Below, in pieces: positions 1-64,000 of a stretch of DNA of 64,000 nt; position 1 is the stretch's first letter; each line of letters opens with the position of its first letter. Source of the stretch: Meiothermus sp. (lineage in GTDB: Bacteria > Deinococcota > Deinococci > Deinococcales > Thermaceae); the NCBI RefSeq assembly GCF_026004075.1, contig NZ_BPIK01000001.1, positions 97,501 to 161,500 of the forward strand, read 5' to 3'. The position numbers and the translations under genes were made by a program. The notes beneath the pieces were generated by a model. That model saw only the letters and a program-made list of their open reading frames with translations, was not told the DNA's origin and made no database searches.

Positions 1-1331
<1,331 letters not shown>

Positions 1332-1384
1332 AGTTCATGCGCCCTTTGCGGCGCCAATCTGGCGGTTGTCGTAGCCGAACCAGA

Positions 1385-1400
1385 CTTCGCGCAAGCGAAG
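1385..1400 (+). other. Hairpin in the 16S trailer
   Basis: CTTCGC (1385-1390) and GCGAAG (1395-1400) form a perfect 6-bp stem closed by a GCAA (GNRA-type) tetraloop, between the mature 16S 3' end and the terminator. It may be part of the processing structure of the 16S precursor; that role is inference. Confidence 0.5.
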
Positions 1401-1429
1401 ACTCGCCTAACCTGCGCCAAGATTCATAG

Positions 1430-1452
1430 CCGCCCTTCGGGGCGGTTTTTTT
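1430..1452 (+). terminator. Rho-independent terminator of the 16S unit
   Basis: CCGCCC-TTCG-GGGCGG (1430-1445) is followed by seven T (1446-1452). It ends the 16S transcript without downstream rRNA or tRNA genes. Confidence 0.93.
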
Positions 1453-1500
1453 GTTAAGCCACCTCCTCGAGGCAGTAGTAGAACCTTCCAGGCCTTGCGG

Positions 1501-1513
1501 TATTCTTTATCTG
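1501..1513 (+). promoter_or_regulatory. Candidate leaderless promoter of the P450 gene
   Basis: TATTCT (1501-1506) lies seven bases before ATG 1514 and there is no Shine-Dalgarno sequence, which suggests transcription starts at or next to the start codon. No convincing -35 box is seen. Confidence 0.35.
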
Positions 1514-2830
1514 GATGATTCTGGATCCCACCGAACTCGAGCTACGCCAAGACCCGCTGGCTTTTTTCGTCCACCTTTCGCGCACCAGCCCCGACATCAC
1601 CACCTTTCGCTTTGCTTCGGGATTCGCTTTGCTTCGGGAAAGGAAATTGTCTTTCTCAACCACCCCGACCTGATCCGGGAGGTGCTCATCGAGCGGGCCG
1701 AGCAGTTTCATAAGTCCGACCTGACCCGCTCCTTTGCCGGAGGTATGGGCAACGGTATTTTGCTTTCCGAGGGAGAGTTCTGGAAGCAGCAGGTTCGGCT
1801 GATGCGCCCGGCCTTCCACTACAAGCGCCTCCAGTGCTATGCCGAGGTGATGAGCCGCTTTACCCTGGAGATGCTCTCGCACTGGCAGAACAGCGAAATC
1901 CGGCATATTGATGAGGACATGAACGCCCTCACCCTGCGGGTGGTAGCCAAGTGCATGTTCGACGTGGAGGCCGGCGAAGACCGCGAGATTATGCACCGGG
2001 CCATCATGCTGGGGCAGAAGGTGGTGGGGCAGATGGTTTACGGCTGGCTCAACCTGCCCGACTGGCACCCTGGCCTCAACCGCGATGGCATCCGGGTGGT
2101 GCGGGCCCTGAACGACATGGTGAGCCGCCACATCGCCTACCGACGTGAGCGCGGCGACCTGGGCGACGACCTGCTTTCGATGCTGCTGGAAGCCCAGGGC
2201 CAGCCCGATGTTAAGCTATCTGACCGGCAACTGCGGGACGAGGTGCTCACGGTCATTACGGCGGGCCTCGAGACCACCGCCAATGCCCTGATCTGAACCT
2301 GGTATCTGCTCGACCAGCACCCAGACGTCAAGGCCCGGCTCAAGGCCGAAGTGGACAGCCTGGGCAAGCTACCCGGCTTCGAGGATGTGCAGCGGCTGCC
2401 CTACCTGGATCAGGTCTTCAAAGAGAGCCTGCGGCTGTACCCGCCGGTCTGGATTATCGGGCGGGAGAACGTGGAGGAGCTGGAGCTGGGGGGGATGCGC
2501 CTCGCGCCCAGAACCCAGATCGTGATGAGCCAGTGGGCGGCCTACCGCGACCCCCGCTTCTTCGAGCACCCCGACGAGTTCCGGCCCGAGCGCTGGACGC
2601 CGGAGTTCGAGAGGTCACTGCCGCGCGGGGCTTACTTCCCTTTTAGCCTGGGGCCCCGGGTGTGCACCGGGCAGGGGTTTGCGACCCTCGAGTACAAGCT
2701 GATTGTGGACACGGTTTTGCAGCAGTTTGACCTCGAGCTCACCCGCCCCGTGCCGGTGCGCCCAGAGCCCAACTTCACCCTCTGCCCCCACGGCGGGCTG
2801 CCCATGCGGGTACGCAAAAGACAGAAGTAG
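1514..2830 (+). pseudogene. Cytochrome P450 (CYP175-like), disrupted by two lesions
   Basis: Related in layout to the Thermus CYP175A1 beta-carotene hydroxylase. Visible P450 marks are the I-helix sequence TAGLETTANAL ending just before 2294, the ExxR motif in KESLRLYPP near 2420, and the heme loop FSLGPRVCTG with the Cys codon at 2663-2665. The natural start is ATG 1514, seven bases after a -10-like TATTCT (1501-1506). Two lesions break the frame: a perfect 17-bp tandem duplication (1606-1622 and 1623-1639), whose removal joins TFRFASG to KEIVFLNH, and an in-frame TGA at 2294-2296 where a Trp codon (TGG) is expected before TWYLLDQHP. The rest is intact, so inactivation looks recent. If functional it would be expected to act on carotenoids; substrate is inference. 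Confidence 0.9.
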
Positions 2831-2859
2831 TGGCTTGGGGCAGGACTCGAGCTGCGGTT

Positions 2860-2994
2860 ATACCGGTTCCGCTTGAACCCTTCACTTTTGGGTGTAATCA
2901 AAGGTCAGGGGTTCAAGCCGACCGAAGGGAGTAGGAGTGCATTCCGACAGTATCGTTTAGGCTTGCCAAAGTGAACGATACTGCTGGAATGCGT
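2860..2994. repeat. Two-hairpin dispersed repeat, copy 1
   Basis: This ~135-bp non-coding element is about 85-90% identical by eye to 25236-25372. The first hairpin is built on GAACCC...GGGTTC with inner complementarity around CTTTTG/CAAAGG. The second pairs arms at 2941-2957 and 2974-2990, which match except at two positions. The conserved segment CCGACCGAAGGGAGTAGGAGT lies between them apart from small changes. It ends one base before the TAA (2996-2998) of the minus-strand MFS gene and may also serve as its 3' hairpin. No transposase is nearby; it could be a MITE- or REP-type element. Confidence 0.85.
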
Positions 2995-2995
2995 G

Positions 2996-4225
2996 TTATC
3001 CGTGTACCGGGGCCGGCCTGGCCGGTCGGCGGATGCCCAGCGAGAGCAGGGCGGCCGCAATCCCGATGGTGCCAGCCAGCAAAAAGGCCAGGTTGTACTC
3101 GCCCAGGGCATCGCGGGTGGCCCCCCCTGCCCAGGCCGCTGCTGCCGCACCGAGCTGATGGGCGGCAAACACCCAGCCATACACCGTGCCCACGTTCTGC
3201 CGTCCGAAGTTATCCGCTACCAGAGCTACCGTGGGGGGTACGGTGGCGATGTAGTCCAGGCCAAACACCACCGCGAAAACCAGCAGGGTTTCTGGGGTGG
3301 TTGCAAAGGGCAAAAACAGGAGCGAAAGTCCCCGGAAACCGTAGTAGAGGCTCAGAAGCACGCGGGGGTCGTAGCGGTCGGTGAGGTAGCCCGAGGCCAG
3401 GGTGCCCACAAAGTTTAAAGCCCCCATGACGGCCAGAATGCCGGAGGCGGTGGTGGGAGTCAGGCCACACGAGACCGCATAGGGGATAAAATGCACCCCA
3501 ATCAGGCCATTGGAGGTGGCGCCGCAGATAAAGAAGGTAACCGTTAGCAGCCAGAAGGTAGGCGAGCGCAGAGCCTTGCCCATAATGCCGGGGTCGGCCG
3601 TGATCTTCATGGGGGCTGAACCGGGGGCCGCCCCCAGCGCCCTGAGCCCCATCTCCGCTGGGCTGTCCTTCATGAGGAGCCAGACCGGCACCAGGGCTAG
3701 GAGCGAGATGGCCGCCATGATCCAACTGGCCTCGCGCCAGCCCAGCCCGCTGGCCCAGAAGACCAGGGCCGGGATGAAGATGAGCTGGCCCGCCGAGGTG
3801 GCGGCCCCAAAAAAGCCAGTGACCAGACCCCGGTGCTGAATGAACCAGCGGTTGGCCACCGTGGCCCCCAATACTCCACCCACCACCCCGGTGGCCACCC
3901 CACTCAGCAACCCCCAGACCAGGTTGAGCTGCCAGATGTGCGTCATCAGGGCGCTCAGGGCCATGCTCAGGGTCATCAGGCCCAGGCCGAAGAGGGTGAT
4001 GCGCCGGGGGCCGAAGCGATCCATCAGGTAGCCGCTCAGGGGCGCACCCAGGCCAAACAGCACCAGCCCGATGGCGGTAGCAAAGGAGATGCTCTGGATG
4101 GCCCAGCCGGTGCTCTCGTGTAAGGGTTGGATGAGCGCTCCTGGCACCGAGCGGTTACCCGCGGCAATCAGGGTGGCAATCACTGCCACCGCGACTACGA
4201 TCCAGCCGTAAAAGAGTCTATTCAC
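2996..4225 (-). CDS. MFS transporter, 409 aa
   Basis: About twelve hydrophobic segments span the protein, starting LFYGWIVVAVAVIATL, and the cytoplasmic loop after TM2 has the MFS motif GYLMDRFGPRR around residue 65. Overall it resembles the monocarboxylate/oxalate-formate antiporter branch of the superfamily, so a small organic acid is a reasonable guess; no substrate can be read from sequence. Its ATG overlaps the end of the upstream nitronate monooxygenase gene by 8 bases, so the two are probably co-transcribed and translationally coupled. Confidence 0.85.
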   Translation of the reverse strand: MNRLFYGWIVVAVAVIATLIAAGNRSVPGALIQPLHESTGWAIQSISFATAIGLVLFGLGAPLSGYLMDRFGPRRITLFGLGLMTLSMALSALMTHIWQLNLVWGLLSGVATGVVGGVLGATVANRWFIQHRGLVTGFFGAATSAGQLIFIPALVFWASGLGWREASWIMAAISLLALVPVWLLMKDSPAEMGLRALGAAPGSAPMKITADPGIMGKALRSPTFWLLTVTFFICGATSNGLIGVHFIPYAVSCGLTPTTASGILAVMGALNFVGTLASGYLTDRYDPRVLLSLYYGFRGLSLLFLPFATTPETLLVFAVVFGLDYIATVPPTVALVADNFGRQNVGTVYGWVFAAHQLGAAAAAWAGGATRDALGEYNLAFLLAGTIGIAAALLSLGIRRPARPAPVHG

Positions 4226-5270
4226 ACTGGCTCCAGAGGGCGGTTTGGGTCTCTTGCATCAGGGTTTCTACCAACATGGCAGCGGGTAGGCTCCGGCACA
4301 GGCTGACCGCCTGCCCGGCCCACAGCGACATATATTCGGTGCGGCCGGCTTTGGCGGCGGCCTGGCGAATCTCGCTGGTCAGGGCGTTCTGGATGGGATA
4401 GGGCGGCACCTGGGCCTCGTAGGGCTGCATCCGCTCGATAAAGGCATTGCGCAAGCCCCTGGCAGGACGCCCGGAAAAGGTGCGGGTCACCACCGTGGGG
4501 TCGCCTTTGGCTTCCAGCAGGGCTTGTTTGTACAGGGGGTGAATCCCCGACTCCGGGCAGGTCAGGAAAGCTGTGCCCATCTGCACCGCACTGGCCCCCA
4601 GGAGCAGGGCCGCTGCAATACCCCGCCCGTCCATAATGCCCCCCGCCGCAATCACCGGAACTTTTACCGCATCTGCGACCTGGGGTACCAGGGCCAGGGT
4701 TCCGGTCATGGACTGCTCAAACGGGCCCATGAAAGTACCCCGGTGCCCCCCGGCCTCGCTGCCCTGGGCACAGATGTAATCGGCCCCGGCCTCTTCCCAG
4801 GCCCGCGCTTCTGCTACGTTGGTGGCGGTGCCGATAACTTTGCAACCAGCTTTATGTAAGCGTTCGACAACCTGGGCTGGAACAATATCGAAGTGAAAAC
4901 TCACTACCGGTGGTTTTTCCTCGAGCAGCACCTCCAGCTGGGCCCCGAAGTCCTCGCTGAACTTTTGGGGCGCCGCAGCGGGGGGCAGGCCCAGCTCGGC
5001 CCGGATGGGCTCGAGGCGATTCAGGGCGGCCTCGAGTACACCCGGCTCAACCCCCACGGGCTCGAGCACGAACAGGTTGACGTTGAAGGGCCGGTCGGTG
5101 AGCTGGCGAATCTGGTGAATGACCTCGCGCAGCCGGTCGGGTGAAAGCAACACCCCCGCCAGCGAGCCCAGCCCACCCGCATTGGAGACGGCGGCCACCA
5201 GCTCGGGCGTGGTGGCCCCGCCGGCCATGGGGGCCTGGATGATGGGATAGCGGGTGAGGGAGAAGGCCAT
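4218..5270 (-). CDS. Nitronate monooxygenase (2-nitropropane dioxygenase family), 350 aa
   Basis: FMN-dependent TIM-barrel enzyme that oxidises alkyl nitronates. The N-terminal QAPMAGGATTPELVAAVSNAGG, the GADYICAQGSEAGGHRG segment near residue 180 and PVIAAGGIMDGRGIAAAL near residue 215 match the conserved motifs of class I nitronate monooxygenases. I start at the Met before AFSLTRYP (5268-5270), because TAGAAT on the minus strand (5276-5281) sits five bases upstream, suggesting a leaderless message; an upstream in-frame start at 5294 is less likely. It is followed by, and overlaps, an MFS gene. Confidence 0.88.
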   Translation of the reverse strand: MAFSLTRYPIIQAPMAGGATTPELVAAVSNAGGLGSLAGVLLSPDRLREVIHQIRQLTDRPFNVNLFVLEPVGVEPGVLEAALNRLEPIRAELGLPPAAAPQKFSEDFGAQLEVLLEEKPPVVSFHFDIVPAQVVERLHKAGCKVIGTATNVAEARAWEEAGADYICAQGSEAGGHRGTFMGPFEQSMTGTLALVPQVADAVKVPVIAAGGIMDGRGIAAALLLGASAVQMGTAFLTCPESGIHPLYKQALLEAKGDPTVVTRTFSGRPARGLRNAFIERMQPYEAQVPPYPIQNALTSEIRQAAAKAGRTEYMSLWAGQAVSLCRSLPAAMLVETLMQETQTALWSQCE

Positions 5271-5306
5271 GCTGGATTCTACCCGCTGCCACACTCCATC
5301 GCAAAA

Positions 5307-6098
5307 CTAAGGAAGGGAGGGGGTAGCTGGCCCTTCGGATGTGGTGCTGAGTACGGCCTGCAGCTCTTCCAGGCTGGCTACGACGTGGTCGGGCCGGGGT
5401 GGGGTCTGGGGGTGGGCCGAACTCACCAGGCCGTGTTCTTCCAGCTCTCTTTGCAGTCTGGTGGTGATGATTTTGCTGAGGTCGGGCCGCTGGGTGCGCT
5501 CGAGCACCGGGGTTTCGCGCCAGTCCTGGGGCATGCTGCGCCAGATCCAGACCGCTTTCAGGCCGGCGGCGTTGGCCCCCCAGATATCCTGACTGAGCAG
5601 ATCGCCGACGTGCACGATCTGTTCTGCCGGCTCCCTAAGGATCGGCCTCCAGAAAGCAGGATCGGGCTTGAGGGCCTGCGAGATATCCGGGGCCAGCAAC
5701 CGGTCGTAGGCGATATTAAGCTTATCTATCAGTACCTGCTGGTACCTAGCCAGACCATTGGTGGCTACGGCGATTTGATAGCCCTGCTGGCGCAAGGCAG
5801 CCAGGCTTGCCGACACATCGGGATAAAGCACCTCCGGCTCGAGCTCCGCCTCGGCGAGCACCTGGGCAATGTTGGGGAAGACCGGTGGAAGCCCCAGTTG
5901 CTCCCGTACAGCCCGGTGAATATCGCCCCAGTCGTACACCTTGGTGGGGTCGCCCTGGGCCAGGCGGCGCAGGTACTCCCTTCGCAGGGCCTGGCGGATG
6001 GTGGGCTCTGCCAGCAAAGCCTCCATGTGGGGCCGCAGCAGGCGGCGAAAAGGCCAGTCGGCCAGGGTGCCATCGAGGTCGAAAGTGAGCCAGCGCAT
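5307..6098 (-). CDS. HAD-superfamily hydrolase, 263 aa
   Basis: All four HAD motifs are visible: DLDGT at residues 7-11 (nucleophile Asp7), the Thr of AVATNG near 115, Lys in QALKPDP near 143, and GDLLSQD near 166 supplying the acidic Mg ligands. The helical insert after motif I is the C1 cap typical of HAD-IA phosphatases. Substrate is unknown; phosphoglycolate-like or nucleotide phosphates are common in the family. It ends 37 bases before the nitronate monooxygenase start on the same strand. Length is slightly long for the family because of a polar C-terminal tail. Confidence 0.85.
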   Translation of the reverse strand: MRWLTFDLDGTLADWPFRRLLRPHMEALLAEPTIRQALRREYLRRLAQGDPTKVYDWGDIHRAVREQLGLPPVFPNIAQVLAEAELEPEVLYPDVSASLAALRQQGYQIAVATNGLARYQQVLIDKLNIAYDRLLAPDISQALKPDPAFWRPILREPAEQIVHVGDLLSQDIWGANAAGLKAVWIWRSMPQDWRETPVLERTQRPDLSKIITTRLQRELEEHGLVSSAHPQTPPRPDHVVASLEELQAVLSTTSEGPATPSLP

Positions 6099-6144
6099 CG
6101 GCTCTAGCCTATCGGTTTAGGCACGGATGGAAGGGGGAGCCGGC

Positions 6145-6173
6145 TTGCATTCCGGGGCCTTTTAGCGCAGACT
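6145..6173 (+). promoter_or_regulatory. Possible promoter of the trp leader
   Basis: TTGCAT (6145-6150) and CAGACT (6168-6173) are 17 bases apart, just upstream of the leader peptide start at 6183. The -10 match is poor (3 of 6), so this is tentative. Confidence 0.3.
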
Positions 6174-6182
6174 AAGGGTCAG

Positions 6183-6227
6183 ATGGTACGCACCGCACAG
6201 GTCAAGGGTTGGTGGTGGCCCGGATAG
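6183..6227 (+). CDS. trpL: Trp leader peptide, 14 aa
   Basis: A 14-codon frame encodes MVRTAQVKGWWWPG and stops at TAG 6225-6227. Three consecutive TGG codons occupy 6210-6218. Placed just before a terminator ahead of trpE, this is the arrangement of a classical ribosome-mediated tryptophan attenuator: when charged Trp-tRNA is scarce the ribosome stalls on the Trp codons and the terminator does not form. Confidence 0.9.
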   Translation: MVRTAQVKGWWWPG

Positions 6228-6280
6228 CCCTGGGACGGTAGCGGTCGTTACCCCTGGGGCTTTCCTCAGGGGATTTTTTT
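6226..6280 (+). promoter_or_regulatory. Tryptophan attenuator: antiterminator and terminator
   Basis: The terminator pairs CCCCTG (6251-6256) with CAGGGG (6267-6272) and is followed by seven T (6274-6280). An alternative 9-bp pairing, with two G-T wobbles, is possible between 6226-6234 (AGCCCTGGG) and 6253-6261; it uses the left arm of the terminator, so the two structures exclude each other. Segment 6226-6234 begins at the leader-peptide stop codon, about eight bases after the three Trp codons. This gives the switch needed to couple Trp-tRNA supply to transcription of trpE and the genes behind it. Confidence 0.88.
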
Positions 6281-6303
6281 ATGGCCCTTGCCAAGGAGAA
6301 CAG

Positions 6304-7719
6304 ATGCAGATTTCGGAGACAACCAAGCCCACCATCCCGGTCAAAAAAACCCTGCTGGCCGACCTCGAGACCCCCGTCACGGCCTACCTGAAGCTCTCGG
6401 AGAAGGCCAGCCCCAGCTTTTTGCTGGAGTCGGTGGAGGGGGGCAAGGCCTGGGCCCGCTGGAGCTTTGTGGGGGTGGGGGCCCGGCAGACCTGGCGGCT
6501 CAAGGACGGGGTGCTGACCCTGAACGGTCAGGCAGTGCTCACCCAGGATCCCTTGCGCACCCTCTACCAAGCCATCTACCGGCCCATCCAGCCCGACCCC
6601 GACCTGCCCCTGTTCTGGGGCGGCGCGGTGGGTTATGCCGCCTACGACCTCATCCGCTACTACGAGCGGCTGCCCAGCCAGAAGCCCGACCTGCTGGGCA
6701 TTCCCGACCTGCTGTTTATCGAGCCGGAAGTCCTGATTGTATTTGACCAGTTCAAGCAGCAGCTTCACATCGTGGCCCCGGCCCTGGAGGATGAGCGGGC
6801 CCAGGCCCTGGAGCGCATCGCCTGGGCCGAGAAGAAGCTCAGCGGGCCGCTGCCGGGGGTGCCGGGCGAGCGGGCCGGGCGGCGGGTGGAGTTCAGCCAG
6901 AACGTGAGCCAGGCCGAGTACGAGCAGATGGTGGAGCGGGCGCTCGAGTACATCCGGGCCGGCGATATCTTCCAGGTGGTGCCCTCGCTGCGCATCTCGG
7001 CCCCCCTGCAGGTGCACCCCTTTGCTGTCTACCGCGCGCTGCGTTCAGTAAATCCCAGCCCCTACATGGGTTATCTGGAGCTGGGCGAGGTGACGCTGGT
7101 CTCGAGCAGCCCCGAGAGCCTGCTGCGCTCCGATGGGCAGCGGGTGGTGACCCGCCCCATCGCCGGAACCCGCCGGCGGGGCCGGGACGCCGCCGAGGAT
7201 CAGGCCCTGGCCGAAGAGCTGCTGTCCGACGAAAAGGAGCGGGCCGAGCACGTGATGCTGGTGGACCTTTCGCGCAACGATCTGGGCCGGGTCTGCCGCT
7301 ATGGCAGTGTGCGGCCCCGCGAGCTTATGAAGGTGGAGAACTACTCGCATGTGATGCATATCGTCTCCACCGTGGAGGGCGAGCTCTGCGAGGACAAAAC
7401 CCCGCTCGACGCCCTGGCCGCGGTTCTGCCGATGGGCACCGTCTCGGGGGCCCCCAAGATCCGGGCCATGGAGATTATCGAGGAGCTCGAGCCCGCCCGC
7501 CGGGGCGCGTACGGGGGGGCTTTTGGCTATGTGGCCTACGACGGGCACATGGACATGGCCCTGACCCTGCGAACCATCGTGGTGGCGAATGGGCAGATGC
7601 ACATCCAGGCCGGGGCGGGTGTGGTCTACGACTCCAACCCCAGCGCCGAGTACCAGGAGTGCTTGAACAAGGCCCAGGCCATGGTCAAGGCGGTGCGGCT
7701 GGCCGAGGAGGGTTTGTGA
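6304..7719 (+). CDS. trpE: Anthranilate synthase component I, 471 aa
   Basis: Converts chorismate to anthranilate, the first committed step of tryptophan synthesis, together with the TrpG amidotransferase. The N-terminal domain has the feedback-inhibition motif LLES near residue 40. The C-terminal chorismate-binding domain (about 205-465) carries GDIFQVVPS, SPESLL, RPIAGTRRRG, GTVSGAPKIRAMEII and the terminal IQAGAGVVYDSNP. Length is normal. The start ATG follows AAGGAGAA and lies 24 bases after the attenuator T-run. It overlaps the next gene by four bases (GTGA). Confidence 0.97.
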   Translation: MQISETTKPTIPVKKTLLADLETPVTAYLKLSEKASPSFLLESVEGGKAWARWSFVGVGARQTWRLKDGVLTLNGQAVLTQDPLRTLYQAIYRPIQPDPDLPLFWGGAVGYAAYDLIRYYERLPSQKPDLLGIPDLLFIEPEVLIVFDQFKQQLHIVAPALEDERAQALERIAWAEKKLSGPLPGVPGERAGRRVEFSQNVSQAEYEQMVERALEYIRAGDIFQVVPSLRISAPLQVHPFAVYRALRSVNPSPYMGYLELGEVTLVSSSPESLLRSDGQRVVTRPIAGTRRRGRDAAEDQALAEELLSDEKERAEHVMLVDLSRNDLGRVCRYGSVRPRELMKVENYSHVMHIVSTVEGELCEDKTPLDALAAVLPMGTVSGAPKIRAMEIIEELEPARRGAYGGAFGYVAYDGHMDMALTLRTIVVANGQMHIQAGAGVVYDSNPSAEYQECLNKAQAMVKAVRLAEEGL

Positions 7720-7985
7720 GCCTCGAGGATCTTCGCCTGCAGATCAACGCCATTGACGCCCGGATTGTGGTACTGCTGGCCCAGCGGGCGCGGCTGGCTA
7801 AAGAAGCGGCCCGGCTTGCGCAAGGCCAGGTGCCCACTGAGTCAAAGGATCGGCAGGAGCAGATCATTCACCATGTGCGCTACATGGCCGAGCACCAGGG
7901 ACTATCCCCCAATGTGGCCGAGCGAATCTACCGCACCATCCTCAGCGAGTTTGCGGCTATGGAAAAGCGGGAGGCTGGGTTATGA
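7716..7985 (+). CDS. aroQ: Chorismate mutase, AroQ type II, 89 aa
   Basis: Rearranges chorismate to prephenate for Phe and Tyr synthesis. The three-helix AroQ pattern is visible: LRLQINAIDARIVVLLAQRARL (R at 16, R at 24 region), K in ESKDRQEQII and the C-terminal RIYRTILSEFAAME. The GTG start (7716-7718) overlaps the trpE stop, and its TGA overlaps the trpG ATG (ATGA at 7982-7985). It is therefore translated between the two anthranilate synthase subunits, and lies under the Trp attenuator although it competes with them for chorismate. Confidence 0.9.
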   Translation: MSLEDLRLQINAIDARIVVLLAQRARLAKEAARLAQGQVPTESKDRQEQIIHHVRYMAEHQGLSPNVAERIYRTILSEFAAMEKREAGL

Positions 7986-8560
7986 AGCGAATCCTGATGA
8001 TTGACAACTACGACTCCTTCACCTACAACCTGGTGCAGTACCTGGGCGAGCTGGGGGCCCAGGTGATGGTCTGGCGCAACGACCGCTTCGCCTTGCAGGA
8101 CGTGGCCGACCTCGACCCCGACGGCATCGTGGTGAGCCCGGGGCCCTGCACGCCCCGGGAGGCCGGGCTGTCAGTTCCGCTCATCCAGCGCTACGCAGCC
8201 AAATACCCCATTCTGGGCGTCTGCCTGGGCCACCAGAGCATCGGCGAGGCCTTTGGGGCTGCGGTGCGGCGGCACCGGGTGATTGTGCACGGCAAGACCA
8301 GCCCTATCCTGCACGACGGCAGCGGGGTGTTTGCCGGCCTGCCCACCCCCCTGACGGCCACCCGCTACCACTCGTTGGTGGTGGAAGACCTGCCCGACGA
8401 ACTGGAGGCCAACGCCTGGTGCGACGAGGCCGGGGGCCGCACGGTGATGGGGCTGCGCCACCGCCGCTACCCTACCCACGGGGTGCAGTTCCACCCCGAG
8501 TCGGTGTTGACCGAGGGCGGTCGGGAGATGCTGGCGAATTTCTTGCAGATGTGCGAATAA
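7982..8560 (+). CDS. trpG: Anthranilate synthase component II (glutamine amidotransferase), 192 aa
   Basis: Supplies ammonia from glutamine to TrpE. Class I amidotransferase marks are present: start IDNYDSFTYNLVQYL, oxyanion VVSPGPCTP, nucleophile Cys in GVCLGHQSIGEAFG near residue 80, and the His/Glu of GVQFHPESVL near 172-178. The pattern matches TrpG/PabA; its place next to trpE argues for TrpG, though it may also serve folate synthesis. The start overlaps the chorismate mutase stop. Confidence 0.95.
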   Translation: MKRILMIDNYDSFTYNLVQYLGELGAQVMVWRNDRFALQDVADLDPDGIVVSPGPCTPREAGLSVPLIQRYAAKYPILGVCLGHQSIGEAFGAAVRRHRVIVHGKTSPILHDGSGVFAGLPTPLTATRYHSLVVEDLPDELEANAWCDEAGGRTVMGLRHRRYPTHGVQFHPESVLTEGGREMLANFLQMCE

Positions 8561-8563
8561 TGC

Positions 8564-8574
8564 GATAGTTGACG
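8564..8574 (+). promoter_or_regulatory. Candidate internal promoter for the glycosyltransferase block
   Basis: An extended -10 (TGC then GATAGT, 8561-8569) sits five bases before ATG 8575, which has no Shine-Dalgarno sequence. TTGCAG (8543-8548) could be the -35 at a short 15-base spacing. It would allow the glycosyltransferase and trpD genes to be expressed outside Trp control. Confidence 0.3.
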
Positions 8575-9393
8575 ATGATTTCGATAATCATACCCACCCA
8601 CAACCGCCGCGAGCTGCTGGAAAAGAAGCTGCGCGCTTTGGAAACCCAGCCGGGCGCGTTCGAGGTAATCGTGGTGGCCGATGGCTGCACCGACGATACC
8701 CTGGAATTCCTGCAGCGCTACAACCCCCCTTACGCCCTTCGTTTTATCGAGATAACGCCAGGCCTCGGCGCGGCCAACGCCCGCAACCGGGGGGCTGGGA
8801 TAGCTAAAGGCGATATTCTGCTCTTTTCCGATGACGACGTGATACCCCAGCCGGGCTGGATTGAGGCTCATCAGAAAGCGCACACCCAGCCCCGCACGGT
8901 GGCGGTGGGGCGGCTCGAGCTGCCCCCCGAACTGCGGGGCACGGGGGCGGCGGAACTGAAGGGCCCCCGGGCCTTCTGGTGGAACATCACCGGCAACAAC
9001 ACCTCGCTGCCCAGGGCCCTGTTCGAGGAGGTGGGCGGCTACGACCCCGCTTTCAGCGGCTACGGCGGCGAAGACCCCGACCTGGGCTACCGCCTGATGC
9101 GGGCCGGGGCCCGGCTGGTGTTTGTGCGGGACGCCCTGGCCGTGCACGAGGCCTTCGACTACCGGGGCAGGGCCCTCGAGAAGGCCCGGCAGGCGGGGGC
9201 GGCCCATGTACGGGTTTGCAGGAAACACCGCGACCCCCGCATCGCCTGGGCCCTGGGGGTGCACCCGGTGCTGGTGAGCCTCAAGCTGGCCCTGCTCCCC
9301 TCCTTCAAGGGCCTGCTGGGGGCGCGGGGCGACTACGAGCTGGCGTATGCCTGGGGAGCTTCGGAGGCATGGAACCTACCTTCAGCGTCGTGA
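8575..9393 (+). CDS. Family 2 glycosyltransferase, 272 aa
   Basis: GT-A fold sugar transferase. The N-terminal ISIIIPTHNRRELL, VVADGCTDDT and the DxD-type metal/nucleotide-sugar motif FSDDDV near residue 85 are seen, followed by GGYDPAFSGYGGEDPDLGYRL, the ED acceptor/catalytic motif near residue 160. No membrane segment is obvious apart from a weakly hydrophobic stretch near 225-245. First of three consecutive GT2 genes, suggesting a cell-surface polysaccharide or glycolipid. I start at ATG 8575 rather than TTG 8569. It overlaps the next gene by 25 bases. Confidence 0.88.
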   Translation: MISIIIPTHNRRELLEKKLRALETQPGAFEVIVVADGCTDDTLEFLQRYNPPYALRFIEITPGLGAANARNRGAGIAKGDILLFSDDDVIPQPGWIEAHQKAHTQPRTVAVGRLELPPELRGTGAAELKGPRAFWWNITGNNTSLPRALFEEVGGYDPAFSGYGGEDPDLGYRLMRAGARLVFVRDALAVHEAFDYRGRALEKARQAGAAHVRVCRKHRDPRIAWALGVHPVLVSLKLALLPSFKGLLGARGDYELAYAWGASEAWNLPSAS

Positions 9394-10256
9394 TCCCCAC
9401 CTACAACCGGGCCGAACTGCTGGCCCGCACGGTGCAGGCTTTTTTAGCCCAGGAAGGGGTTGCGCTCGAGCTGATCGTGGTGGACGACGGCTCGAGCGAT
9501 GCAACGCCGGAGGTGCTGGCCGGGTTCCATGACCGCCGCCTGCGGGTTTTGCGCCAACCCAACGCAGGGATGGCCTTTGCACGCAATGCAGGGCTGCTTC
9601 AGGCCCGGGGCCAGTATGTGCTGTTCAACGATGACGATGTGGTGCCTGAGGCGGGTTTTTTACAGGCTCATCTTTCTCTGCATAGGCGCTACCCTCGAGC
9701 GGCGGGGGTGAGTTATACCTATATACCGGAATCGCTGGGACAGGATTCTTTTATTCGCTTCTGGCGCGCGAGGGCCGAGTCGGGGGTGCGGGGCCGGGCC
9801 GATGGTGCGTCGCTGGGCTGGGGCGGCTTCTGGTTTGCCAGCCTTTCTTTGCCGCTCGAGCTGGCCGAGGCTTTTGCACCCATACGGGGCTACGGCTGGG
9901 AAGATCACGAGCTGGGTTGGCGGCTCTGGCGTAAGGGGGTGCGGCCCCGCCTGGCCCTGGGGGCCCGCGCGGCGCACGAGGATCGGGTCAGCCTGGACGT
10001 TATGGTAGCCAAGTCGCGGAGCCTGGGGCGGATGGCCTGGCAGTTTTACCGGTTGCACCCGCACCCCCTGGTGGCCTTCTGGACGGGTGTACACCCCCTG
10101 TCGCGGGCCTACAAGCGCTGGGCCTACCCCTGGGCCAGGGCCGAGCGGCTGTTGCAGGTGCGCGACTGGGAGGCGGGGGCGGGGGCCTTTGCAGCCTACC
10201 GGTTTGTGCTCGAGGCCGCCTACACCCAGGGGCTGCTGGAAGGGGCCACGGCATGA
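9369..10256 (+). CDS. Family 2 glycosyltransferase, 295 aa
   Basis: GT2 marks are clear: FSVVIPTYNRAELL, VVDDGSSDATPEVL, FNDDDVVPE near residue 93 (DxD) and GYGWEDHELGWRL near 180 with the catalytic ED. The start ATG 9369 lies inside the preceding glycosyltransferase gene in another frame, which implies coupled translation. Its stop overlaps the next GT2 gene by four bases (ATGA at 10253). Sugar and acceptor are not readable from sequence. Confidence 0.88.
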   Translation: MEPTFSVVIPTYNRAELLARTVQAFLAQEGVALELIVVDDGSSDATPEVLAGFHDRRLRVLRQPNAGMAFARNAGLLQARGQYVLFNDDDVVPEAGFLQAHLSLHRRYPRAAGVSYTYIPESLGQDSFIRFWRARAESGVRGRADGASLGWGGFWFASLSLPLELAEAFAPIRGYGWEDHELGWRLWRKGVRPRLALGARAAHEDRVSLDVMVAKSRSLGRMAWQFYRLHPHPLVAFWTGVHPLSRAYKRWAYPWARAERLLQVRDWEAGAGAFAAYRFVLEAAYTQGLLEGATA

Positions 10257-11110
10257 GCGCGCCCCTGGTGTACATCCTGATCGTCAACTACAACGCCTGG
10301 CCCGACACCCTGGCCTGTTTGCGGGCGCTGGAGCAACTCCGTTACCCCAACCACCGGGTGCTGGTGCTGGACAATGCCTCCGACAACGACGCGGTGGCCC
10401 GGCTGCGCGCGGCCTTTCCACACCTCGAGCTGCTCGAGCTAAAGCGCAACCTGGGCTTTGCCGGGGGTAACAACGTGGGCATCCGCCGGGCCCTGGCCGC
10501 GGGGGCCGACTACGTCTGGCTGCTCAACCCCGACACCCTGCCCGAGGCGGGCGCGCTCGCCGCCATGGTGGAGCGGGCCGAGCAGGACACCCGGATTGGG
10601 GCGGTGGGCGCGGTGCTCTACGAGATGGACAACCCCCAGCAGGTGCAGGCCTGGGGCGGGGGCCAGGTGGTGCTCCCCTGGGGGCTGATTCGCCTGCTAA
10701 CCCATCCGCGCCAGGCCGGGCGTTTGAACTACATCAGCGGGGCCAGCCTGCTCATCCGCCGGGCCGCCCTGGAACGGGTGGGCCTGCTGGACGAGGGGTT
10801 TTTCATGTACGGTGAGGACTGCGACTACGGCCTGCGCCTGACCCGCGCAGGGTTCCGGCTGGCGGTGGCCGAGGGGGCGCGGGTGCTGCACAAAGGGGGT
10901 AGCTCCTGGTCGGGCAGTCTGCGCTCCGACGAAACCTTTGCTGCCTACAACGTCCGGCTCTTTCGCAAGCACGCTCCCTGGCCCCTGCTGGCGGTGGCCG
11001 GGTATGGCCTGTTCTGGCTGCTGGAGTACAGCCTGCGGGGCCGTTTCGACAAGGTGGGGGCCCTCGGACGGGGCCTCCGGCAGGGTTGGCGCCTGCCGCT
11101 TGATGTGTAA
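10253..11110 (+). CDS. Family 2 glycosyltransferase, rhamnosyltransferase-like, 285 aa
   Basis: Resembles the WbbL/rhamnosyltransferase branch of GT2: VYILIVNYNAWPDTLACL, VLDNASDND, KRNLGFAGGNNVGIR near 65, LLNPDT near 89 (the DxD equivalent), and FFMYGEDCDYGLRL near 183. A C-terminal hydrophobic stretch (about 240-260) may contact the membrane. It overlaps the previous GT2 by four bases and is 17 bases before trpD, so a surface-glycan set is embedded in the trp cluster. Confidence 0.88.
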   Translation: MSAPLVYILIVNYNAWPDTLACLRALEQLRYPNHRVLVLDNASDNDAVARLRAAFPHLELLELKRNLGFAGGNNVGIRRALAAGADYVWLLNPDTLPEAGALAAMVERAEQDTRIGAVGAVLYEMDNPQQVQAWGGGQVVLPWGLIRLLTHPRQAGRLNYISGASLLIRRAALERVGLLDEGFFMYGEDCDYGLRLTRAGFRLAVAEGARVLHKGGSSWSGSLRSDETFAAYNVRLFRKHAPWPLLAVAGYGLFWLLEYSLRGRFDKVGALGRGLRQGWRLPLDV

Positions 11111-11127
11111 ACTTTTGGGGAGGAACC

Positions 11128-12153
11128 GTGGACGAACTCAAGAAAGCCCTTCTAGCCGAGCCTTTATCCCAGGCCGAGGCCCATGCCCTGATGCGCCGGA
11201 TTATGGCCGGCGACCTGACCCCGGTGCAGACCGCCGGGGTGCTGATGGCCCTGCGCACCCGGGGCGAGACCCCCGAGGAGATCGCCGGTTTTGCAGCCGG
11301 TATGCGCGAGGCCGCGGTGCGGGTGGAGACCCGCCGCCAGCCCCTGCTGGACATCGTGGGCACCGGGGGGGTGGCCCCGGAGGCCTTCAACATCTCCACC
11401 ACCACCTGCTTTGTGGTGGCCGCGGGTGGGGTGGCGGTAGCCAAGCACGGCAACCGGGCGGCCTCCTCCAAGTCGGGCTCCTTCGACCTGATCGAGGCGC
11501 TGGGGATCCGGATCGATATCCCCGCCGAAAAAGTGGCCGAGGCCATCGAGACGGTGGGCCTGGGCTTTCTGTTTGCCCGCAACCACCACCCGGCCATGCG
11601 CTATGTGGCCCCGGTGCGGGCCGAGCTGGGGGTGCGCACCGTCTTCAACCTGCTGGGCCCCCTCACCAACCCCGCTTTTGCCAGCCTGAACCTGGTGGGG
11701 GTGAGCAGCCCGGCCCTGGTGGAGCCGTTCGCCCGGGTGTTGCGCGACCTGGGCAGCAGCCGGGCGCTGGTGGTGCACGGCCAGATGGCGCGCGGGGAGG
11801 GCCTCGAGGCCATCGACGAACTGGCCCTGGGCGACAACCTGGTGGCCGAGCTCAGGGACGGCCAGATCCACACCTACCGCCTCCGGCCTGAAGAGATGGG
11901 CCTGGAGCCCGCCCCCTACACGGCAATCGGCGGGGGAACTGCTGCCGAGAATGCGGCGGTGGCGCGGGCCATTCTGAGCGGCCAGCAGCGGGGCCCCAAG
12001 CGCGATGCGGTGGCGCTGAACGCCGGGGCGGCCTTTTACCTGGCGGGCCGGGTGGAGGGTGTGGCCGAGGGGGTGCGGCTGGCCCAGCAACTCCTGGACG
12101 AAGGGGCCGGGCTGGCGGTGCTCGAGCGCCTGATCCAGCTTACCCAGGCATGA
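11128..12153 (+). CDS. trpD: Anthranilate phosphoribosyltransferase, 341 aa
   Basis: Transfers phosphoribosyl from PRPP to anthranilate. The family sequence is clear: MRRIMAGDLTPVQTAG, NISTTTCFVVAAGGVAVAKHGNR near 90-110, SKSGSFDLIEALG, and MRYVAPVRAELGVRTVFNLLGPLTNP. The Mg-binding Asp-Glu pair is in AIDELALGDN near 230. The glycine loop usually written GTGGD reads GTGGV here. The GTG start at 11128 follows GGGGAGGAACC. The end overlaps the next gene by four bases. Confidence 0.94.
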   Translation: MDELKKALLAEPLSQAEAHALMRRIMAGDLTPVQTAGVLMALRTRGETPEEIAGFAAGMREAAVRVETRRQPLLDIVGTGGVAPEAFNISTTTCFVVAAGGVAVAKHGNRAASSKSGSFDLIEALGIRIDIPAEKVAEAIETVGLGFLFARNHHPAMRYVAPVRAELGVRTVFNLLGPLTNPAFASLNLVGVSSPALVEPFARVLRDLGSSRALVVHGQMARGEGLEAIDELALGDNLVAELRDGQIHTYRLRPEEMGLEPAPYTAIGGGTAAENAAVARAILSGQQRGPKRDAVALNAGAAFYLAGRVEGVAEGVRLAQQLLDEGAGLAVLERLIQLTQA

Positions 12154-13316
12154 AGCGGATACTGCTCATCTCCAACGGGCACGGCGAGGACATCATCGGG
12201 GCTGCCCTGGGCGGGGCCTTGCAGGCGCTGGGCTACGCGGTGCAGGCGGTGCCGCTGGTGGGCCAGGGCCAGGCCTACCGGCGGGCCGGTATCCCGAGGC
12301 TGGGGCCCTGCCAAGAGCTGCCCTCGGGGGGGTTTGCCCTGCAGAGTGCGGCGGCGCTCTGGGCCGATCTCCGGGCCGGCTGGTTTTCCATGAGCCGGGC
12401 CCAGTACCGGGCGGTGCGGGCGGCGGCCCAGGGGGCCCTGGCCACGCTGGTGGTGGGGGATGTGTACGCCCTGGGGGTGGGGGTGGTGTTTGGGGGGCGC
12501 CCGCTTTTTTTGATGCAGTGCCGCTCCTCGCTGCGGGTGGGGGGGCGCCCTTACAGCGTGACCGAGCGCCTGCTGATGCGCCGGGCGGTTCGGGTGTATC
12601 CCCGCGAGCCGGAAGGGGCGGTCTGGCTGCGGGCTCGAGGCCTTCCCCAGGCCTGCTACCTGGGCAACCCCATGCTGGATGCCCTGGACGAGGGGTCGCT
12701 CGAGGTGAGCCCCCCCTACCTGCTGCTGCTGCCCGGCTCGCGGGAGGATGCCTACCAGAGCCTGCCCCTGATGCTCGAGGCCTGCCGCCGGCTGCGCGAT
12801 ACCGCCCTAACGCCCGTGGTGGCCTGGGCGGGCCTGCCCCTGGACAGGCTGGAGCTGAAAGACTACCGGCTCGAGGCCACCGGTCGGAGCGAGGGCGTCA
12901 CCCACCGGCTCAGCCACCCCGATGGAACCGTGGTGTACCTGGCGCAGCGGGCTTTCGGCGCGGCCCTGCGGGGCTCGAGGCTGGCCCTTTCCACCAGCGG
13001 AACGGCGGCCGAGCAGGCCGCGGGCTATGGGGTGCCGCTGGTGGGCTTTCCCACCCACGGGCCGCAGTACACCCCAGGGTTTGCCCAGACGCAAAAACGC
13101 TTGCTGGGGGACGCCTTGATGCTCACCGAGCCCAGCCCCGAGGCCGTTGTGCGGGCTGTGCGGGCCTTCCTCTCCTCCGAAACCCTGTTGCAGCGGGCCC
13201 GAGCGGCCGGGAAAGCCGCCATGGGCGAGCCCGGCGCCGCCGCGCGGATAGCCCTGGATATACACCAGCACCTCCAGGCTATTGAGCGGGAACCCGCGCA
13301 ATCCCGGTCTCGATAA
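12150..13316 (+). CDS. Lipid-A-disaccharide-synthase-related protein, 388 aa
   Basis: The start ILLISNGHGEDIIGAALGGAL and the middle YLGNPMLDAL plus LLLLPGSREDAY match the LpxB-related family found in cyanobacteria and Deinococcota, which lack true lipid A. The C-terminal half has the GT-B pattern, with STSGTAAEQAAGYGVPLVGFP near 285-305 binding a nucleotide sugar. A role in glycolipid synthesis is plausible, in line with the three neighbouring glycosyltransferases; substrate is unknown. Its ATGA overlap with trpD indicates coupling. The 3' end overlaps the opposite-strand membrane protein gene by 38 bases. Confidence 0.82.
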   Translation: MKRILLISNGHGEDIIGAALGGALQALGYAVQAVPLVGQGQAYRRAGIPRLGPCQELPSGGFALQSAAALWADLRAGWFSMSRAQYRAVRAAAQGALATLVVGDVYALGVGVVFGGRPLFLMQCRSSLRVGGRPYSVTERLLMRRAVRVYPREPEGAVWLRARGLPQACYLGNPMLDALDEGSLEVSPPYLLLLPGSREDAYQSLPLMLEACRRLRDTALTPVVAWAGLPLDRLELKDYRLEATGRSEGVTHRLSHPDGTVVYLAQRAFGAALRGSRLALSTSGTAAEQAAGYGVPLVGFPTHGPQYTPGFAQTQKRLLGDALMLTEPSPEAVVRAVRAFLSSETLLQRARAAGKAAMGEPGAAARIALDIHQHLQAIEREPAQSRSR

Positions 13317-13698
13317 AGCGCCACCACAGCAGCAAACAAACCAGGCTGGCCCAGAAGAAGTACGGCCCCACCTGCTCCGGGGGCTTTTCCAGGCTTTTGC
13401 GGAACCAGCCCCCAGGCTCCAGGCCGCTCACAAACCACAGAATGCTGGCAGCCAGCAGGCCATAGACGGCGTGCAGCCAGCTCACGCCGCCCATAAACAG
13501 CGTGCGCACCAACAGCTCGACCACCACCGCTGCCACCGCAAAGCCCGCCACGAACCTGAAAAAGCGCAACTGCCGGATATGGGGCTCGCGCACCAGCAGG
13601 GGTAGGTTCCACAGGAGCGAAACCCCGATTAGGAGCAACGTGATCAGGTTGAGCAGGCCGCGCAGCCCGATGATATAGACCGGAAGGGGGGTGTCCAT
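13279..13698 (-). CDS. Membrane protein of unknown function, 139 aa
   Basis: Four hydrophobic segments are seen: IIGLRGLLNLITLLLIGVSLLW, FFRFVAGFAVAAVVVELLV, SWLHAVYGLLAASILWFV and GPYFFWASLVCLLLWW. No recognisable motif or family. I prefer ATG 13698 (MDTPLP) over TTG 13707. Its 3' end runs 38 bases into the convergent LpxB-related gene, so the end of one message is antisense to the other. Confidence 0.65.
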   Translation of the reverse strand: MDTPLPVYIIGLRGLLNLITLLLIGVSLLWNLPLLVREPHIRQLRFFRFVAGFAVAAVVVELLVRTLFMGGVSWLHAVYGLLAASILWFVSGLEPGGWFRKSLEKPPEQVGPYFFWASLVCLLLWWRFIETGIARVPAQ

Positions 13699-13710
13699 GC
13701 CAGGCAAAGT

Positions 13711-15339
13711 TTACCGAAGGATGGGGGGCCGGTGGATGCCCAGCCGCTCTACAACCGCCTGGGCCAGGCCAATCAGCAGGGGGTCTTGCAGGGCCGGGCC
13801 CACCAGCGAGGCCCCCACCGGCTCGCCGCTCTCGCGGTAGCCCGCCGGAAAATTCACCACCGGAAAGCCCGAGGTGGAGGTGAGCAGGCTCAGGCTGTTG
13901 CTGATGGCCAGCAGCACATCCACCCGGTGGGCCTGCATCAGCTCGAGCAGCCTCTCGCGGCCCTGCTGGCGGTTTTTCTGCACCAGGGCCTGGTACTCGG
14001 CGTCGGATAGGGGGTGCGAAAGCGAGACCTCGAGCAAGTTCTGCCCGTAGCGCATGGCCTCGGGGTGCTGGCGGTTGTATTCGATCACGTCCTGCAAGCC
14101 CTCAATTGCAGCCCCGGTGGTCTTTAGGTAGTGGGCCAGGTCGCGCCGCATACCGGCGTGCAGCACCGGCATCATCTCGATGGAACTCTCGGGAAAGGGC
14201 ACCGGCACCACCACGGCCCCCAGGTTTTGCAGGGCCTGTGCGACCTGCTCCAGCGCTTCCTGGTCGCCCCTGCGCTGGATGTGCTGTACCCAGCCCACCC
14301 GCAGCGCGGCCGGCGGGGATGGGGATACGGTGGGGAAGGTGAAACCCCGGGCCATCTGGGTCTGGGGGTCGCCAGGGTCGTACCCGGTGAGCACCGACAT
14401 CAAGACCGCCAGGTCGGGGGCCTTTTTGGTCATGGGGCCGGCGGTGTCCTGGGCAGCGGTGATGGGGATGATGCGGTCGCGGCTGACCAGGCCCAGGGTG
14501 GGCTTGAGGGTGAAAAGGCTGTTCTGGGCGGCGGGGTAGACGAGCGAGCCCGAGGTCTCGGTGCCGATGCCGGCCACGGCCAGGTTGGCGGCTACGGCCA
14601 CCGCTGTGCCGCTGCTGCTGCCCCCCACATCAAACGGCCCGTAAGGGTTGCGGGTATGGCCGCCCAGCGTGCTGTAGCCGTTGACCGACTGGCTGGTCAT
14701 GAAGTTGGCCCACTCCGAGAGGTTGTTTTTGCCCAGCACAACCGCCCCGGCGGCCCGCAGCCTTTGCACGATAAAAGCGTCCTGGTCGGCGATGTGCTGG
14801 GACAGCACCGCGGCCCCGGCGGTGGTGTGCAAAGGGCCTCGGGTGGAGATGTTGTCCTTCAGGCTGATAGGGATGCCGTGCAGCAGGCCACGCACCTGCC
14901 CTTGCTGGCGTTCCTGGTCGCGGGCTCGAGCCTCCTCGAGCGCCTCGGGGTTCACCTCCAGATAGGCGCGGAGCTGGTCGTTGTAGCGGCGGATGCGCCA
15001 CAGATAAAAAAGCGTAAGCTCTTCGGAAGTGAGCTGCCCGGCCTGCATCAGGGCTTGTAGCTCGGCGATGGTGGCCTGCTGGGTAAGGGTTTGCAGGCGC
15101 TCGAGGGTTTCCGCCTCGAGCCGGTTCAAAGCTGCTTCAAAGGGGGTAAAGTCCAGCTTGCGCCGCAACGGGTAACTAGAAGGGGCGGTCTGCTCGGCCA
15201 CCTGGCGGGCCACAAAACTCTCCCAGTCGCGCTTGTTGGGGTTCAGACGTTTTTCGGCAGCCTGGCTCATCACCCACCACACTACCAACCCCACCACCAA
15301 CAAAACCAGAGCCACATACAGTCGAACGCCTCGGGACAT
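13711..15339 (-). CDS. Amidase-signature family hydrolase, membrane-anchored, 542 aa
   Basis: The Ser-cisSer-Lys catalytic triad of the amidase signature family is visible: Lys in HGIPISLKDNIST, and both Ser in FDVGGSSSGTAVAVAANLAVAGIGTETSGS. The N-terminus (about 5-25, VRLYVALVLLVVGLVVWWV) is a membrane anchor or uncleaved signal, so the enzyme probably faces the periplasm, unlike GatA. It hydrolyses an amide; peptide amides or acylated substrates are typical of exported members. I start at ATG 15339 (MSRGVR), since the 23 residues before it do not fit the family. It ends 13 bases before the membrane protein gene on the same strand. Confidence 0.88.
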   Translation of the reverse strand: MSRGVRLYVALVLLVVGLVVWWVMSQAAEKRLNPNKRDWESFVARQVAEQTAPSSYPLRRKLDFTPFEAALNRLEAETLERLQTLTQQATIAELQALMQAGQLTSEELTLFYLWRIRRYNDQLRAYLEVNPEALEEARARDQERQQGQVRGLLHGIPISLKDNISTRGPLHTTAGAAVLSQHIADQDAFIVQRLRAAGAVVLGKNNLSEWANFMTSQSVNGYSTLGGHTRNPYGPFDVGGSSSGTAVAVAANLAVAGIGTETSGSLVYPAAQNSLFTLKPTLGLVSRDRIIPITAAQDTAGPMTKKAPDLAVLMSVLTGYDPGDPQTQMARGFTFPTVSPSPPAALRVGWVQHIQRRGDQEALEQVAQALQNLGAVVVPVPFPESSIEMMPVLHAGMRRDLAHYLKTTGAAIEGLQDVIEYNRQHPEAMRYGQNLLEVSLSHPLSDAEYQALVQKNRQQGRERLLELMQAHRVDVLLAISNSLSLLTSTSGFPVVNFPAGYRESGEPVGASLVGPALQDPLLIGLAQAVVERLGIHRPPILR

Positions 15340-15497
15340 TGCTTCTATTGTGCGGCCAACCAACATGCCCCAACTGCAATACCCTTCACCCGAAGGGGTT
15401 ATTCGCATAACGCCGGTGCTTATTAAATGTCACAGGGTTTTTGCTCCAGAGGGGCTAGACTTTCCTTGGTTAGACACTGCCTCTTTTGGTTGTTATC

Positions 15498-16415
15498 ATG
15501 CACGAACTTTATACCAACGCTCCCACCCACTGGCCCAAAGTCCGCCTCGAGGGCCTTATCAATAGCACTGCGCCCGAAGTTAAGGCAGCCAACCGCCTGA
15601 TTTTCGCCACCAGCGTAGAGACCCTGTTTCGCAAATCGGGTATCCAGGTGCTGGAAGCCGATGTGCTGCGCCTGACCCGGGAAGGGGTTCTGGAAATCCC
15701 CTTGCGGGTGCGGGCCGAAGACGGCGAATACGACCTTTTCTTTTATCCTGTAGCCGACGAAAAAGCTGCGGCCCACTACGTGGCGGTGCAGGAGCTGGCC
15801 CAGCGCTGGGGGCGCATCCGCCCCATCTACTACAGCACCGACGACCTGCTATCCATCTACCCCGAAACCCTGGAACCCGTGACCTACCGCGACCGGCTTT
15901 TTATTCAGGCTTCCCTGAGCGCCCCCAAGGGCCAGTATGCCATGTGGTGGGCCGAGCAGGAGGGCGAGCAGTTTCACTACAGCCCAACCTACGACCTTAT
16001 CGATCGCATCTACCGCGAGATTAATGGCCTCGAGATGCGGGCGTTTGCTCTAATTTTGCTCGAGCTCGGGATGATTCAGGAGGAATACGAGTTCACCGCC
16101 TCCACCTTTACCGACACCACCGTGGAAATCCCGGTAGAAGGTCCCGAAGGCGTGCCCATCATCATCTCTTTTTCGCAGCACCGTGGTGTGCGTTTTCATT
16201 TTCACATGGGGCGTGCCAGCGCCGAATACCGCGACCTGTTCCTGAACCTGTTTTTGCTGCGACTCAAAAGCTGGCGCAAGGAGGCCGACCTCGAGCACAT
16301 CAAACGCCTGGATAGCCCCGCCTACATCTGGTGGCGTGAGCTGGGCAAGCGCCTGCGCCTGAGTACGGGCTCGAGCGAGCACGCCATTAGCGCGGTGGGT
16401 TCGGTTAAACGCTAA
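15498..16415 (+). CDS. Conserved-looking protein of unknown function, 305 aa
   Basis: I do not recognise the family. The product is soluble, without signal peptide or membrane segment, rich in aromatic and acidic residues, with alternating hydrophobic stretches such as GVLEIPLRVRAEDGEYDLFFYP and VPIIISFSQHRGVRFHFHMG. Codon use is like its neighbours, which argues that it is real. ATG 15498 is preferred over TTG 15486. It precedes gyrB on the same strand with 237 bases between; no functional link can be claimed. Confidence 0.7.
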   Translation: MHELYTNAPTHWPKVRLEGLINSTAPEVKAANRLIFATSVETLFRKSGIQVLEADVLRLTREGVLEIPLRVRAEDGEYDLFFYPVADEKAAAHYVAVQELAQRWGRIRPIYYSTDDLLSIYPETLEPVTYRDRLFIQASLSAPKGQYAMWWAEQEGEQFHYSPTYDLIDRIYREINGLEMRAFALILLELGMIQEEYEFTASTFTDTTVEIPVEGPEGVPIIISFSQHRGVRFHFHMGRASAEYRDLFLNLFLLRLKSWRKEADLEHIKRLDSPAYIWWRELGKRLRLSTGSSEHAISAVGSVKR

Positions 16416-18584
<2,169 letters not shown>

Positions 18585-18665
18585 TGTGTTCTTCCCGAGG
18601 TTGCACCAACAGGTTTCTTGTTTTTGCTGCGTGGCAGGGTTGCTATCCGGGATAGATAAACGAAC

Positions 18666-18690
18666 AAGGCGAGCCCGATGGGCTCGCCTT
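18666..18690. terminator. Bidirectional hairpin between gyrB and the ABC transporter genes
   Basis: AAGGCGAGCCC (18666-18676) and GGGCTCGCCTT (18680-18690) form a perfect 11-bp stem with a GAT loop. It lies between convergent genes and can serve both. A long T-run is missing on either side. Confidence 0.75.
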
Positions 18691-18702
18691 ATGGCTATAG
18701 GC

Positions 18703-20220
18703 TTACTGTAGCCAGGTGTAGCGGAAGGCCAGGTAGCTGGTGTTGGGGAAGTGCAAGAAGCCCTGCACGCGGCGGTTCATAGCCTCGTACTGGGCGGAGT
18801 GGAACAGGAAGGCCATGGGGCTATCCTGCAGAACCAGCTCCTGCACCTGGGTGTAGATGCGCTGGCGCTCGCTCTGGCTCGAGACCCGCCGCCCCTGCTC
18901 CAGCAACTGGGTGACCCGGTCGTTCTTGTACTTGGAGAGGTTCAGCGCCGAGGAGGGGTGGAAGGTGTTGAAGAGGTAGTCGTCGGGGTCGGCCTGGCCC
19001 GAGGTGCCCAGCAGGGTCACGTCGAACTCGCTCCGCAGGGCCTTGGGCAGGTACACGTTCCAGTCCTCGGCCTGGATGTTCACCCGGATGCCCACCTCGG
19101 CCAGGTTGTCGCGGATCACGTCGGCGGGGGTGCGCAGGAAGTCGTAGGTGGAGGTGACGTAGAGGTTCATGGTGAAGCCGTTGGGCAGGCCGGCCTCGGC
19201 CAGGAGCTGCTTGGCTTTGGCTACATCGCGGGTGTTGTAGGGGCTGTTGGTGTAGGCATAGGCCCCCGAGGGGATGGTGGTGCCACGGGCCACAATGCCG
19301 CCGGTGCCGAAGAGGGCCAGATCCACGATGGCCTTTTTATCAATGGCGTAGGCGATGGCCTGGCGCACCTTGGGGTTGTTGTAGGGCTCACGGGTGGTGT
19401 TGAAGTAGAGCGCCCGGAAGTTGGCCGAGGGCCCGCCCATCACCACCAGGTTGCGGTCGGCTTTGAGCGGCCGTACATCGGCGGCGGTAACGTACTCGAT
19501 CCAGTCCACGGCCCCGGCCCGGAGCGCGGTGGAGCGGGCGGCGGGGTCGGGGTAGAAGGTGTAGGTGATGCCGTCCAGGTAGGGCAGGGGGCGGCCCTGG
19601 TTGTCTTTTTGCCAGTACTTATCCCACTTGCGCACCACCAGGCGGGTCTGGGGGATGTACTCCACAAAGCGGAAAGGCCCGGTGCCAATCACGGCCTTGT
19701 TGAGGTCGTTGTTGTTTTCTCTGGTTACCTTCTCCGAAACAATGGCGTTGGTGCTGAAGGCCAGCTTGGCCAGCAGGGGAGAGAAGGGCTGGGAGAGGGT
19801 GATGACCACGGTGTTGTCGTTGGGGGCCGTGACCGAGCGTACCAGGGCGAAGTCGTTGGCGCGGGGGCTCTTGGTGGCCGGGTCTTTGATGCGGTTGATG
19901 GAGAAGGCCACGTCGGAGGCCTTGAGGGGGTCGCCGTTGTGGAAGGTTACGCCCGGACGCAGGCGGAAGGTCCAGGTCAGGCCGTCCGCCGAGACACTCC
20001 AGGACTGGGCCAGCCCCGGCACAATGCGGCCTTTGCTATCGAGCATGACCAGGGTGTCGTAGATGTTTTCCAGCACGTTGCGGCTGGCGGTGGCGTTGGT
20101 GGTGTGGGGGTCGAGGCCCACCGGGTCGGTCTGCATCCCGGCCCGCAGGATGCCCCCCGTCTTTTGCGCCAGCGATACCGCGGCCAGAACCAGCACGAGC
20201 AGAACCAACAGTCTTTTCAT
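18703..20220 (-). CDS. Peptide/oligopeptide ABC transporter substrate-binding protein, 505 aa
   Basis: Family 5 solute-binding protein, exported by a signal peptide (MKRLLVLLVLVLAAVSLAQ). After cleavage come GGILRAGMQTDPVGLDPH, LAQSWSVSADGLTWTFRLRPGVTFHNGDPLKASDV and TGPFRF, typical of DppA/OppA. Start 20220 is chosen because AAGGAGG lies a few bases before it and the signal peptide begins there. It is last in a minus-strand set with two permeases; no ATPase genes are present here, so they must be encoded elsewhere. Confidence 0.93.
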   Translation of the reverse strand: MKRLLVLLVLVLAAVSLAQKTGGILRAGMQTDPVGLDPHTTNATASRNVLENIYDTLVMLDSKGRIVPGLAQSWSVSADGLTWTFRLRPGVTFHNGDPLKASDVAFSINRIKDPATKSPRANDFALVRSVTAPNDNTVVITLSQPFSPLLAKLAFSTNAIVSEKVTRENNNDLNKAVIGTGPFRFVEYIPQTRLVVRKWDKYWQKDNQGRPLPYLDGITYTFYPDPAARSTALRAGAVDWIEYVTAADVRPLKADRNLVVMGGPSANFRALYFNTTREPYNNPKVRQAIAYAIDKKAIVDLALFGTGGIVARGTTIPSGAYAYTNSPYNTRDVAKAKQLLAEAGLPNGFTMNLYVTSTYDFLRTPADVIRDNLAEVGIRVNIQAEDWNVYLPKALRSEFDVTLLGTSGQADPDDYLFNTFHPSSALNLSKYKNDRVTQLLEQGRRVSSQSERQRIYTQVQELVLQDSPMAFLFHSAQYEAMNRRVQGFLHFPNTSYLAFRYTWLQ

Positions 20221-20261
20221 TGCGCCTCCTTGTCGGTGATTATACCGGTATACAACCAACA

Positions 20262-21122
20262 CTAAGCCTTTTGCAGCCGGGGGTCGAGGGCGTCGCGCAG
20301 GCCATCGCCCAGCAGGTTGAAGCCCAGCACCATCAGCACGATGGCGCACCCCGGCACCAGCGAGCCCCAGGGCGAAAGCGAGAGGAAGGCCCGCCCCTCC
20401 GAGACCATGGAGCCCAGGGCCGGGAAGGGGGGCTGGATGCCCAGGCCCAGGAACGACAAAGCCGCCTCGGCCAGCACCGCATAGGCAAAGCGCAGCGTGA
20501 CCTCCACGATGAGGGGGGCGGCCGCGTTGGGCAGGATGGTGCGGAAGATCATGCGGGCATCTGAAGCGCCCATGGCCCGCCCGGCCTCCACGTAAAGTTC
20601 CTCGCGCACGGTTAGAACGGCGGCCCGGGCTACCCGGATGAAGGGCCCCACAAACACCACCGAGATGGCCAGCACCAGGTTGATGAAGCCGCCCCCCAAA
20701 AAAGCCAGAAAGGCGATGGCCAGCAGGATGGCCGGGTAGGCGATCAGGATGTCGGCCAGGCGGGAGATGGTCAGGTCGAGCCAGCCCCTGAAGTAGCCGG
20801 CCAGCAGGCCCAGGGTGCCGCCCACCAGCAACCCTGCCAGCACCGAGACCGCCGCTACCGAGAGCGAAAAGCGCGCGCCATAGAGCACCCTCGAGAGCAG
20901 GTCGCGCCCGTACTGGTCGGTGCCCAGCCAGTGCTCGGGGGAGGGGCCGCTGAGGCGGTTGGGGGGGTCGAACTTGAGGGGGTCCCAGGGGGCAATGATG
21001 GGGGCCAGGAGCGCGCCCAGCAGCACCACCAGGGTGATGAGGCCGCCAATGACGGCAGAGCGGTTGCGCAGCAAAGCCCGGACGACCAGGGCCAGATGGG
21101 AGTTGGGGGAAGCAGTGGTCAT
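20262..21122 (-). CDS. Peptide ABC transporter permease, DppC type, 286 aa
   Basis: Six membrane segments and the EAA loop (YVEAGRAMGASDARMIFRTILPN near 190-212) that contacts the ATPase. The N-terminal WLGTDQYGRDLLSRVLYGAR is characteristic of the DppC/OppC side. Partner of the DppB-type permease encoded 66 bases upstream; 41 bases separate it from the binding-protein gene. Confidence 0.92.
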   Translation of the reverse strand: MTTASPNSHLALVVRALLRNRSAVIGGLITLVVLLGALLAPIIAPWDPLKFDPPNRLSGPSPEHWLGTDQYGRDLLSRVLYGARFSLSVAAVSVLAGLLVGGTLGLLAGYFRGWLDLTISRLADILIAYPAILLAIAFLAFLGGGFINLVLAISVVFVGPFIRVARAAVLTVREELYVEAGRAMGASDARMIFRTILPNAAAPLIVEVTLRFAYAVLAEAALSFLGLGIQPPFPALGSMVSEGRAFLSLSPWGSLVPGCAIVLMVLGFNLLGDGLRDALDPRLQKA

Positions 21123-21188
21123 GATGGTAGGGAAAAGGGTGGGCTCGAGCGCCCGGTTTCAGCGCTTCTGAGGGGTGCCTCGAGTGGG

Positions 21189-22139
21189 TTACTCATACCG
21201 AATCCTGGGGTCTATGAGCGAGTAGAGCAAGTCCACCAAAAGGTTGACCAGCACCGCCGCGCTGGCTACAAACAGCACCGTGCCCTGCACCACCGGGTAG
21301 TCGCGCAGGTTGATGCCCTCGAGGGCAAAGCGCCCCACGCCGGGCAGGCTGAAGACCTGCTCGATGATCACGGCCCCGCCCAGCAGCGAGCCGAACTGGA
21401 TGCCAATTACCGTGACCACCGGAATCAGGGCGTTGCGCAGGGCATGGTGGAAGATCACCACCCGCTCGGCCAGCCCTTTGGCCCGCGCGGTGCGGATGTA
21501 GTCGCGCGAGAGCACCTCGAGCATCGAGCTGCGCAGAATCCGGGTCACCGCCCCGGCCAGAATCAGGCCCAGCGAGAGGGCCGGCAGCAGCATGTGCCGG
21601 AGGTTTTCCAGGGGGTTTTCGGCCAGGGGCACAAACCCGGCGGGGGGCAGCCAGCCCAGGGCCAGGGCAAAGAGCAAAATGAGCAGCAAAGCCAGAAAGA
21701 ACCCCGGCACCGAAAGGCCCAGAATGGCAAAGAGCGAGGCGAAATAATCCACAAACCCGCCCCGCCGGATGGCCGCCAGCACCCCCAGCGGCACGGCAAT
21801 CAGCAGGGCGGTTAAAAGGCCCATCAGGGTGAGCTGGAGGGTGACCGGAAAGCGCAGGGCCAGATCCTGGGCCACCTCGCGCCCGGTGCGCAGGCTGCTG
21901 CCAAAATCGCCCTGGAGTACGGCCCCCAGCCACTGCCCAAACTGCACGTGCAGCGGCAGGTCGAGCCCGAACAGGCGGCGCAGCTCGGCCATGCGCTCGG
22001 GGCTGACGTTGGCCTCGAGGCCTACCAGGCTGGTGACCACATCACCCGGCACGGCCCGCATGAGCAAAAAGGTGATGACCGCCACGCCCAGCAGGGTGGG
22101 GATGGCGGCGAGCAGACGGTTCACGACGTAGCCGACCAT
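21189..22139 (-). CDS. Peptide ABC transporter permease, DppB type, 316 aa
   Basis: The N-terminus VVNRLLAAIPTLLGVAVITFLLMRAVPGD is typical of DppB/OppB, followed by an extracellular loop and five further membrane segments with the EAA loop YIRTARAKGLAERVVIFHHALRN near 220. I start at ATG 22139 (MVGYVV) because the family begins close to the first TM; an in-frame ATG at 22169 adds ten residues and cannot be excluded. First gene of the dipeptide-type transporter set. Confidence 0.9.
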   Translation of the reverse strand: MVGYVVNRLLAAIPTLLGVAVITFLLMRAVPGDVVTSLVGLEANVSPERMAELRRLFGLDLPLHVQFGQWLGAVLQGDFGSSLRTGREVAQDLALRFPVTLQLTLMGLLTALLIAVPLGVLAAIRRGGFVDYFASLFAILGLSVPGFFLALLLILLFALALGWLPPAGFVPLAENPLENLRHMLLPALSLGLILAGAVTRILRSSMLEVLSRDYIRTARAKGLAERVVIFHHALRNALIPVVTVIGIQFGSLLGGAVIIEQVFSLPGVGRFALEGINLRDYPVVQGTVLFVASAAVLVNLLVDLLYSLIDPRIRYE

Positions 22140-22248
22140 AACGAGTAGCCAGAGTATATCGCCTTGCATGGGTTTTGCGCCCCAGACCGAAGCAAATAAC
22201 CCTGGCCCGTGTCCTGGGTTTGCTAATGTTTAGTCAGAAAGGACTTCC

Positions 22249-22830
22249 ATGCGAAACTATCTCACCCTGCTTTTCGTCGCCCTCTGCTTTTTGCTAGGCT
22301 GGCAGGTTCAGGCCCAGGCCAGCTTCTACAGCCGCTCCATCAGCCTCGAGCGCACCCGCCTGCAAGGCGAAGACGTGTACAGCGTGCAGAGCTTTTTGCT
22401 CAATGCCGGCTATCCCGAGGTAGGCGAACTCGACCGTATCTACGGCCCCCGCACCTGGCAGGCGGTAATCAACTTCCAGGAGGTTGAAGGGGTGCAGGGC
22501 GACCCCAAAGGCACGGTGGGGCCTAACACCTGGGTGGCCATGTTCTATAGCGGCAGCCCCAAAGCCCCCCTGTTCTCGCGCCCTTTGCAACTGCAAAACC
22601 CCCGCCTGCAAGGAGCCCTGGTGCGCAGCCTGCAACAGCGCTTGCTCGAGCTCGGCTACCGCGAGGTGGGCGCGGCCGACGGCGTTTTTGGCCCCAAGAC
22701 CCAGGCTGCGGTGGTGGCCTTTCAGCGCCAGCTTGCAAGTGCCAGTGGAATAAAAGTGCGCACGGATGGCGTGGTGGACGGGGTAACCTGGGCTAACCTA
22801 TTCAGCGACTTTGCCCCGGAGAAGAAGTAA
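22249..22830 (+). CDS. Secreted protein with two peptidoglycan-binding domains, 193 aa
   Basis: A signal peptide (residues 1-24, ending VQAQA) is followed by two PG_binding_1 repeats, about 33-95 and 108-180. Each has the pattern LQxxLxxxGY...D(G/R)xxGPxTxxAVxxFQ and a closing TWxxLF/TWVAMF. Such domains bind cell-wall peptidoglycan non-covalently. There is no catalytic domain, so it may be a wall-bound structural or adaptor protein. It heads a run of three small exported proteins separated by only 2-3 bases. Confidence 0.85.
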   Translation: MRNYLTLLFVALCFLLGWQVQAQASFYSRSISLERTRLQGEDVYSVQSFLLNAGYPEVGELDRIYGPRTWQAVINFQEVEGVQGDPKGTVGPNTWVAMFYSGSPKAPLFSRPLQLQNPRLQGALVRSLQQRLLELGYREVGAADGVFGPKTQAAVVAFQRQLASASGIKVRTDGVVDGVTWANLFSDFAPEKK

Positions 22831-22833
22831 CTT

Positions 22834-23277
22834 ATGCCCCGCTGGATATTCTGGCTCTGCCTGCTGGGCCTGGCCCTGGCCCAACCCCAGTGGACGACCT
22901 ACTGCAATGCCCGCTTCGGCTTTTGCCTGCAACGCCCGGCCTTCATGACCCCCGAGCCACCCCCGCAAAACGGCGACGGGCAGGCTTTTCGCCGGGGTGC
23001 GGCCCGCCTGGTAGTTTCGGGCGCGCTGGATGCCTATGTCTTTACGCTGGAGGAGCAGTTCCAGCAGGCCCAGCAGAACCTGCGCGTGAGCTATAAGGTG
23101 CTGAAGCCCACCTATTATGCCGTCTCGGGCCTTAGGGGCAACCGCGTGGTCTACGAGTATAAAAGGCTCGAGAACGGGGTGTTTTATACCCTGTACCTCG
23201 AGTACCCCACCGCCGAAAAAAACACCTACGACCCCCTCATCAAACCCATGCTGGACTCCTTCCGCATCCGGAGATAA
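22834..23277 (+). CDS. Small secreted protein of unknown function, 147 aa
   Basis: A signal peptide (about 1-16, WIFWLCLLGLALA) precedes a mature region with two early Cys residues in TTYCNARFGFCLQRP, which probably form a disulfide. The rest is mixed alpha/beta with the ending YDPLIKPMLDSFRI, reminiscent of small lipoproteins that carry a PsbP-like or similar fold; this resemblance is weak. It lies three bases after the peptidoglycan-binding protein gene and is probably co-transcribed. Confidence 0.7.
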   Translation: MPRWIFWLCLLGLALAQPQWTTYCNARFGFCLQRPAFMTPEPPPQNGDGQAFRRGAARLVVSGALDAYVFTLEEQFQQAQQNLRVSYKVLKPTYYAVSGLRGNRVVYEYKRLENGVFYTLYLEYPTAEKNTYDPLIKPMLDSFRIRR

Positions 23278-23279
23278 GC

Positions 23280-23696
23280 GTGAAAAGATGCGTTGTGCTG
23301 GCCCTTCTGCTCTCCACCGCTTTGGCCCAGAGCTATTTTGAGCTGGGCGGCTTCCAGACCCCTTCGGGCAACATCCACTGCGTAGCTTATGTAGACCGCC
23401 TCACCCAGGAAGCAGGCCTGCGCTGCGACCTGCTCAAAAACCAGGCCCGCCCCCCGGCCAAGCCCAAAGACTGCGAGCTGGACTGGGGCAACGCCTTTGG
23501 CCTGGGCGAGCGGGGCAAAGCCCAGCGGCTCTGCGTGGGCGATACCGTGGCCGACCCCCGGCTGCCCGTGCTGGCCTACGGCAAGGTTTGGAGCGAGGGC
23601 GGTTTCCGCTGCGAGGTGTCCCCGGCCCGGCTGCGTTGTACCAACCGGGATAAGCGCGGCTTCGAGCTGGCTCGAGCGGCCCAGAAGCTGTTTTGA
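23280..23696 (+). CDS. Secreted DUF6636-like protein, 138 aa
   Basis: Signal peptide (1-16, ending ALAQS) then the pattern TPSGNIHC...LRCDL...DCELDWGNAFGL...C.GDTV...VLAYGKVW..GGFRCEV...LRCTN...GFELAR. The regularly spaced Cys and the SGN/GF motifs match what I know of the DUF6636 family, seen mainly in secreted proteins; function is unknown. GTG start at 23280, two bases after the stop of the previous gene. A terminator follows. Confidence 0.75.
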   Translation: MKRCVVLALLLSTALAQSYFELGGFQTPSGNIHCVAYVDRLTQEAGLRCDLLKNQARPPAKPKDCELDWGNAFGLGERGKAQRLCVGDTVADPRLPVLAYGKVWSEGGFRCEVSPARLRCTNRDKRGFELARAAQKLF

Positions 23697-23698
23697 TG

Positions 23699-23729
23699 CC
23701 CCAGCGACACTAGCTGGCTGGGGGTTTTT
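23699..23729 (+). terminator. Rho-independent terminator
   Basis: CCCCAGC (23699-23705) pairs with GCTGGGG (23717-23723), followed by a T-rich tail (23725-23729). It closes the three-gene set of exported proteins. Confidence 0.8.
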
Positions 23730-23750
23730 AGCCTGCTATGTCCCTCGGCA

Positions 23751-23756
23751 TATAAT
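23751..23756 (+). promoter_or_regulatory. -10 box of the thioesterase gene
   Basis: A perfect TATAAT lies 24 bases before ATG 23781 and directly downstream of a terminator. No good -35 box is seen at 16-18 bases. Confidence 0.5.
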
Positions 23757-23780
23757 TTTGAAAAGACTCGATCTAGGCCT

Positions 23781-24197
23781 ATGGAACCCACACTTGAAGC
23801 TGCTCAGGCCGTACTCCGTTCGCAACCGTTTAGTCTACTGCTCAACGCGCAGATCACATCGTTCGGGCCCGGTTCTGTTGAGCTACGTATACCAATAACC
23901 GATCCGTTGAAGCAGCAACACGGCTTTGTTCACGGTGGGGTGATCTCGTATGCCGCCGACAACGCCCTTACCTTTGCTGGAGGTACGGCGCTGGGCCCGG
24001 CGGTGGTCACCTCCGAGTACAAAATCAACTACATCCGTCCGGCCAAAGGCCAGGCGCTGGTGGCCCGCGCCAACGTGGTGCACGCGGGCAAAAGCCAGGC
24101 GGTTTGCCAGTGCCAGGTGTTTGTGGTTGTAGATGATAGAGAAATTCTGTGTGCGCTGGCTCAGGGAACCATCGTTTCTATGAGCCAGCCAAAGTGA
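23781..24197 (+). CDS. Hotdog-fold thioesterase, PaaI family, 138 aa
   Basis: The hotdog signature HGFVHGGVISYAADNALTFAGG (residues about 47-68) includes the HGG and Asp residues of the PaaI/4HBT-2 catalytic site; VVTSEYKINYIRPAKGQAL follows as the long beta strand. It probably hydrolyses aromatic or medium-chain acyl-CoA. Length is standard. The next gene starts 14 bases downstream, so the pair is likely co-transcribed. Confidence 0.88.
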   Translation: MEPTLEAAQAVLRSQPFSLLLNAQITSFGPGSVELRIPITDPLKQQHGFVHGGVISYAADNALTFAGGTALGPAVVTSEYKINYIRPAKGQALVARANVVHAGKSQAVCQCQVFVVVDDREILCALAQGTIVSMSQPK

Positions 24198-24211
24198 GGC
24201 AGGGCTTAGAT

Positions 24212-25126
24212 ATGAGCCTACAAGACCGCTTCCGTGGCTGCCTCCTGGGCCTTGCGGTTGGCGATGCGGTGGGGGCGGCGGTGGAGTTTCGCCCTCGAGG
24301 TAGCTTCGAGCCGCTCACCGATATGGTGGGTGGGGGCCCCTTCCATCTCCTTCCCGGCCAGTGGACCGACGACACCTCGATGGCGCTGTGCCTGGCTACC
24401 AGCCTGAAGGAGCGCGGCGGGTTCGATGCCCTCGACCAGATGAACCGGTACTGCCTGTGGCAGGAAACCGGCTACCTGAGCAGCACGGGAAGCTGTTTTG
24501 ATATCGGTACAACCGTCCGTACCGCCCTGGACAGGTTTCGACAAACCAAAGACCCCTATGCGGGCTCGAGCCACCCCCACACTGCGGGCAACGGCTGCAT
24601 CATGCGGCTGGCCCCGGTGCCCATGTTCTATTTCCCGAACCTACAGGCAGCAGAGCACTACGCGGCCGAGAGCGCCCGAACCACCCACGGGGCCGCCGAG
24701 TGCCTCGATGCCTGCCGGCTGCTGGCCCGCATCATCTGCCGGGCGCTTTTGGGCAGGCCCAAGGACGAAGTGGTGCTGGCCGACAGCAACACCTTTACCG
24801 GGGCGGAGAAGATTGTGGCCATCGCCCAGGGGGCCTACCTCGAGAAACCCAGGGAGGCGCTTCGCGGCACCGGGTATGTGGTCGAGAGCCTCGAGGCGGC
24901 CTTGTGGTGCTTTGTGCATACCAACAGCTTTGCCGAGGCAGTCTTGGCGGCGGCCAACCTGGGCGAGGATGCCGACACCACCGCTGCGGTATGCGGGCAG
25001 GTAGCAGGGGCCTACTACGGCGCTCAAGGAATCCCAACTGCATGGCTGGAACGCCTGGCGCTGGGCTCGGAAATCACCGCGCTGGCCGATAGGCTGTACG
25101 GCTCGAGCCAGGAAAAAGCGGGCTGA
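24212..25126 (+). CDS. ADP-ribosylglycohydrolase family protein, 304 aa
   Basis: Dinuclear Mg-dependent hydrolase of ADP-ribosyl bonds. The N-terminal FRGCLLGLAVGDAVGAAVEF, the metal motif WTDDTSMAL near 51-59, TAGNGCIMRLAPVP near 127 and the C-terminal ANLGEDADTTAAVCGQVAGAYYG near 253 are all typical of the DraG/ARH fold. The target could be a protein, nucleic acid or ADP-ribose ester; no dedicated ADP-ribosyltransferase is seen nearby. I start at ATG 24212 (MSLQDRFRG), where the family homology begins. Confidence 0.92.
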   Translation: MSLQDRFRGCLLGLAVGDAVGAAVEFRPRGSFEPLTDMVGGGPFHLLPGQWTDDTSMALCLATSLKERGGFDALDQMNRYCLWQETGYLSSTGSCFDIGTTVRTALDRFRQTKDPYAGSSHPHTAGNGCIMRLAPVPMFYFPNLQAAEHYAAESARTTHGAAECLDACRLLARIICRALLGRPKDEVVLADSNTFTGAEKIVAIAQGAYLEKPREALRGTGYVVESLEAALWCFVHTNSFAEAVLAAANLGEDADTTAAVCGQVAGAYYGAQGIPTAWLERLALGSEITALADRLYGSSQEKAG

Positions 25127-25235
25127 ACTTGATTCAGCCCTACTTGCCAAGGCACTCGCGAAAAACCAAAAGCGAACAAAAACAAGCCAGACTATTCGAT
25201 GTTGTCGCCTAGAAGACGAATCCGAATGGCTTCTC
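25127..25235. other. Non-coding stretch after the ADP-ribosylglycohydrolase gene
   Basis: No gene, terminator or promoter could be recognised before the dispersed repeat that begins at 25236. Together with the repeat and the following promoter region this is a 341-base gap without coding sequence. Confidence 0.4.
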
Positions 25236-25372
25236 ATACCGGTTCCGATTGAACCCTTCACCTTTGGGTGTCATCAAAGGCGAAGGGTTCGAGCCGACCG
25301 AAGGGAGTAGGAGTATATTCCGGCAGTATCGTTTGGGCTTTCAAAAGTGAAGGATACTGCCGGAATGCGTAT
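25236..25372. repeat. Two-hairpin dispersed repeat, copy 2
   Basis: Counterpart of 2860-2994. The first hairpin has GAACCCTTC opposite GAAGGGTTC and an inner CCTTTG/CAAAGG. The second pairs ATTCCGGCAGTATC (25317-25330) perfectly with GATACTGCCGGAAT (25353-25366). Compared with copy 1, the second stem differs at the bases where copy 1 has two mismatches, so this copy is the more regular. Both copies sit between genes next to stop codons or gene ends. Confidence 0.85.
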
Positions 25373-25455
25373 CACACTAAGCTCAGAAATGGGAAAGCTA
25401 AATTGTTCCTTGACTGTCAACGTCCGCCGTTGCGGTATAACCACGCGCCAGGCGC

Positions 25456-25467
25456 TAAGATAAATAT
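25456..25467 (+). promoter_or_regulatory. Candidate leaderless promoter of the DUF4160/DUF2442 pair
   Basis: TAAGAT (25456-25461) lies six bases before GTG 25468, which lacks a Shine-Dalgarno sequence. TTGACT (25410-25415) and TATAAC (25436-25441) just upstream could form another promoter, with a long 20-base spacing. Confidence 0.35.
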
Positions 25468-25704
25468 GTGCCTACGGTTTTGCGTATCGGCCCGTATCGT
25501 TTTTTCTTCTATGCCAACGAGAATGAGGAGCCTGCACATATCCATGTTCAGCGAGACCGCGCTTTGGCAAAGTTTTGGCTTAAACCCGTGGCATATGCGA
25601 GCAGTAGCGGCTTTTCTGCGCAGGAGCTATCGAAGCTGCTCAAGCTTGTAGAAGAAAACAAGGAAGTGTTTGAGGAGGCATGGAATGAGTTCTTTAGCCG
25701 CTAA
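25468..25704 (+). CDS. DUF4160 protein, 78 aa
   Basis: The sequence RIGPYRFFFYANENEEPAHIHVQRDRALAKFWLKPV matches the DUF4160 pattern (fFys.d..ePpHiHv). The ending KLVEENKEVFEEAWNEFF is the usual C-terminal helix. GTG start. It overlaps the DUF2442 gene by 20 bases. The DUF4160/DUF2442 pairing is recurrent in bacteria and has the size and organisation of a toxin-antitoxin module, but I know of no demonstrated activity. Confidence 0.85.
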   Translation: MPTVLRIGPYRFFFYANENEEPAHIHVQRDRALAKFWLKPVAYASSSGFSAQELSKLLKLVEENKEVFEEAWNEFFSR

Positions 25705-25951
25705 ACCTATTCTTGCCAGTGCAGTCGAGTGCACCGAGGACGAACTTATCGTCACACTATCGGACGGCCGACGTTTGGCTGTGCCCATCGTCTGGTTTCC
25801 CCGCCTGGCAAAAGCCGATCCGCAGGAGCGTGCCGAGTATGAGTTGCTCGGTAATGGGGAGGGCATTCACTGGCCCAGAATTGACGAAGATATCTCCGTT
25901 GCAGGGCTTCTTGAGGGTAGGCCTTCGGTTGAGTTTCGGCGCAGCGGATGA
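25685..25951 (+). CDS. DUF2442 protein, 88 aa
   Basis: The core LIVTLSDGRRLAVPIVWFPRLAKADPQERAEYELLGNGEGIHWPRIDEDISVAGLL is diagnostic of DUF2442, a small domain that may bind DNA or its DUF4160 partner. ATG 25685 is preferred over 25670, leaving a 20-base overlap with the upstream gene. It is followed, convergent, by the sugar-transporter genes. Function is unknown; a partner role in a two-gene module is inference from size and overlap. Confidence 0.85.
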   Translation: MSSLAAKPILASAVECTEDELIVTLSDGRRLAVPIVWFPRLAKADPQERAEYELLGNGEGIHWPRIDEDISVAGLLEGRPSVEFRRSG

Positions 25952-26019
25952 CACGTTTGGCAAAGGACGTAACCAGGCTGCTCCTGAGCGCCTTGGGCAA
26001 ACCCTAAAGCCTGGCTGTC

Positions 26020-26832
26020 CTACCCCTTCACCGACCCCGCCAAAAGCCCCCGGATGAAGTAGCGGCCCAGGAAGATATACACCAATAGCGTTGGTAGCGC
26101 TGCTAGCAAGGCGCCGGCCATGGGGAGGTTCCACTTGACCGCCTCGCCGCCGGCGAGCTGGGCCAGCGCCACCGTAATGGGCTGGTTGGCGGGGCTGCTC
26201 ACCAGGGTTACGGCGAACAAAAACTCGTTCCAGATTTGCGTAAACTGCCAGATGATCACCACCACAAACCCCGGCACCGAGAGCGGAAACACGATGCGGC
26301 TGTAGATGCCGAAGAAGCCCGCGCCGTCGATGCGCCCGGCTTCGATCATCTCGTCGGGGATTTCGGCGTAGTAGTTGCGGAAGATCAGGGTGGTGATGGG
26401 CAGGCCGTACACCACGTGCACCAGAATCAGGCCCCACAGGCTACCGCCCAGCCCAATCTCGCGCACAAACTGGAACAGGGGAATCAACACCGCTTGGTAG
26501 GGAATAAACATCCCAAAGAGCATCAGCGGGAAGACGATGTTGGCCCCAGGGAACTTCCATTTGGCCAGCACGTAGCCGTTCAGGGAGCCCAGCAGGGCCG
26601 AGAGGATGGTGGCGGTGATGGTGAGGAAGAAGCTGTTTTGCAGCTTGGGTGCAAAGGCCGTCCAGGCCTGGGTGAAGCTCTCCCAGTACCAGACCTGGGG
26701 TAGTTGCCAGGTGCTGCTCAGGGTGATGGCCGAGGGTTCCTTGAACGCGGTGACGATAACCAGGTACACCGGCAGCAGGAAAAACAGCGTAGCGATAAAC
26801 AGAACTGTGTATTGCAGGACGCGCCCGATCAT
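26020..26832 (-). CDS. Carbohydrate ABC transporter permease, 270 aa
   Basis: MalG-type inner-membrane component with six membrane segments; the first is [25 protein letters not shown] and the EAA loop is [28 protein letters not shown] near 175-202. Start 26832 overlaps the stop of the partner permease by four bases. The set lacks its own ATPase; a shared MsmK/MsmX-type ATPase elsewhere is expected. Confidence 0.93.
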
Positions 26833-27953
26833 CGCCGCACCTCGCTTTTGAGCTGGCTGTACAGGTAGGGCACAATCACGGCAGCTACCAGCAATAGCAG
26901 AATCATGCCGATGGCCGCGCCTTTGGCAATCTGATTGGCCCGGAAGGTGGTCAGGTACATGAGCAGGGCCGGCACGTCGGTGGGGGCGTTGTCGGCCCCG
27001 GCCATGGCAAAAATCAGGTCGAAGATTTTGAGGGAGATGTGGCCCAGGATAATCATGGCCGAGAGGGTGATGGGGGCCAGCAACGGGAAGATCACCCGCT
27101 GGTAGAGCTGCCACTCCGAGGCCCCGTCTACCCGCGCAGCCTCGCGCAACTCCTCGGGGATGCCGCGCAGCCCGGCCAGGTAGAGGGCCATGGTGTAGCC
27201 CGACATCTGCCAGACTGCCGCCAGAATGATGCCGATAAAGGCCAGGTTGAAGCCGTGGGGCTCGTCGTAGGGGAGGGGTTGCAGGCTACGGCCCAGGGTG
27301 AAGGCCCACAAGAGCAGCAAGGCTGCCGAGCCGGAGGCGATGTAACCCCGCCGCCGCTCACCCCCTCTAAAGGCCGTGATAGCGATAAATATCAGCACAG
27401 CGCTCACCACCAGGGCGGTGATGAAAGGCAGGTCGTTCCAGCTTACCTGCCAGATTTGCTCGCGGCTGGTCAGCCAGGCAAACTCGCCCTTGGGCAGCCC
27501 TACCAGGGTGGGAAGCTGGTTGACGCCGCCCTGCGGCTGTAGCATCCAGCGCCAGATGGTGCCGGTGACGATGAACGAGAGCGACATGGGGAACAAAAAG
27601 ATGGTGCGGAAAAACCCCTCGCCCCGGGGGCTTCGGTCGAGCACGATGGCCAGCCCCAGGCCCACACTCAGGCAGCCCAGGATAAAAAACACCGTGAAGA
27701 AAAAGGTGTTCACTAAGTCCTGACGGAAGCGAGAATCTACCAGGCCCGTAAAGAGTTCGCGGTAGTTTTCAAAGCCGATGAAGCGAATCTGCGGGTTGGC
27801 CGAGAGGGCCTGGGCCGGGTCTTTGCCCCAGTCGGTGAGGGAGGTATAAAAGGTCTGAAAGATAAAACCGTACACGAAAATGCCCAGCAGCACCAGCGAG
27901 GGCAGGATGACCAGGAAGCCGTACAGGGTATCTTTGTTGTTGAACCAGCGCAT
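26829..27953 (-). CDS. Carbohydrate ABC transporter permease with extra membrane segments, 374 aa
   Basis: MalF-type permease. The N-terminal [30 protein letters not shown] and the EAA loop [25 protein letters not shown] near 273-297 are typical. At 374 residues it is about 70 longer than most: a central insert (about 150-235) adds [18 protein letters not shown] and [16 protein letters not shown], likely two more membrane helices, as seen in Thermus glucose-type transporters. ATG 27953 is chosen because AGAGG lies just upstream; GTG 27959 is possible. Confidence 0.9.
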
Positions 27954-28039
27954 TTTCACCTCTGGGGCGGGTACTGCGTTTGAAGAAAAAATCCCGGTTC
28001 TTGGTTTGTTTGCCTAAAAATATGGCTCTTGGAAAAGAA

Positions 28040-28063
28040 GGGGCAGGCCTTCGGGCCTGCCCC
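28040..28063 (-). terminator. Hairpin between the sugar-binding protein and permease genes
   Basis: GGGGCAGGCC (28040-28049) and GGCCTGCCCC (28054-28063) form a perfect 10-bp stem with a four-base loop. On the minus strand it follows the binding-protein stop at 28072 and is followed by TTCTTTTCC. It probably causes partial termination or protects the 3' end, so binding protein is made in excess over permeases. Confidence 0.75.
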
Positions 28064-28071
28064 GGCGAAGC

Positions 28072-29310
28072 TTACTGACCCAGACGTACCTGGGTGGCGA
28101 TGGCCTGGGCAGCGTTGGCCGCGGCCTGGGCGTTGCGGCTCGAGAGGTAGATTTCCATCACGGTGCCAAACTGGCTCATGAAGGACTCGGGGGCCACCGC
28201 GCCGTGCACCAGCGAGCCTACGATGCGGTTGGACTTCCAGTCGCGCATGGCCGACTGCAGGTAGGCATTGTACTTGCTGGGGTCGGAGTCGGTGCGGGCG
28301 GCAATGGAGCCCTTGAGCGGGTTGAAGGTATCCTGGCCTTCTTTGGAGCCCAGAAGCCGCAGCCAGTTGAGCGCGTTGGTGCGGTTCTTCACGCCTTTGG
28401 GCAGGCCGAAGGAGTCGGAGAGCATCATGAACACGCCGGCGGTGCCGGGGGCGGGGGCCCAGCCGAAGCCTTCGCCGGGTTTGAGGCCCTTGGTGGTGGT
28501 CATGTAGCCAGCGGCCCAGTCGCCCATGATGTTGAAGGCGGCCTGGCCCTCGAGCACCCGGTCTACAGCCTGCTGCCAGCTCAGGCCCGAGGCGTCCTTG
28601 TTGGCGCAGTCCAGCACCCGGCCAAAGGTGTTCCACACCGCGACTGCTTTGGGGTCGTTGAAGCGCAGTTTGCCGGTCCAGAGGTTGGCGTAGTCGGCGG
28701 CGCCCAGCACACCCAGGGCCACCGACTCCCACAGGTGCTGTTGCGTCCAGTTCTCGCCCAGGGCCAGGGGGGCCTCGAGGCCCTTGCTTTTGAGGGTCTG
28801 GCAGACGGTCAGGAACTCGGCCCAGGTTTTGGGCGGCTGCACCCCCCATTCGCGCAGCTTGGCTGGGACGTACCACATTACGTTGGAACGGTGGATGTTG
28901 ACCGGCACGCTGTAGATCTTGCCCTTGTAGGAGAGCAGGTCAATGAGCCCTTTGGGGAACTTGGTCATCCAGCCTTCCTGGTTGAAAAGCCCGGTCAGGT
29001 CTTCCATGCGGTCGGCCACCACCCAGGTGCCGATGAGCTCCTGCCCGGCGTGCACCTGGAAGCTATCGGGGGGGTCGCCACCCAGCATGCGGGTTTTGAG
29101 CACGGCCCGGGCATTCACGCCGGAGCCGCCCGTGACGGTGGCGTTGATGACCTCTACGTTGGGGTAGCGTTTCTTGTACAGATCAATCAGGGCTTGCAGT
29201 GCGGGGCCTTCGTCGCCGGCCCACCAGGAAAAGATCTCCAGTTTTCCCGACTGGGCCAGCCCCACAGTGCCGAGGGCCAGGGCCGCCAGGGTTAGGAATA
29301 ACTTCTTCAT
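28072..29310 (-). CDS. Sugar ABC transporter substrate-binding protein, 412 aa
   Basis: Family 1 solute-binding protein with signal peptide ([20 protein letters not shown]). The mature part starts [29 protein letters not shown], and contains [28 protein letters not shown] and [11 protein letters not shown], very similar in pattern to the Thermus thermophilus glucose/galactose-binding protein. Glucose or a related hexose is therefore the best guess. Start 29310 follows GAGGACACCC. The ROK regulator gene ends 19 bases upstream, so regulator, binding protein and permeases form one operon. Confidence 0.93.
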
Positions 29311-29329
29311 GGGTGTCCTCCTATTAGGT

Positions 29330-30523
29330 TTATACGCCAATGGTTGACCGGGTTCCCAGGGGGGAGATTGGCGGGCTCCACTCCCCGGTTCCACCATTTG
29401 CTAAAAAGCGCTGCAGCACCAGGGCCGCAGCACCCATAGCCGGAGCCAGATGTCCGAACGCGCTGGGTTTGACGGGTATTTCGGCGTGTTCGGGGATAAA
29501 AGCCAGGTTGCGGATGGTCTGGCGCAGGGGGGCCTCGAGCCACTTCCAGGCCTCGGCCCCGGCCCCGCCCAGCACCACCACCGCCGGATCGAAGGCGACG
29601 CACAGGTTGACCACAAAGCGCCCCAGCTCGTAGGCCAGGTTTTGCAGGGCCTGCAGGGCGTAGGGGTCTTGTTGCTCGGCCCGCTGCAGGATGCCCCAGA
29701 AGCCTTCTTTGCGGTTGCTGGCGGCCTGGTAGCGTTCCACCATGGCCCGCAGCGACAGGGTGTCCTCCACATCCCCGGCGCGGCTGCGGCTGTGGGGCTG
29801 GCCGGTGAGCCAGTGGCCCAGCTCACCGGCAGCCCCCAGGCGGCCCCGGTAGACCTGGCCGTCCACCACCAGGCCGGTGCCCAGGCCGGTGGTCATGACC
29901 ACGTAGACCAGCGGGCTTTGCTGTTCGCCCCAGAAGGTCTCGCCCAGGGCAGCGGCGTTGGCGTCGTTGTCTACCAGGGTGGGCACTTTGAGCAGGGCCT
30001 CGAGCATCTCCGCAGGCTGCTCGTTGCGCCAGCCGGGGCCCGGCGCATAAATGAGGTTTCGCCCGTTGACCACCCCAGGGATGGCCAGCCCGACCCCCAG
30101 CAAATGGGTGGAATCGGAAAGCCGGTTCTGCACCTGCTCGGCTAGCTTGGATAGCCGCTCGGCTAGCGGGGTGTGGGGGCTTTCGACCCAGTCCCATTCG
30201 TCGTGGATGGTGTTATTCAGGTCGAGCAGCACGAGCTGCGTGTTTTCTACGCCCAGCTCGACCCCCAGGGCCAGGGTGTACTGGGGGGAGAACTCGAGCG
30301 CGGTGCCCGGACGGCCCAGGCCCGGCTTGTGCTGGCTGCCTTCGTCCAGCAAGCCCTCCTCCAGCATCTCCTGCACCAGCGCGGAGACCGTGCTCTTGGT
30401 GAGGCCCACCGCCCGGGCCAGTGCAGCCCGGCTCTGCGGGCCATGGCGGCGCAGGGCCTCCAGAATCAGGCGGCGGTTGAGCCGCTTGATGGCTTGTTGG
30501 TCGAGGGGCGTGGTGCGGGCCAT
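29330..30523 (-). CDS. ROK-family transcriptional repressor, 397 aa
   Basis: An N-terminal winged helix (about 14-75, [41 protein letters not shown]) is joined to a sugar-kinase-like ROK domain with [16 protein letters not shown] near 180 and [28 protein letters not shown] near 210. The Cys-rich zinc motif of many ROK proteins (CxCGxxGC) is absent: the corresponding stretch is [16 protein letters not shown]. It very probably controls the sugar transporter genes behind it in response to the sugar, and itself through the palindrome just before its gene. Confidence 0.92.
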
Positions 30524-30546
30524 AATCTGCCTGCAAAGACCTGGTT

Positions 30547-30598
30547 ACTTAGTAAGTTTAGCGAACGAACTATATCCCACCGGGCCGGGCCCTGTCAA
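30547..30598 (-). promoter_or_regulatory. Promoter and operator of the ROK/sugar-transport operon
   Basis: On the minus strand TTGACA (30593-30598) and TATAGT (30569-30574) are 18 bases apart, close to consensus. The expected transcription start is near 30562. Directly downstream lies the palindrome ACTTA-N-TAAGT (30547-30557), well placed for repression by the ROK protein encoded next. The start codon is at 30523. Confidence 0.8.
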
Positions 30599-30664
30599 TC
30601 GCCCCACAAAACCGCGGTTTTGGTCACGGCGGATGATGCGGGGCGCAATAGGCTGGAAGCGCAG

Positions 30665-31129
30665 CTAGGCCCGCCGGGGCCGGAGCCGCTCGGCGGTATC
30701 GAGCCAGAGGGTGACCGGGCCATCGTTGATCAGGTGTACCTGCATATGGGCCTGGAAGACCCCGGTCTCGACATGTACGCCCTGCTGGGCTAGCAGGTCG
30801 CAGAAACGTTCGTAAAGCTGCTTGCCTTGGTTGGGGGGCGCCGCCTCCACAAAGCTGGGGCGGTTGCCCTTGCGGGTGTCGCCGTAGAGGGTAAACTGCG
30901 AGACCACCAGCACCTCACCCCCCACGTCGGCCAGGGCCAGGTTCATCTTGCCTTCGGCATCGGCAAAGATGCGCAATCCGGCAATTTTACGGGCCAGGTA
31001 GAGGGCGTCTTCCTGGGTGTCGCCCTGGCCCACCCCCAGCAGCACCAACAGCCCTCGCCCAATCTGCCCGACGGTCTGACCGTCTACTTCTACGCTGGCC
31101 TGGGAAACCCGCTGAACCACCGCACGCAC
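30665..31129 (-). CDS. dtd: D-aminoacyl-tRNA deacylase, 154 aa
   Basis: Removes D-amino acids (and glycine from tRNA-Ala) wrongly attached to tRNA. The family motifs are intact: [16 protein letters not shown] at the start, [18 protein letters not shown] near 78-95 (catalytic site) and [11 protein letters not shown] near 136 with the Gly-cisPro motif that selects D-chirality. GTG start at 31129 places the N-terminus exactly where the family begins. It is cytosolic; its gene is unlinked in function to neighbours. Confidence 0.95.
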
Positions 31130-31232
31130 GGCCCAACAATAGCAGGGGAGCGAGGAAAAGGGGAGGGGAGCCCGAAGTACCCCACGGGAGGCTTCCACCT
31201 TGCAACAAACTGCGTTTTCCAAGTGCCAGGGC

Positions 31233-32063
31233 TTAGCGAGGCGCTGCAAACAATGCCACCGTCCCGGGGCCAGTGTGGGCGGCCACCGCCGGGCCGCATT
31301 CGCGCACATCCTCGATGACCACACCCTCCTGGCTGATCAGTTTGCGCAATTCCTCGACCCCCTGGGGGTTGTAGGCGTGGGCCAGCACCACCCGGGCTCC
31401 TTCGGGAAAGGCTTTGTGGAAGGCCTCGGCAAGCTGCTGCAAACCTTTGTGCCAGCCCCGGGCCCGCTCGAGGGGCCGCACCAGCCCATCCCGGACTTCC
31501 AGCACCGGCAGTAGTTTTAGAAGCGAGCCTATGAAATGCTGCAGTCCGCCGATGCGCCCGCCCCGGTGCAGGTACTCCAGGGTGGCTGGCAGCACGAAGC
31601 CGCGTATGCGTTGCACCAGCGGCGCGATGGCCTCTTCCAGCCGATCCCAGGGCACCCCCGCGGCCAGCTTGCGCCGGGCCTCCTCGATCACGAACGAGAG
31701 CCCGCCGTTCAGGGTCAGGCCGTCAATCACCTTGACGCGGTTGCCAAATTGTTCGGCCACCTTGCGGGCGGTCGAATAGGTGCCCGAGAGCTTGCTGGAG
31801 ACGTGCACCGAAACGATGCGGTCGAATTTCTCGAGCAAATCCTTATACAAAGCTTCCAGATCGGCTGCCGAAACCTGGCTGGTGCTCACCTTTTTGCCCG
31901 CGAGCTGGGCCTGGATCACCTGATCGGGGGTCATCTCGAGGTAGTCGCGGTAGCTCTGGCCCTCGAGGATGACCTGCTGGGGAATCAGGTAGATGCCCCG
32001 CTCGAGGGCTTCTTGCGGGGAGAGGCCCAGGGTCGAGTCGGCCACGAATGCGGTACGTTCCAT
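31233..32063 (-). CDS. DegV-family fatty-acid-binding protein, 276 aa
   Basis: DegV proteins bind fatty acids and, as FakB, present them to the kinase FakA. The pattern is clear: [36 protein letters not shown] near 55 (TSQ motif), [18 protein letters not shown] near 85, and the C-terminal [15 protein letters not shown] with the HTGPG motif. Start 32063 (MERTAF) follows an ideal AGGAGGT; an upstream in-frame ATG at 32084 has none. The adjacent gene encodes a second DegV protein, so the two may differ in fatty acid preference. Confidence 0.93.
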
Positions 32064-32104
32064 GTTTACCTCCTGATTTGCCACAGGGCCTCTCCCCAGC
32101 CTAA

Positions 32105-32944
32105 CTACAGGCTGTAGGCATAAAACCCATAGACCCCTGGCCCGGTGTGGGTCGAGATCACCCCGCCAATGCTGGTGGTGAGGCGCTCCTCCAGGGGCAG
32201 CCCGGCGGCCTGCACGGCGGCTTTGAAGGCGGCCAGATCGTCGACGCTGGAGTTGTAGAGGTAGTAAATGCGGATTTTCTGGCGGCCTGCGGCCCAGTTT
32301 TTGAGGGCTTCCACCATCTCGGCCAGGGCCTTCTTCTCGCCCCGGGCCCGGCCTGCAGCCTCTACCCGGCCCTCCTTGAGGGTCAGGATGGGTTTGATAC
32401 CCAGTAGGCTACCCAGCAGGGCCTGGGCCCCGCCGATGCGCCCGTTTTTCTTGAGGTAGTCCAGGGTAGCCAGGGTAAAGCGCACGGTGTGGTCGGCGCG
32501 GATGCGCTCGAGCTCCACCAAGACCTGCCCCAGATCGGCCCCCTGGTCGAGCAGCTCCTTGGCCCGCTCGACCATCATCCCGATGCCCATGCTGGCCGCC
32601 AGCGTATCGAAGACCGTCACCTTGCCCGGAAAATCCTGGCTGGCGAGCTGGGCCGACTGCACGGTGCCGGAAAGCTTGGAGGAGATGTGAATCGAGAGCA
32701 CGTGGTCGGCTTTTTGCAGGGCCCGTTCGTAAGCGGCCTTGAAGTCAACCGGGGAGGGCTGGCTGGTGCTGGGCATCCCGGCCCCGGCCTTGACCCCCTC
32801 GAAGATATCGTTGGGGGTAATTTCAACCCAGTCTTTGTGAATTTTGCCCTTGAAGTTGACGTACAAAGGAACTACCTCGACGCCCATCTCGGCAGCGCGG
32901 GTCTGTAGGTCGGAGGTCGAGTCGGTTACGATGGCTATTTTCAT
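32105..32944 (-). CDS. DegV-family fatty-acid-binding protein, 279 aa
   Basis: Second DegV/FakB paralogue: KIAIVTDSTSDLQ at the N-terminus, GMPSTSQPSPVDFKAAYERAL near 68, LSIHISSKLSGTVQSAQLAS near 95, YLKKNGRIGGAQALLGSLLGIKPIL near 160-185, and STHTGPGVYGFYAYSL at the end. Start 32944 follows AGGAGCC. It is followed after 41 bases by the other DegV gene; similarity between them is moderate, an old duplication. FakA is not in this window. Confidence 0.93.
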   Translation of the reverse strand: MKIAIVTDSTSDLQTRAAEMGVEVVPLYVNFKGKIHKDWVEITPNDIFEGVKAGAGMPSTSQPSPVDFKAAYERALQKADHVLSIHISSKLSGTVQSAQLASQDFPGKVTVFDTLAASMGIGMMVERAKELLDQGADLGQVLVELERIRADHTVRFTLATLDYLKKNGRIGGAQALLGSLLGIKPILTLKEGRVEAAGRARGEKKALAEMVEALKNWAAGRQKIRIYYLYNSSVDDLAAFKAAVQAAGLPLEERLTTSIGGVISTHTGPGVYGFYAYSL

Positions 32945-33104
32945 CTTGGCTCCTGTTTCTGAACGCGCACCCATCTAAACAGCCAGAGCCTTGCCGGTCT
33001 GGTTGGGGGATGGTGGGCGCAGAGGGTGGTACTTCTTCGTGGTGTAAGTCTAGCACAGGCTTTTGTCTTTGCAAAAGCGCGGCTTTGGGACAGTGCCTTG
33101 GTTT

Positions 33105-33126
33105 TATATTGTGCCAAACCGCACAA
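33105..33126. promoter_or_regulatory. Candidate operator in the divergent degV-serA region
   Basis: TTGTGC (33109-33114) and GCACAA (33121-33126) form a perfect inverted repeat with a 6-base spacer. It overlaps a -10-like TATATT (33105-33110) on the plus strand, so a protein bound here could regulate serA and perhaps the divergent degV gene. The -35 box is unclear. Confidence 0.45.
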
Positions 33127-33202
33127 AATGATAAGGTTTGAGGCGTGTTGATCTGGGGCGCACGTCCCCAACCCATCCCAAATACAACCGAGGGCCAGAG
33201 CT

Positions 33203-34768
33203 ATGTGGAAAGTGCTAGTGACCGACGAGATGCGGCTGGGGGAGGTTAAGCACCCCCAGGTACGCCTGGACTACAAACCCGGCATGGCGCGGGAGGAGCT
33301 TCTTCGGGTGATTGGCGCCTACGATGCCCTGATTACCCGCAGCCGCACCCAGGTGGATGCCAGGGTGCTGGAGGCTGGGGTGAACCTGAAGGTGGTGGGC
33401 CGGGGTGGGGTGGGGGTGGACAACGTAGACCTGGAAGCCGCTTCCCGCCGGGGCATCCTGGTGGTGAACGTGCCCGAGGCCAATACCCGCTCCGCCGCCG
33501 AGCTGGCCTGGGCTCTGCTGCTCGCTACGGCGCGGGGCCTGGTGGAGTCCGACCAGAAAATCCGGCAGGGCCAGTGGGATCGCAAGTACCTGGGCCTCGA
33601 GCTCAACCACAAAACCCTGGGCATCGTGGGCCTGGGGCGCATTGGGGGGCAGGTGGCCAAGTTCGCCAAGGGCTTCGATATGCGGGTGCTGGCCTACGAC
33701 CCCTACATCCCGCGCAGCCGTGCCCAGACCCTCGGGGTCGAGCTTTTCGACGACCTGGCCGATATGCTGCGCCAGTGCCACTTCCTGACCGTACACACCC
33801 CCCTCACCGAGGAGACCCGCGGCCTGATTGGCCGCCGCGAGCTTTACCTGCTGCCCAAAGGGGCGGTGGTGGTGAATGCGGCGCGGGGCGGTATTGTGGA
33901 CGAAAAAGCCCTGGTGGAGGTGCTGAACGACGGACACCTGTGGGGGGCCGGGCTGGACGTGTTTGTGGAGGAGCCCCCCAACGCCGAGCACCCCCTGGTA
34001 CACCACCCCAAGGTGGTGCACACCGCCCACCTGGGGGCCAACACCCTAGAGGCCCAGGAGCGGGTGGGCGAGGCGGTGCTCGAGCGGGTCATCGAGACCC
34101 TGCAGGGCAACCTGGCCCACGCCCTCAACACCGGCTTCGATGCCGAGGGCCTGCAACTCTTCTCGGCCTGGCTGCCGCTGGGCGAGGCTCTGGGCAAGCT
34201 GCTGGCCCAGATCACCCAGGGCCGCCCGCAGGCAGTGGAGGTCTCGTACTACGGCGAGTTCGAGAAAAACCCCGACCCCATCGCCTCGGCAGTAGCCAAG
34301 GGCCTGCTGGAGCAGGTGCTGGAGGCCGGGGCCATCAACCTGGTCTCGGCCCGGCCGCTGCTGCGCGACCGGGGCATCGCGCTGGTGACCCGGCAGGTGC
34401 AGGAGCCGCTCGATTACCGCCAGGTGCTGGAGGTGCGCCTCGAGACCGACAAGGAGACCCGCAAGGTGCGGGGTGCGGTGCTGGGCGGCAAGCCCCGCAT
34501 CGTGGGCATTGATGACCACACGGTGGAGGCCGTACCCAGCGGTTGCATGCTGGTCTGCATCAACCGCGACCGGCCTGGGGTGGTGGGCAAGGTGGGCACC
34601 CTGCTGGGCGAGAACAACATCAACATTGCGGGTATGCAGCTCGGCCGCGACAACCCCGGTGGTAAAGCCCTGTTTGTGCTGGCTATTGACGAGCGCCCCC
34701 GCGAGGCGGTGCTCTCAGCCCTGCGCGGGCTGGACGTGCTCGAGCGGGTGGATTTGGCGGAACTATAG
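33203..34768 (+). CDS. serA: D-3-phosphoglycerate dehydrogenase, 521 aa
   Basis: First step of serine synthesis from glycolysis. Type I enzyme with three parts: catalytic/NAD domain (1-310) with GLGRIGGQVAKF near 144, catalytic Arg in NAARGGIVDE near 230, Glu in VFVEEPP near 257 and His in HTAHLGANT near 275; an allosteric substrate-binding (ASB) domain about 315-445; and a C-terminal ACT domain (about 450-521, MLVCINRDRPGVVGKVGTLLGENNINIAGMQLGR) that senses serine. Start ATG 33203 with GAGGG upstream. Monocistronic by context. Confidence 0.97.
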   Translation: MWKVLVTDEMRLGEVKHPQVRLDYKPGMAREELLRVIGAYDALITRSRTQVDARVLEAGVNLKVVGRGGVGVDNVDLEAASRRGILVVNVPEANTRSAAELAWALLLATARGLVESDQKIRQGQWDRKYLGLELNHKTLGIVGLGRIGGQVAKFAKGFDMRVLAYDPYIPRSRAQTLGVELFDDLADMLRQCHFLTVHTPLTEETRGLIGRRELYLLPKGAVVVNAARGGIVDEKALVEVLNDGHLWGAGLDVFVEEPPNAEHPLVHHPKVVHTAHLGANTLEAQERVGEAVLERVIETLQGNLAHALNTGFDAEGLQLFSAWLPLGEALGKLLAQITQGRPQAVEVSYYGEFEKNPDPIASAVAKGLLEQVLEAGAINLVSARPLLRDRGIALVTRQVQEPLDYRQVLEVRLETDKETRKVRGAVLGGKPRIVGIDDHTVEAVPSGCMLVCINRDRPGVVGKVGTLLGENNINIAGMQLGRDNPGGKALFVLAIDERPREAVLSALRGLDVLERVDLAEL

Positions 34769-34785
34769 AGCATGTATTTGCAAAA

Positions 34786-36378
34786 TTAGGGTTTGTATTG
34801 CACCCGGCCCAGGGTGCTTCCCGTGACATCTAGGGCTACATTGGCCAGGAGCAGGTTCCGCAGGTTCTGACCGGGTTTGGCCTGGGCATACAGCGCAGCG
34901 ACCGCGGTCGTGAAGGGGGTTGCGTAGGAGGTGCCGCTCAAGCCCAGGTTGTCCGGGTAGGCGGCCCCTGCTGTACAGCGGAACTGGGTAGCTGGATTGG
35001 TGCAGACGTTGATGCCCGGTGCGAGAAGCTCGAAGTTCTGGGCGGTGTTGAAGATGGCTGGCTCGTAGGCTCCGCTCGAGGCGTTTACACCGAACGCCCC
35101 CACCGATACCACGTTGGGCAGGCTTCCCGGAGGAGTCGCGCCCGGTGCATAGCCGCCCGGATAGTGTAAGACAGCTTCTTTCTGGTTGCCTGCCGAAGCG
35201 ATGAGCAAGAACCGGGTGGGGTCGCTGAGCTGGGGCCTTTGCAGAATCTGGAAGATGGTATCGTCGGGCAAGGGGCCGCCGTTGCTCGCGTTGGCGATGA
35301 CCCTCCCGTTGTAGGGCGGGTTCATCAGGTACATCAGGGCCATTGCGATGTAGGCCGAGCGGCAGTCGCCGACCCCGTTGCAAACCTTGAGGGGCACGAG
35401 CTGGGCTTGGGGGGCGATGCTGTGGATGATGGCGGCCACGTGGGTGTCGTGACCGGCCAGGTCGTTGGTGCCGTCGCGGTCGAAATCGCAGGCGAAATCT
35501 TCGCTGGTCGGTTGACCGGGATTGGCAAAGTTGTAGCCGCTCACAAGCTGGGGAGGATTGCCCAGCCAGGCCGGATTGACCCCGCCCCCAATCACCGCGA
35601 CTGTGACACCCAGGCCGGTGGGACTGCCCACAGTGGAGAAGTTAGCCCCTACCAGCGACCTGAGGCTGGTTCCTTGGATGAGCTGGTAGTTGAGCGAGGC
35701 GGGGTCTAGGTGGTGGTAGGTCTGGCCGCAGGTGGGATCGTAGGAGTTGAGGCCCCCGCCCTGATCCATGCTGAAGAAAACATTTCGGCTTACCGCCAGC
35801 TCGCTCAAGCTGTTCTTGAGGTTCTGGAGGGTCGTGAAGGTATCACGCTGACCGATGTTCAGGGTGAAAAAGCACAACTGCCCCACGGCAAACCGGTTGA
35901 CCACGGCCATACCCATAAAGCTTCCGTCTTGGGAAGGGCAGTTGCTGCTTAGCAGCAAGACGTTAACCTCCCCGGTTACTGCCGAGCCGTAGGGCGTCCA
36001 ATTCCTCGTTAGGAAAGGTTGGCTCAGGTTATTACCAAACACCTCGATCTTGACCGTGGCGCGGTCGGTGTACTGGACAGGCGTGCTGGGCAGACTGGGA
36101 GGCAGGGGGGGTGGACTGGGCAGATCAAATACCACCTGATTTCCCACTCTTGTCCAAACTACAGCCACATCGTTGATCTCTACCCTGGTTATGGTTTGGT
36201 TTCCCACCTCCAGACCGACCCGTTGACCCCAAGCCGGGCGGGTGGTGGGATCGGCGGAGGTAGAGGCCGCCATAACCCCATAACCCATCTCCGCCTTTTC
36301 CGAGAGGAAGGGCGTGTTGCAGGCGATTAAGACCAGTAGCATGGTCAGCAATAACACGGTTCGACTCATCTGGGTCAC
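34786..36378 (-). CDS. Subtilase-like (S8) lipoprotein lacking the catalytic Asp, 530 aa
   Basis: A lipoprotein signal ends with the lipobox LIAC (Cys near 20), so it is anchored outside the cytoplasmic membrane. An N-terminal region of unknown type (30-250, with a Pro-rich stretch near 88-100) precedes a subtilase domain. The His motif is GHDTHVAA (His310) and the Ser motif GLSGTSYATP (Ser484), with ASNGGP as the oxyanion Asn region. The Asp motif, normally AVIDTGV, reads AVIGGGV: residue 264 (codon complementary to 35587-35589) is Gly. It may be a pseudoprotease or use another acid. A direct-repeat element precedes the gene, next to a BTAD regulator. Confidence 0.8.
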   Translation of the reverse strand: MTQMSRTVLLLTMLLVLIACNTPFLSEKAEMGYGVMAASTSADPTTRPAWGQRVGLEVGNQTITRVEINDVAVVWTRVGNQVVFDLPSPPPLPPSLPSTPVQYTDRATVKIEVFGNNLSQPFLTRNWTPYGSAVTGEVNVLLLSSNCPSQDGSFMGMAVVNRFAVGQLCFFTLNIGQRDTFTTLQNLKNSLSELAVSRNVFFSMDQGGGLNSYDPTCGQTYHHLDPASLNYQLIQGTSLRSLVGANFSTVGSPTGLGVTVAVIGGGVNPAWLGNPPQLVSGYNFANPGQPTSEDFACDFDRDGTNDLAGHDTHVAAIIHSIAPQAQLVPLKVCNGVGDCRSAYIAMALMYLMNPPYNGRVIANASNGGPLPDDTIFQILQRPQLSDPTRFLLIASAGNQKEAVLHYPGGYAPGATPPGSLPNVVSVGAFGVNASSGAYEPAIFNTAQNFELLAPGINVCTNPATQFRCTAGAAYPDNLGLSGTSYATPFTTAVAALYAQAKPGQNLRNLLLANVALDVTGSTLGRVQYKP

Positions 36379-36435
36379 CTCGTTGGGAGCGCCGATGGTT
36401 GGCTGGGCATTCCTAACTACAAAGGTAGTAGGGAG

Positions 36436-36457
36436 GTCTTAACAGGTTCTTAACAGC
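36436..36457 (-). promoter_or_regulatory. 11-bp direct repeats upstream of the subtilase-like gene
   Basis: Read on the minus strand, CTGTTAAGAAC (36447-36457) is followed at once by CTGTTAAGACC (36436-36446). Ten of eleven bases agree. Tandem heptamer-like repeats at 11-bp spacing are the known operator form of SARP/BTAD regulators, and the gene for such a regulator lies next door. The start codon is 58 bases downstream. Confidence 0.65.
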
Positions 36458-36490
36458 AGCCTGGGAGGTTGGCGATCCTATTTCTGGCGG

Positions 36491-38590
36491 TCAGTTTTGC
36501 CGGGGTGGGGGTGGTAGGACGTGAGAATCCATCGAACCATCGTCTTTTCGGTACTGCTGATACAAAGCAACCAACCGACCCTCGAGGCGCCGCACTTTTT
36601 CGTGGTGCTCGAGGGTATGCGCTTTGCCAATCAACCGCTTCAGCACACCCTCGTAGTTCACCAGGAAATCCCCCACCTCATCTAGGTGCCCACTCTGCTC
36701 CATGAGCGACAGGGCAACCTCCAATACATCGGGATCGTCGTCCAAGTCGGCGAGGTGGGCCATGGCTACGCCCTGGGTTAGCAACTCACCTGCTTTAGAC
36801 GCGAAGTGCAGAGCATTGCTGAAACGTGACCTAGCCTCAGCAAAATTGCGCTGGGCGGAATAGGTGTACCCCAGATTCAAGTGCAGTCGAGCGATGATTT
36901 CCAAAGCACCGGCTGCCTCGGCAAAAGGAACGGCTTCGAGGTATTGAGCCTCTGCCCTAGCCCAGTCTTTGCGGCGCTCCCAAAGAATGCCTAGGTTGAG
37001 TAGAATTCTTGCCCGCAGAAGAGGATTCTTGCCTGCTTGATCCAAGGCTTCCAGCGCTTGGCGGTAGGCTTGTTCGGCTTCGGCTCTGGCAGACTCGAGG
37101 GCGGTGGCATCCACTCCTTTTTTTTCGGCTTCCCTGGCGATTTTGTCCAGCTCTATGGCGTAATTGTTGAGGCTTCCCACCCAGCGATCCCTGGCCCCTG
37201 CGGTTTGGAACAAGGCAGCAGCTTTTTTGAAGTAGGAGGCAGCCTCGAGAAAATCTCCGCGCGACCCAGCGAGATAGCCCAGGGTGTTGTTGGCGGTGGC
37301 CTTGGCCCACAGCCAGTTCACCCCGCTTTCTAAAACGCTCCTGGCGGCCTGCTGGGCCTCCTGGGGCATTCCCCGCCGCCACAGCAACACCGACTCGAGC
37401 GCTGTGATGTTGGGGTTGCGGAGCTTTTCTGGCAGGGCTTGGAGCAATTCGAGGGCCTCCTTGAAGCGCCCCAACCGCTCGAGCGCGTAGGCTTCCAGGA
37501 ACCGGCTCTCCGAGTCGGGGTCGGTCTCCAGCACCCGCTCGACAGCGCGGATTTGCTCTAGGAGGGCTGCGGCCTCGGCAAACTTGAGCCCGACCATCAG
37601 GGTTTTGGCCCTGGTGGTGTAGGCAGTCCGGGCACGGAGCAAATCCCCCACCCCGCCAAACCCCTGGGTGTGCTCGAGAATCTGGCGATACAAAGCATAG
37701 GCCGCCTCGGGCGGGGTGTGGCGGGCCAGGGCCAGCAGCAGCGAGAGACGTTCGCTGGGATGGGCCTCGAGCCAGCCCTGGGCGCTTCCTCCGGCCAATA
37801 CGCGGTTATTGGCGTCTATCAGTCCTGAAAGAATCAGGGTTTCGTGGGCCTGGGAGAGTTCACCTAAGGGGGTCTCGAGGGCACTTCGCACGATGGTGAG
37901 GTTGGGCTGTTCCTGCAGGGCTAGGGCCAGAAATACCCTGCGGGCTGTCTCGGGCAGGTCATCGAGGCTGGCCTTTGCCGCCGAGCCCACCCGTCGGCTC
38001 AGATCGCTCCCGGTCTGGGCCAGTAACTGCTGGAAGCGGGTCAACAGGGCGGGTTCCAACTCCGGGGCCTCGATCAACGAATAGGCCCGCTCGGCCAAGG
38101 CTCGAGCCTGTTTGGGCTGCTGCCCCACCAGCTCCTCGGCCCGCTCGAGCATCGCCTCCTGGGCTTTCTGTGCGAAGAACTCTCGCTTCTCCAGCACCCA
38201 GTCCAGGAGTTCATCGGAGACCTCGAGCGCCTCCACGGGTTTGCCCAGATCGTGCAGAAAAGGCCCGCCGTAAAGCCCGATGGCCCGCTCGAGATCGCGC
38301 ACTTCTAGGGCCTCGAGGAACTCCAAAGCGTCGCAGCCGACCTGGCTGGGCAGGGGGTTGACCCCTGGCTTGTCGGGGAAAACCTCGGCGGCTCCCTCTT
38401 TTTTGAACTGGGCCAGCACCACCGAAAGATTGCCCAGTGCTTTGGAGCCCCCTTCTTGCCAAAACAGCTCGGCCAGTTTGCGCCGTTCCTGCGGGCCCTC
38501 CAGGGTCACGTAGGCCAGCAGCAGCAAGGGTTTGGGCCGCGAGAAAGCAACCCCCTCCAAACCCACCTTGCCGAAGCTGGCCAGCTTCAT
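36491..38590 (-). CDS. BTAD-type transcriptional regulator with TPR repeats, 699 aa
   Basis: The N-terminus (1-95, FGKVGLEGVAFSRPKPLLLLAYVTLEGPQERRKLAELFW) is the degenerate winged helix, and 95-215 the bacterial transcriptional activation domain (RAIGLYGGPFLHDL, LDWVLEKREFFAQKAQEAML) of SARP-like regulators. From about 290 to 640 the protein consists of TPR-like helical pairs, e.g. LGYLAGSRGDFLEAASYFKKAAALFQ and LNLGYTYSAQRNFAEARSRFSNAL, probably for binding a protein or peptide. No nucleotide-binding motif is seen. ATG 38590 lies six bases after TACAAT, so the message is probably leaderless. CTGTTAAGA elements lie on both sides of the gene, suggesting autoregulation and control of both neighbours. 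Confidence 0.85.
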   Translation of the reverse strand: MKLASFGKVGLEGVAFSRPKPLLLLAYVTLEGPQERRKLAELFWQEGGSKALGNLSVVLAQFKKEGAAEVFPDKPGVNPLPSQVGCDALEFLEALEVRDLERAIGLYGGPFLHDLGKPVEALEVSDELLDWVLEKREFFAQKAQEAMLERAEELVGQQPKQARALAERAYSLIEAPELEPALLTRFQQLLAQTGSDLSRRVGSAAKASLDDLPETARRVFLALALQEQPNLTIVRSALETPLGELSQAHETLILSGLIDANNRVLAGGSAQGWLEAHPSERLSLLLALARHTPPEAAYALYRQILEHTQGFGGVGDLLRARTAYTTRAKTLMVGLKFAEAAALLEQIRAVERVLETDPDSESRFLEAYALERLGRFKEALELLQALPEKLRNPNITALESVLLWRRGMPQEAQQAARSVLESGVNWLWAKATANNTLGYLAGSRGDFLEAASYFKKAAALFQTAGARDRWVGSLNNYAIELDKIAREAEKKGVDATALESARAEAEQAYRQALEALDQAGKNPLLRARILLNLGILWERRKDWARAEAQYLEAVPFAEAAGALEIIARLHLNLGYTYSAQRNFAEARSRFSNALHFASKAGELLTQGVAMAHLADLDDDPDVLEVALSLMEQSGHLDEVGDFLVNYEGVLKRLIGKAHTLEHHEKVRRLEGRLVALYQQYRKDDGSMDSHVLPPPPRQN

Positions 38591-38596
38591 CCTTCG

Positions 38597-38602
38597 ATTG
38601 TA
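38597..38602 (-). promoter_or_regulatory. -10 box of the BTAD/TPR regulator gene
   Basis: TACAAT on the minus strand ends six bases before ATG 38590, the spacing of a leaderless message. The region where a -35 would lie overlaps the CTGTTAAGA repeats of the divergent promoter. Confidence 0.5.
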
Positions 38603-38620
38603 CCTCTGTACCAGCGCACG

Positions 38621-38653
38621 CTGTTAAGAGTCCGTCAAGCCCCTGTCAAGAGC
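38621..38653 (+). promoter_or_regulatory. Three 11-bp direct repeats upstream of the lipoprotein operon
   Basis: CTGTTAAGAGT (38621-38631), CCGTCAAGCCC (38632-38642) and CTGTCAAGAGC (38643-38653) are head-to-tail with exact 11-bp period; CCCTTGGCAAG follows in phase but matches poorly. The first nine bases CTGTTAAGA are identical to the repeats before the subtilase-like gene at 36436-36457. The site lies between the divergent BTAD regulator and the gene starting at 38685. Confidence 0.68.
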
Positions 38654-38684
38654 CCCTTGGCAAGCTGCCATCTGGAGGTGAGCG

Positions 38685-39242
38685 ATGACAAGCTTGGGTG
38701 GAAGTTGGCTGATGTTGGGGGCTTTGGCCCTGGGGATTTTGTGGGTGGGGCGAGGCTCACTGGGTCGCGACGACCACCTGGCTGCGTTAATGGCCTTGGC
38801 TAATACACAAGGCCTGGTCGTCACCGAAGTTAAGGTACAGATCAAAAAAATCCAATCCGCAGAACATCTGGCCATCGGTGGCGCTTTGCCAGCTTCTGCA
38901 CTACAGCTTTACAGGTTTGAGGGTCGTATTGCGGGTGTCCAGGCCCTCGAGGGCACCCTGCTGGGCCGGGCAGGGCACCCCCCCCACACCCTGCAGATAC
39001 AGGCCCAGGTGGTGCAAGCCATGGGCTTTACGGCCCAAGGCGCCCCGGTGTTGCTGGGCCAGGCCATAGAGGTGAACCCACCCTTCCAGCGCTACGGATT
39101 TATCGGACATCATCTTGGTTCGTCGCCGGTGGCCTTTATCGAGCAAGCCGCGTTGGAGCAGGGAGTCTATTTGCGCGATACCCAGGTGTTGCGCTTTGAC
39201 CTAGGCCCAGCCCATCCAGTGGAGGCATGGATAGGCCTATGA
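38685..39242 (+). CDS. Exported or membrane-anchored protein of unknown function, 185 aa
   Basis: The N-terminal GSWLMLGALALGILWVGRG is a signal or anchor segment. The rest is soluble and beta-rich, with FEGRIAGVQALEGTLLGRAGHP and YRFEGR; no family recognised. An ideal GGAGGTGA lies seven bases before the ATG. It is the first gene after the 11-bp repeats and is followed, 53 bases later, by two lipoprotein genes, so it probably belongs to the same transcript. Confidence 0.65.
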   Translation: MTSLGGSWLMLGALALGILWVGRGSLGRDDHLAALMALANTQGLVVTEVKVQIKKIQSAEHLAIGGALPASALQLYRFEGRIAGVQALEGTLLGRAGHPPHTLQIQAQVVQAMGFTAQGAPVLLGQAIEVNPPFQRYGFIGHHLGSSPVAFIEQAALEQGVYLRDTQVLRFDLGPAHPVEAWIGL

Positions 39243-39295
39243 GGTTTGGGATGTCTTCCCATTGCGGTGGGAAGTTCCAAGCAAAGGAGATCGAA

Positions 39296-40096
39296 ATGAA
39301 AAGAACCCACGCTGTATTGGCAGTCTTGGCCGCAGTTGCCCTTGGTTTGACCGCCTGCACCCCTCCCGGATCCGATACCCCACCCGCACCGACCATGGGA
39401 GCTATTGCGGAGATTGCGGCCAACCCAGATGTCAACGGAGAGGTCGAGGCCGAACTCAGGTTCAAGGCTGTTGGCAGCAGCCAGGTCTCGAGCGCCCTCC
39501 TAGAGCTCGAGGGCATCTCCTACTTCTTCCTCGAGGCCGAGGGCAGCACCCCTGGCGGGCGGGCCTTTAAGGCCCTGTTGCTCTCCACCAGCAAGGATGC
39601 CTTGAGCCAAGAACAGCCCATGCGGATACGGGCTCGGCGGGTGGTGTCGGGTGGAATTCCGTCACTGGTGGGGGCGGCGTTTGTCAACAGCCCCCAGGCC
39701 GCCGCCACCTGCTCCAGTTGCGCGGGCGTGGCGCTGGTGCTGGTGAACAAGGACAGCACCCTCCCCGGCAACGTCCGCTCGCTCGAGCTGGAGAACACCC
39801 TCATCTCCTCGTATAGCTTTGGCGTCACCCAGACCGGCACCATGGCCTTCCTCGAGACCGCTCAGGGCGGGCCTTTCGCGGCGGGGGCGGCCCTGCTGCC
39901 AGAGCAGAAGGCCTCGAGCGCCGGTCTGCTCTCCTCGCCCATCGGCGTCGGCAGGGCCGCGGCCAGCCCGGCTTTGCTGAGTGCCAAGGTTGAGGCCGTG
40001 CGCACCATCGTCGGGGTGGTGGGCAAGGCCCAGGGCACCCTGGCCCGGCCCGACGGTGCCCCGCGCGGGATCATCGCTATTCTGATCGGGCTCTAG
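39296..40096 (+). CDS. Lipoprotein sharing an N-terminal domain with the ~930-aa lipoproteins, 266 aa
   Basis: Lipoprotein signal peptide with lipobox LTAC (Cys near 22). The segment LEAEGSTPGGRAFKALL followed by MRIRARRVVSGG corresponds to LEATGKTPGGKELKMVF ... MRIQARAAQVQGK in the next gene and EISGTTPKGLPFKAIAL ... LRMKARLRRIQGQ in the protein at 48742, so the three share a domain not known to me. A CxxC pair (CSSC) follows. ATG 39296 has AAAGGAGA upstream. It lies 24 bases before the 929-aa lipoprotein gene. Confidence 0.78.
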   Translation: MKRTHAVLAVLAAVALGLTACTPPGSDTPPAPTMGAIAEIAANPDVNGEVEAELRFKAVGSSQVSSALLELEGISYFFLEAEGSTPGGRAFKALLLSTSKDALSQEQPMRIRARRVVSGGIPSLVGAAFVNSPQAAATCSSCAGVALVLVNKDSTLPGNVRSLELENTLISSYSFGVTQTGTMAFLETAQGGPFAAGAALLPEQKASSAGLLSSPIGVGRAAASPALLSAKVEAVRTIVGVVGKAQGTLARPDGAPRGIIAILIGL

Positions 40097-40120
40097 AGCC
40101 CGGGTAACCGGAGATTTGCT

Positions 40121-42910
40121 ATGAGCCAATTCAAGTTTTTTCTGCTGCTCATTGTGTTCCTGATGGCCCTGGCGGCGTGCTCTCCGCCTAGAGCACCCGA
40201 GGGTGCATCAGATGGCCTCGAGGAACTGCTCCAGGGGGCTGCTGGTGGCGAGATAGACGCCGAGATCACCGTTCAGCCGCTGGCGAGCCTAAAGACCCAG
40301 ACCCTCACCACCCAGGCCCTTCCCACAGCCGACACCCCGCTCCTGCTCGAGGCAACCGGCAAGACCCCCGGCGGCAAGGAGCTGAAGATGGTCTTCTACG
40401 GGGTCTCGGCGGACTCGGCCATCCTGGGTTTCCAGGGCAAGATGCGCATCCAGGCCAGGGCTGCCCAGGTTCAGGGCAAGCGGGTGCTGCGGGGTACGGC
40501 GGTGCAGGTTCAAACCGCCCAGTCGGCTTCGGTGCTCACCCTGCCCTTCCTGGCTACCGGCCCAAACACCACCTTCAGCGGCCCACAGCCGGGCACCGCC
40601 TTCGAGCTGCGCGGTAGTGGGGAGTCGGCCCTGGTCTGCGGCAGCAGCACCCTGGCCGGGGCCTTTAACCAGAGCAGCCAGGGCCAGAGCAACAAGGGCG
40701 TGCTGATCGGGCTGTTCGAGGGGCAAGCCCCCTGCGCTCCTGGGACCAAACTGGCCCCCACCCTGCAAAGCGTGCTCAACCTCACCGCCGTGCAGACCCG
40801 GATGGGCGTGCTGCTGGGCGGCCCCGGCAGCGTGGGCGGGAACAGTTTCGTGCTCCCGGTCTTCGCCCTCACGGTGGGCGAGCAACTGCCCCAGAGCATC
40901 GGCTTCGTGGACGTGGAGGCCGCCGACGGGGTGCGGGTGATGGACGCCGCCGCTACCGCGCAGCTCCTGAGCTTCGACCTCAAGACCGGCACCATGGTCT
41001 TCAAAGAGCTCGCGGGCAGCCTGGCGGGCCTGAGGGTGGGGGACGTAATCGTGGCTACGCCCCGCCCCAAGGCCCCCAACGGCTTCCTGCGTCGGGTGCG
41101 GGAGATCGGTGGGGCCAATGGGGCCATCACCGTGACCACCACCCGGGCCAACCTCAAAGACGCCCTCAAGCGCTCCAACCTGCGCATCGAGCGGCGCTAC
41201 ACCGCCGCCGACGTGCGGCAGGGCGCGGCCCTGGCACAGGGCCAGACCCTCTACGCGGCAGCCCCGCAGGTGAGCGCACAGGCCCTCTTCGACGACATTG
41301 TGATCAACATCAACAAGGTCATCTTCGACCAGGATGGCAACAACTCCACCACCGACGACCAGCTCAAGGTGAACGGCAAGCTGACCTTAGAGCCCAAGAT
41401 CGTGATTGACCTAGACTGCACGGGCTTTTTGTGCAGCAAGCCGGATTTTCTGGCCAAGTTCGAGATGACCGAGACCACCGAGTTGACCGTCACTGGCAAC
41501 CTGGTCTGGGAGGAGGACCAGACCTTCCAACTGGCCCGCATCGTGCTGCCACCCATCACGGCCGCCTTCCTGGTCTTCACCCCGGAGATTGTGGTGGAGG
41601 TGAACATGAGCGGCGAGGTGAGCGTGGGGATGGAGTTCCGTGCCGAGCAGACCATCAGCTTCGAGGCGGGGGTCGAGTACAAGTCGGGCAGCGGCTGGGA
41701 TACTATTGACAGCTTCAGCAAGTCCTTCAGTGCCGACCCACCCAGTTTTGAGGCCGACCTCGAGGCCGAGGCCAGCCTGGGGGTGGAGGGCCGCCTGATG
41801 CTCTACGGGGTGGCGGGCGTCTCGGCGGGCATCGAGCTGTATGCCCACTTTGAGGCCGGTATCCCCCGCGACCCCGCCTGGGAACTCACCGGCGGCCTGC
41901 GCGGCGACATTGGCGTAGACCTCGACATCATCATCTGGCAGGAGGAGTTCTCCATCCCGCTCTTCGACACCAGCTGGACCATCGCCATCGCCCCCAACAC
42001 CGCCCCGGTGGTTACCCGCCTGATCCCGGTGCGCACCTGCTCCGACGGCACCGTGCCGCGCGGCGTGCCCAGCAACCTGGTGACCCTGGACGCCAACACC
42101 GACGACGCCGAGGATGGCAAGGGCCAGGGCACGGTGAGCTGGAGTTCGAACGTCAATGGTTTCCTGGGCACCACCAGCGCGGGCAGCAAGCACCAGCCCA
42201 GCTACAACCTTTCCAATGGCCAGCACACCATCACCGCCACCGTGACCGACTCCAAAGGCAAAACTGGCAGCAAGACCCTCCAGATCGAGGTGGTGTCGGC
42301 CTGCCTCCTGGGGGACGTGCCCCCCACCGTCAGCATCACCAACAGCCCACCGCTCTTAATCGTCGAAGGCCAGCCCTTCACCCTCACCGCTACCACCCAG
42401 GCCGGTTTGAGCCTGAGCTGCTGCCAGGTTACCTGGCGCTCCGACGTGGCGGGCCTGCTGGGTACCAGCAACGGCGGCCCCTGCGCCAGCGGGCAGAACC
42501 AGAAGTGCCACAGCTTCGCCCACACCTTTAATCCAGCGGTTCCCCAAACCATCACCGCGACCGTGACCCATAACGGGGCCACCGCCACCGACAGCCTCGA
42601 GCTGGGGGCGCTCACCCAGACCCGCAGCAACCCCAACCTGGGCCAGATCACCCAGACCAACCCCAGCGGGAGTGCCTACGCCTACGAGGACGACAGCGTA
42701 AACTTCAGCGCTACCGCGACCAACGCCACCCTGCGCTGGACCTCCTCCAACAGCGCCGACACCTTCACCAGCCCCGGCAGCTCCAGCACCGGCGTGAGCT
42801 TCGCCACGCCCGGGGTTCGCACCCTGACCGTGACGGCCAAGACCCCCGACGGCGGCTTTAGTAGCAAAAGCTTAAAGGTGAACGTGCTCCCCGCACTGGC
42901 TAAACCCTAA
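40121..42910 (+). CDS. Large lipoprotein with C-terminal Ig-like domains, 929 aa
   Basis: Lipobox LAAC (Cys20). Domain order by eye: shared lipoprotein domain (about 40-260); a region to about 400 containing a SFDLKTGTMVFKELAG and APNGFLRRVREI motif; a beta-rich middle (about 400-625) with LMLYGVAGVSAGIELYAHFEAG; then three Ig/PKD-like segments (about 630-725, 730-825, 835-925), the first with DANTDDAEDGKGQGTVSWSS. Cys pairs in the middle and Ig parts suggest disulfides. It is probably a surface or periplasmic binding protein; ligand unknown. It is homologous along its length to the 928-aa lipoprotein at 48742-51528. Confidence 0.82.
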   Translation: MSQFKFFLLLIVFLMALAACSPPRAPEGASDGLEELLQGAAGGEIDAEITVQPLASLKTQTLTTQALPTADTPLLLEATGKTPGGKELKMVFYGVSADSAILGFQGKMRIQARAAQVQGKRVLRGTAVQVQTAQSASVLTLPFLATGPNTTFSGPQPGTAFELRGSGESALVCGSSTLAGAFNQSSQGQSNKGVLIGLFEGQAPCAPGTKLAPTLQSVLNLTAVQTRMGVLLGGPGSVGGNSFVLPVFALTVGEQLPQSIGFVDVEAADGVRVMDAAATAQLLSFDLKTGTMVFKELAGSLAGLRVGDVIVATPRPKAPNGFLRRVREIGGANGAITVTTTRANLKDALKRSNLRIERRYTAADVRQGAALAQGQTLYAAAPQVSAQALFDDIVININKVIFDQDGNNSTTDDQLKVNGKLTLEPKIVIDLDCTGFLCSKPDFLAKFEMTETTELTVTGNLVWEEDQTFQLARIVLPPITAAFLVFTPEIVVEVNMSGEVSVGMEFRAEQTISFEAGVEYKSGSGWDTIDSFSKSFSADPPSFEADLEAEASLGVEGRLMLYGVAGVSAGIELYAHFEAGIPRDPAWELTGGLRGDIGVDLDIIIWQEEFSIPLFDTSWTIAIAPNTAPVVTRLIPVRTCSDGTVPRGVPSNLVTLDANTDDAEDGKGQGTVSWSSNVNGFLGTTSAGSKHQPSYNLSNGQHTITATVTDSKGKTGSKTLQIEVVSACLLGDVPPTVSITNSPPLLIVEGQPFTLTATTQAGLSLSCCQVTWRSDVAGLLGTSNGGPCASGQNQKCHSFAHTFNPAVPQTITATVTHNGATATDSLELGALTQTRSNPNLGQITQTNPSGSAYAYEDDSVNFSATATNATLRWTSSNSADTFTSPGSSSTGVSFATPGVRTLTVTAKTPDGGFSSKSLKVNVLPALAKP

Positions 42911-42919
42911 ACACAATGC

Positions 42920-42950
42920 CGGGGTGAGAAGGTAGGTTCTTCTCACCCCG
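42920..42950 (+). terminator. Strong hairpin after the first large lipoprotein gene
   Basis: CGGGGTGAGAAG (42920-42931) pairs perfectly with CTTCTCACCCCG (42939-42950) over 12 bp with a 7-base loop. No T-run follows, so it may be a Rho-aided terminator or a 3' stabiliser. Confidence 0.65.
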
Positions 42951-43097
42951 CCATCTCAGATTCCTGGTTCCCTAGATGCCCTAACCACTGTTTACTTGGT
43001 TTCCTTGTAGCTATCCGTCAACCTGTACCGCTCATGGCAGGTCTTGCGGGGATGCCAACCTACGACAGCAAACCTGCTCCAAGAACACGAGGTGTAT

Positions 43098-43643
43098 ATG
43101 ACTACAATCCGCCGCTTCATCATTATGCTGTTTGTCCTAGCGTTTCCGATGATTTCCGCCCAGAGTAGTTGGCCCCCCCACGTCGCCGTGGTTGCGCCCG
43201 TAGAGCGGGGTAAGGTGGTGGCGGTAAGCGGGAAGTTGGAGAACGGCATCGCTATCCCCGACCTCTCCTGGGCTTGGCGCTCGAGCGTGGCCTGCTTTGT
43301 CCAGTTGCAAGCCCATAAGTTTGCGGCCAAGCATGTGATTTTTGCCACCCAAACCAAGCTGACTGGGATTGGCGAACTGACGGTTAGGGTGATCCCCAGC
43401 GACCCCAACGCCAACCTCAGTTTGTGGGTCTATGCCAGCAACGGTTACCAGTTACCGCCCAACCTCCAAAGCGTGCGGAGCTGCGAGGCCGACTTCAAGT
43501 GGGATCGGCCCTTCAAAAACCAGACCCAAGACCACACCCGCTATATCACCATGGGCACCAAAAGCGAGGGCATCGTGATTGGGGTCAGTGGCCCCGCCGA
43601 AATGACGGCAGCCGACTTCACCCTCGAGATCAGCGTCAAGTAG
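43098..43643 (+). CDS. Secreted protein of unknown function, 181 aa
   Basis: A signal peptide (about 1-22, TTIRRFIIMLFVLAFPMISAQS) precedes a beta-rich mature domain: VAVVAPVERGKVVAVSGKL, LTVRVIPSDPNANLSLWVYASNG and EGIVIGVSGPAEMTAADFTLEISVK. This beta-sandwich pattern resembles the pre-peptidase C-terminal type of domain, but I am not certain. Two Cys (CFVQL, SCEADF) may form a disulfide. It lies in a group of three unrelated small exported proteins between the two large lipoprotein modules. Confidence 0.65.
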   Translation: MTTIRRFIIMLFVLAFPMISAQSSWPPHVAVVAPVERGKVVAVSGKLENGIAIPDLSWAWRSSVACFVQLQAHKFAAKHVIFATQTKLTGIGELTVRVIPSDPNANLSLWVYASNGYQLPPNLQSVRSCEADFKWDRPFKNQTQDHTRYITMGTKSEGIVIGVSGPAEMTAADFTLEISVK

Positions 43644-43768
43644 CTGGGCTAAGTGGAAAGATGGATATTCAGTGAAGTTCCCGGAATGAAGCGCTCAAAG
43701 CAACTCCCAGGTCATAAAGGGCTAAATCCATCCCAGAAATTAAGTTACCAGAGCACCAAGGAGTCGCC

Positions 43769-44200
43769 ATGAAGATTTTGCTCAGTTTACTAATGTCTGT
43801 AGTGCTGCAGGTCCTGCTCACGTCTGCCCTTGGTCAGACCCTACGCGACGATGCCCAGATGCGCTCGAGTGACGTAGATATTCCCAATCGGGTTCAGGTT
43901 GGGCGCACCTATCGGGTGAGCGTGAAGGTTACGAATAACGGAACCACCACGTGGCAAGCCCGTAAATACTTTCTGAGAGTCAGGATTGTGCGCGGCCCCT
44001 CTGGCAGCCCGACCCAGCGTGAGCATCTGACTCCCCATCTCGAGCTAAAGGACCCCGTGGCTCCTGGTGAATCCCACGCCTTCTCGTATGAAATCGAAGG
44101 CCCCCCCTATCTTGGGGAGTATCGGTTGGAATGGGTGATGTCCAATGGGCATGACGATTTCGGCGATCGTGTGACACGAACCATAAGGGTAGTCGAGTAA
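43769..44200 (+). CDS. Secreted protein with NBR1-type Ig-like domain, 143 aa
   Basis: A signal peptide (1-22, ending SALGQ) precedes one domain with VQVGRTYRVSVKVTNNGTTTWQARKYFLRV ... VAPGESHAFSYEIEGPPYLGEYRLEWVMSNGHDDFGDRV. The NxGTxxW, VaPGe and FGd features match the NBR1 four-Trp/Ig-like domain found in bacterial surface proteins. It probably mediates protein contacts outside the cell. AAGGAG precedes the ATG at suitable distance. Confidence 0.72.
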   Translation: MKILLSLLMSVVLQVLLTSALGQTLRDDAQMRSSDVDIPNRVQVGRTYRVSVKVTNNGTTTWQARKYFLRVRIVRGPSGSPTQREHLTPHLELKDPVAPGESHAFSYEIEGPPYLGEYRLEWVMSNGHDDFGDRVTRTIRVVE

Positions 44201-44474
44201 AACGGCCGTAAGAGGAGACCCGCGATGAAACCAATGCCGTACCACGCCCTTCAGGCCCAGCCGCTGGAGCCAAATCTGCCGGGGCAGAATCCAGCCAGCA
44301 CCTGCTGGAAATAAACGGCTCGGCCTCGATCAAGACCGCGCTCTACAATCCCTAGTCACCTCCGTGGGTTGGGCGCTCTGGAAGCTAGGCGGGTTTCGCC
44401 TATCAAGGTGGCCTAAGGACTGCGGCTTTGTAAAGCCCTCTCTACCGCTCTGCATTGAGCCAAGGAGGAAAACC
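44201..44474 (+). other. Non-coding gap with possible gene remnant
   Basis: The 274 bases hold no convincing gene. ATG 44223 after AGAGGAGA opens a 29-codon frame ending at TAA 44310-44312. In another frame an open stretch from about 44214 to TAG at 44353 ends LEINGSASIKTALYNP, which looks protein-like; the two could be parts of a decayed or frameshifted gene. A short perfect palindrome GGCTTT-GT-AAAGCC lies at 44424-44437, before the next gene. Confidence 0.3.
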
Positions 44475-45071
44475 ATGAACACACTTTGGAACCAAGCAGT
44501 TGGGCTGATGTCGGTGGCTTTGTTGGGTGTGGGTTTGGCCCAAAGCGGCGGGGCAATTTCCATTCGCCAAGCTTTCATCAACGGCAAGGCATTGGTAGCC
44601 ATGACCGCCCCCAAGCCACTGGCCCTCAACGGGTTCAAGCAAAGCTACAGCTACGGCCTTACCCTGCGCGATGTATATACCCAAGCGGGCGTTGCTAACT
44701 TTGGACTGGTGCTGGCCTCGAGGTCGGGCACGGCCGCCGACACCATTAGCTTTTCTTTCTCCGGCCCTTATAGCCAGATTCAGGCTGCCACCGCCAACAC
44801 CTTGCAACTGCTCTTTACGGCGGCGACTTGCCTGGGTGTGCCCCCATCCCAACTCAAAGCCCTCAATCAACCCGGCGAGTTTTTGAATGTGCTGCAACAG
44901 GCGTTTGGCTCGAGGCGATCCACCAGCTTTAGCAAGCGTTACAGCGGGGTGAACTTCACCCTCAACAATGTGGACTTTTCTGGGGGTGCAGCCAGATACA
45001 CCATCCTCCTGAGCAACCCCGGACAGGTGGGCCAGGGGGGCTGGAACAACTACTGCGCGGTTCGGAACTAG
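44475..45071 (+). CDS. Secreted protein of unknown function, 198 aa
   Basis: A signal peptide (about 1-27, ending GVGLAQS) leads into a mature region rich in Ser, Ala and Asn: ISFSFSGPYSQIQAATANTLQLLFTAATCLGVPPSQLKAL. Two Cys, one at the very end (NNYCAVRN), may pair. No family recognised. ATG 44475 follows CAAGGAGGAAAA. No terminator with a clean T-run was found, although GCTAAAA/TTTTAGC at about 45104-45122 can pair. Confidence 0.62.
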   Translation: MNTLWNQAVGLMSVALLGVGLAQSGGAISIRQAFINGKALVAMTAPKPLALNGFKQSYSYGLTLRDVYTQAGVANFGLVLASRSGTAADTISFSFSGPYSQIQAATANTLQLLFTAATCLGVPPSQLKALNQPGEFLNVLQQAFGSRRSTSFSKRYSGVNFTLNNVDFSGGAARYTILLSNPGQVGQGGWNNYCAVRN

Positions 45072-45370
45072 TAGATCTTCGACGGATCAAGGACCGGCGG
45101 GTGGCTAAAAGCTTTTTTTAGCGAACTGCGTCCAGGCCACTGCCAACTTACTCACGAAGTGGAGGAATAATTCGAAGAGTAGCTTTAAGGCAAGCAATTA
45201 TCGCACTCTTCACAGACGTGGTCTCCCCTCCGGGAGGCCACTGTGCTGTGCAGGACAAAGCCATCCAGTTGTATGTGGCTCAATAATTGTGAAGAGCCCT
45301 CTAGCAAGGCCCCAAGGTCGCCTTCTTTGTGCAAGGGTCGAAATACATCGCCTCAAATGGGGTTTTTCTA
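45072..45370. other. Non-coding region before the NB-ARC regulator
   Basis: About 300 bases without a gene. It holds a stable hairpin at 45218-45241 (GTGG-T-CTCCC, loop CTCC, GGGAG-G-CCAC) and a 9-base inverted repeat, CTCTTCACA near 45206 and TGTGAAGAG near 45289, which bracket it. These could form one longer structured element or regulatory sites; base composition is less GC-rich than the surrounding genes. Confidence 0.45.
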
Positions 45371-45376
45371 TACAAT
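45371..45376 (+). promoter_or_regulatory. -10 box of the NB-ARC regulator gene
   Basis: TACAAT lies eight bases before ATG 45385 with no Shine-Dalgarno sequence, consistent with a leaderless message. This supports the downstream ATG over an in-frame start at 45289. Confidence 0.5.
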
Positions 45377-45384
45377 CAAATGTA

Positions 45385-48264
45385 ATGGAAGTGCGGCTGC
45401 GACTGCTGGGTACGCCCCGACTCGAGGCGGATGGGGTGGGGAGCGAGTTGCCCCTGGATCGTCCCGCCGCGCTGGGCTATTACCTGGCCCAGCGCGGCGA
45501 CTGGGTGCGGCGCAGCGAGCTGGCTTACCTCTACAGCCCCGAGGCCGACGAGGCCGCTGCTTTTGCCAACCTGCGCAAGCTGGTCTACCGGCTGCGCCAG
45601 CAGGGCTGGGCGGGGGTGCTGGAAGCCGAAGCCACGCGCTTGCGGCTCTGCATCCCCACCGATGTGCAGGCCTTTCGGGCGGCCCTCGAGCGCCGCGACT
45701 GGGCAGGGGCCCTCGAGCTCTACGGGGGCCCCTTTTTGCAGGGGCTGGCCTTTCCCGACCTGAGCGGCTACGAGGCCTGGCTGGAGCTCGAGCGCCAGGA
45801 TTTAGCGCGGGCCTGGCGCAGCGCGCTGATGGAGCAGGTGCGGCTGCTGGAAACCCAGGCCGACTGGCTAGGGGCCGAACGCTGGCTCTCCAAGCTGCTG
45901 GCCGCAGACCCGCTCGACGAGGAGGCCGTGCAGGCCCAAATCCGGGTTCTGCGCGCGGCGGGGCGGTTGGCCCAGGCCCAGGAGGTTTTCGAACGCTTCC
46001 GCCGCAGCCTGAAGCTCGAGCTGGGGGTGGAGCCCCTGGAGTCAACCCGTGCGCTCGCCGATGGTCTGGATTCCCAAAACCCAGCCGCAGCCCACCCCCG
46101 GCACAACCTGCCCGCGGCCAGCACCCGCTTTATTGGGCGAAGCCGCGAACTCCGGGCGCTGAACCGCCAACTGGCCAACCCTGACTGCCGCTTGCTGACG
46201 GTGGTGGGGCTGGGCGGCATGGGCAAGACCCGCCTGGCCCTCGAGCTGGCCTCCCAGCAGACCCAGCGCTTCGACGACGGGGTCTGGCTGGTGGCACTGG
46301 CCGGGGTGGCCTCGCCCGAGCAGTTGGTCTCGAGCATTGCCAGTGCCCTGGGCTTTACCTTTGCGGGGTCTACCGACCCCAAGACTCAGTTGCTCAACTA
46401 CCTGCGCGGCAAGACGCTGCTCTTGCTGCTGGATAACTTCGAGCACCTGCTGGAAGGGGCCCCTTTGCTGGAGGAACTGCTGACCCAGGCCCCCGGCCTC
46501 AAACTGCTGGTGACCTCGAGGGCGGCCCTGGAGCTCCCCGGTGAGTGGCTCTTCGACCTGGAGGGCCTGGGCTACCCACCCCCCCAGACCGAAGAAGATC
46601 TGGACGGCTTCGACGCGGTGCGGCTTTTCATCGCGCGGGCCGAGCGGCTTTCCAGCAGCTTTGTGATCACCCCCGCGACCCTCGAGGCCATCGCCGAGCT
46701 GACCCGCCGGGTACAGGGTATGCCGCTGGCCATCGAACTCCTGTCCACCTGGGTGCGCGGCCTGGGGGTGGGGGAGATTCTGGCCCAACTGGGCCACAGC
46801 TTCGGGCTATTGCAAACCTCCCAGCGCGACCTGCCCGAGCGCCACCGCAGCCTGCGGGCCATCCTCGAGTACACCTGGCAGCTTTTGACCGAGGCCGAGC
46901 AGGCGGTGCTGGCCAAACTCTCGGTTTTCCGGGGAGGGTTCACCCTCGAGGCCGCCCAGAGCGTGGCGGGGGCGCATCTGGGGCTATTGCTGCGCTTTAT
47001 CAACCAAGCCCTGCTACGGCGGGGTGAGGACGGGCGCTACGACCTGCACGAGCTGGTGCGGCAGTTTGCAGCGGAGAGGCTAGACGAACTGGGCAAAGCA
47101 GAGGAGACGCTCGAGGGGTATTTAGACTACTTTCAGGGCTTTGCACAAGAGGCCCTAAGGAACTTAAACGGTGAGCATCAAATAAGGTGGCTGTCGAAGC
47201 TAAAAACTGAACACACCAACTTGATTAACGCTTTGGATGAAGGGTTTGTAAAACTTCCCGATAAAGCAGTTGCGCTGTTGGCATATCTTGGGCCGTACTG
47301 GCATTTATTCGGATTGTATGCCGAGGGGGAACGGAGATTGCGCTCTTCACTGGACAAGCTTTCGGTACTTCAAGTTAGGTTGCAGGCGATTATTCTTATC
47401 GAATATCTGCGAATTCTGTTTGGGATCGGTAGGTATAAGGAGACTCAGGGACTGCGATCACGGATTCTTGGCTTGTGCCGGAGCGCTGGTGACCTCCGCC
47501 TCGAGGCTGAGCTATACAACCAACTCGGCTGGGCAGCGACAAGTCAAAGGCAGTTTGAACAAGCTCGAGTTTGTTTTGACAAGGCACTGTCTATAGCGGA
47601 ACAACTCTCTGACTCGAGGCTGAAGGTTTCTGTCACGCTAAATTTAGCCCGCATGGCGGGTTTCCAAAATCAGCCCGATCAGGCCTTAGCTTATCAGCAA
47701 AAGGCTTTAGCTGAAGCTCGTGCAATTCTGGATACGGTTGCGCAACTGAGGTGCCTAACTGCGATGGGTTGGGCTACCTTGGTTAAGGGTGATTACATCC
47801 AGTCTGTTGAATTTAGCCAACAAGCACTGGAATTAGCTTTGTTCGTGGGATCGAAAAGTTATTTAGCCATAGTTCAAGGCAATTTGGGCTTTGCTAAATG
47901 GCAGATGGGAGAGCGCGAGGGAGGGGAGCAAGTCTATCGTCAACATCTAATTCTGCATCTCGAACAGGGCGCAATGGAGTATTTCTTTGAAAACGCTTTC
48001 GAGCTTGCTCGGTTTTGGAGTGAGCTTGGTTATTCAGATGATGCGGTTCGACTTTGGGGTTATGCTGAGGGGATACGATCTGAGTTTCAGTTTGTAAAAT
48101 TCCCTGGATATGAAGAGATAAAAGCTAAAGTTCTGGGCACAATTGTTAGCAAAGAAATAGAAGAACTTTTGAAGCAAACCAAACATCCGTCGCTCCAAGA
48201 AATTTTGCATTTCTTGAAGGTAGTGGCTCGGGGCCAACCAAAATCAGCGGGCAAGTTGCAGTGA
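45385..48264 (+). CDS. BTAD/NB-ARC/TPR transcriptional regulator, 959 aa
   Basis: SARP-LAL-type signalling regulator. In order: winged helix (1-95, RLRLLGTPRLEADG...LAYLYSPEADEAAAFANLRKLVYRLR), BTAD (95-245, ALELYGGPFLQGLAFPDLSGYEAWLELER), then an NB-ARC ATPase with Walker A GLGGMGKT near 275, Walker B LLLLLDNFEHL near 346 and GMPLAIELL near 445, and C-terminal TPR-like repeats (about 600-930). Ligand-dependent ATP binding would control DNA binding. Base composition falls from about residue 575 onward: 46501-46560 has 40 G+C of 60 whereas 47221-47280 has 25 of 60, so the sensor half may have a separate origin. The large lipoprotein module lies downstream. Confidence 0.88.
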   Translation: MEVRLRLLGTPRLEADGVGSELPLDRPAALGYYLAQRGDWVRRSELAYLYSPEADEAAAFANLRKLVYRLRQQGWAGVLEAEATRLRLCIPTDVQAFRAALERRDWAGALELYGGPFLQGLAFPDLSGYEAWLELERQDLARAWRSALMEQVRLLETQADWLGAERWLSKLLAADPLDEEAVQAQIRVLRAAGRLAQAQEVFERFRRSLKLELGVEPLESTRALADGLDSQNPAAAHPRHNLPAASTRFIGRSRELRALNRQLANPDCRLLTVVGLGGMGKTRLALELASQQTQRFDDGVWLVALAGVASPEQLVSSIASALGFTFAGSTDPKTQLLNYLRGKTLLLLLDNFEHLLEGAPLLEELLTQAPGLKLLVTSRAALELPGEWLFDLEGLGYPPPQTEEDLDGFDAVRLFIARAERLSSSFVITPATLEAIAELTRRVQGMPLAIELLSTWVRGLGVGEILAQLGHSFGLLQTSQRDLPERHRSLRAILEYTWQLLTEAEQAVLAKLSVFRGGFTLEAAQSVAGAHLGLLLRFINQALLRRGEDGRYDLHELVRQFAAERLDELGKAEETLEGYLDYFQGFAQEALRNLNGEHQIRWLSKLKTEHTNLINALDEGFVKLPDKAVALLAYLGPYWHLFGLYAEGERRLRSSLDKLSVLQVRLQAIILIEYLRILFGIGRYKETQGLRSRILGLCRSAGDLRLEAELYNQLGWAATSQRQFEQARVCFDKALSIAEQLSDSRLKVSVTLNLARMAGFQNQPDQALAYQQKALAEARAILDTVAQLRCLTAMGWATLVKGDYIQSVEFSQQALELALFVGSKSYLAIVQGNLGFAKWQMGEREGGEQVYRQHLILHLEQGAMEYFFENAFELARFWSELGYSDDAVRLWGYAEGIRSEFQFVKFPGYEEIKAKVLGTIVSKEIEELLKQTKHPSLQEILHFLKVVARGQPKSAGKLQ

Positions 48265-48293
48265 ATATGCGGTGTGTTCAGAGAAGTTCTTAG

Positions 48294-48416
48294 TTATCGG
48301 ATGACGTGATCGTTTCCCTGGGCCATTGCCGTGGGCAGAATAGGTACTAGAGCCACATAGAAACAAAGAACCCGTCTAGTGATCAACTTTATTTTGATTA
48401 TTTTTCTTTTCATCAT
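48294..48416 (-). CDS. Possible short secreted peptide, 40 aa
   Basis: A 40-codon frame encodes a basic N-terminus (MMKRKIIKIKLITRR), a hydrophobic core (VLCFYVALVPILP) and an AMA-type cleavage site, leaving a mature tail QGNDHVIR. This is the layout of exported signal peptides such as Phr. A -10-like GATACT lies nine bases before the ATG on the minus strand. It converges on the TPR-containing regulator 30 bases away. It could equally be a chance frame or the remnant of a longer exported protein. Confidence 0.3.
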   Translation of the reverse strand: MMKRKIIKIKLITRRVLCFYVALVPILPTAMAQGNDHVIR

Positions 48417-48456
48417 ACTCACCACAGTATCGTATTGAGTTTGACAGCCCAACCCA

Positions 48457-48478
48457 ATGGAACGCCCATGGAACGCCC
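48457..48478 (+). promoter_or_regulatory. Perfect 11-bp tandem repeat upstream of the second lipoprotein module
   Basis: ATGGAACGCCC occurs twice without spacing (48457-48467, 48468-48478). A consensus -35 TTGACA stands at 48441-48446, 10 bases before. The 11-bp period equals that of the repeats at 38621 and 36436, but the sequence differs, as expected if the other BTAD regulator binds here. The next start codon is at 48497. Confidence 0.6.
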
Positions 48479-48496
48479 GGCCACCAGACTGGGGGC

Positions 48497-48688
48497 ATGG
48501 CCGTCGCAAAGGTTCACTCGAGTTACATCCTGCGCCTGACCCAGCGGCTTAGTCGGCTGACCTACGAGCTGCGCGACGTGCGTACGGGTCAGGTGCGGCA
48601 GTTCGAAAGCGCCAGGGAACTCTCGAGCTACCTCGAGACGATGGTCATGGAGGCTCCACCTGAACCTGTCAAGGGCAGAGGACGCTAG
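48497..48688 (+). CDS. Small protein of unknown function, 63 aa
   Basis: The sequence SSYILRLTQRLSRLTYELRDVRTGQVRQFESARELSSYLETM has the feel of the small beta-beta-alpha proteins (LRD..TGe.r.F.s..eL..yL) that often stand before large secreted or regulatory genes in Chloroflexi and Deinococcota. It is cytosolic and has no signal. It starts 18 bases after the 11-bp repeats, and its end contains a CTGTCAAGG sequence. The large lipoprotein gene follows after 53 bases. Confidence 0.6.
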   Translation: MAVAKVHSSYILRLTQRLSRLTYELRDVRTGQVRQFESARELSSYLETMVMEAPPEPVKGRGR

Positions 48689-48741
48689 GGGCGGGGTGGA
48701 GCAAGGAGAGAGTTCTGTGGCTCAAGTAGGGAGGTAAGGGT

Positions 48742-51528
48742 ATGAAGCAGTGGATTTTGGGAGCGGTATTGGGGCTGGTTCTGGCAGCTTGCGGTGGGGG
48801 CACCTCGACGCCGCCCACGCCTTCCGAGCTGGCCGAGCTAATCACGGGCGGTGATCAGGCCGAGGCCCAGGTGACGCTGGAGGTTCTGCGTAGTTTCAAG
48901 CCGGCCACCATCAGCACCCAGTTCAACCCTTTTATTGGCGGCCTGACCGTCTACGAGATTTCCGGCACCACCCCCAAGGGGCTGCCCTTCAAGGCCATTG
49001 CCCTGGGGGATGAGGGCCTCGAGCCCGATGCGCTGCGGGGGCAACTGCGCATGAAGGCCCGGCTGCGCCGGATTCAGGGGCAGGTGGTGCTGGCGGGCTG
49101 GCTGGTGCCACGGGACCCCAACTCTACCCTGAACCCCATCGCCTTTATTGCAGCGGCCCAGAACGCCAATTTCAGGGGCCCGACCGCGGGCACGGTCTAC
49201 CAGTTCAGCGGGATGGCCGAGTTTAGGGGGGTCTGCGAGGAGAAGGGCCTCAGCGGTTCGTACAGCCTCAAGCAAGGCAACCTCGAGCTCGTCGGAGCCC
49301 TGACGGGCGTGCGGGCTGGCGAGACGCTGGGCTGCACCCCCGGCGAGGTGCAGGAGCAAAACCTGCCCGTCGCCCTGAGTTACACCGCCGTGGAGACCCA
49401 TATGGGCACTATCTTCAGCTTCCAGGGCAGCCTGGCGCCGGGGGCTGGAGGCGCCTCAGCGCGGGGCCAGGTGCAATCGGCGATGCCCTCCCAGGGCCTC
49501 ACCCTCACACCCCCCACCCTGCCGGCCAGCCCCCTTGTGGCGAACGTTGCCCTCAAGCCCAACGTCAAGGAGCTGGGCAACGTCTCGGGGGCCGAGCTGG
49601 TGAGCTTCGACCAGGACAACGGAACCCTCATCTTCAACCGGCTGGCGGGCAACCTGCGCGAACTGGCCGTGGGCGATATTGTCGCCAGCGCCCCCCGCAA
49701 CGCCGCCCCCAACGGCTTTCTGCGCCGTGTAACCGGTATCGAAAACACCAGCGATGGCAAGGTGCGGGTTCGCACCGCCAAGGCCAACGTGGCCGACCTG
49801 CTGGACGAGAGCGACATTCAAATGGACCTTCCGCTGAGCGAGGCCGATGCCCAGCGGGCCACGGCCCTCGAGCGCGGCCAGATTATCTATGCGGCCCAGC
49901 AACTAGGCCCCTCGGCCCAGAGCCAGATCACCAAAAACTTTGGCCCCATAGAGGTGATAGAAGGCGTCACGGTGAGCGGCTTTGTGCGTTTTACCCCCAA
50001 AATTGTGGTCAAGTTCCAGTGCCGCAGGACTTTCTGCTCCGAGCCATACCTACTGGCCAAGTTCGTGCTGAACGAGCGGGCCGAGGTTCGCCTCAACGCC
50101 ACCCTAGAAAAAACCCTGCACAAATCCATCCAGATTGCACGGGTTCCGCTGGGCACCATTACCGCAGGGCCGCTGGTGTTCTTAATTGACGTGGTCTTTA
50201 CGGTGGATGTGGAGGGCAAGCTGCGGGTGGAGCTCGAGGTAGGAGCCTGGCAGGAGCTCGAAATAGAAGCGGGGACGGAGTACAACAAGGACTTCAATGG
50301 TCGCTTCCAAAAAATCAACGAGATCACCAAAAACGAGCGGGGCATCATCGGCCCGACCATCGAGGGCAGCGCTGAACTCAAGGCGGGGGTGTATGGGGCT
50401 TTGCGGCTCATGCTCTACGGGGTAGCGGGGGTCTCGGCCGAGGCTGGGCCTTACGTCCAGTTCAATGCCCAGTACCCCCGCCAGCCCTACTGGACCATGA
50501 AGTTTGGCCTCGAGGGCAATCTGGGGGTGGATATTGACCTGCTCATTTTCCGCAAGGAGTGGGACGTCAACCTCTTCGATATTGAGCTGTTTACCGAGCA
50601 GGCTCCCAACTCGCCGCCCAAGTTCGACGACATCGGCCCCAAGTATGCGTGCAACAGCGGCTACGCGGCCCGCAACGCCTCAGACAAGGTGGTGTTGTCT
50701 GCCAGCACCGACGACAAAGAAGACGGCCCCGGCACGGGCACCATCCAGTGGCGCAGGGGCAACAACCTGCTGGGCACCACCACCAAGGCCGACAAGCACA
50801 CCCTCGAGGTAGACCTGCCCAACGGAACCCACACCCTCACCGCGACCCTCACCGACAGCCAAGGAACCTCGCGCACCCGCAGCTTCGAGGTAAAGCTGGC
50901 CGCCAACCAGTGCCAGTTCCCCAACGGTTTGCCGTACGTGAATATCGTAGGCAACAGCGATGAAGGGCTGCCTTCCCCGTTCCCTTATTACGCCAATCTT
51001 ACCGCCCGCACTTGGCCGTTCTCACAGGCTGGTTGTCCTACCCACGAGGTGTTCTGGCGATCGAACCTGCAACGCCGTAGCCTGGGCAGCACCAATGGGG
51101 TTTTTGTGCCGGCCAGCGGAGGGGTGGGGCCATTCTGCGAGCATAGCTTCCAGGTGCAAAAGATGGCGGATCGCCAGGTGATCACCACGCGGTTCACCCT
51201 AAACGACCTTGTTGTTAAGGACACCACCGAGGTTCTGCCCTCGAGAATCCTCAGCCTGAATATCGGCGGCATCCAGTACAGCGCCCCCAGCAACAGCCGT
51301 TACATCTACGTGGGCGATCAGGTCAACTTTACCGTGAGCGGGGATAACCCGGTGTGGAGCTCGAGCGAGCCCGCCGACAACATCAACGGGCGCAGCGGCA
51401 ACAGCGTGAACGCCCGCTTCAACACCCCAGGCCCCCGCACCATCGTGGCCCAGGTGTCGGATGGCAACGGCGGGTTCAACTCCAAGAGCCGCATCATCTA
51501 CGTGCATAGCGGGCTGGCCCGGCCCTAG
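48742..51528 (+). CDS. Large lipoprotein with C-terminal Ig-like domains, 928 aa
   Basis: Lipobox LAAC (Cys17) and acidic/Pro linker, then the same order as the 929-aa protein at 40121: shared domain with TPKGLPFKAIAL, SFDQDNGTLIFNRLAG near 295 and APNGFLRRVTGI near 327, beta-rich middle with LMLYGVAGVSAEAGPYVQFNAQYPRQPYW near 555, DTDDKEDGPGTGTIQWRRG-like Ig segment near 655 (ASTDDKEDGPGTGTIQW), and two further Ig-like segments ending GPRTIVAQVSDGNGGFNSKS. Cys positions are largely conserved between the two. Start after AGGGAGGTAAGGGT. It is probably exposed on the cell surface; ligand unknown. Confidence 0.82.
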   Translation: MKQWILGAVLGLVLAACGGGTSTPPTPSELAELITGGDQAEAQVTLEVLRSFKPATISTQFNPFIGGLTVYEISGTTPKGLPFKAIALGDEGLEPDALRGQLRMKARLRRIQGQVVLAGWLVPRDPNSTLNPIAFIAAAQNANFRGPTAGTVYQFSGMAEFRGVCEEKGLSGSYSLKQGNLELVGALTGVRAGETLGCTPGEVQEQNLPVALSYTAVETHMGTIFSFQGSLAPGAGGASARGQVQSAMPSQGLTLTPPTLPASPLVANVALKPNVKELGNVSGAELVSFDQDNGTLIFNRLAGNLRELAVGDIVASAPRNAAPNGFLRRVTGIENTSDGKVRVRTAKANVADLLDESDIQMDLPLSEADAQRATALERGQIIYAAQQLGPSAQSQITKNFGPIEVIEGVTVSGFVRFTPKIVVKFQCRRTFCSEPYLLAKFVLNERAEVRLNATLEKTLHKSIQIARVPLGTITAGPLVFLIDVVFTVDVEGKLRVELEVGAWQELEIEAGTEYNKDFNGRFQKINEITKNERGIIGPTIEGSAELKAGVYGALRLMLYGVAGVSAEAGPYVQFNAQYPRQPYWTMKFGLEGNLGVDIDLLIFRKEWDVNLFDIELFTEQAPNSPPKFDDIGPKYACNSGYAARNASDKVVLSASTDDKEDGPGTGTIQWRRGNNLLGTTTKADKHTLEVDLPNGTHTLTATLTDSQGTSRTRSFEVKLAANQCQFPNGLPYVNIVGNSDEGLPSPFPYYANLTARTWPFSQAGCPTHEVFWRSNLQRRSLGSTNGVFVPASGGVGPFCEHSFQVQKMADRQVITTRFTLNDLVVKDTTEVLPSRILSLNIGGIQYSAPSNSRYIYVGDQVNFTVSGDNPVWSSSEPADNINGRSGNSVNARFNTPGPRTIVAQVSDGNGGFNSKSRIIYVHSGLARP

Positions 51529-51558
51529 TGCAACGGCTGTGCACACCGAGGTGTCGAG

Positions 51559-52461
51559 ATGAAACCATGCCTTATGTTTTGGGTGCTGGTGCTGCTGGGA
51601 GGGGCCATCCCCTCCCAGGCCCAGACCGCCTACCGCCCCACCGTGCAGCTCACCGACCTTTTGGGCCTGCGCTTCTTCCCCCAGAGCGGGCTGTTCCAGT
51701 TCGACGGCCTTCAGATCGCTTTTCCTAAAGCAGGGGAAACCTACTCGCTGGAGCTGCGCCGGGCCGGTGGGGCGGTGATTTACAAGGTTGGCTTAGATTT
51801 GCAAGAAGTCAGCGGCTTTCCCGCCTTTGGCTGGCTGAACCCACAGGAGCGCGGCTCGGATAAATTCAAGCTCAGCGAGGGCGGAAAGTACGAGCTGGCC
51901 GTGCGGATGGGCAGCCAGGAGATCGGGGTGGTGGCCTTCGAGGCCAGGGCCACCGACTCGGGCGATGCCTTCAACCCCGGCAAAACCTTCCGGCTGGTAG
52001 GCCACTGGGATCGATGGGCCTACCTCTACACCAGAGATGGCGAACCCAACGCCCGCCTTTACGTGGTGGGCTGGGTGACCGACAGTGAGTTTGGCCCCAA
52101 CCGCAGCGACCGCTGGGTGACGGTGCAGATCACCAAAGGCGGCAGCGTACTGTGCAAGTCGGAGGTGTTTGTGGATGCCCCCCACTGGTCACGCTACCGC
52201 TTCGATGTGGCCCGGCCCAACAGCAACGCCCCCTGCACCCTGGCCGACCTTCAGAAAGCCGATGGCGAGTATGGGCTCGAGTTCCGCTCCAAGGCCAGGC
52301 TGCTGCGAAAGTTCAACTTCCGCGTGGCCAACAAGCAAATCCAGCGCATCCCCCGCAACACCCTGCCCTATCTGAGCGCCAACTGGGGCGGAATTCCCTC
52401 CAAGCTGGTCAACAGCGACTTGCAGCTACAGGAAACCTTCTGGTTTGAGGCCTCGAGGTAA
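51559..52461 (+). CDS. Secreted protein of unknown function, 300 aa
   Basis: A signal peptide (about 1-22, LMFWVLVLLGGAIPSQAQ) precedes a beta-rich mature protein. Repeated patterns AGETYSLELRRAGGAVIYKVG, GGKYELAVRMGSQEIGVVAFEA and DGEYGLEFRSKARLLRKFNFRV suggest two or three Ig-like sandwiches. It follows the large lipoprotein by 30 bases and is closed by a terminator, so it is the last gene of the second module. No family recognised. Confidence 0.7.
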   Translation: MKPCLMFWVLVLLGGAIPSQAQTAYRPTVQLTDLLGLRFFPQSGLFQFDGLQIAFPKAGETYSLELRRAGGAVIYKVGLDLQEVSGFPAFGWLNPQERGSDKFKLSEGGKYELAVRMGSQEIGVVAFEARATDSGDAFNPGKTFRLVGHWDRWAYLYTRDGEPNARLYVVGWVTDSEFGPNRSDRWVTVQITKGGSVLCKSEVFVDAPHWSRYRFDVARPNSNAPCTLADLQKADGEYGLEFRSKARLLRKFNFRVANKQIQRIPRNTLPYLSANWGGIPSKLVNSDLQLQETFWFEASR

Positions 52462-52491
52462 CTAGCCGCTCGAGACCCGAGCAGGCGGCTC

Positions 52492-52532
52492 GCCCAGTAC
52501 GGCGGTTTTGCTCGTACTGGGCATTTTGTTTT
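52492..52532 (+). terminator. Rho-independent terminator of the second lipoprotein module
   Basis: GCCCAGTAC (52492-52500) and GTACTGGGC (52514-52522) form a perfect 9-bp stem with a 13-base loop, followed by ATTTTGTTTT. Confidence 0.88.
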
Positions 52533-52545
52533 GCACGACGGGTTT

Positions 52546-52573
52546 TTGTGGGCCGAGAGGGTCGCGTTACAAT
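52546..52573 (+). promoter_or_regulatory. Leaderless promoter of the class V aminotransferase gene
   Basis: TTGTGG (52546-52551) and TACAAT (52568-52573) are 16 bases apart; ATG 52581 follows after seven bases without a Shine-Dalgarno sequence. Confidence 0.55.
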
Positions 52574-52580
52574 GGGGCCC

Positions 52581-53639
52581 ATGTACCGCCCCCGCCTCCT
52601 CACCCCCGGCCCCGTGGAACTCCACCCCAGGGCCCTCGAGGCCCTATCCCGCCCCCAGCTTCACCACCGTAGCGAGGTGGCCCGGCAGATTTTCCTCCAG
52701 GCCAAGGCCGGGCTCGAGGCCGCCTTCAAAACCCAGGGCCAGGTCTTGCTGCTCACCGGCTCCGGCACCGCCGCCATGGACGCCCTGGTGCAGAACCTCT
52801 TTGCGCCGGGGGCGCGGGTGCTGGTGCCGGTGCACGGCAACTTCTCCGAACGCTGGGCCAAAATTGCCCAACAGGCCGGGCTAGAGGTAGTGCGCCTGGA
52901 GCTCGAGTGGGGCCGGGTGGTGCGCCCGGAACACCTGGAAAGCGCCCAGGGCCCCTTCGACGGCCTGCTCCTGACCCACTCCGAGTCCTCGACCGGGGCC
53001 CTCAACGACGTGCGCACCCTGGCCCAGGCCTTCAAGGCCCGCTTCCCCGAGGGGCTGGTGGTGGTGGACGCCATCACCAGCCTGTTTGTAAGCGAGTTCG
53101 AGCTGGAGGGCTGGGGCCTGGATGCCGCCGCCTGTGGCTCGCAAAAAGGCATCATGTGCCCCCCAGGGCTGGGCTATGCGGCCCTCTCGCCCCGTGCGAT
53201 CGAGCACCTCAAGCCTCGAGGCTTCTACCTGAACCTGGCCTCCGAGCTCAAAGTGCAGAGCGCGGGCGAGTCGGCCTGGACGCCGGCCATCAACCTGGTG
53301 GCCGCCACCGCCGCGGTGCTGGCGGAACTGCTGCCCCGGCTGCCCGAGCACATCGCCCTCAAACAGCAGCAGAACGAGATCCTCTACGCCACCGGCCAGG
53401 AGCTGGGCCTGAAGCCCGTGCCCGAGGTAAAAAGCCCCGCCACCACCTGTTTTTACCTGCCCGAAGGGGTAAGCTACGCCCAGATCAAGGAGGCCTTCGC
53501 CGCGCGGGGCGCCACCATTATCGGCGGGCAGGGCCAGCTCAAGGGTAGGGTCTTTCGCCTCTCGCTGATGGGCTACTCCGACTTATACGATGCGTATGCG
53601 GTGGCCCAGATGATGCGCGAGGCCCTGCGCTTCGATTAG
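52581..53639 (+). CDS. Class V aminotransferase (alanine-glyoxylate/serine-pyruvate type), 352 aa
   Basis: PLP enzyme that moves an amino group between small amino acids and glyoxylate or pyruvate. The start RLLTPGPVELHPRALEAL, the cofactor region LLTGSGTAAMDA near 55, THSESSTGALNDV near 135, VVDAITSL and the Schiff-base Lys in CGSQKGIMCPPGLGY near 183 are typical. The C-terminus IIGGQGQLKGRVFRLSLMGY fits the family. ATG 52581 is chosen because of the -10 box seven bases upstream. An SDR gene follows after 39 bases on the same strand. Confidence 0.92.
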   Translation: MYRPRLLTPGPVELHPRALEALSRPQLHHRSEVARQIFLQAKAGLEAAFKTQGQVLLLTGSGTAAMDALVQNLFAPGARVLVPVHGNFSERWAKIAQQAGLEVVRLELEWGRVVRPEHLESAQGPFDGLLLTHSESSTGALNDVRTLAQAFKARFPEGLVVVDAITSLFVSEFELEGWGLDAAACGSQKGIMCPPGLGYAALSPRAIEHLKPRGFYLNLASELKVQSAGESAWTPAINLVAATAAVLAELLPRLPEHIALKQQQNEILYATGQELGLKPVPEVKSPATTCFYLPEGVSYAQIKEAFAARGATIIGGQGQLKGRVFRLSLMGYSDLYDAYAVAQMMREALRFD

Positions 53640-53678
53640 CGCGCTGGAAGAAGCTCGAGGCCCGAAAGGGGGTAAAGC

Positions 53679-54482
53679 ATGAAGGTTCAGGGCAAGGTGG
53701 TGGTGGTCACGGGCGGTGGCAGCGGCATAGGGCGGGCCCTGGTCTTGCGGCTGCTTAGCAAGGGGGCCCGGGTGGCGGCGGTGGATCTCAACGCGGCAAG
53801 CCTGCAAGAAACCGCACAACTGGCCCAGGCCGCCGAACGGCTCTCGACCCACGTGCTCAACATCACCCAGCGCGAGGCGGTGGAGGCCCTGCCCGCCGAG
53901 GTGATGGCCCGGCATGGGGTGGTGGACGGCCTGATTAACAACGCTGGCATCATCCAGCCCTTCGTGCGGGTCAACGACCTGGACTACAGCGCCATCGAGC
54001 GGGTCATGAACGTCAACTTTTACGGCACCCTGTACATGACCAAAGCCTTTTTGCCGCACCTTTTGCAGCGCCCCGAGGCGCATATCGTGAACATCTCGAG
54101 CATGGGCGGCTTCTTGCCAGTGCCGGGGCAGAGCGTGTACGGAGCCTCCAAGGCGGCGGTCAAGCTTCTGAGCGAGGGCCTGTTCGCCGAGCTGCTCGAC
54201 ACCCCGGTGCGGGTGACGGTGGTCTTTCCGGGGGCGGTGGCCACCAACATCACCGCCAACTCGGGGGTGGAAATCCGGGCCGCCGAGGGCCGCCGGCCTG
54301 CGGCCAGGCCCCTCGAGCCCGAGCGGGCCGCCCAGATTATCGTGGAGGGCATGGAGCAGAACCGCTTCCGGGTGCTGGTGGGCTCGGATGCCCGGCTGAT
54401 GGATCTTCTCTACCGCCTATCCCCGGAGCGGGCCACCCGTTTTATCTACCGGCAGATGCGTTCGCTGCTGGGCGAGTCTTAA
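53679..54482 (+). CDS. Short-chain dehydrogenase/reductase, 267 aa
   Basis: Classical SDR: NAD(P) motif TGGGSGIG near 11-18, acidic VDLN at the end of beta 2 suggesting NAD preference, NNAGI near 88, and the catalytic set Ser (ISSMGG near 140), Tyr-Lys (YGASK near 152-156), then [10 protein letters not shown]-terminal extension of about 40 residues ([25 protein letters not shown]) is basic and amphipathic. Substrate unknown; length and extension resemble SDRs acting on lipids. Its stop overlaps the convergent prenyltransferase gene by four bases. Confidence 0.9.
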
Positions 54483-55339
54483 ATCCAGGTATCCAGCAGA
54501 ATCACCGCCAGCATTCCCAGGCTCACCACCACATTGGCCTGGAAGAAGGCCTGGTCTACCCTGCTCAGGTCATTGGGCTTTACCAGTTGATGCTCGTACC
54601 ACAGCACCGCACCCACCGCCAGCACCCCCACAAAGTACGGCCAGCCCGCGCCGCAGAGCAGGCCGGTTAGCAGAAAAAACCCGAAGGTGAGGGCGTGGCA
54701 GGCCTGGGCGATGCGCAGGGCAGTGGGGAGGCCAAAGCGGGCCGGCACGCTGTGGATACCGTTCTCGCGGTCGAACTGGTAGTCCTGGGTGGCGTAGAGG
54801 ATATCAAAACCGGCCAGCCAGAAGGCCGTACCGGCCCAGAGGGCGAATAAAGCGGGTTCAAAAGCCCCGGTAACGGCAATCCAGCCCCCGGCGGCGGCGG
54901 CCCCGATGGTCAGGCCCAGCCAGAAGTGGCACAGCCAGGTGAAGCGCTTGGTGTAGCTGTAGCCCACCAGAAAAAACACCGCCACCGGCAGCAGTTGCGC
55001 GGTGAGGGGGTTGAGGTTGAAGGCGGCCAGGGTCAGGAGCAGCAGGCCCACCACGGCCAGGGCCAGCACCTCGGCGGGTTTGACCAGCCCCCGGGGGAGG
55101 TGGCGTCCGGCGGTGCGGGGGTTGGCGGCGTCAATGGCGCGGTCAATCAGGCGGTTGAGGGCCATGGCCCCGGTGCGGGCGCCTACCATGGCCACCGTAA
55201 CCCAGGCGAACACCTCCCAGCCCGGCCAGCCCCGGGCGGCCAGCAGCATGCCGCCGTAGGCAAAGGGGAGGGCGAACAGGGTGTGCTCGAAGCGGACGAG
55301 CTCGAGGTAGGTTTTGAACCGATGCGAGATAGCCTGCAT
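54479..55339 (-). CDS. mqnP: UbiA-family prenyltransferase, probably menaquinone pathway, 286 aa
   Basis: Integral membrane enzyme that attaches a polyprenyl chain to an aromatic ring. The first Asp-rich motif reads [18 protein letters not shown] near 63 and the second [16 protein letters not shown] near 175; eight to nine membrane helices lie around them. The sequence fits the subgroup (4-hydroxybenzoate polyprenyltransferase-like) used in the futalosine route to menaquinone, and Thermaceae use menaquinone. The substrate assignment, and so the symbol, is inference from the subgroup; other mqn genes are not in the window. Confidence 0.82.
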
Positions 55340-55372
55340 ATCCTGAAGGCCAGTTTACCCTGGGCCGGGGGT

Positions 55373-56209
55373 TTATTCTGGGCCCCTGGCTACCGGACGG
55401 CTGGGGTCGGAGACCCAGTCGCTCCAGGAACCAGCGTAGAGCCGGGCCTGCTTGCCCGCCAGCTCCAGCGCCAGCACATTGGCCGTGGCCGAAACGCCCG
55501 AGCCGCAGTAGGTGATAATTTCGCCCTCGAGACCCTCGAAACGCTTTCGCTGTTCTTCGGTGGGCTTGAACCTGCCCGAGGCGTCCAGGCTGTCCAGCCA
55601 GTTGCGGTTGATGGCCCCCGGAATGTGGCCGGCCACCGGGTCTATGGGCTCCACCTCGCCCCGGTAGCGCTCGGGGGCCCTGGAATCTATCAGCACCGTA
55701 CCTGCCGGGCGATGGGCTACAAAATCGGCGTCCACCACCATCTCGGGCCGGGGGTGGGGCTTGAAGGTGGTGGGGGCATACTCAACCGCCGCGGTAGAAA
55801 CCTCGTACCCCGCCGCTTGCCAGGCTCCGATGCCGCCGTCCAGCACGGCCACCTGCTCGTGGCCCAGCCAGCGCAGGAGCCACCACAGGCGCGGGGCATA
55901 CATGCCGCCCGCGGGGGGGTCGTCGTAGGCCACCACAATATGTTCGTTGCCGATGCCGGCGCGGCCCAGGGTCTGGGCCAGGGCCTCCGGGGTGGGCAGG
56001 GGATGGCGGCCCCCCCGGCGGTCGGGCCGCACCGGCGCCGAGAGGTCTTGCTCCAGGTCGAGGAACAGAGCACCGGGGAGGTGCCCGGCTGTGTAGGCCC
56101 GCCGACCGGCTGAGGGGTCTTGCAGGGAAAAGCGGCAGTCCACAATCCGGAGCCGCTCGTGGCCTAGGTGCTCGTGCAGCCATTGGGCACTGACCAGTGG
56201 AGAAGGCAT
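55373..56209 (-). CDS. Sulfurtransferase with two rhodanese domains, 278 aa
   Basis: Tandem rhodanese protein of the thiosulfate/3-mercaptopyruvate sulfurtransferase family. The inactive N-terminal domain (1-135) has [23 protein letters not shown] and VVAYDD; the C-terminal domain (150-278) has [24 protein letters not shown] and the active-site loop [10 protein letters not shown] with the catalytic Cys near 236. The CGSGVSA loop is closer to mercaptopyruvate sulfurtransferase (CGxGVTA) than to thiosulfate-type CRKGVT. It is cytosolic and stands alone. Confidence 0.92.
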
Positions 56210-56266
56210 GCCAACAGCCTAACACTGCCAGCGGAGACGGATTGTGCGCGACCAATGCCCATCGGG

Positions 56267-56272
56267 TAATCT
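56267..56272 (+). promoter_or_regulatory. -10 box of the AcuI/YhdH gene
   Basis: TAATCT lies six bases before ATG 56279 with no Shine-Dalgarno sequence, again suggesting a leaderless message; TTGTGC (56242-56247) is 19 bases upstream. Confidence 0.4.
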
Positions 56273-56278
56273 AGGGCC

Positions 56279-57259
56279 ATGCAAACCTTCAAGGCACTGG
56301 TGGTAGAGTCGGGCGACCCCTACACCGCCCAGATCCGGCAGGCCCGCCTGGACGAGCTGCCGCCGGGTGAGGTGCTGGTGCGGGTGGCCTACAGCAGCCT
56401 CAACTACAAGGACGGCCTGGCGATTACCGGCGCGGGCAAGGTGATCCGCAATTTCCCCATGGTTCCGGGCATTGACCTGGCCGGCACGGTGCTGGAGTCG
56501 GCCTCGCCGGAGTACAAACCCGGCGACCCGGTGATCCTGACCGGCTGGGGGGTGGGGGAGCGGCACTGGGGCGGCCTCTCGGAGCTGGCTCGAGTGCGCG
56601 CGGAGTGGCTGGTGCCCCTGCCCGAAGGGCTTACCTTGCAGCAGGCCATGGGTATCGGTACGGCGGGTTTTACTGCCATGCTGGCGGTGATGGCCCTCGA
56701 GGCCCACTCCATAGACCCCGCCAGAGAAGTGCTGGTCACCGGTGCGGCCGGGGGGGTGGGCAGCCTGGCCGTCGCGCTGCTGGCCCAGCGGGGTTACCGG
56801 GTGGTGGCCTCCACGGGGCGCGTGCAGGAAGAAGCCTATCTGAAGTCGTTGGGGGCTCACGAAATACTGGATCGCGCGGTGCTCGGCGCCCCCTGCAAAC
56901 CCCTCGAGTCCGAACGCTTTGCTGGGGCCGTGGACACCGTGGGTGGGGCGGTGCTGGCCGGGGTGCTGCCGCGTGTGGCCTACGGCGGCAGCGTGGCGGC
57001 CTGCGGCAATGCCGGTGGGGCGAAGCTCGAGACCACCGTATTCCCCTTTATTCTGCGCGGGGTTAACCTGCTGGGCATCGATTCGGTGATGTGCCCCAAA
57101 GAAAAGCGCCTGCTGGCCTGGCAACGCCTGGCCCGCGAACTGCCCAAGCCCTTGCTGGAAGCCACCCTGCAAACCGTAAGCCTCGAGGAAGTGCCGGCGC
57201 TGGCCCAGGCCATCCTGCAAGGTCGGGTGCGGGGGCGGGTGGTGGTGAAACTGGACTGA
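56279..57259 (+). CDS. acuI: NADPH-dependent acrylyl-CoA reductase-like oxidoreductase (YhdH/AcuI family), 326 aa
   Basis: Zinc-free medium-chain dehydrogenase. The N-terminal SLNYKDGLAITGAGKVIRNFPMVPGIDLAGTV and TGWGVGERHWGGLSELARV are diagnostic of the YhdH/AcuI group, followed by the cofactor motif VTGAAGGVGSLAVALLA near 156 and LLGIDSVMCPKEKR near 263. AcuI reduces the toxic acrylyl-CoA to propionyl-CoA. The family match is strong; the exact substrate here is inference. A plsC gene follows after 62 bases. Confidence 0.9.
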   Translation: MQTFKALVVESGDPYTAQIRQARLDELPPGEVLVRVAYSSLNYKDGLAITGAGKVIRNFPMVPGIDLAGTVLESASPEYKPGDPVILTGWGVGERHWGGLSELARVRAEWLVPLPEGLTLQQAMGIGTAGFTAMLAVMALEAHSIDPAREVLVTGAAGGVGSLAVALLAQRGYRVVASTGRVQEEAYLKSLGAHEILDRAVLGAPCKPLESERFAGAVDTVGGAVLAGVLPRVAYGGSVAACGNAGGAKLETTVFPFILRGVNLLGIDSVMCPKEKRLLAWQRLARELPKPLLEATLQTVSLEEVPALAQAILQGRVRGRVVVKLD

Positions 57260-57321
57260 ACCCTTTTCTAATGGGCCTGCGCGGTGCTCAAACCGGGCTT
57301 TGTGCTTATGATGGTTGGGCC

Positions 57322-57963
57322 ATGTACGAGTACGGCTTGGGCGTGTACAAGGTCTGTAAGGTAATTGCGCGGCTCTTGCTGCAGGTCTTGTTTGGCCTGA
57401 AGGTGGAAGGGGCCGAGAAAATTCCCAAGGAAGGCCCGGTGATACTGGCCTCCAACCATATGTCCTTCCTCGATCCGGTGGTGATGGGGGTGGCCTGCCC
57501 TCGGGTGGTGAGCTACATGTCGCGCGACGATGTGTTCAACTACCCCATCCTGCGCTGGCTTTTACCGCGCCTGTACGTGATTCCGGTCTCGAGGGGTTCG
57601 GGGGACTTGGGAGCGATTAAGGCCGCCATCCGCGTGCTCAAAAACGGTATGGCCTTTGGCATCTTTCCCGAGGGACGCCGCAGCCGTACCGGCTTTATCG
57701 AGCCCTTCAAGACCGGCGCGGCGGCCATTGCCCTGCGCACGGGCGCGGTGATTGTTCCAGCCGCCATCATCGGCAGCGATAAAGCCTGGCCGGTGGGCAA
57801 AGGGCCGCGCCTGCGCCGTAGGGTTCGGGTGGTGTTCGGAGATCCCATCGTGCTCCCTCCCGGCAAGCCCGACCACCAGACTTTGGAAGAGGTCACACAC
57901 CGCCTCGAGGCCGCTGTGACCGCACTTTTGCCCCCCGAGTACCACAGAAAGCCCACGGTTTAG
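57322..57963 (+). CDS. plsC: 1-acyl-sn-glycerol-3-phosphate acyltransferase, 213 aa
   Basis: Makes phosphatidic acid by acylating lysophosphatidic acid at the membrane. The HX4D motif is in SNHMSFLDPV near 46-55, the second block VIPVSRGSGDLGAIKAAI near 90, FPEGRRSRTG near 115-124 and the Pro motif VIVPAAIIGSD near 146. N-terminal hydrophobic residues 8-25 can dip into the membrane. ATG 57322 follows TATGAT (57307-57312) by nine bases. Length is usual for short PlsC proteins. Confidence 0.93.
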   Translation: MYEYGLGVYKVCKVIARLLLQVLFGLKVEGAEKIPKEGPVILASNHMSFLDPVVMGVACPRVVSYMSRDDVFNYPILRWLLPRLYVIPVSRGSGDLGAIKAAIRVLKNGMAFGIFPEGRRSRTGFIEPFKTGAAAIALRTGAVIVPAAIIGSDKAWPVGKGPRLRRRVRVVFGDPIVLPPGKPDHQTLEEVTHRLEAAVTALLPPEYHRKPTV

Positions 57964-58007
57964 GCATTCTGTTTGAAGCAAAATTGCTTTTAACACCGCC
58001 CTGATGC

Positions 58008-58037
58008 TTGCAATTTGTGTATCAGGTGTGATACACT
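58008..58037 (+). promoter_or_regulatory. HU gene promoter with overlapping palindrome
   Basis: TTGCAA (58008-58013) and TACACT (58032-58037) are 18 bases apart; TG at 58029-58030 makes it an extended -10. A perfect inverted repeat GTGTATCA-GGTG-TGATACAC (58017-58036) fills the space between the boxes and most of the -10, so a dimeric repressor bound here would block the promoter. The regulator is unknown. Confidence 0.7.
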
Positions 58038-58070
58038 CCGTGCCGAAGGGAAAATAAAGGAGGTAACAGT

Positions 58071-58373
58071 ATGGCACGAGCTGCAGCAAAGAAAACCAAA
58101 ACCAAAGCCGACCTGATTGACCAAGTGGCCGCTACTGCTGGCTTGAAGAAGAAAGACGCCAAAGCCGCTGTGGACGCTTTCCTGAGCAAAGTCGAAGAAG
58201 CCCTCAAGGCCGGTAATAAAGTGCAGTTGACCGGCTTCGGCACCTTCGAAGTGCGCAGCCGCAAAGCCCGCACCGGCGTGAAGCCCGGCACCACCCAAAA
58301 GATCAAGATTCCGGCTTCCAAGTACCCTGCCTTCAAGCCCGGCAAAGCCCTGAAGGAAACCGTCAAGAAATAA
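58071..58373 (+). CDS. hup: DNA-binding protein HU, 100 aa
   Basis: Nucleoid architectural protein. After a basic N-terminal extension (ARAAAKKTKTK) comes the full HU fold: ADLIDQVAATAGLKKKDAKAAVDAFLSKVEEALKAGNKVQLTGFGTFEVRSRKARTG... split here by family motifs GFGTFEV near 60 and ARTGVKPGT near 70, then IPASKYPAFKPGKALKETV. The DNA-intercalating Pro lies in the arm near residue 76. The ~8-residue basic extension is like that of Deinococcus and Thermus HU. AAGGAGGT precedes the ATG, so this message, unlike many neighbours, has a leader. Confidence 0.96.
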   Translation: MARAAAKKTKTKADLIDQVAATAGLKKKDAKAAVDAFLSKVEEALKAGNKVQLTGFGTFEVRSRKARTGVKPGTTQKIKIPASKYPAFKPGKALKETVKK

Positions 58374-58388
58374 ACCAGCAGTCCCTTC

Positions 58389-58418
58389 CAACAGAGGAGG
58401 CTTCGGCCTCCTCTGTTG
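58389..58418. terminator. Terminator-type hairpin after the HU gene
   Basis: CAACAGAGGAGGC (58389-58401) pairs perfectly with GCCTCCTCTGTTG (58406-58418) around a TTCG tetraloop. It sits between convergent genes and can act for both, though T-runs are short. Confidence 0.85.
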
Positions 58419-58432
58419 ACTTGCTGAGACGA

Positions 58433-58876
58433 CTACCCGAGGCGCAGCAGAGGTCGCCACCAGGGAATAGCCAGCAAGAGCAGCACAATGCTCGAGCCAT
58501 ACCAGACCAGGGCCTGACGGTGCTTGAGCAGGGCGTCGGTAGCCTTTTTGATGCGAACACTCCCCACATGGGCCAGTACTACCGCAGCCAGCATCAGTAC
58601 CCAGTGCTCTGCTATGAAAAAGCGAATCTGGCTATTTTGCATGGCTGCACCAGGGTTGGCCAGCGCGCTCTGTACCACCGGGCTTAGAATCATCAGCAAA
58701 ACGCCCAGCAGCAGCTGCACGTCCATCAAACCGGTATAGATTAGGCCGGCCTGACGGTCGGAGGGCTCATAACTACGGCGGCTAAGCCCAACGACGCTCC
58801 GGTAAACCAGGTATACGGCAGCGAGCAGTACCAACCATCGGGTGATGTTGTGGAAGGATAGCAGAAACTCGTACAT
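58433..58876 (-). CDS. Four-helix membrane protein of unknown function, 147 aa
   Basis: Four hydrophobic segments: WLVLLAAVYLVYRSVVG, IYTGLMDVQLLLGVLLMIL, WVLMLAAVVLAHVGSVR and YGSSIVLLLLAIPWW. Possible heme- or metal-ligating His residues stand in LSFHNITRW near 8 and in EHWVLML and LAHVG near 90-103, as in cytochrome-b561-like four-helix proteins; the assignment is tentative. Convergent with HU and in line with the nitroreductase gene on the same strand, which starts upstream. Confidence 0.68.
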   Translation of the reverse strand: MYEFLLSFHNITRWLVLLAAVYLVYRSVVGLSRRSYEPSDRQAGLIYTGLMDVQLLLGVLLMILSPVVQSALANPGAAMQNSQIRFFIAEHWVLMLAAVVLAHVGSVRIKKATDALLKHRQALVWYGSSIVLLLLAIPWWRPLLRLG

Positions 58877-58919
58877 GCCTCCATCCTACGGCATGGCCCA
58901 TGCGCCAGGGCCGCTCCAC

Positions 58920-59540
58920 CTACTGCCAGCGCACCACCCGCTGTAGGTCGTGGCGGTGGTGTTCGAAGCCGGTTTCATCGGCGATGCCAATGGGTAGCAG
59001 CGCGGTGATAGCAACATGTGGGGGCAAGTTCAGGATTTCTTTGACCTTGCTCGCATTGAACCCGCCCATTGGTACGGTGTCGTAGCCATAGGAGCGAGCG
59101 ATCAACATCAAGAAGGCCAGCAGAATGAAGCCCTGGGCCTTACCCCAGTTTTCGCACTCCTCGTCGCTTTTGTTTTCCCAGGCTTTGCGCAGATTGGCGG
59201 CCCGGATTTGTTTTTGTTCCAGGGAAAAGCCAGGATGGAGGGTTTCTTCCACGTGCTCGAGGGTATCCTTCATATCGCTATATACCACCAACACCGCAGG
59301 AGCCGAGCTGACCTGGGCCTGGTTGTTGGCGGCTTCGCGCAGGCGCTCCTTAAGCTCGGGATTCTGCACCACCACCACCCGCCAGGGCTGAAGGTTGTTG
59401 GAGCTGGGCGCTTTGAGCGCTAGCGACAAGATTTCCTCCAGCACTTCTTTGGGAATGGGCTGGGCTTTGAACTTGCGGATGCTACGACGGGTAAGCACCG
59501 CGTCTTTGACCGAGAGGATGCGCTGGTCTACTGCTTCCAT
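58920..59540 (-). CDS. Nitroreductase-family FMN protein, 206 aa
   Basis: Dimeric FMN-dependent NAD(P)H oxidoreductase. The FMN-binding start TRRSIRKFKAQPIPKEVLEEILSLA and SSNNLQPWRVVVVQNPELKERL near 50 are conserved, as are SAPAVLVVYSD near 80 and the later ARSYGYDTVPMGGF and LPIGIADE. Electron acceptors could be nitro-compounds, quinones or flavins. I start at ATG 59540 (MEAVDQ); 59552 is in frame but only adds four residues. Confidence 0.92.
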   Translation of the reverse strand: MEAVDQRILSVKDAVLTRRSIRKFKAQPIPKEVLEEILSLALKAPSSNNLQPWRVVVVQNPELKERLREAANNQAQVSSAPAVLVVYSDMKDTLEHVEETLHPGFSLEQKQIRAANLRKAWENKSDEECENWGKAQGFILLAFLMLIARSYGYDTVPMGGFNASKVKEILNLPPHVAITALLPIGIADETGFEHHRHDLQRVVRWQ

Positions 59541-59690
59541 ACAGGGGCTCACTCTACCGGATGGCTCTTAACCAACCATGCTTCACTTTACAATTTATAG
59601 TTTGGCGGCTGGGGGATTTCTTGTATATCGCTTTTCATTTTTGAATAGTCTGTTATAATTGTTTTTAACGCGGAAGATACCCCGCTTATT
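59541..59690. other. Intergenic region before the nitroreductase gene
   Basis: AT-rich 150 bases. On the minus strand TATAAA near 59594-59599 could be the nitroreductase -10. On the plus strand TATAAT (59654-59659) is followed by GCGG/CCGC and a T-rich tail, possibly only the 3' signals of the neighbouring gene. No gene is seen. Confidence 0.35.
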
Positions 59691-60425
59691 TTATTTTTGG
59701 CTGGGCAAGCCAACCGCCTCGTAGAGGGCTTTTATTTCATCTGGCGTAAGCTCGCGGCTGGCCCCTATGGGCAGATCGGGTGGAAGCCAGAGCGGCCCAA
59801 AGGCCAGGCGTTTGAGGTAGGTCACCTGGTTGCCTCGAGCGGCAAACATCCGCTTGACCTGGTGAAACCGGCCTTCTCGAATGACCAACTCGACCTTGCG
59901 AGGGTCGGAGCCTAGGTGCAGCTCTGCGGGCTGAAGCGGCTCACCCTCGAGCTCGAGCGTACCCGCTGCAAAGACCGCGACATCCTCGGGGGTTGCGGGG
60001 CTGGCTAACTCCACATAGTAGCGCTTGGTTACCTTCCAGCGCGGATGGGTGAGCCGGTGCAATAGCTCACCGTCGGTGGTGAGCAGCAAAAGGCCCTCGG
60101 TATCTTTGTCCAGGCGACCTACGGGCATCCAGTCGTTGCGCCAGAACTCTTCGGGCAGGAGGGTCGTGATGGGGGTGCCGCTAGGGTCTTTGGTGGAGGT
60201 GATGTAGCCGGCGGGCTTGTTGAGCAGAAGGTAAAAGAATTTTTGGTATACCAGTGGCTCCCCAGCCACCTCGATGCGGGCCTGGTCGGGGTCAAACTTG
60301 AAGCTGGCATCGGTGATGATCTCGCCATTGATGGTAATCAGACCCGCTCGAGCCAGCCGGTGTATCTCTTTGCGGGTGCCCACGCCCAGATGCCCTAACA
60401 CTTTGTCTAAACGCTCGCGGGCCAT
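59691..60425 (-). CDS. Pseudouridine synthase, RsuA/RluB family, 244 aa
   Basis: Isomerises uridine in rRNA. An N-terminal S4 RNA-binding domain (1-60, RLDKVLGHLGVGTRKEIHRLARAGLITING) precedes the catalytic domain with MPVGRLDKDTEGLLLLT near 98-114 holding the catalytic Asp, KRYYVEL and GRFHQVKRMFAARGNQVTYLKR near 195. The group is RsuA-like (16S) or RluB/E/F-like; which one cannot be told. ATG 60425 is chosen since the S4 domain begins there. A hairpin with T-run lies between promoter and start codon. Confidence 0.92.
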   Translation of the reverse strand: MARERLDKVLGHLGVGTRKEIHRLARAGLITINGEIITDASFKFDPDQARIEVAGEPLVYQKFFYLLLNKPAGYITSTKDPSGTPITTLLPEEFWRNDWMPVGRLDKDTEGLLLLTTDGELLHRLTHPRWKVTKRYYVELASPATPEDVAVFAAGTLELEGEPLQPAELHLGSDPRKVELVIREGRFHQVKRMFAARGNQVTYLKRLAFGPLWLPPDLPIGASRELTPDEIKALYEAVGLPSQK

Positions 60426-60433
60426 GTTAAATG

Positions 60434-60494
60434 AAAAACCCCCGGTTGCCGGGGCTGATAAGAATAAGATACACCCATATGCGCTATGCGTCAA
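60434..60494 (-). promoter_or_regulatory. Promoter and hairpin leader of the pseudouridine synthase gene
   Basis: On the minus strand TTGACG (60489-60494) and TATCTT (60466-60471) are exactly 17 bases apart. The expected start near 60459 is followed directly by CCCCGG-CAA-CCGGGG (60440-60454) and five T (60434-60438); ATG 60425 comes eight bases later. The hairpin looks like a terminator for the upstream regulator gene, yet it also makes up nearly the whole leader of this gene. Confidence 0.6.
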
Positions 60495-60568
60495 GGTTAT
60501 GCAGGGCTGTGGGGGTAAGCTAACGCAAACCCCCGGACAGCCCCGTCCTGAGGCCATAACTTTGCGCG

Positions 60569-61213
60569 TCAGGTCTCGAGGGTTGGTGCCAGGCCCAGAT
60601 GGAGCACATATTTTTCTGTACCATTCCGGTGAGCATAGCGTTCATAGAGTTCCCAAAGGTCGCGCTGCAAGGCTTTGGCATCGCTTCTGTCCAGCATCAG
60701 ACCCCCGTTCCAGAGGTTGAGAACGGCCGGGTGCTGGGGGTTTAGGTGTTCGGGTGGGCTTGATTCATCCTCGAGGTGCGAACCCCAGACCAGCAGCCCA
60801 TCGGCGTTGCGGTAGACCACGATTTCCGATCCGTACTCGTGCGCTCTAAGGGCTTTTTGCAGGCTGCGCTCGAGGCGGGCTTTCCAGAAAGCATGGCCGG
60901 TTAAGTTTTCTAGGAGGCGCTGGGGTATCAGTTCCAGGGGAACGCGGAAAGAGCTGGAGGTGGCCTGGTAGTGCTTGACGGGCCGCCCCCGTCTTTTGGA
61001 GACTGCCGCTACTTCCAATAAGCCGGCCTTGAGCATCTGCAGAACCCGGTAATGCATGGTCTGAATGGGTATTTTGAACTCCTCGGCAGCGGCTTTGACC
61101 GGGGTGGGGCCGCGCATAAAGGGCTTGAGGAATACGGCGGCCTCGGGATCGGCCAGAATGCGGGCGGCCAGCGCGTTATCGACCAAATGTGCCCTGGGTG
61201 TTGTTTGGAGCAT
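60569..61213 (-). CDS. Winged-helix transcriptional regulator, 214 aa
   Basis: An N-terminal ArsR-like winged helix (about 15-85): ARILADPEAAVFLKPFMRGPTPVKAAAEEFKIPIQTMHYRVLQMLKAGLLEVAA, with RRGRPVKHYQA as the wing. The C-terminal half (about 90-214) is of unknown type and may bind an effector. The gene is divergent from an MFS exporter with an inverted repeat between them, so it probably represses that exporter. Confidence 0.82.
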   Translation of the reverse strand: MLQTTPRAHLVDNALAARILADPEAAVFLKPFMRGPTPVKAAAEEFKIPIQTMHYRVLQMLKAGLLEVAAVSKRRGRPVKHYQATSSSFRVPLELIPQRLLENLTGHAFWKARLERSLQKALRAHEYGSEIVVYRNADGLLVWGSHLEDESSPPEHLNPQHPAVLNLWNGGLMLDRSDAKALQRDLWELYERYAHRNGTEKYVLHLGLAPTLET

Positions 61214-61222
61214 ATTTTTATG

Positions 61223-61254
61223 CTACTCCAGGTTTTGTATTTTTCGTGGAGTAG
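61223..61254. promoter_or_regulatory. Inverted repeat between the regulator and the MFS exporter
   Basis: CTACTCCA (61223-61230) and TGGAGTAG (61247-61254) are perfect complements separated by 16 bases, placing the half-sites 24 bp apart centre to centre. The site sits in the divergent promoter region, ten bases before the regulator start codon on one side. Confidence 0.6.
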
Positions 61255-61315
61255 ACTTTGCCTACACTTGAACCAGGAAAGGAATTTGGAGGTTAACGCA
61301 CCTTTTGACAGCGCT

Positions 61316-62662
61316 ATGCAGCCACACCTAACCGGGCTTAAGGGATTTACGCTGGTGGCTTTCGGGCAACTGGTCTCGCTGGTGGGCAGCGGCATGAGCC
61401 AGTTTGCTCTTACCATCTGGGCCTTCGAAAAAACCGGGCTGGCGACCTCGCTGGCTCTGATGGGCTTTTTCTATATGGTTCCGCTCATCCTGATCTCGCC
61501 CCTGGCGGGGGCCTGGGTCGATCGGGGCAACCGCAAGCTCATGATGATGGTCTCCGATCTGGGCGCTGCTGGAGGTACGCTGGCGGTATTTTTGCTTTAT
61601 TTGAGCGGAAACCTTGAGATATGGCATCTGTACGTGGTAGGCGCGCTCAACGGCCTGACCAGTGCCTTCCAGTGGCCTGCCTACTCGGCGGCCATCTCCA
61701 CCATGGTAGACAAGAAAGACTACGCCCGGGCCAATGGCCTGCTCTCGCTGGCCGAATCGGCTTCGGGCATTGGGGCTCCCATTCTGGCGGGTATCCTGCT
61801 GGGGCTGGTGGGGCTGAGGGGCATTCTTCTACTGGATCTGCTCACGTTTACGGCGGCTTTCACTACCCTTATGCTGGTACATGTACCGCAGCCCAAGCAA
61901 AGCGCAGCAGGCAGGGAAAGCCGGGGAAGCTTGCTGAGTGAGGCCCTGTATGGCTTCCGGTTCATTTTTGCCAGGCCCAGCCTGCTGGGCTTGCAGACGG
62001 TGTTCTTGCTGGGCAATTTGGTGGCCAACCTGGGTTCGGCCATCATGGCTGCGATGATTCTGGCCCGTACGGCCTCGAGCGAAACCGCGCTCGCGACCGT
62101 GCAGAGTGCCGCGGGCATTGGGGGCGTGCTGGGCGGGGTGCTGCTCTCCACCTGGGGCGGCCCCCGCCGCAAGGTGCACGGGGTGCTTATGGGCTGGGTG
62201 CTCTCGAGCTTTTTTGGCAGCGTGTTGCTGGGCCTGGGACAGAGCGTGTGGGTCTGGGCTACCTGCGCCTTTATATTTGCCCTGATTGTACCCATCCTGA
62301 ACGGCTCCAACCAGGCCATCTGGCAGGCCAAAGTACCCCCCGATGTGCAGGGCAAAGTGTTCGCGGCCCGGCGCATGATCGCCTGGGTGGCTGGGCCTTT
62401 GGCGATGCTGGTGGCCGGCCCCCTGGCCGACCGGGTGCTGACCCCAGCCATGATGCCCGATGGGGCCCTGGCAGGTTTTTTTGGGGGTCTGGTGGGGGTG
62501 GGGCCCGGGGCCGGAATGGCGCTTTTGTTGGTGATTAGCGGTCTGCTGGGGATGGTGGTGGGCCTGGGGGGGTACTTGTTCCGGGTGGTGCGGGAGGCCG
62601 AAGACCTGATCCCCGACCACGACCATGCCCTCGAGGTTCGCCCAGAACCGGTGGCATCGTAG
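61316..62662 (+). CDS. MFS efflux transporter, 448 aa
   Basis: Twelve membrane segments in two six-helix halves; the first half has VDRGNRKLMMMVSDLGAA, the MFS loop motif, near 70, and NGLTSAFQWPAYSAAISTMVDKKDYARANGL near 110-140, typical of the MFS_3/enterobactin-exporter and MefA-like group. A drug or siderophore-like substrate is plausible. The start is uncertain: ATG 61316 fits the family, but a GGAGGT at about 61287-61292 is 24 bases upstream with no start codon near it. Regulated probably by the divergent winged-helix protein. Confidence 0.85.
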   Translation: MQPHLTGLKGFTLVAFGQLVSLVGSGMSQFALTIWAFEKTGLATSLALMGFFYMVPLILISPLAGAWVDRGNRKLMMMVSDLGAAGGTLAVFLLYLSGNLEIWHLYVVGALNGLTSAFQWPAYSAAISTMVDKKDYARANGLLSLAESASGIGAPILAGILLGLVGLRGILLLDLLTFTAAFTTLMLVHVPQPKQSAAGRESRGSLLSEALYGFRFIFARPSLLGLQTVFLLGNLVANLGSAIMAAMILARTASSETALATVQSAAGIGGVLGGVLLSTWGGPRRKVHGVLMGWVLSSFFGSVLLGLGQSVWVWATCAFIFALIVPILNGSNQAIWQAKVPPDVQGKVFAARRMIAWVAGPLAMLVAGPLADRVLTPAMMPDGALAGFFGGLVGVGPGAGMALLLVISGLLGMVVGLGGYLFRVVREAEDLIPDHDHALEVRPEPVAS

Positions 62663-62706
62663 CCGCATTTAGAAAGGGCCGAATGGAGCGCCTGGCTTTG
62701 GTGTGA

Positions 62707-62712
62707 TATAAG
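62707..62712 (+). promoter_or_regulatory. Extended -10 of hisG
   Basis: TGATATAAG (62704-62712) has the TG of an extended -10 and ends nine bases before ATG 62722, which lacks a Shine-Dalgarno sequence. Confidence 0.45.
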
Positions 62713-62721
62713 GAAGCTCGG

Positions 62722-63361
62722 ATGATTCGAGGACGCTTCGCACTGGTGGTGGCTTTGCCCAAGGGGCGCAACTTTGCAGATGGCTACAGGGCCCTGACGC
62801 AGGCCGGGCTGGAACTGCCCCCCCTCGAGGGCGAACGGGCCTTGCTGCATGGGCAGGAGGGGGGGGGTGGCGGTGCTCGAGCTGCGCAACCACGACGTGC
62901 CCACCTACGTCGACCTGGGGATTGCCGATGTGGGGGTGGTGGGCAAGGATGTGTTGCTGGAGTCGGGGCGCGATGTGTACGAGCCGGTGGATCTGGGCAC
63001 GGGGGCCTGTCGCCTTTCGCTGATCCGCCACCCGGCTGTGACCGGGCCCATCCGGCGGATTGCCACCAAATACCCCCGCTTTACCGCGCAGGTGCTGCGC
63101 GAACGGGGGATGGTGGCCGATATCATCGAGCTGGCCGGCAATGTCGAGCTGGCCGCCCTCACCGGGCTGGCCGATGCGGTGGTGGATGTGGTGCAGACCG
63201 GGGCTACCCTCAAAGCAGCGGGCTTGCTCGAGGTTGAGGTGCTGGCCCACTCCACCGCCCGCTTTATCGTGAACCGCCAGTCACTCAAGCTCAAGCGTGA
63301 GCTGCTGCGCCCCCTTATCGAGCGCCTGCGGGCCAACGCCCACAACCTGCCTGCTTCCTAA
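62722..63361 (+). CDS. hisG: ATP phosphoribosyltransferase, short form, with +1 frameshift
   Basis: First enzyme of histidine synthesis, short form without the C-terminal ACT-like domain, so it should need HisZ. The first frame encodes [28 protein letters not shown]...LLHGQEGG, and the second continues [37 protein letters not shown] and [14 protein letters not shown] to the normal end at 63361. The switch is at a run of nine G (62859-62867); one G fewer would restore EGGVAVLEL in a single frame. It may be slippage during expression, a true mutation or a homopolymer sequencing error. Both halves are otherwise undamaged. Confidence 0.9.
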
Positions 63362-63420
63362 GCCCTGAGCCGCCAAGGGCAAAGATGAAAAACGTTGCAA
63401 TGCTCGAAGGCCGATGGCCG

Positions 63421-63426
63421 TAGAAT
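63421..63426 (+). promoter_or_regulatory. -10 box of the aldo/keto reductase gene
   Basis: TAGAAT lies eight bases before ATG 63435 with no Shine-Dalgarno sequence. TTGCAA (63395-63400) is 20 bases upstream. Confidence 0.4.
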
Positions 63427-63434
63427 CAGGCGCT

Positions 63435-64000
63435 ATGCGCTACCGCAAACTAGGAGAATCCGGTCTGTTCGTTTACCCCATCGCCCTCGGCACCATGCAG
63501 TTTGGCTGGACGGCCGACGAATCCACGGCTTTTGCCATCATGGACGCGTTCGTGGAGGCGGGCGGCAACCTGATCGATACCGCCGACATCTACAGCACCT
63601 GGGCGCCGGGCAACCCCGGCGGGGTCTCGGAGGAAATTATCGGGCGCTGGCTCAAAAGCCGGGGGCTGCGCGACCGCGTAATTGTAGCTACCAAGGTGCG
63701 CGGCCCGATGGGGCCGGGGGGCTCGGAGGGGCGCAACCACCCCTTGCAGCGCGAGGGGCTCTCGCGGGCCTGGATCATGCGGGCGGTGGAGGACAGCCTG
63801 CGCCGCCTGCAGGTTGACCACATCGACCTGTATCAGGTGCACTGGGTGGATAACCTGGTTCCCATCGAAGAGACCCTCTCAGCCCTGACCGATCTGGTGC
63901 GCAAAGGCTACGTGCGCTATATTGGCTGCTCCAACTTCTCGGCCTGGCGCTTAATGCAGGCTTTGTGGGCCTCGGATAAACATGGTTTTGAGAGCTTTGT
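63435..64000 (+). CDS. Aldo/keto reductase, cut by the window end
   Basis: NADPH-dependent (beta/alpha)8-barrel reductase of the YghZ/oxidoreductase type. [25 protein letters not shown] begins the barrel; the catalytic set is Asp in [10 protein letters not shown] with its Tyr near 53, Lys in VATKVRGP near 82 and His in YQVHWVDN near 133. [20 protein letters not shown] and [11 protein letters not shown] are also family features. The window holds 188 codons of an expected ~320. Confidence 0.93.

Follow-up and report, generated by a model that had tools for sequence, protein, structure and literature searches.

Regulator-lipoprotein modules of Meiothermus as probable SARP-type switches for surface proteins

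Two neighbouring gene clusters of a Meiothermus sp. probably form local switches of the SARP type, each of which would drive its own set of surface-protein genes through a DNA word of its own. They lie in a window of 64,000 nucleotides (G000:C1:97501-161500), the window being the whole stretch of DNA that we analysed, from a genome of 3.25 Mb (G000). To our knowledge, SARPs have been studied almost only as activators of antibiotic clusters in Streptomyces. This kind of switch is familiar from that genus; its use for surface proteins, the repertoire of words and a small partner protein look new. Read in this way, SARP promoter logic recurs far from Streptomyces, in another phylum, where it is linked to surface lipoproteins, exported proteases and nitrate respiration, as a readable code of one word per regulator, together with an unnamed family of small proteins that are nearly always beside a BTAD regulator.

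Layout of the two modules

Module 1 consists of a regulator gene, REG1, between two putative targets with the common word CTGTYAAG (word A), a subtilase lipoprotein gene and the run EXP185-LP266-BIG1 (38685-42910). In module 2, the regulator gene REG2 is followed by S63, which has TGGAACGCCCN (word B) twice at its promoter, and then by BIG2 and E300. Gene starts were taken from a mechanical caller, and lipoboxes and signal peptides were called by pattern. Features are given with their positions in the window and their strand:

34786-36378, -, SUBT: subtilase (S8) lipoprotein with LIAC lipobox (PF00082, E=6e-19), word A upstream; putative REG1 target
36435-36456, -, operator A1, before SUBT: CTGTTAAGAAC.CTGTTAAGACC, 7 nt, -10-like TACCTT (36427-36422)
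36491-38590, -, REG1: divergent SARP-type regulator with winged helix, BTAD-like part and TPR, no STAND ATPase
38621-38653, +, operator A2, before EXP185: CTGTTAAGAGT.CCGTCAAGCCC.CTGTCAAGAGC, 7 nt, -10-like CAAGCT (38661-38666)
38685-39242, +, EXP185: exported protein, leads the module 1 run; open frame
39299-40096, +, LP266: lipoprotein of 265-266 aa
40121-42910, +, BIG1: 929-aa lipoprotein with N-terminal domain, beta-rich core and C-terminal Ig/PKD-like domains
42920-42950, no strand assigned, 12-pair inverted repeat directly 3' of BIG1, where the module 1 transcript likely ends; terminator-like, listed for the - strand
43044-43643, +, E199: exported protein, conserved cluster partner
43769-44200, +, E143: exported protein with N_BRCA1_IG-like domain (PF16158, E=2e-9)
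44364-45071, +, E235: exported protein, conserved cluster partner
45382-48264, +, REG2: AfsR-type large SARP (winged helix, BTAD, NB-ARC/STAND, TPR)
about 48458-48479, +, operator B, before S63: TGGAACGCCCA.TGGAACGCCCG, 5 nt, -10-like CAGACT (48485-48490)
48497-48688, +, S63: 63-aa protein, apparently leaderless; its family adjoins BTAD regulators
48742-51528, +, BIG2: 928-aa lipoprotein, BIG1 paralogue
51559-52461, +, E300: secreted 300-aa protein 3' of BIG2; open frame with signal peptide

Every gene named in a preliminary description of this DNA was confirmed as an open frame at the position given there, although the start of LP266 was corrected to 39299 and module 1 starts at 34786, outside the interval (38685-52461) that had been assigned to the two modules. 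The ~930-aa proteins are indeed paralogous over their full length, as had been proposed (BIG1 and BIG2 show 33% identity over 962 columns, 419 bits), and are mutual closest relatives within their genome. Other members of the family have in common a core, at approximately residues 260-630, plus Ig/PKD-like C-terminal domains, and LP266 is related to both large lipoproteins in its N-terminal part, which matches their N-terminal domain with 28% over 109 aa (E=2e-6 when the database consisted of two sequences). The AlphaFold model of BIG1 was too weak to identify its fold (pLDDT 55, fold-search TM scores of ca. 0.1), and hence supports only the description "all-beta, Ig-like". The lipoprotein alignment, when run against named genomes, caught the PKD motif and mostly unrelated PKD proteins; only its Deinococcales matches were retained.

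Orthologues of SUBT (85% identical, with the same operator), EXP185 (53%, in equivalent position) and BIG2 (77%) occur in G002, the genome of a relative. Its locus L119/L051 is syntenic with the 39299-45071 region of the window and has a 542-aa frame after EXP185 instead; homologues of BIG1, LP266, E199, E143 and E235 were not found at this locus. E143 and E300 showed no relatives in the other loci examined.

Regulators and operators

REG2 matches in Pfam BTAD (PF03704, E=2.5e-12), NB-ARC, AAA_22 and TPR_12. Its sequence matches the AfsR structures 8k60 and 8jke, with the AfsR structure covering residues 111-574, and the profile of its family (14 homologues) matches EmbR (2fez, 6-239) and AfsR (8hvr, 4-232) over the winged helix and BTAD. 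REG2 thus has the N-terminal OmpR-like winged helix followed by BTAD that characterizes SARPs and, after it, the NOD/STAND ATPase and TPR of large SARPs. The assignment of REG1 as a BTAD/TPR regulator held in part: TPR is found by Pfam and its family is a divergent relative of BTAD regulators in profile-profile comparison (probability 99.3, 163 columns), but REG1 itself has no Pfam BTAD (PF03704) match. The NOD/STAND ATPase segment expected of a large SARP is missing from REG1 and present in REG1 homologues.

REG1 and REG2 have in common only ca. 111 N-terminal residues plus the TPRs. They belong to different subfamilies, and each is closest to another regulator of its own genome, REG2 with 37% identity over 867 aa and REG1 with 40% to a third regulator that is not that of REG2. 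An origin of the modules by duplication, as first suggested, is therefore upheld for BIG1 and BIG2 but not for the regulators, and a duplication of the whole module is not borne out.

As first described, 11-bp tandem repeats are present at the promoters of both modules, and their words differ, CTGTYAAG in module 1 vs TGGAACGCCCN in module 2. The REG1 gene sits between operators A1 and A2; the latter is formed by three [CT][CT]GT[TC]AAG-type units (GTYAAG words) in exact 11-nt steps, and at operator B, 48457-48478 is a perfect 2 x 11 repeat. No sigma-70-like -35/-10 pair was found in the region. The CAGACT box ends 6 nt 5' of the S63 ATG, and a -10 box shortly before the ATG is likewise found in leaderless genes of the phylum (PMC12340547). 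According to the published rule, SARPs recognize 11-bp direct repeats whose 3' copy lies 8 bp from the -10, and AfsR, a SARP-NOD-TPR protein, covers the -35 position as a side-by-side dimer (PMC10936776). Here, too, 11-bp direct repeats stand at -35 with the 3' repeat ca. 8 bp from the -10. The -10-like boxes have the form yAnnnT, and the departure of CAAGCT and CAGACT from TANNNT counts against the reading as SARP-type switches.

In G002, the orthologues are preceded by these same words. Operator A1 and its -10 (TAATTT there) are kept and part of the upstream flank diverges; the triple repeat of A2 is kept before EXP185, and a second operator B pair lies directly before BIG2. At the S63 promoter, the two genomes agree at 75-95% in the repeats and -10 region (95% in -40..-20), vs 20-25%, the chance level, in the flank beyond -60. 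The pattern TGGAACG-N4-TGGAACG has three occurrences in 18 genomes of the genus, all at the module 2 locus or its G002 counterpart, and none when read backwards as a control. A restricted word A pattern gave six matches vs three in its control and was dropped as evidence.

Because the promoter anatomy of the modules fits the published rule closely, we infer that REG2 activates S63-BIG2-E300, and that REG1 activates the subtilase gene and EXP185-LP266-BIG1; the lipoproteins are, by the same anatomy, predicted targets and not demonstrated sensors. In AfsR, the NOD and TPR parts are inhibitory until ATP binding (PMC10936776). REG2 would be held off by its own STAND and TPR parts until ATP and a cytoplasmic signal were bound, whereupon its winged helices would form a side-by-side dimer on the two TGGAACGCCCN repeats, substitute for the absent -35 and recruit RNA polymerase to CAGACT; a leaderless S63 transcript would continue into BIG2 and E300. 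REG1 would act likewise via CTGTYAAG at both flanking promoters, towards the subtilase gene on one side and EXP185-LP266-BIG1 on the other.

The STAND and TPR architecture, the subtilase, and generic TPR and subtilase matches in PADLOC could also evoke a STAND-ATPase defence system, with the regulator as an NLR-like sensor and the subtilase and small protein as effectors. We regard this as extremely improbable, given that the STAND protein bears a SARP DNA-binding module and has likely cognate operators, that the subtilase and lipoproteins are exported, and that PADLOC, which gave only those generic matches and none to known defence models, does not match REG1, BIG1, BIG2 or S63.

Words and targets across the genus

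The survey took in the neighbourhoods of about 80 BTAD regulators, most of them from the genus, and counted as near those lipoprotein genes at 3.5 kb or less from the regulator and as period-11 repeats those with 9/11 or better. BTAD genes reach up to 14 per genome in the genus, and their proposed recurrence beside such lipoproteins was confirmed across it and also in other families. Lipoproteins make up 15.6% of the genes near regulators vs 6.8% farther off (p=5e-6), and of 24 lipoproteins of the core family, 12 have a Pfam BTAD match no farther than 6 kb away (0.9 expected). The preliminary description had counted lipoproteins without BTAD neighbours against the pairing; these exist in part, in that several core lipoproteins (e.g. 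in G016 and G012) have no Pfam-detectable BTAD nearby. Beyond the 12 counted above, at least three core lipoproteins have REG1-type neighbours that Pfam missed (L014, L058, L074).

Period-11 repeats occur in 19 of the 79 near-regulator lipoprotein promoters, vs a mean of 1.7/79 for ten other periods and 8/107 for lipoprotein or secreted genes far from a regulator. Among the repeat-bearing near-regulator promoters, 22/36 have TANNNT 7-11 nt 3' of the second copy, and almost never at other offsets, and this spacing is found in eight of 17 word groups. At the threshold used, no operator was found for 47/83 surveyed regulators; of 422 genes at a distance from any regulator, 17 pass this operator test too. 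The intergenic DNA of the loci also shows many period-7 repeats (22 cases).

Each type of regulator has its own repeat word at adjoining promoters, in agreement with the earlier suggestion of a separate operator per regulator. The words found include CAGTCAT, CTGTYAAG, CGTTCA, GAGAAAC, TGCAACG, TAACG and TTGACRCCC. They agree at 15-18 of 24 positions between orthologous regulators and at ca. 10-11/24 between regulators less than 50% identical; in a Mantel-type test, the similarity of words tracks that of regulators only above 50% regulator identity, and orthologues owe some of their promoter similarity to common descent. With a word of its own for each regulator type, many switches could coexist in one genome without cross-talk, which would make available activator-operator pairs that are natural, mutually orthogonal and probably thermostable, and assign a likely function to many unannotated regulators and small genes of the phylum.

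A Deinococcales MAG of another family (L055/L080) has a REG2-type regulator facing a core lipoprotein gene with TGAAACGCT twice, in the geometry of operator B and with a related word (TGAAACGCT, 5 nt, CAAAGT). After the core lipoprotein follow an S63 and homologues of E199 (59%) and E235 (30%), the latter two adjoining, indicating that of the exported proteins encoded between modules 1 and 2, at least two out of three have travelled with such clusters.

A regulator of ca. 1140 aa is found across the genus (L013 536-3130 (-), L068, L124, L139, L145, L162, L171) with the common word CAGTCAT, which precedes genes for InlB-repeat or subtilase lipoproteins. Many BTAD-linked lipoproteins (L121, L126, L127, L139) are S8 subtilases like SUBT, and others are PQQ propellers or InlB-repeat proteins.

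The 11-bp repeats might instead bind another factor, with regulator and target being neighbours only through mobile, fast-evolving clusters of surface genes; some lipoprotein clusters do lack a regulator, and 11 bp, one helical turn, suits many dimeric activators. We consider this unlikely: words are specific to the regulator type, word B being confined to REG2 loci, repeats and -10 spacing agree with the published SARP rule, and repeats concentrate near BTAD genes (the 19/79 vs 8/107 above).

Slightly less probable still is the reading advanced in the preliminary description, envelope-stress sensing, in which the large lipoproteins would perceive conditions outside the cell and pass a signal on to the cytoplasmic regulator paired with them. 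It is consistent with the recurrent pairing and with the Ig/PKD-like domains of the lipoproteins, typical of surface proteins. However, Pfam finds no transmembrane or extracytoplasmic domain in REG1, REG2 or any module protein, and the modules contain no candidate transducer. In addition, the same type of regulator also pairs with unrelated secreted proteins, namely subtilases, a PQQ propeller and InlB-repeat proteins, and, in a DnrS-like case (see below), with nitrate reductase, indicating that the common factor is the promoter and not the lipoprotein.

The S63 family and related systems

The S63 family comprises proteins of about 56-81 aa without any Pfam match. A genome-wide search of 18 genomes gave 46 strong matches, of which 42 are no more than 4 kb away from a BTAD gene, where 1.2 would be expected. 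This count is somewhat favoured by a seed alignment taken from BTAD-linked loci; three of the remaining four are on contigs without a BTAD match. The family is present in 49/111 genomes of the phylum, was not found in an arbitrary sample of ten non-Deinococcota genomes, and is found near 34 of the 83 surveyed regulators. At representative S63 promoters, a 9-nt word is repeated (7/9 or better) at lag 11 in 11 of 13 cases, vs 0-3 at other lags. Most of the weaker matches are more distant; those at G000:C1:1128811-1128969 and G000:C1:1873834-1873965, for example, have no BTAD gene close by and may serve other types of regulators. An AlphaFold model of S63 alone, a 50-residue helix, was set aside because the family alignment shows a strand-like pattern instead.

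S63 would be a dedicated cytoplasmic partner made together with the targets, most likely serving the regulator as an adaptor or in feedback. We propose, more tentatively and at somewhat less than even chances, that S63 proteins are a new family of co-regulators of BTAD/STAND activators, which would be made from the activator's own first promoter, bind back to its TPR/STAND part and set or limit the response; with private 11-bp words, they would make up an expandable set of orthogonal switches in Deinococcota, largely for surface and exported proteins. No earlier description of the S63 family or of SARP codes in Deinococcota was found in the open-access literature.

Among the closest known systems is AfsR-AfsS from Streptomyces coelicolor, which, like module 2, has a SARP-NOD-TPR regulator, two 11-bp direct repeats and a poor -10 of the form CA...T (CACTGT there). 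AfsS is a 63-aa protein whose gene is a direct target of AfsR (PMC2267785, PMC10936776), and S63 is analogous to it in position and size, as compared through the published description of AfsS. However, AfsS is described with three 12-aa repeats, whereas the S63 alignment, by eye, shows no internal repeat. The two systems also differ in that AfsR-AfsS governs antibiotic synthesis, whereas here the putative targets extend into surface lipoproteins, the promoter is apparently leaderless and there are many regulator-word pairs per genome.

Within the same phylum, Thermus thermophilus needs the BTAD protein DnrS to express the adjacent nar operon (PMC6282519), which resembles the dependence on a neighbouring regulator that is predicted for the modules. 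Unlike REG1 and REG2, DnrS is an oxygen-responsive GAF-BTAD activator, with a C-terminal BTAD and no STAND sensor block, and controls respiration instead of surface proteins. The genome of the window also contains a counterpart with the same layout, in which a DnrS-like GAF-winged helix-BTAD gene (L018, 8349-10310 (+), at C1 about 569-571 kb) is divergent from an S63-type gene (8067-8258 (-)) that precedes genes for a cytochrome c, narG, narH, narJ and narI and has CTGTAAG 11-bp repeats upstream. These repeats are a candidate DnrS-type operator and predict where regulators of the DnrS type bind DNA; the literature examined contained no published site for them.

SARP-LAL regulators such as PimR are also large SARPs with an ATPase-type C-terminal half, although they are pathway-specific regulators of antibiotics in Streptomyces, unlike the modules described here. 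The site of PimR contains three heptamers with 4-nt spacing, that is, an 11-bp period (PMC10972967), as does operator A2.
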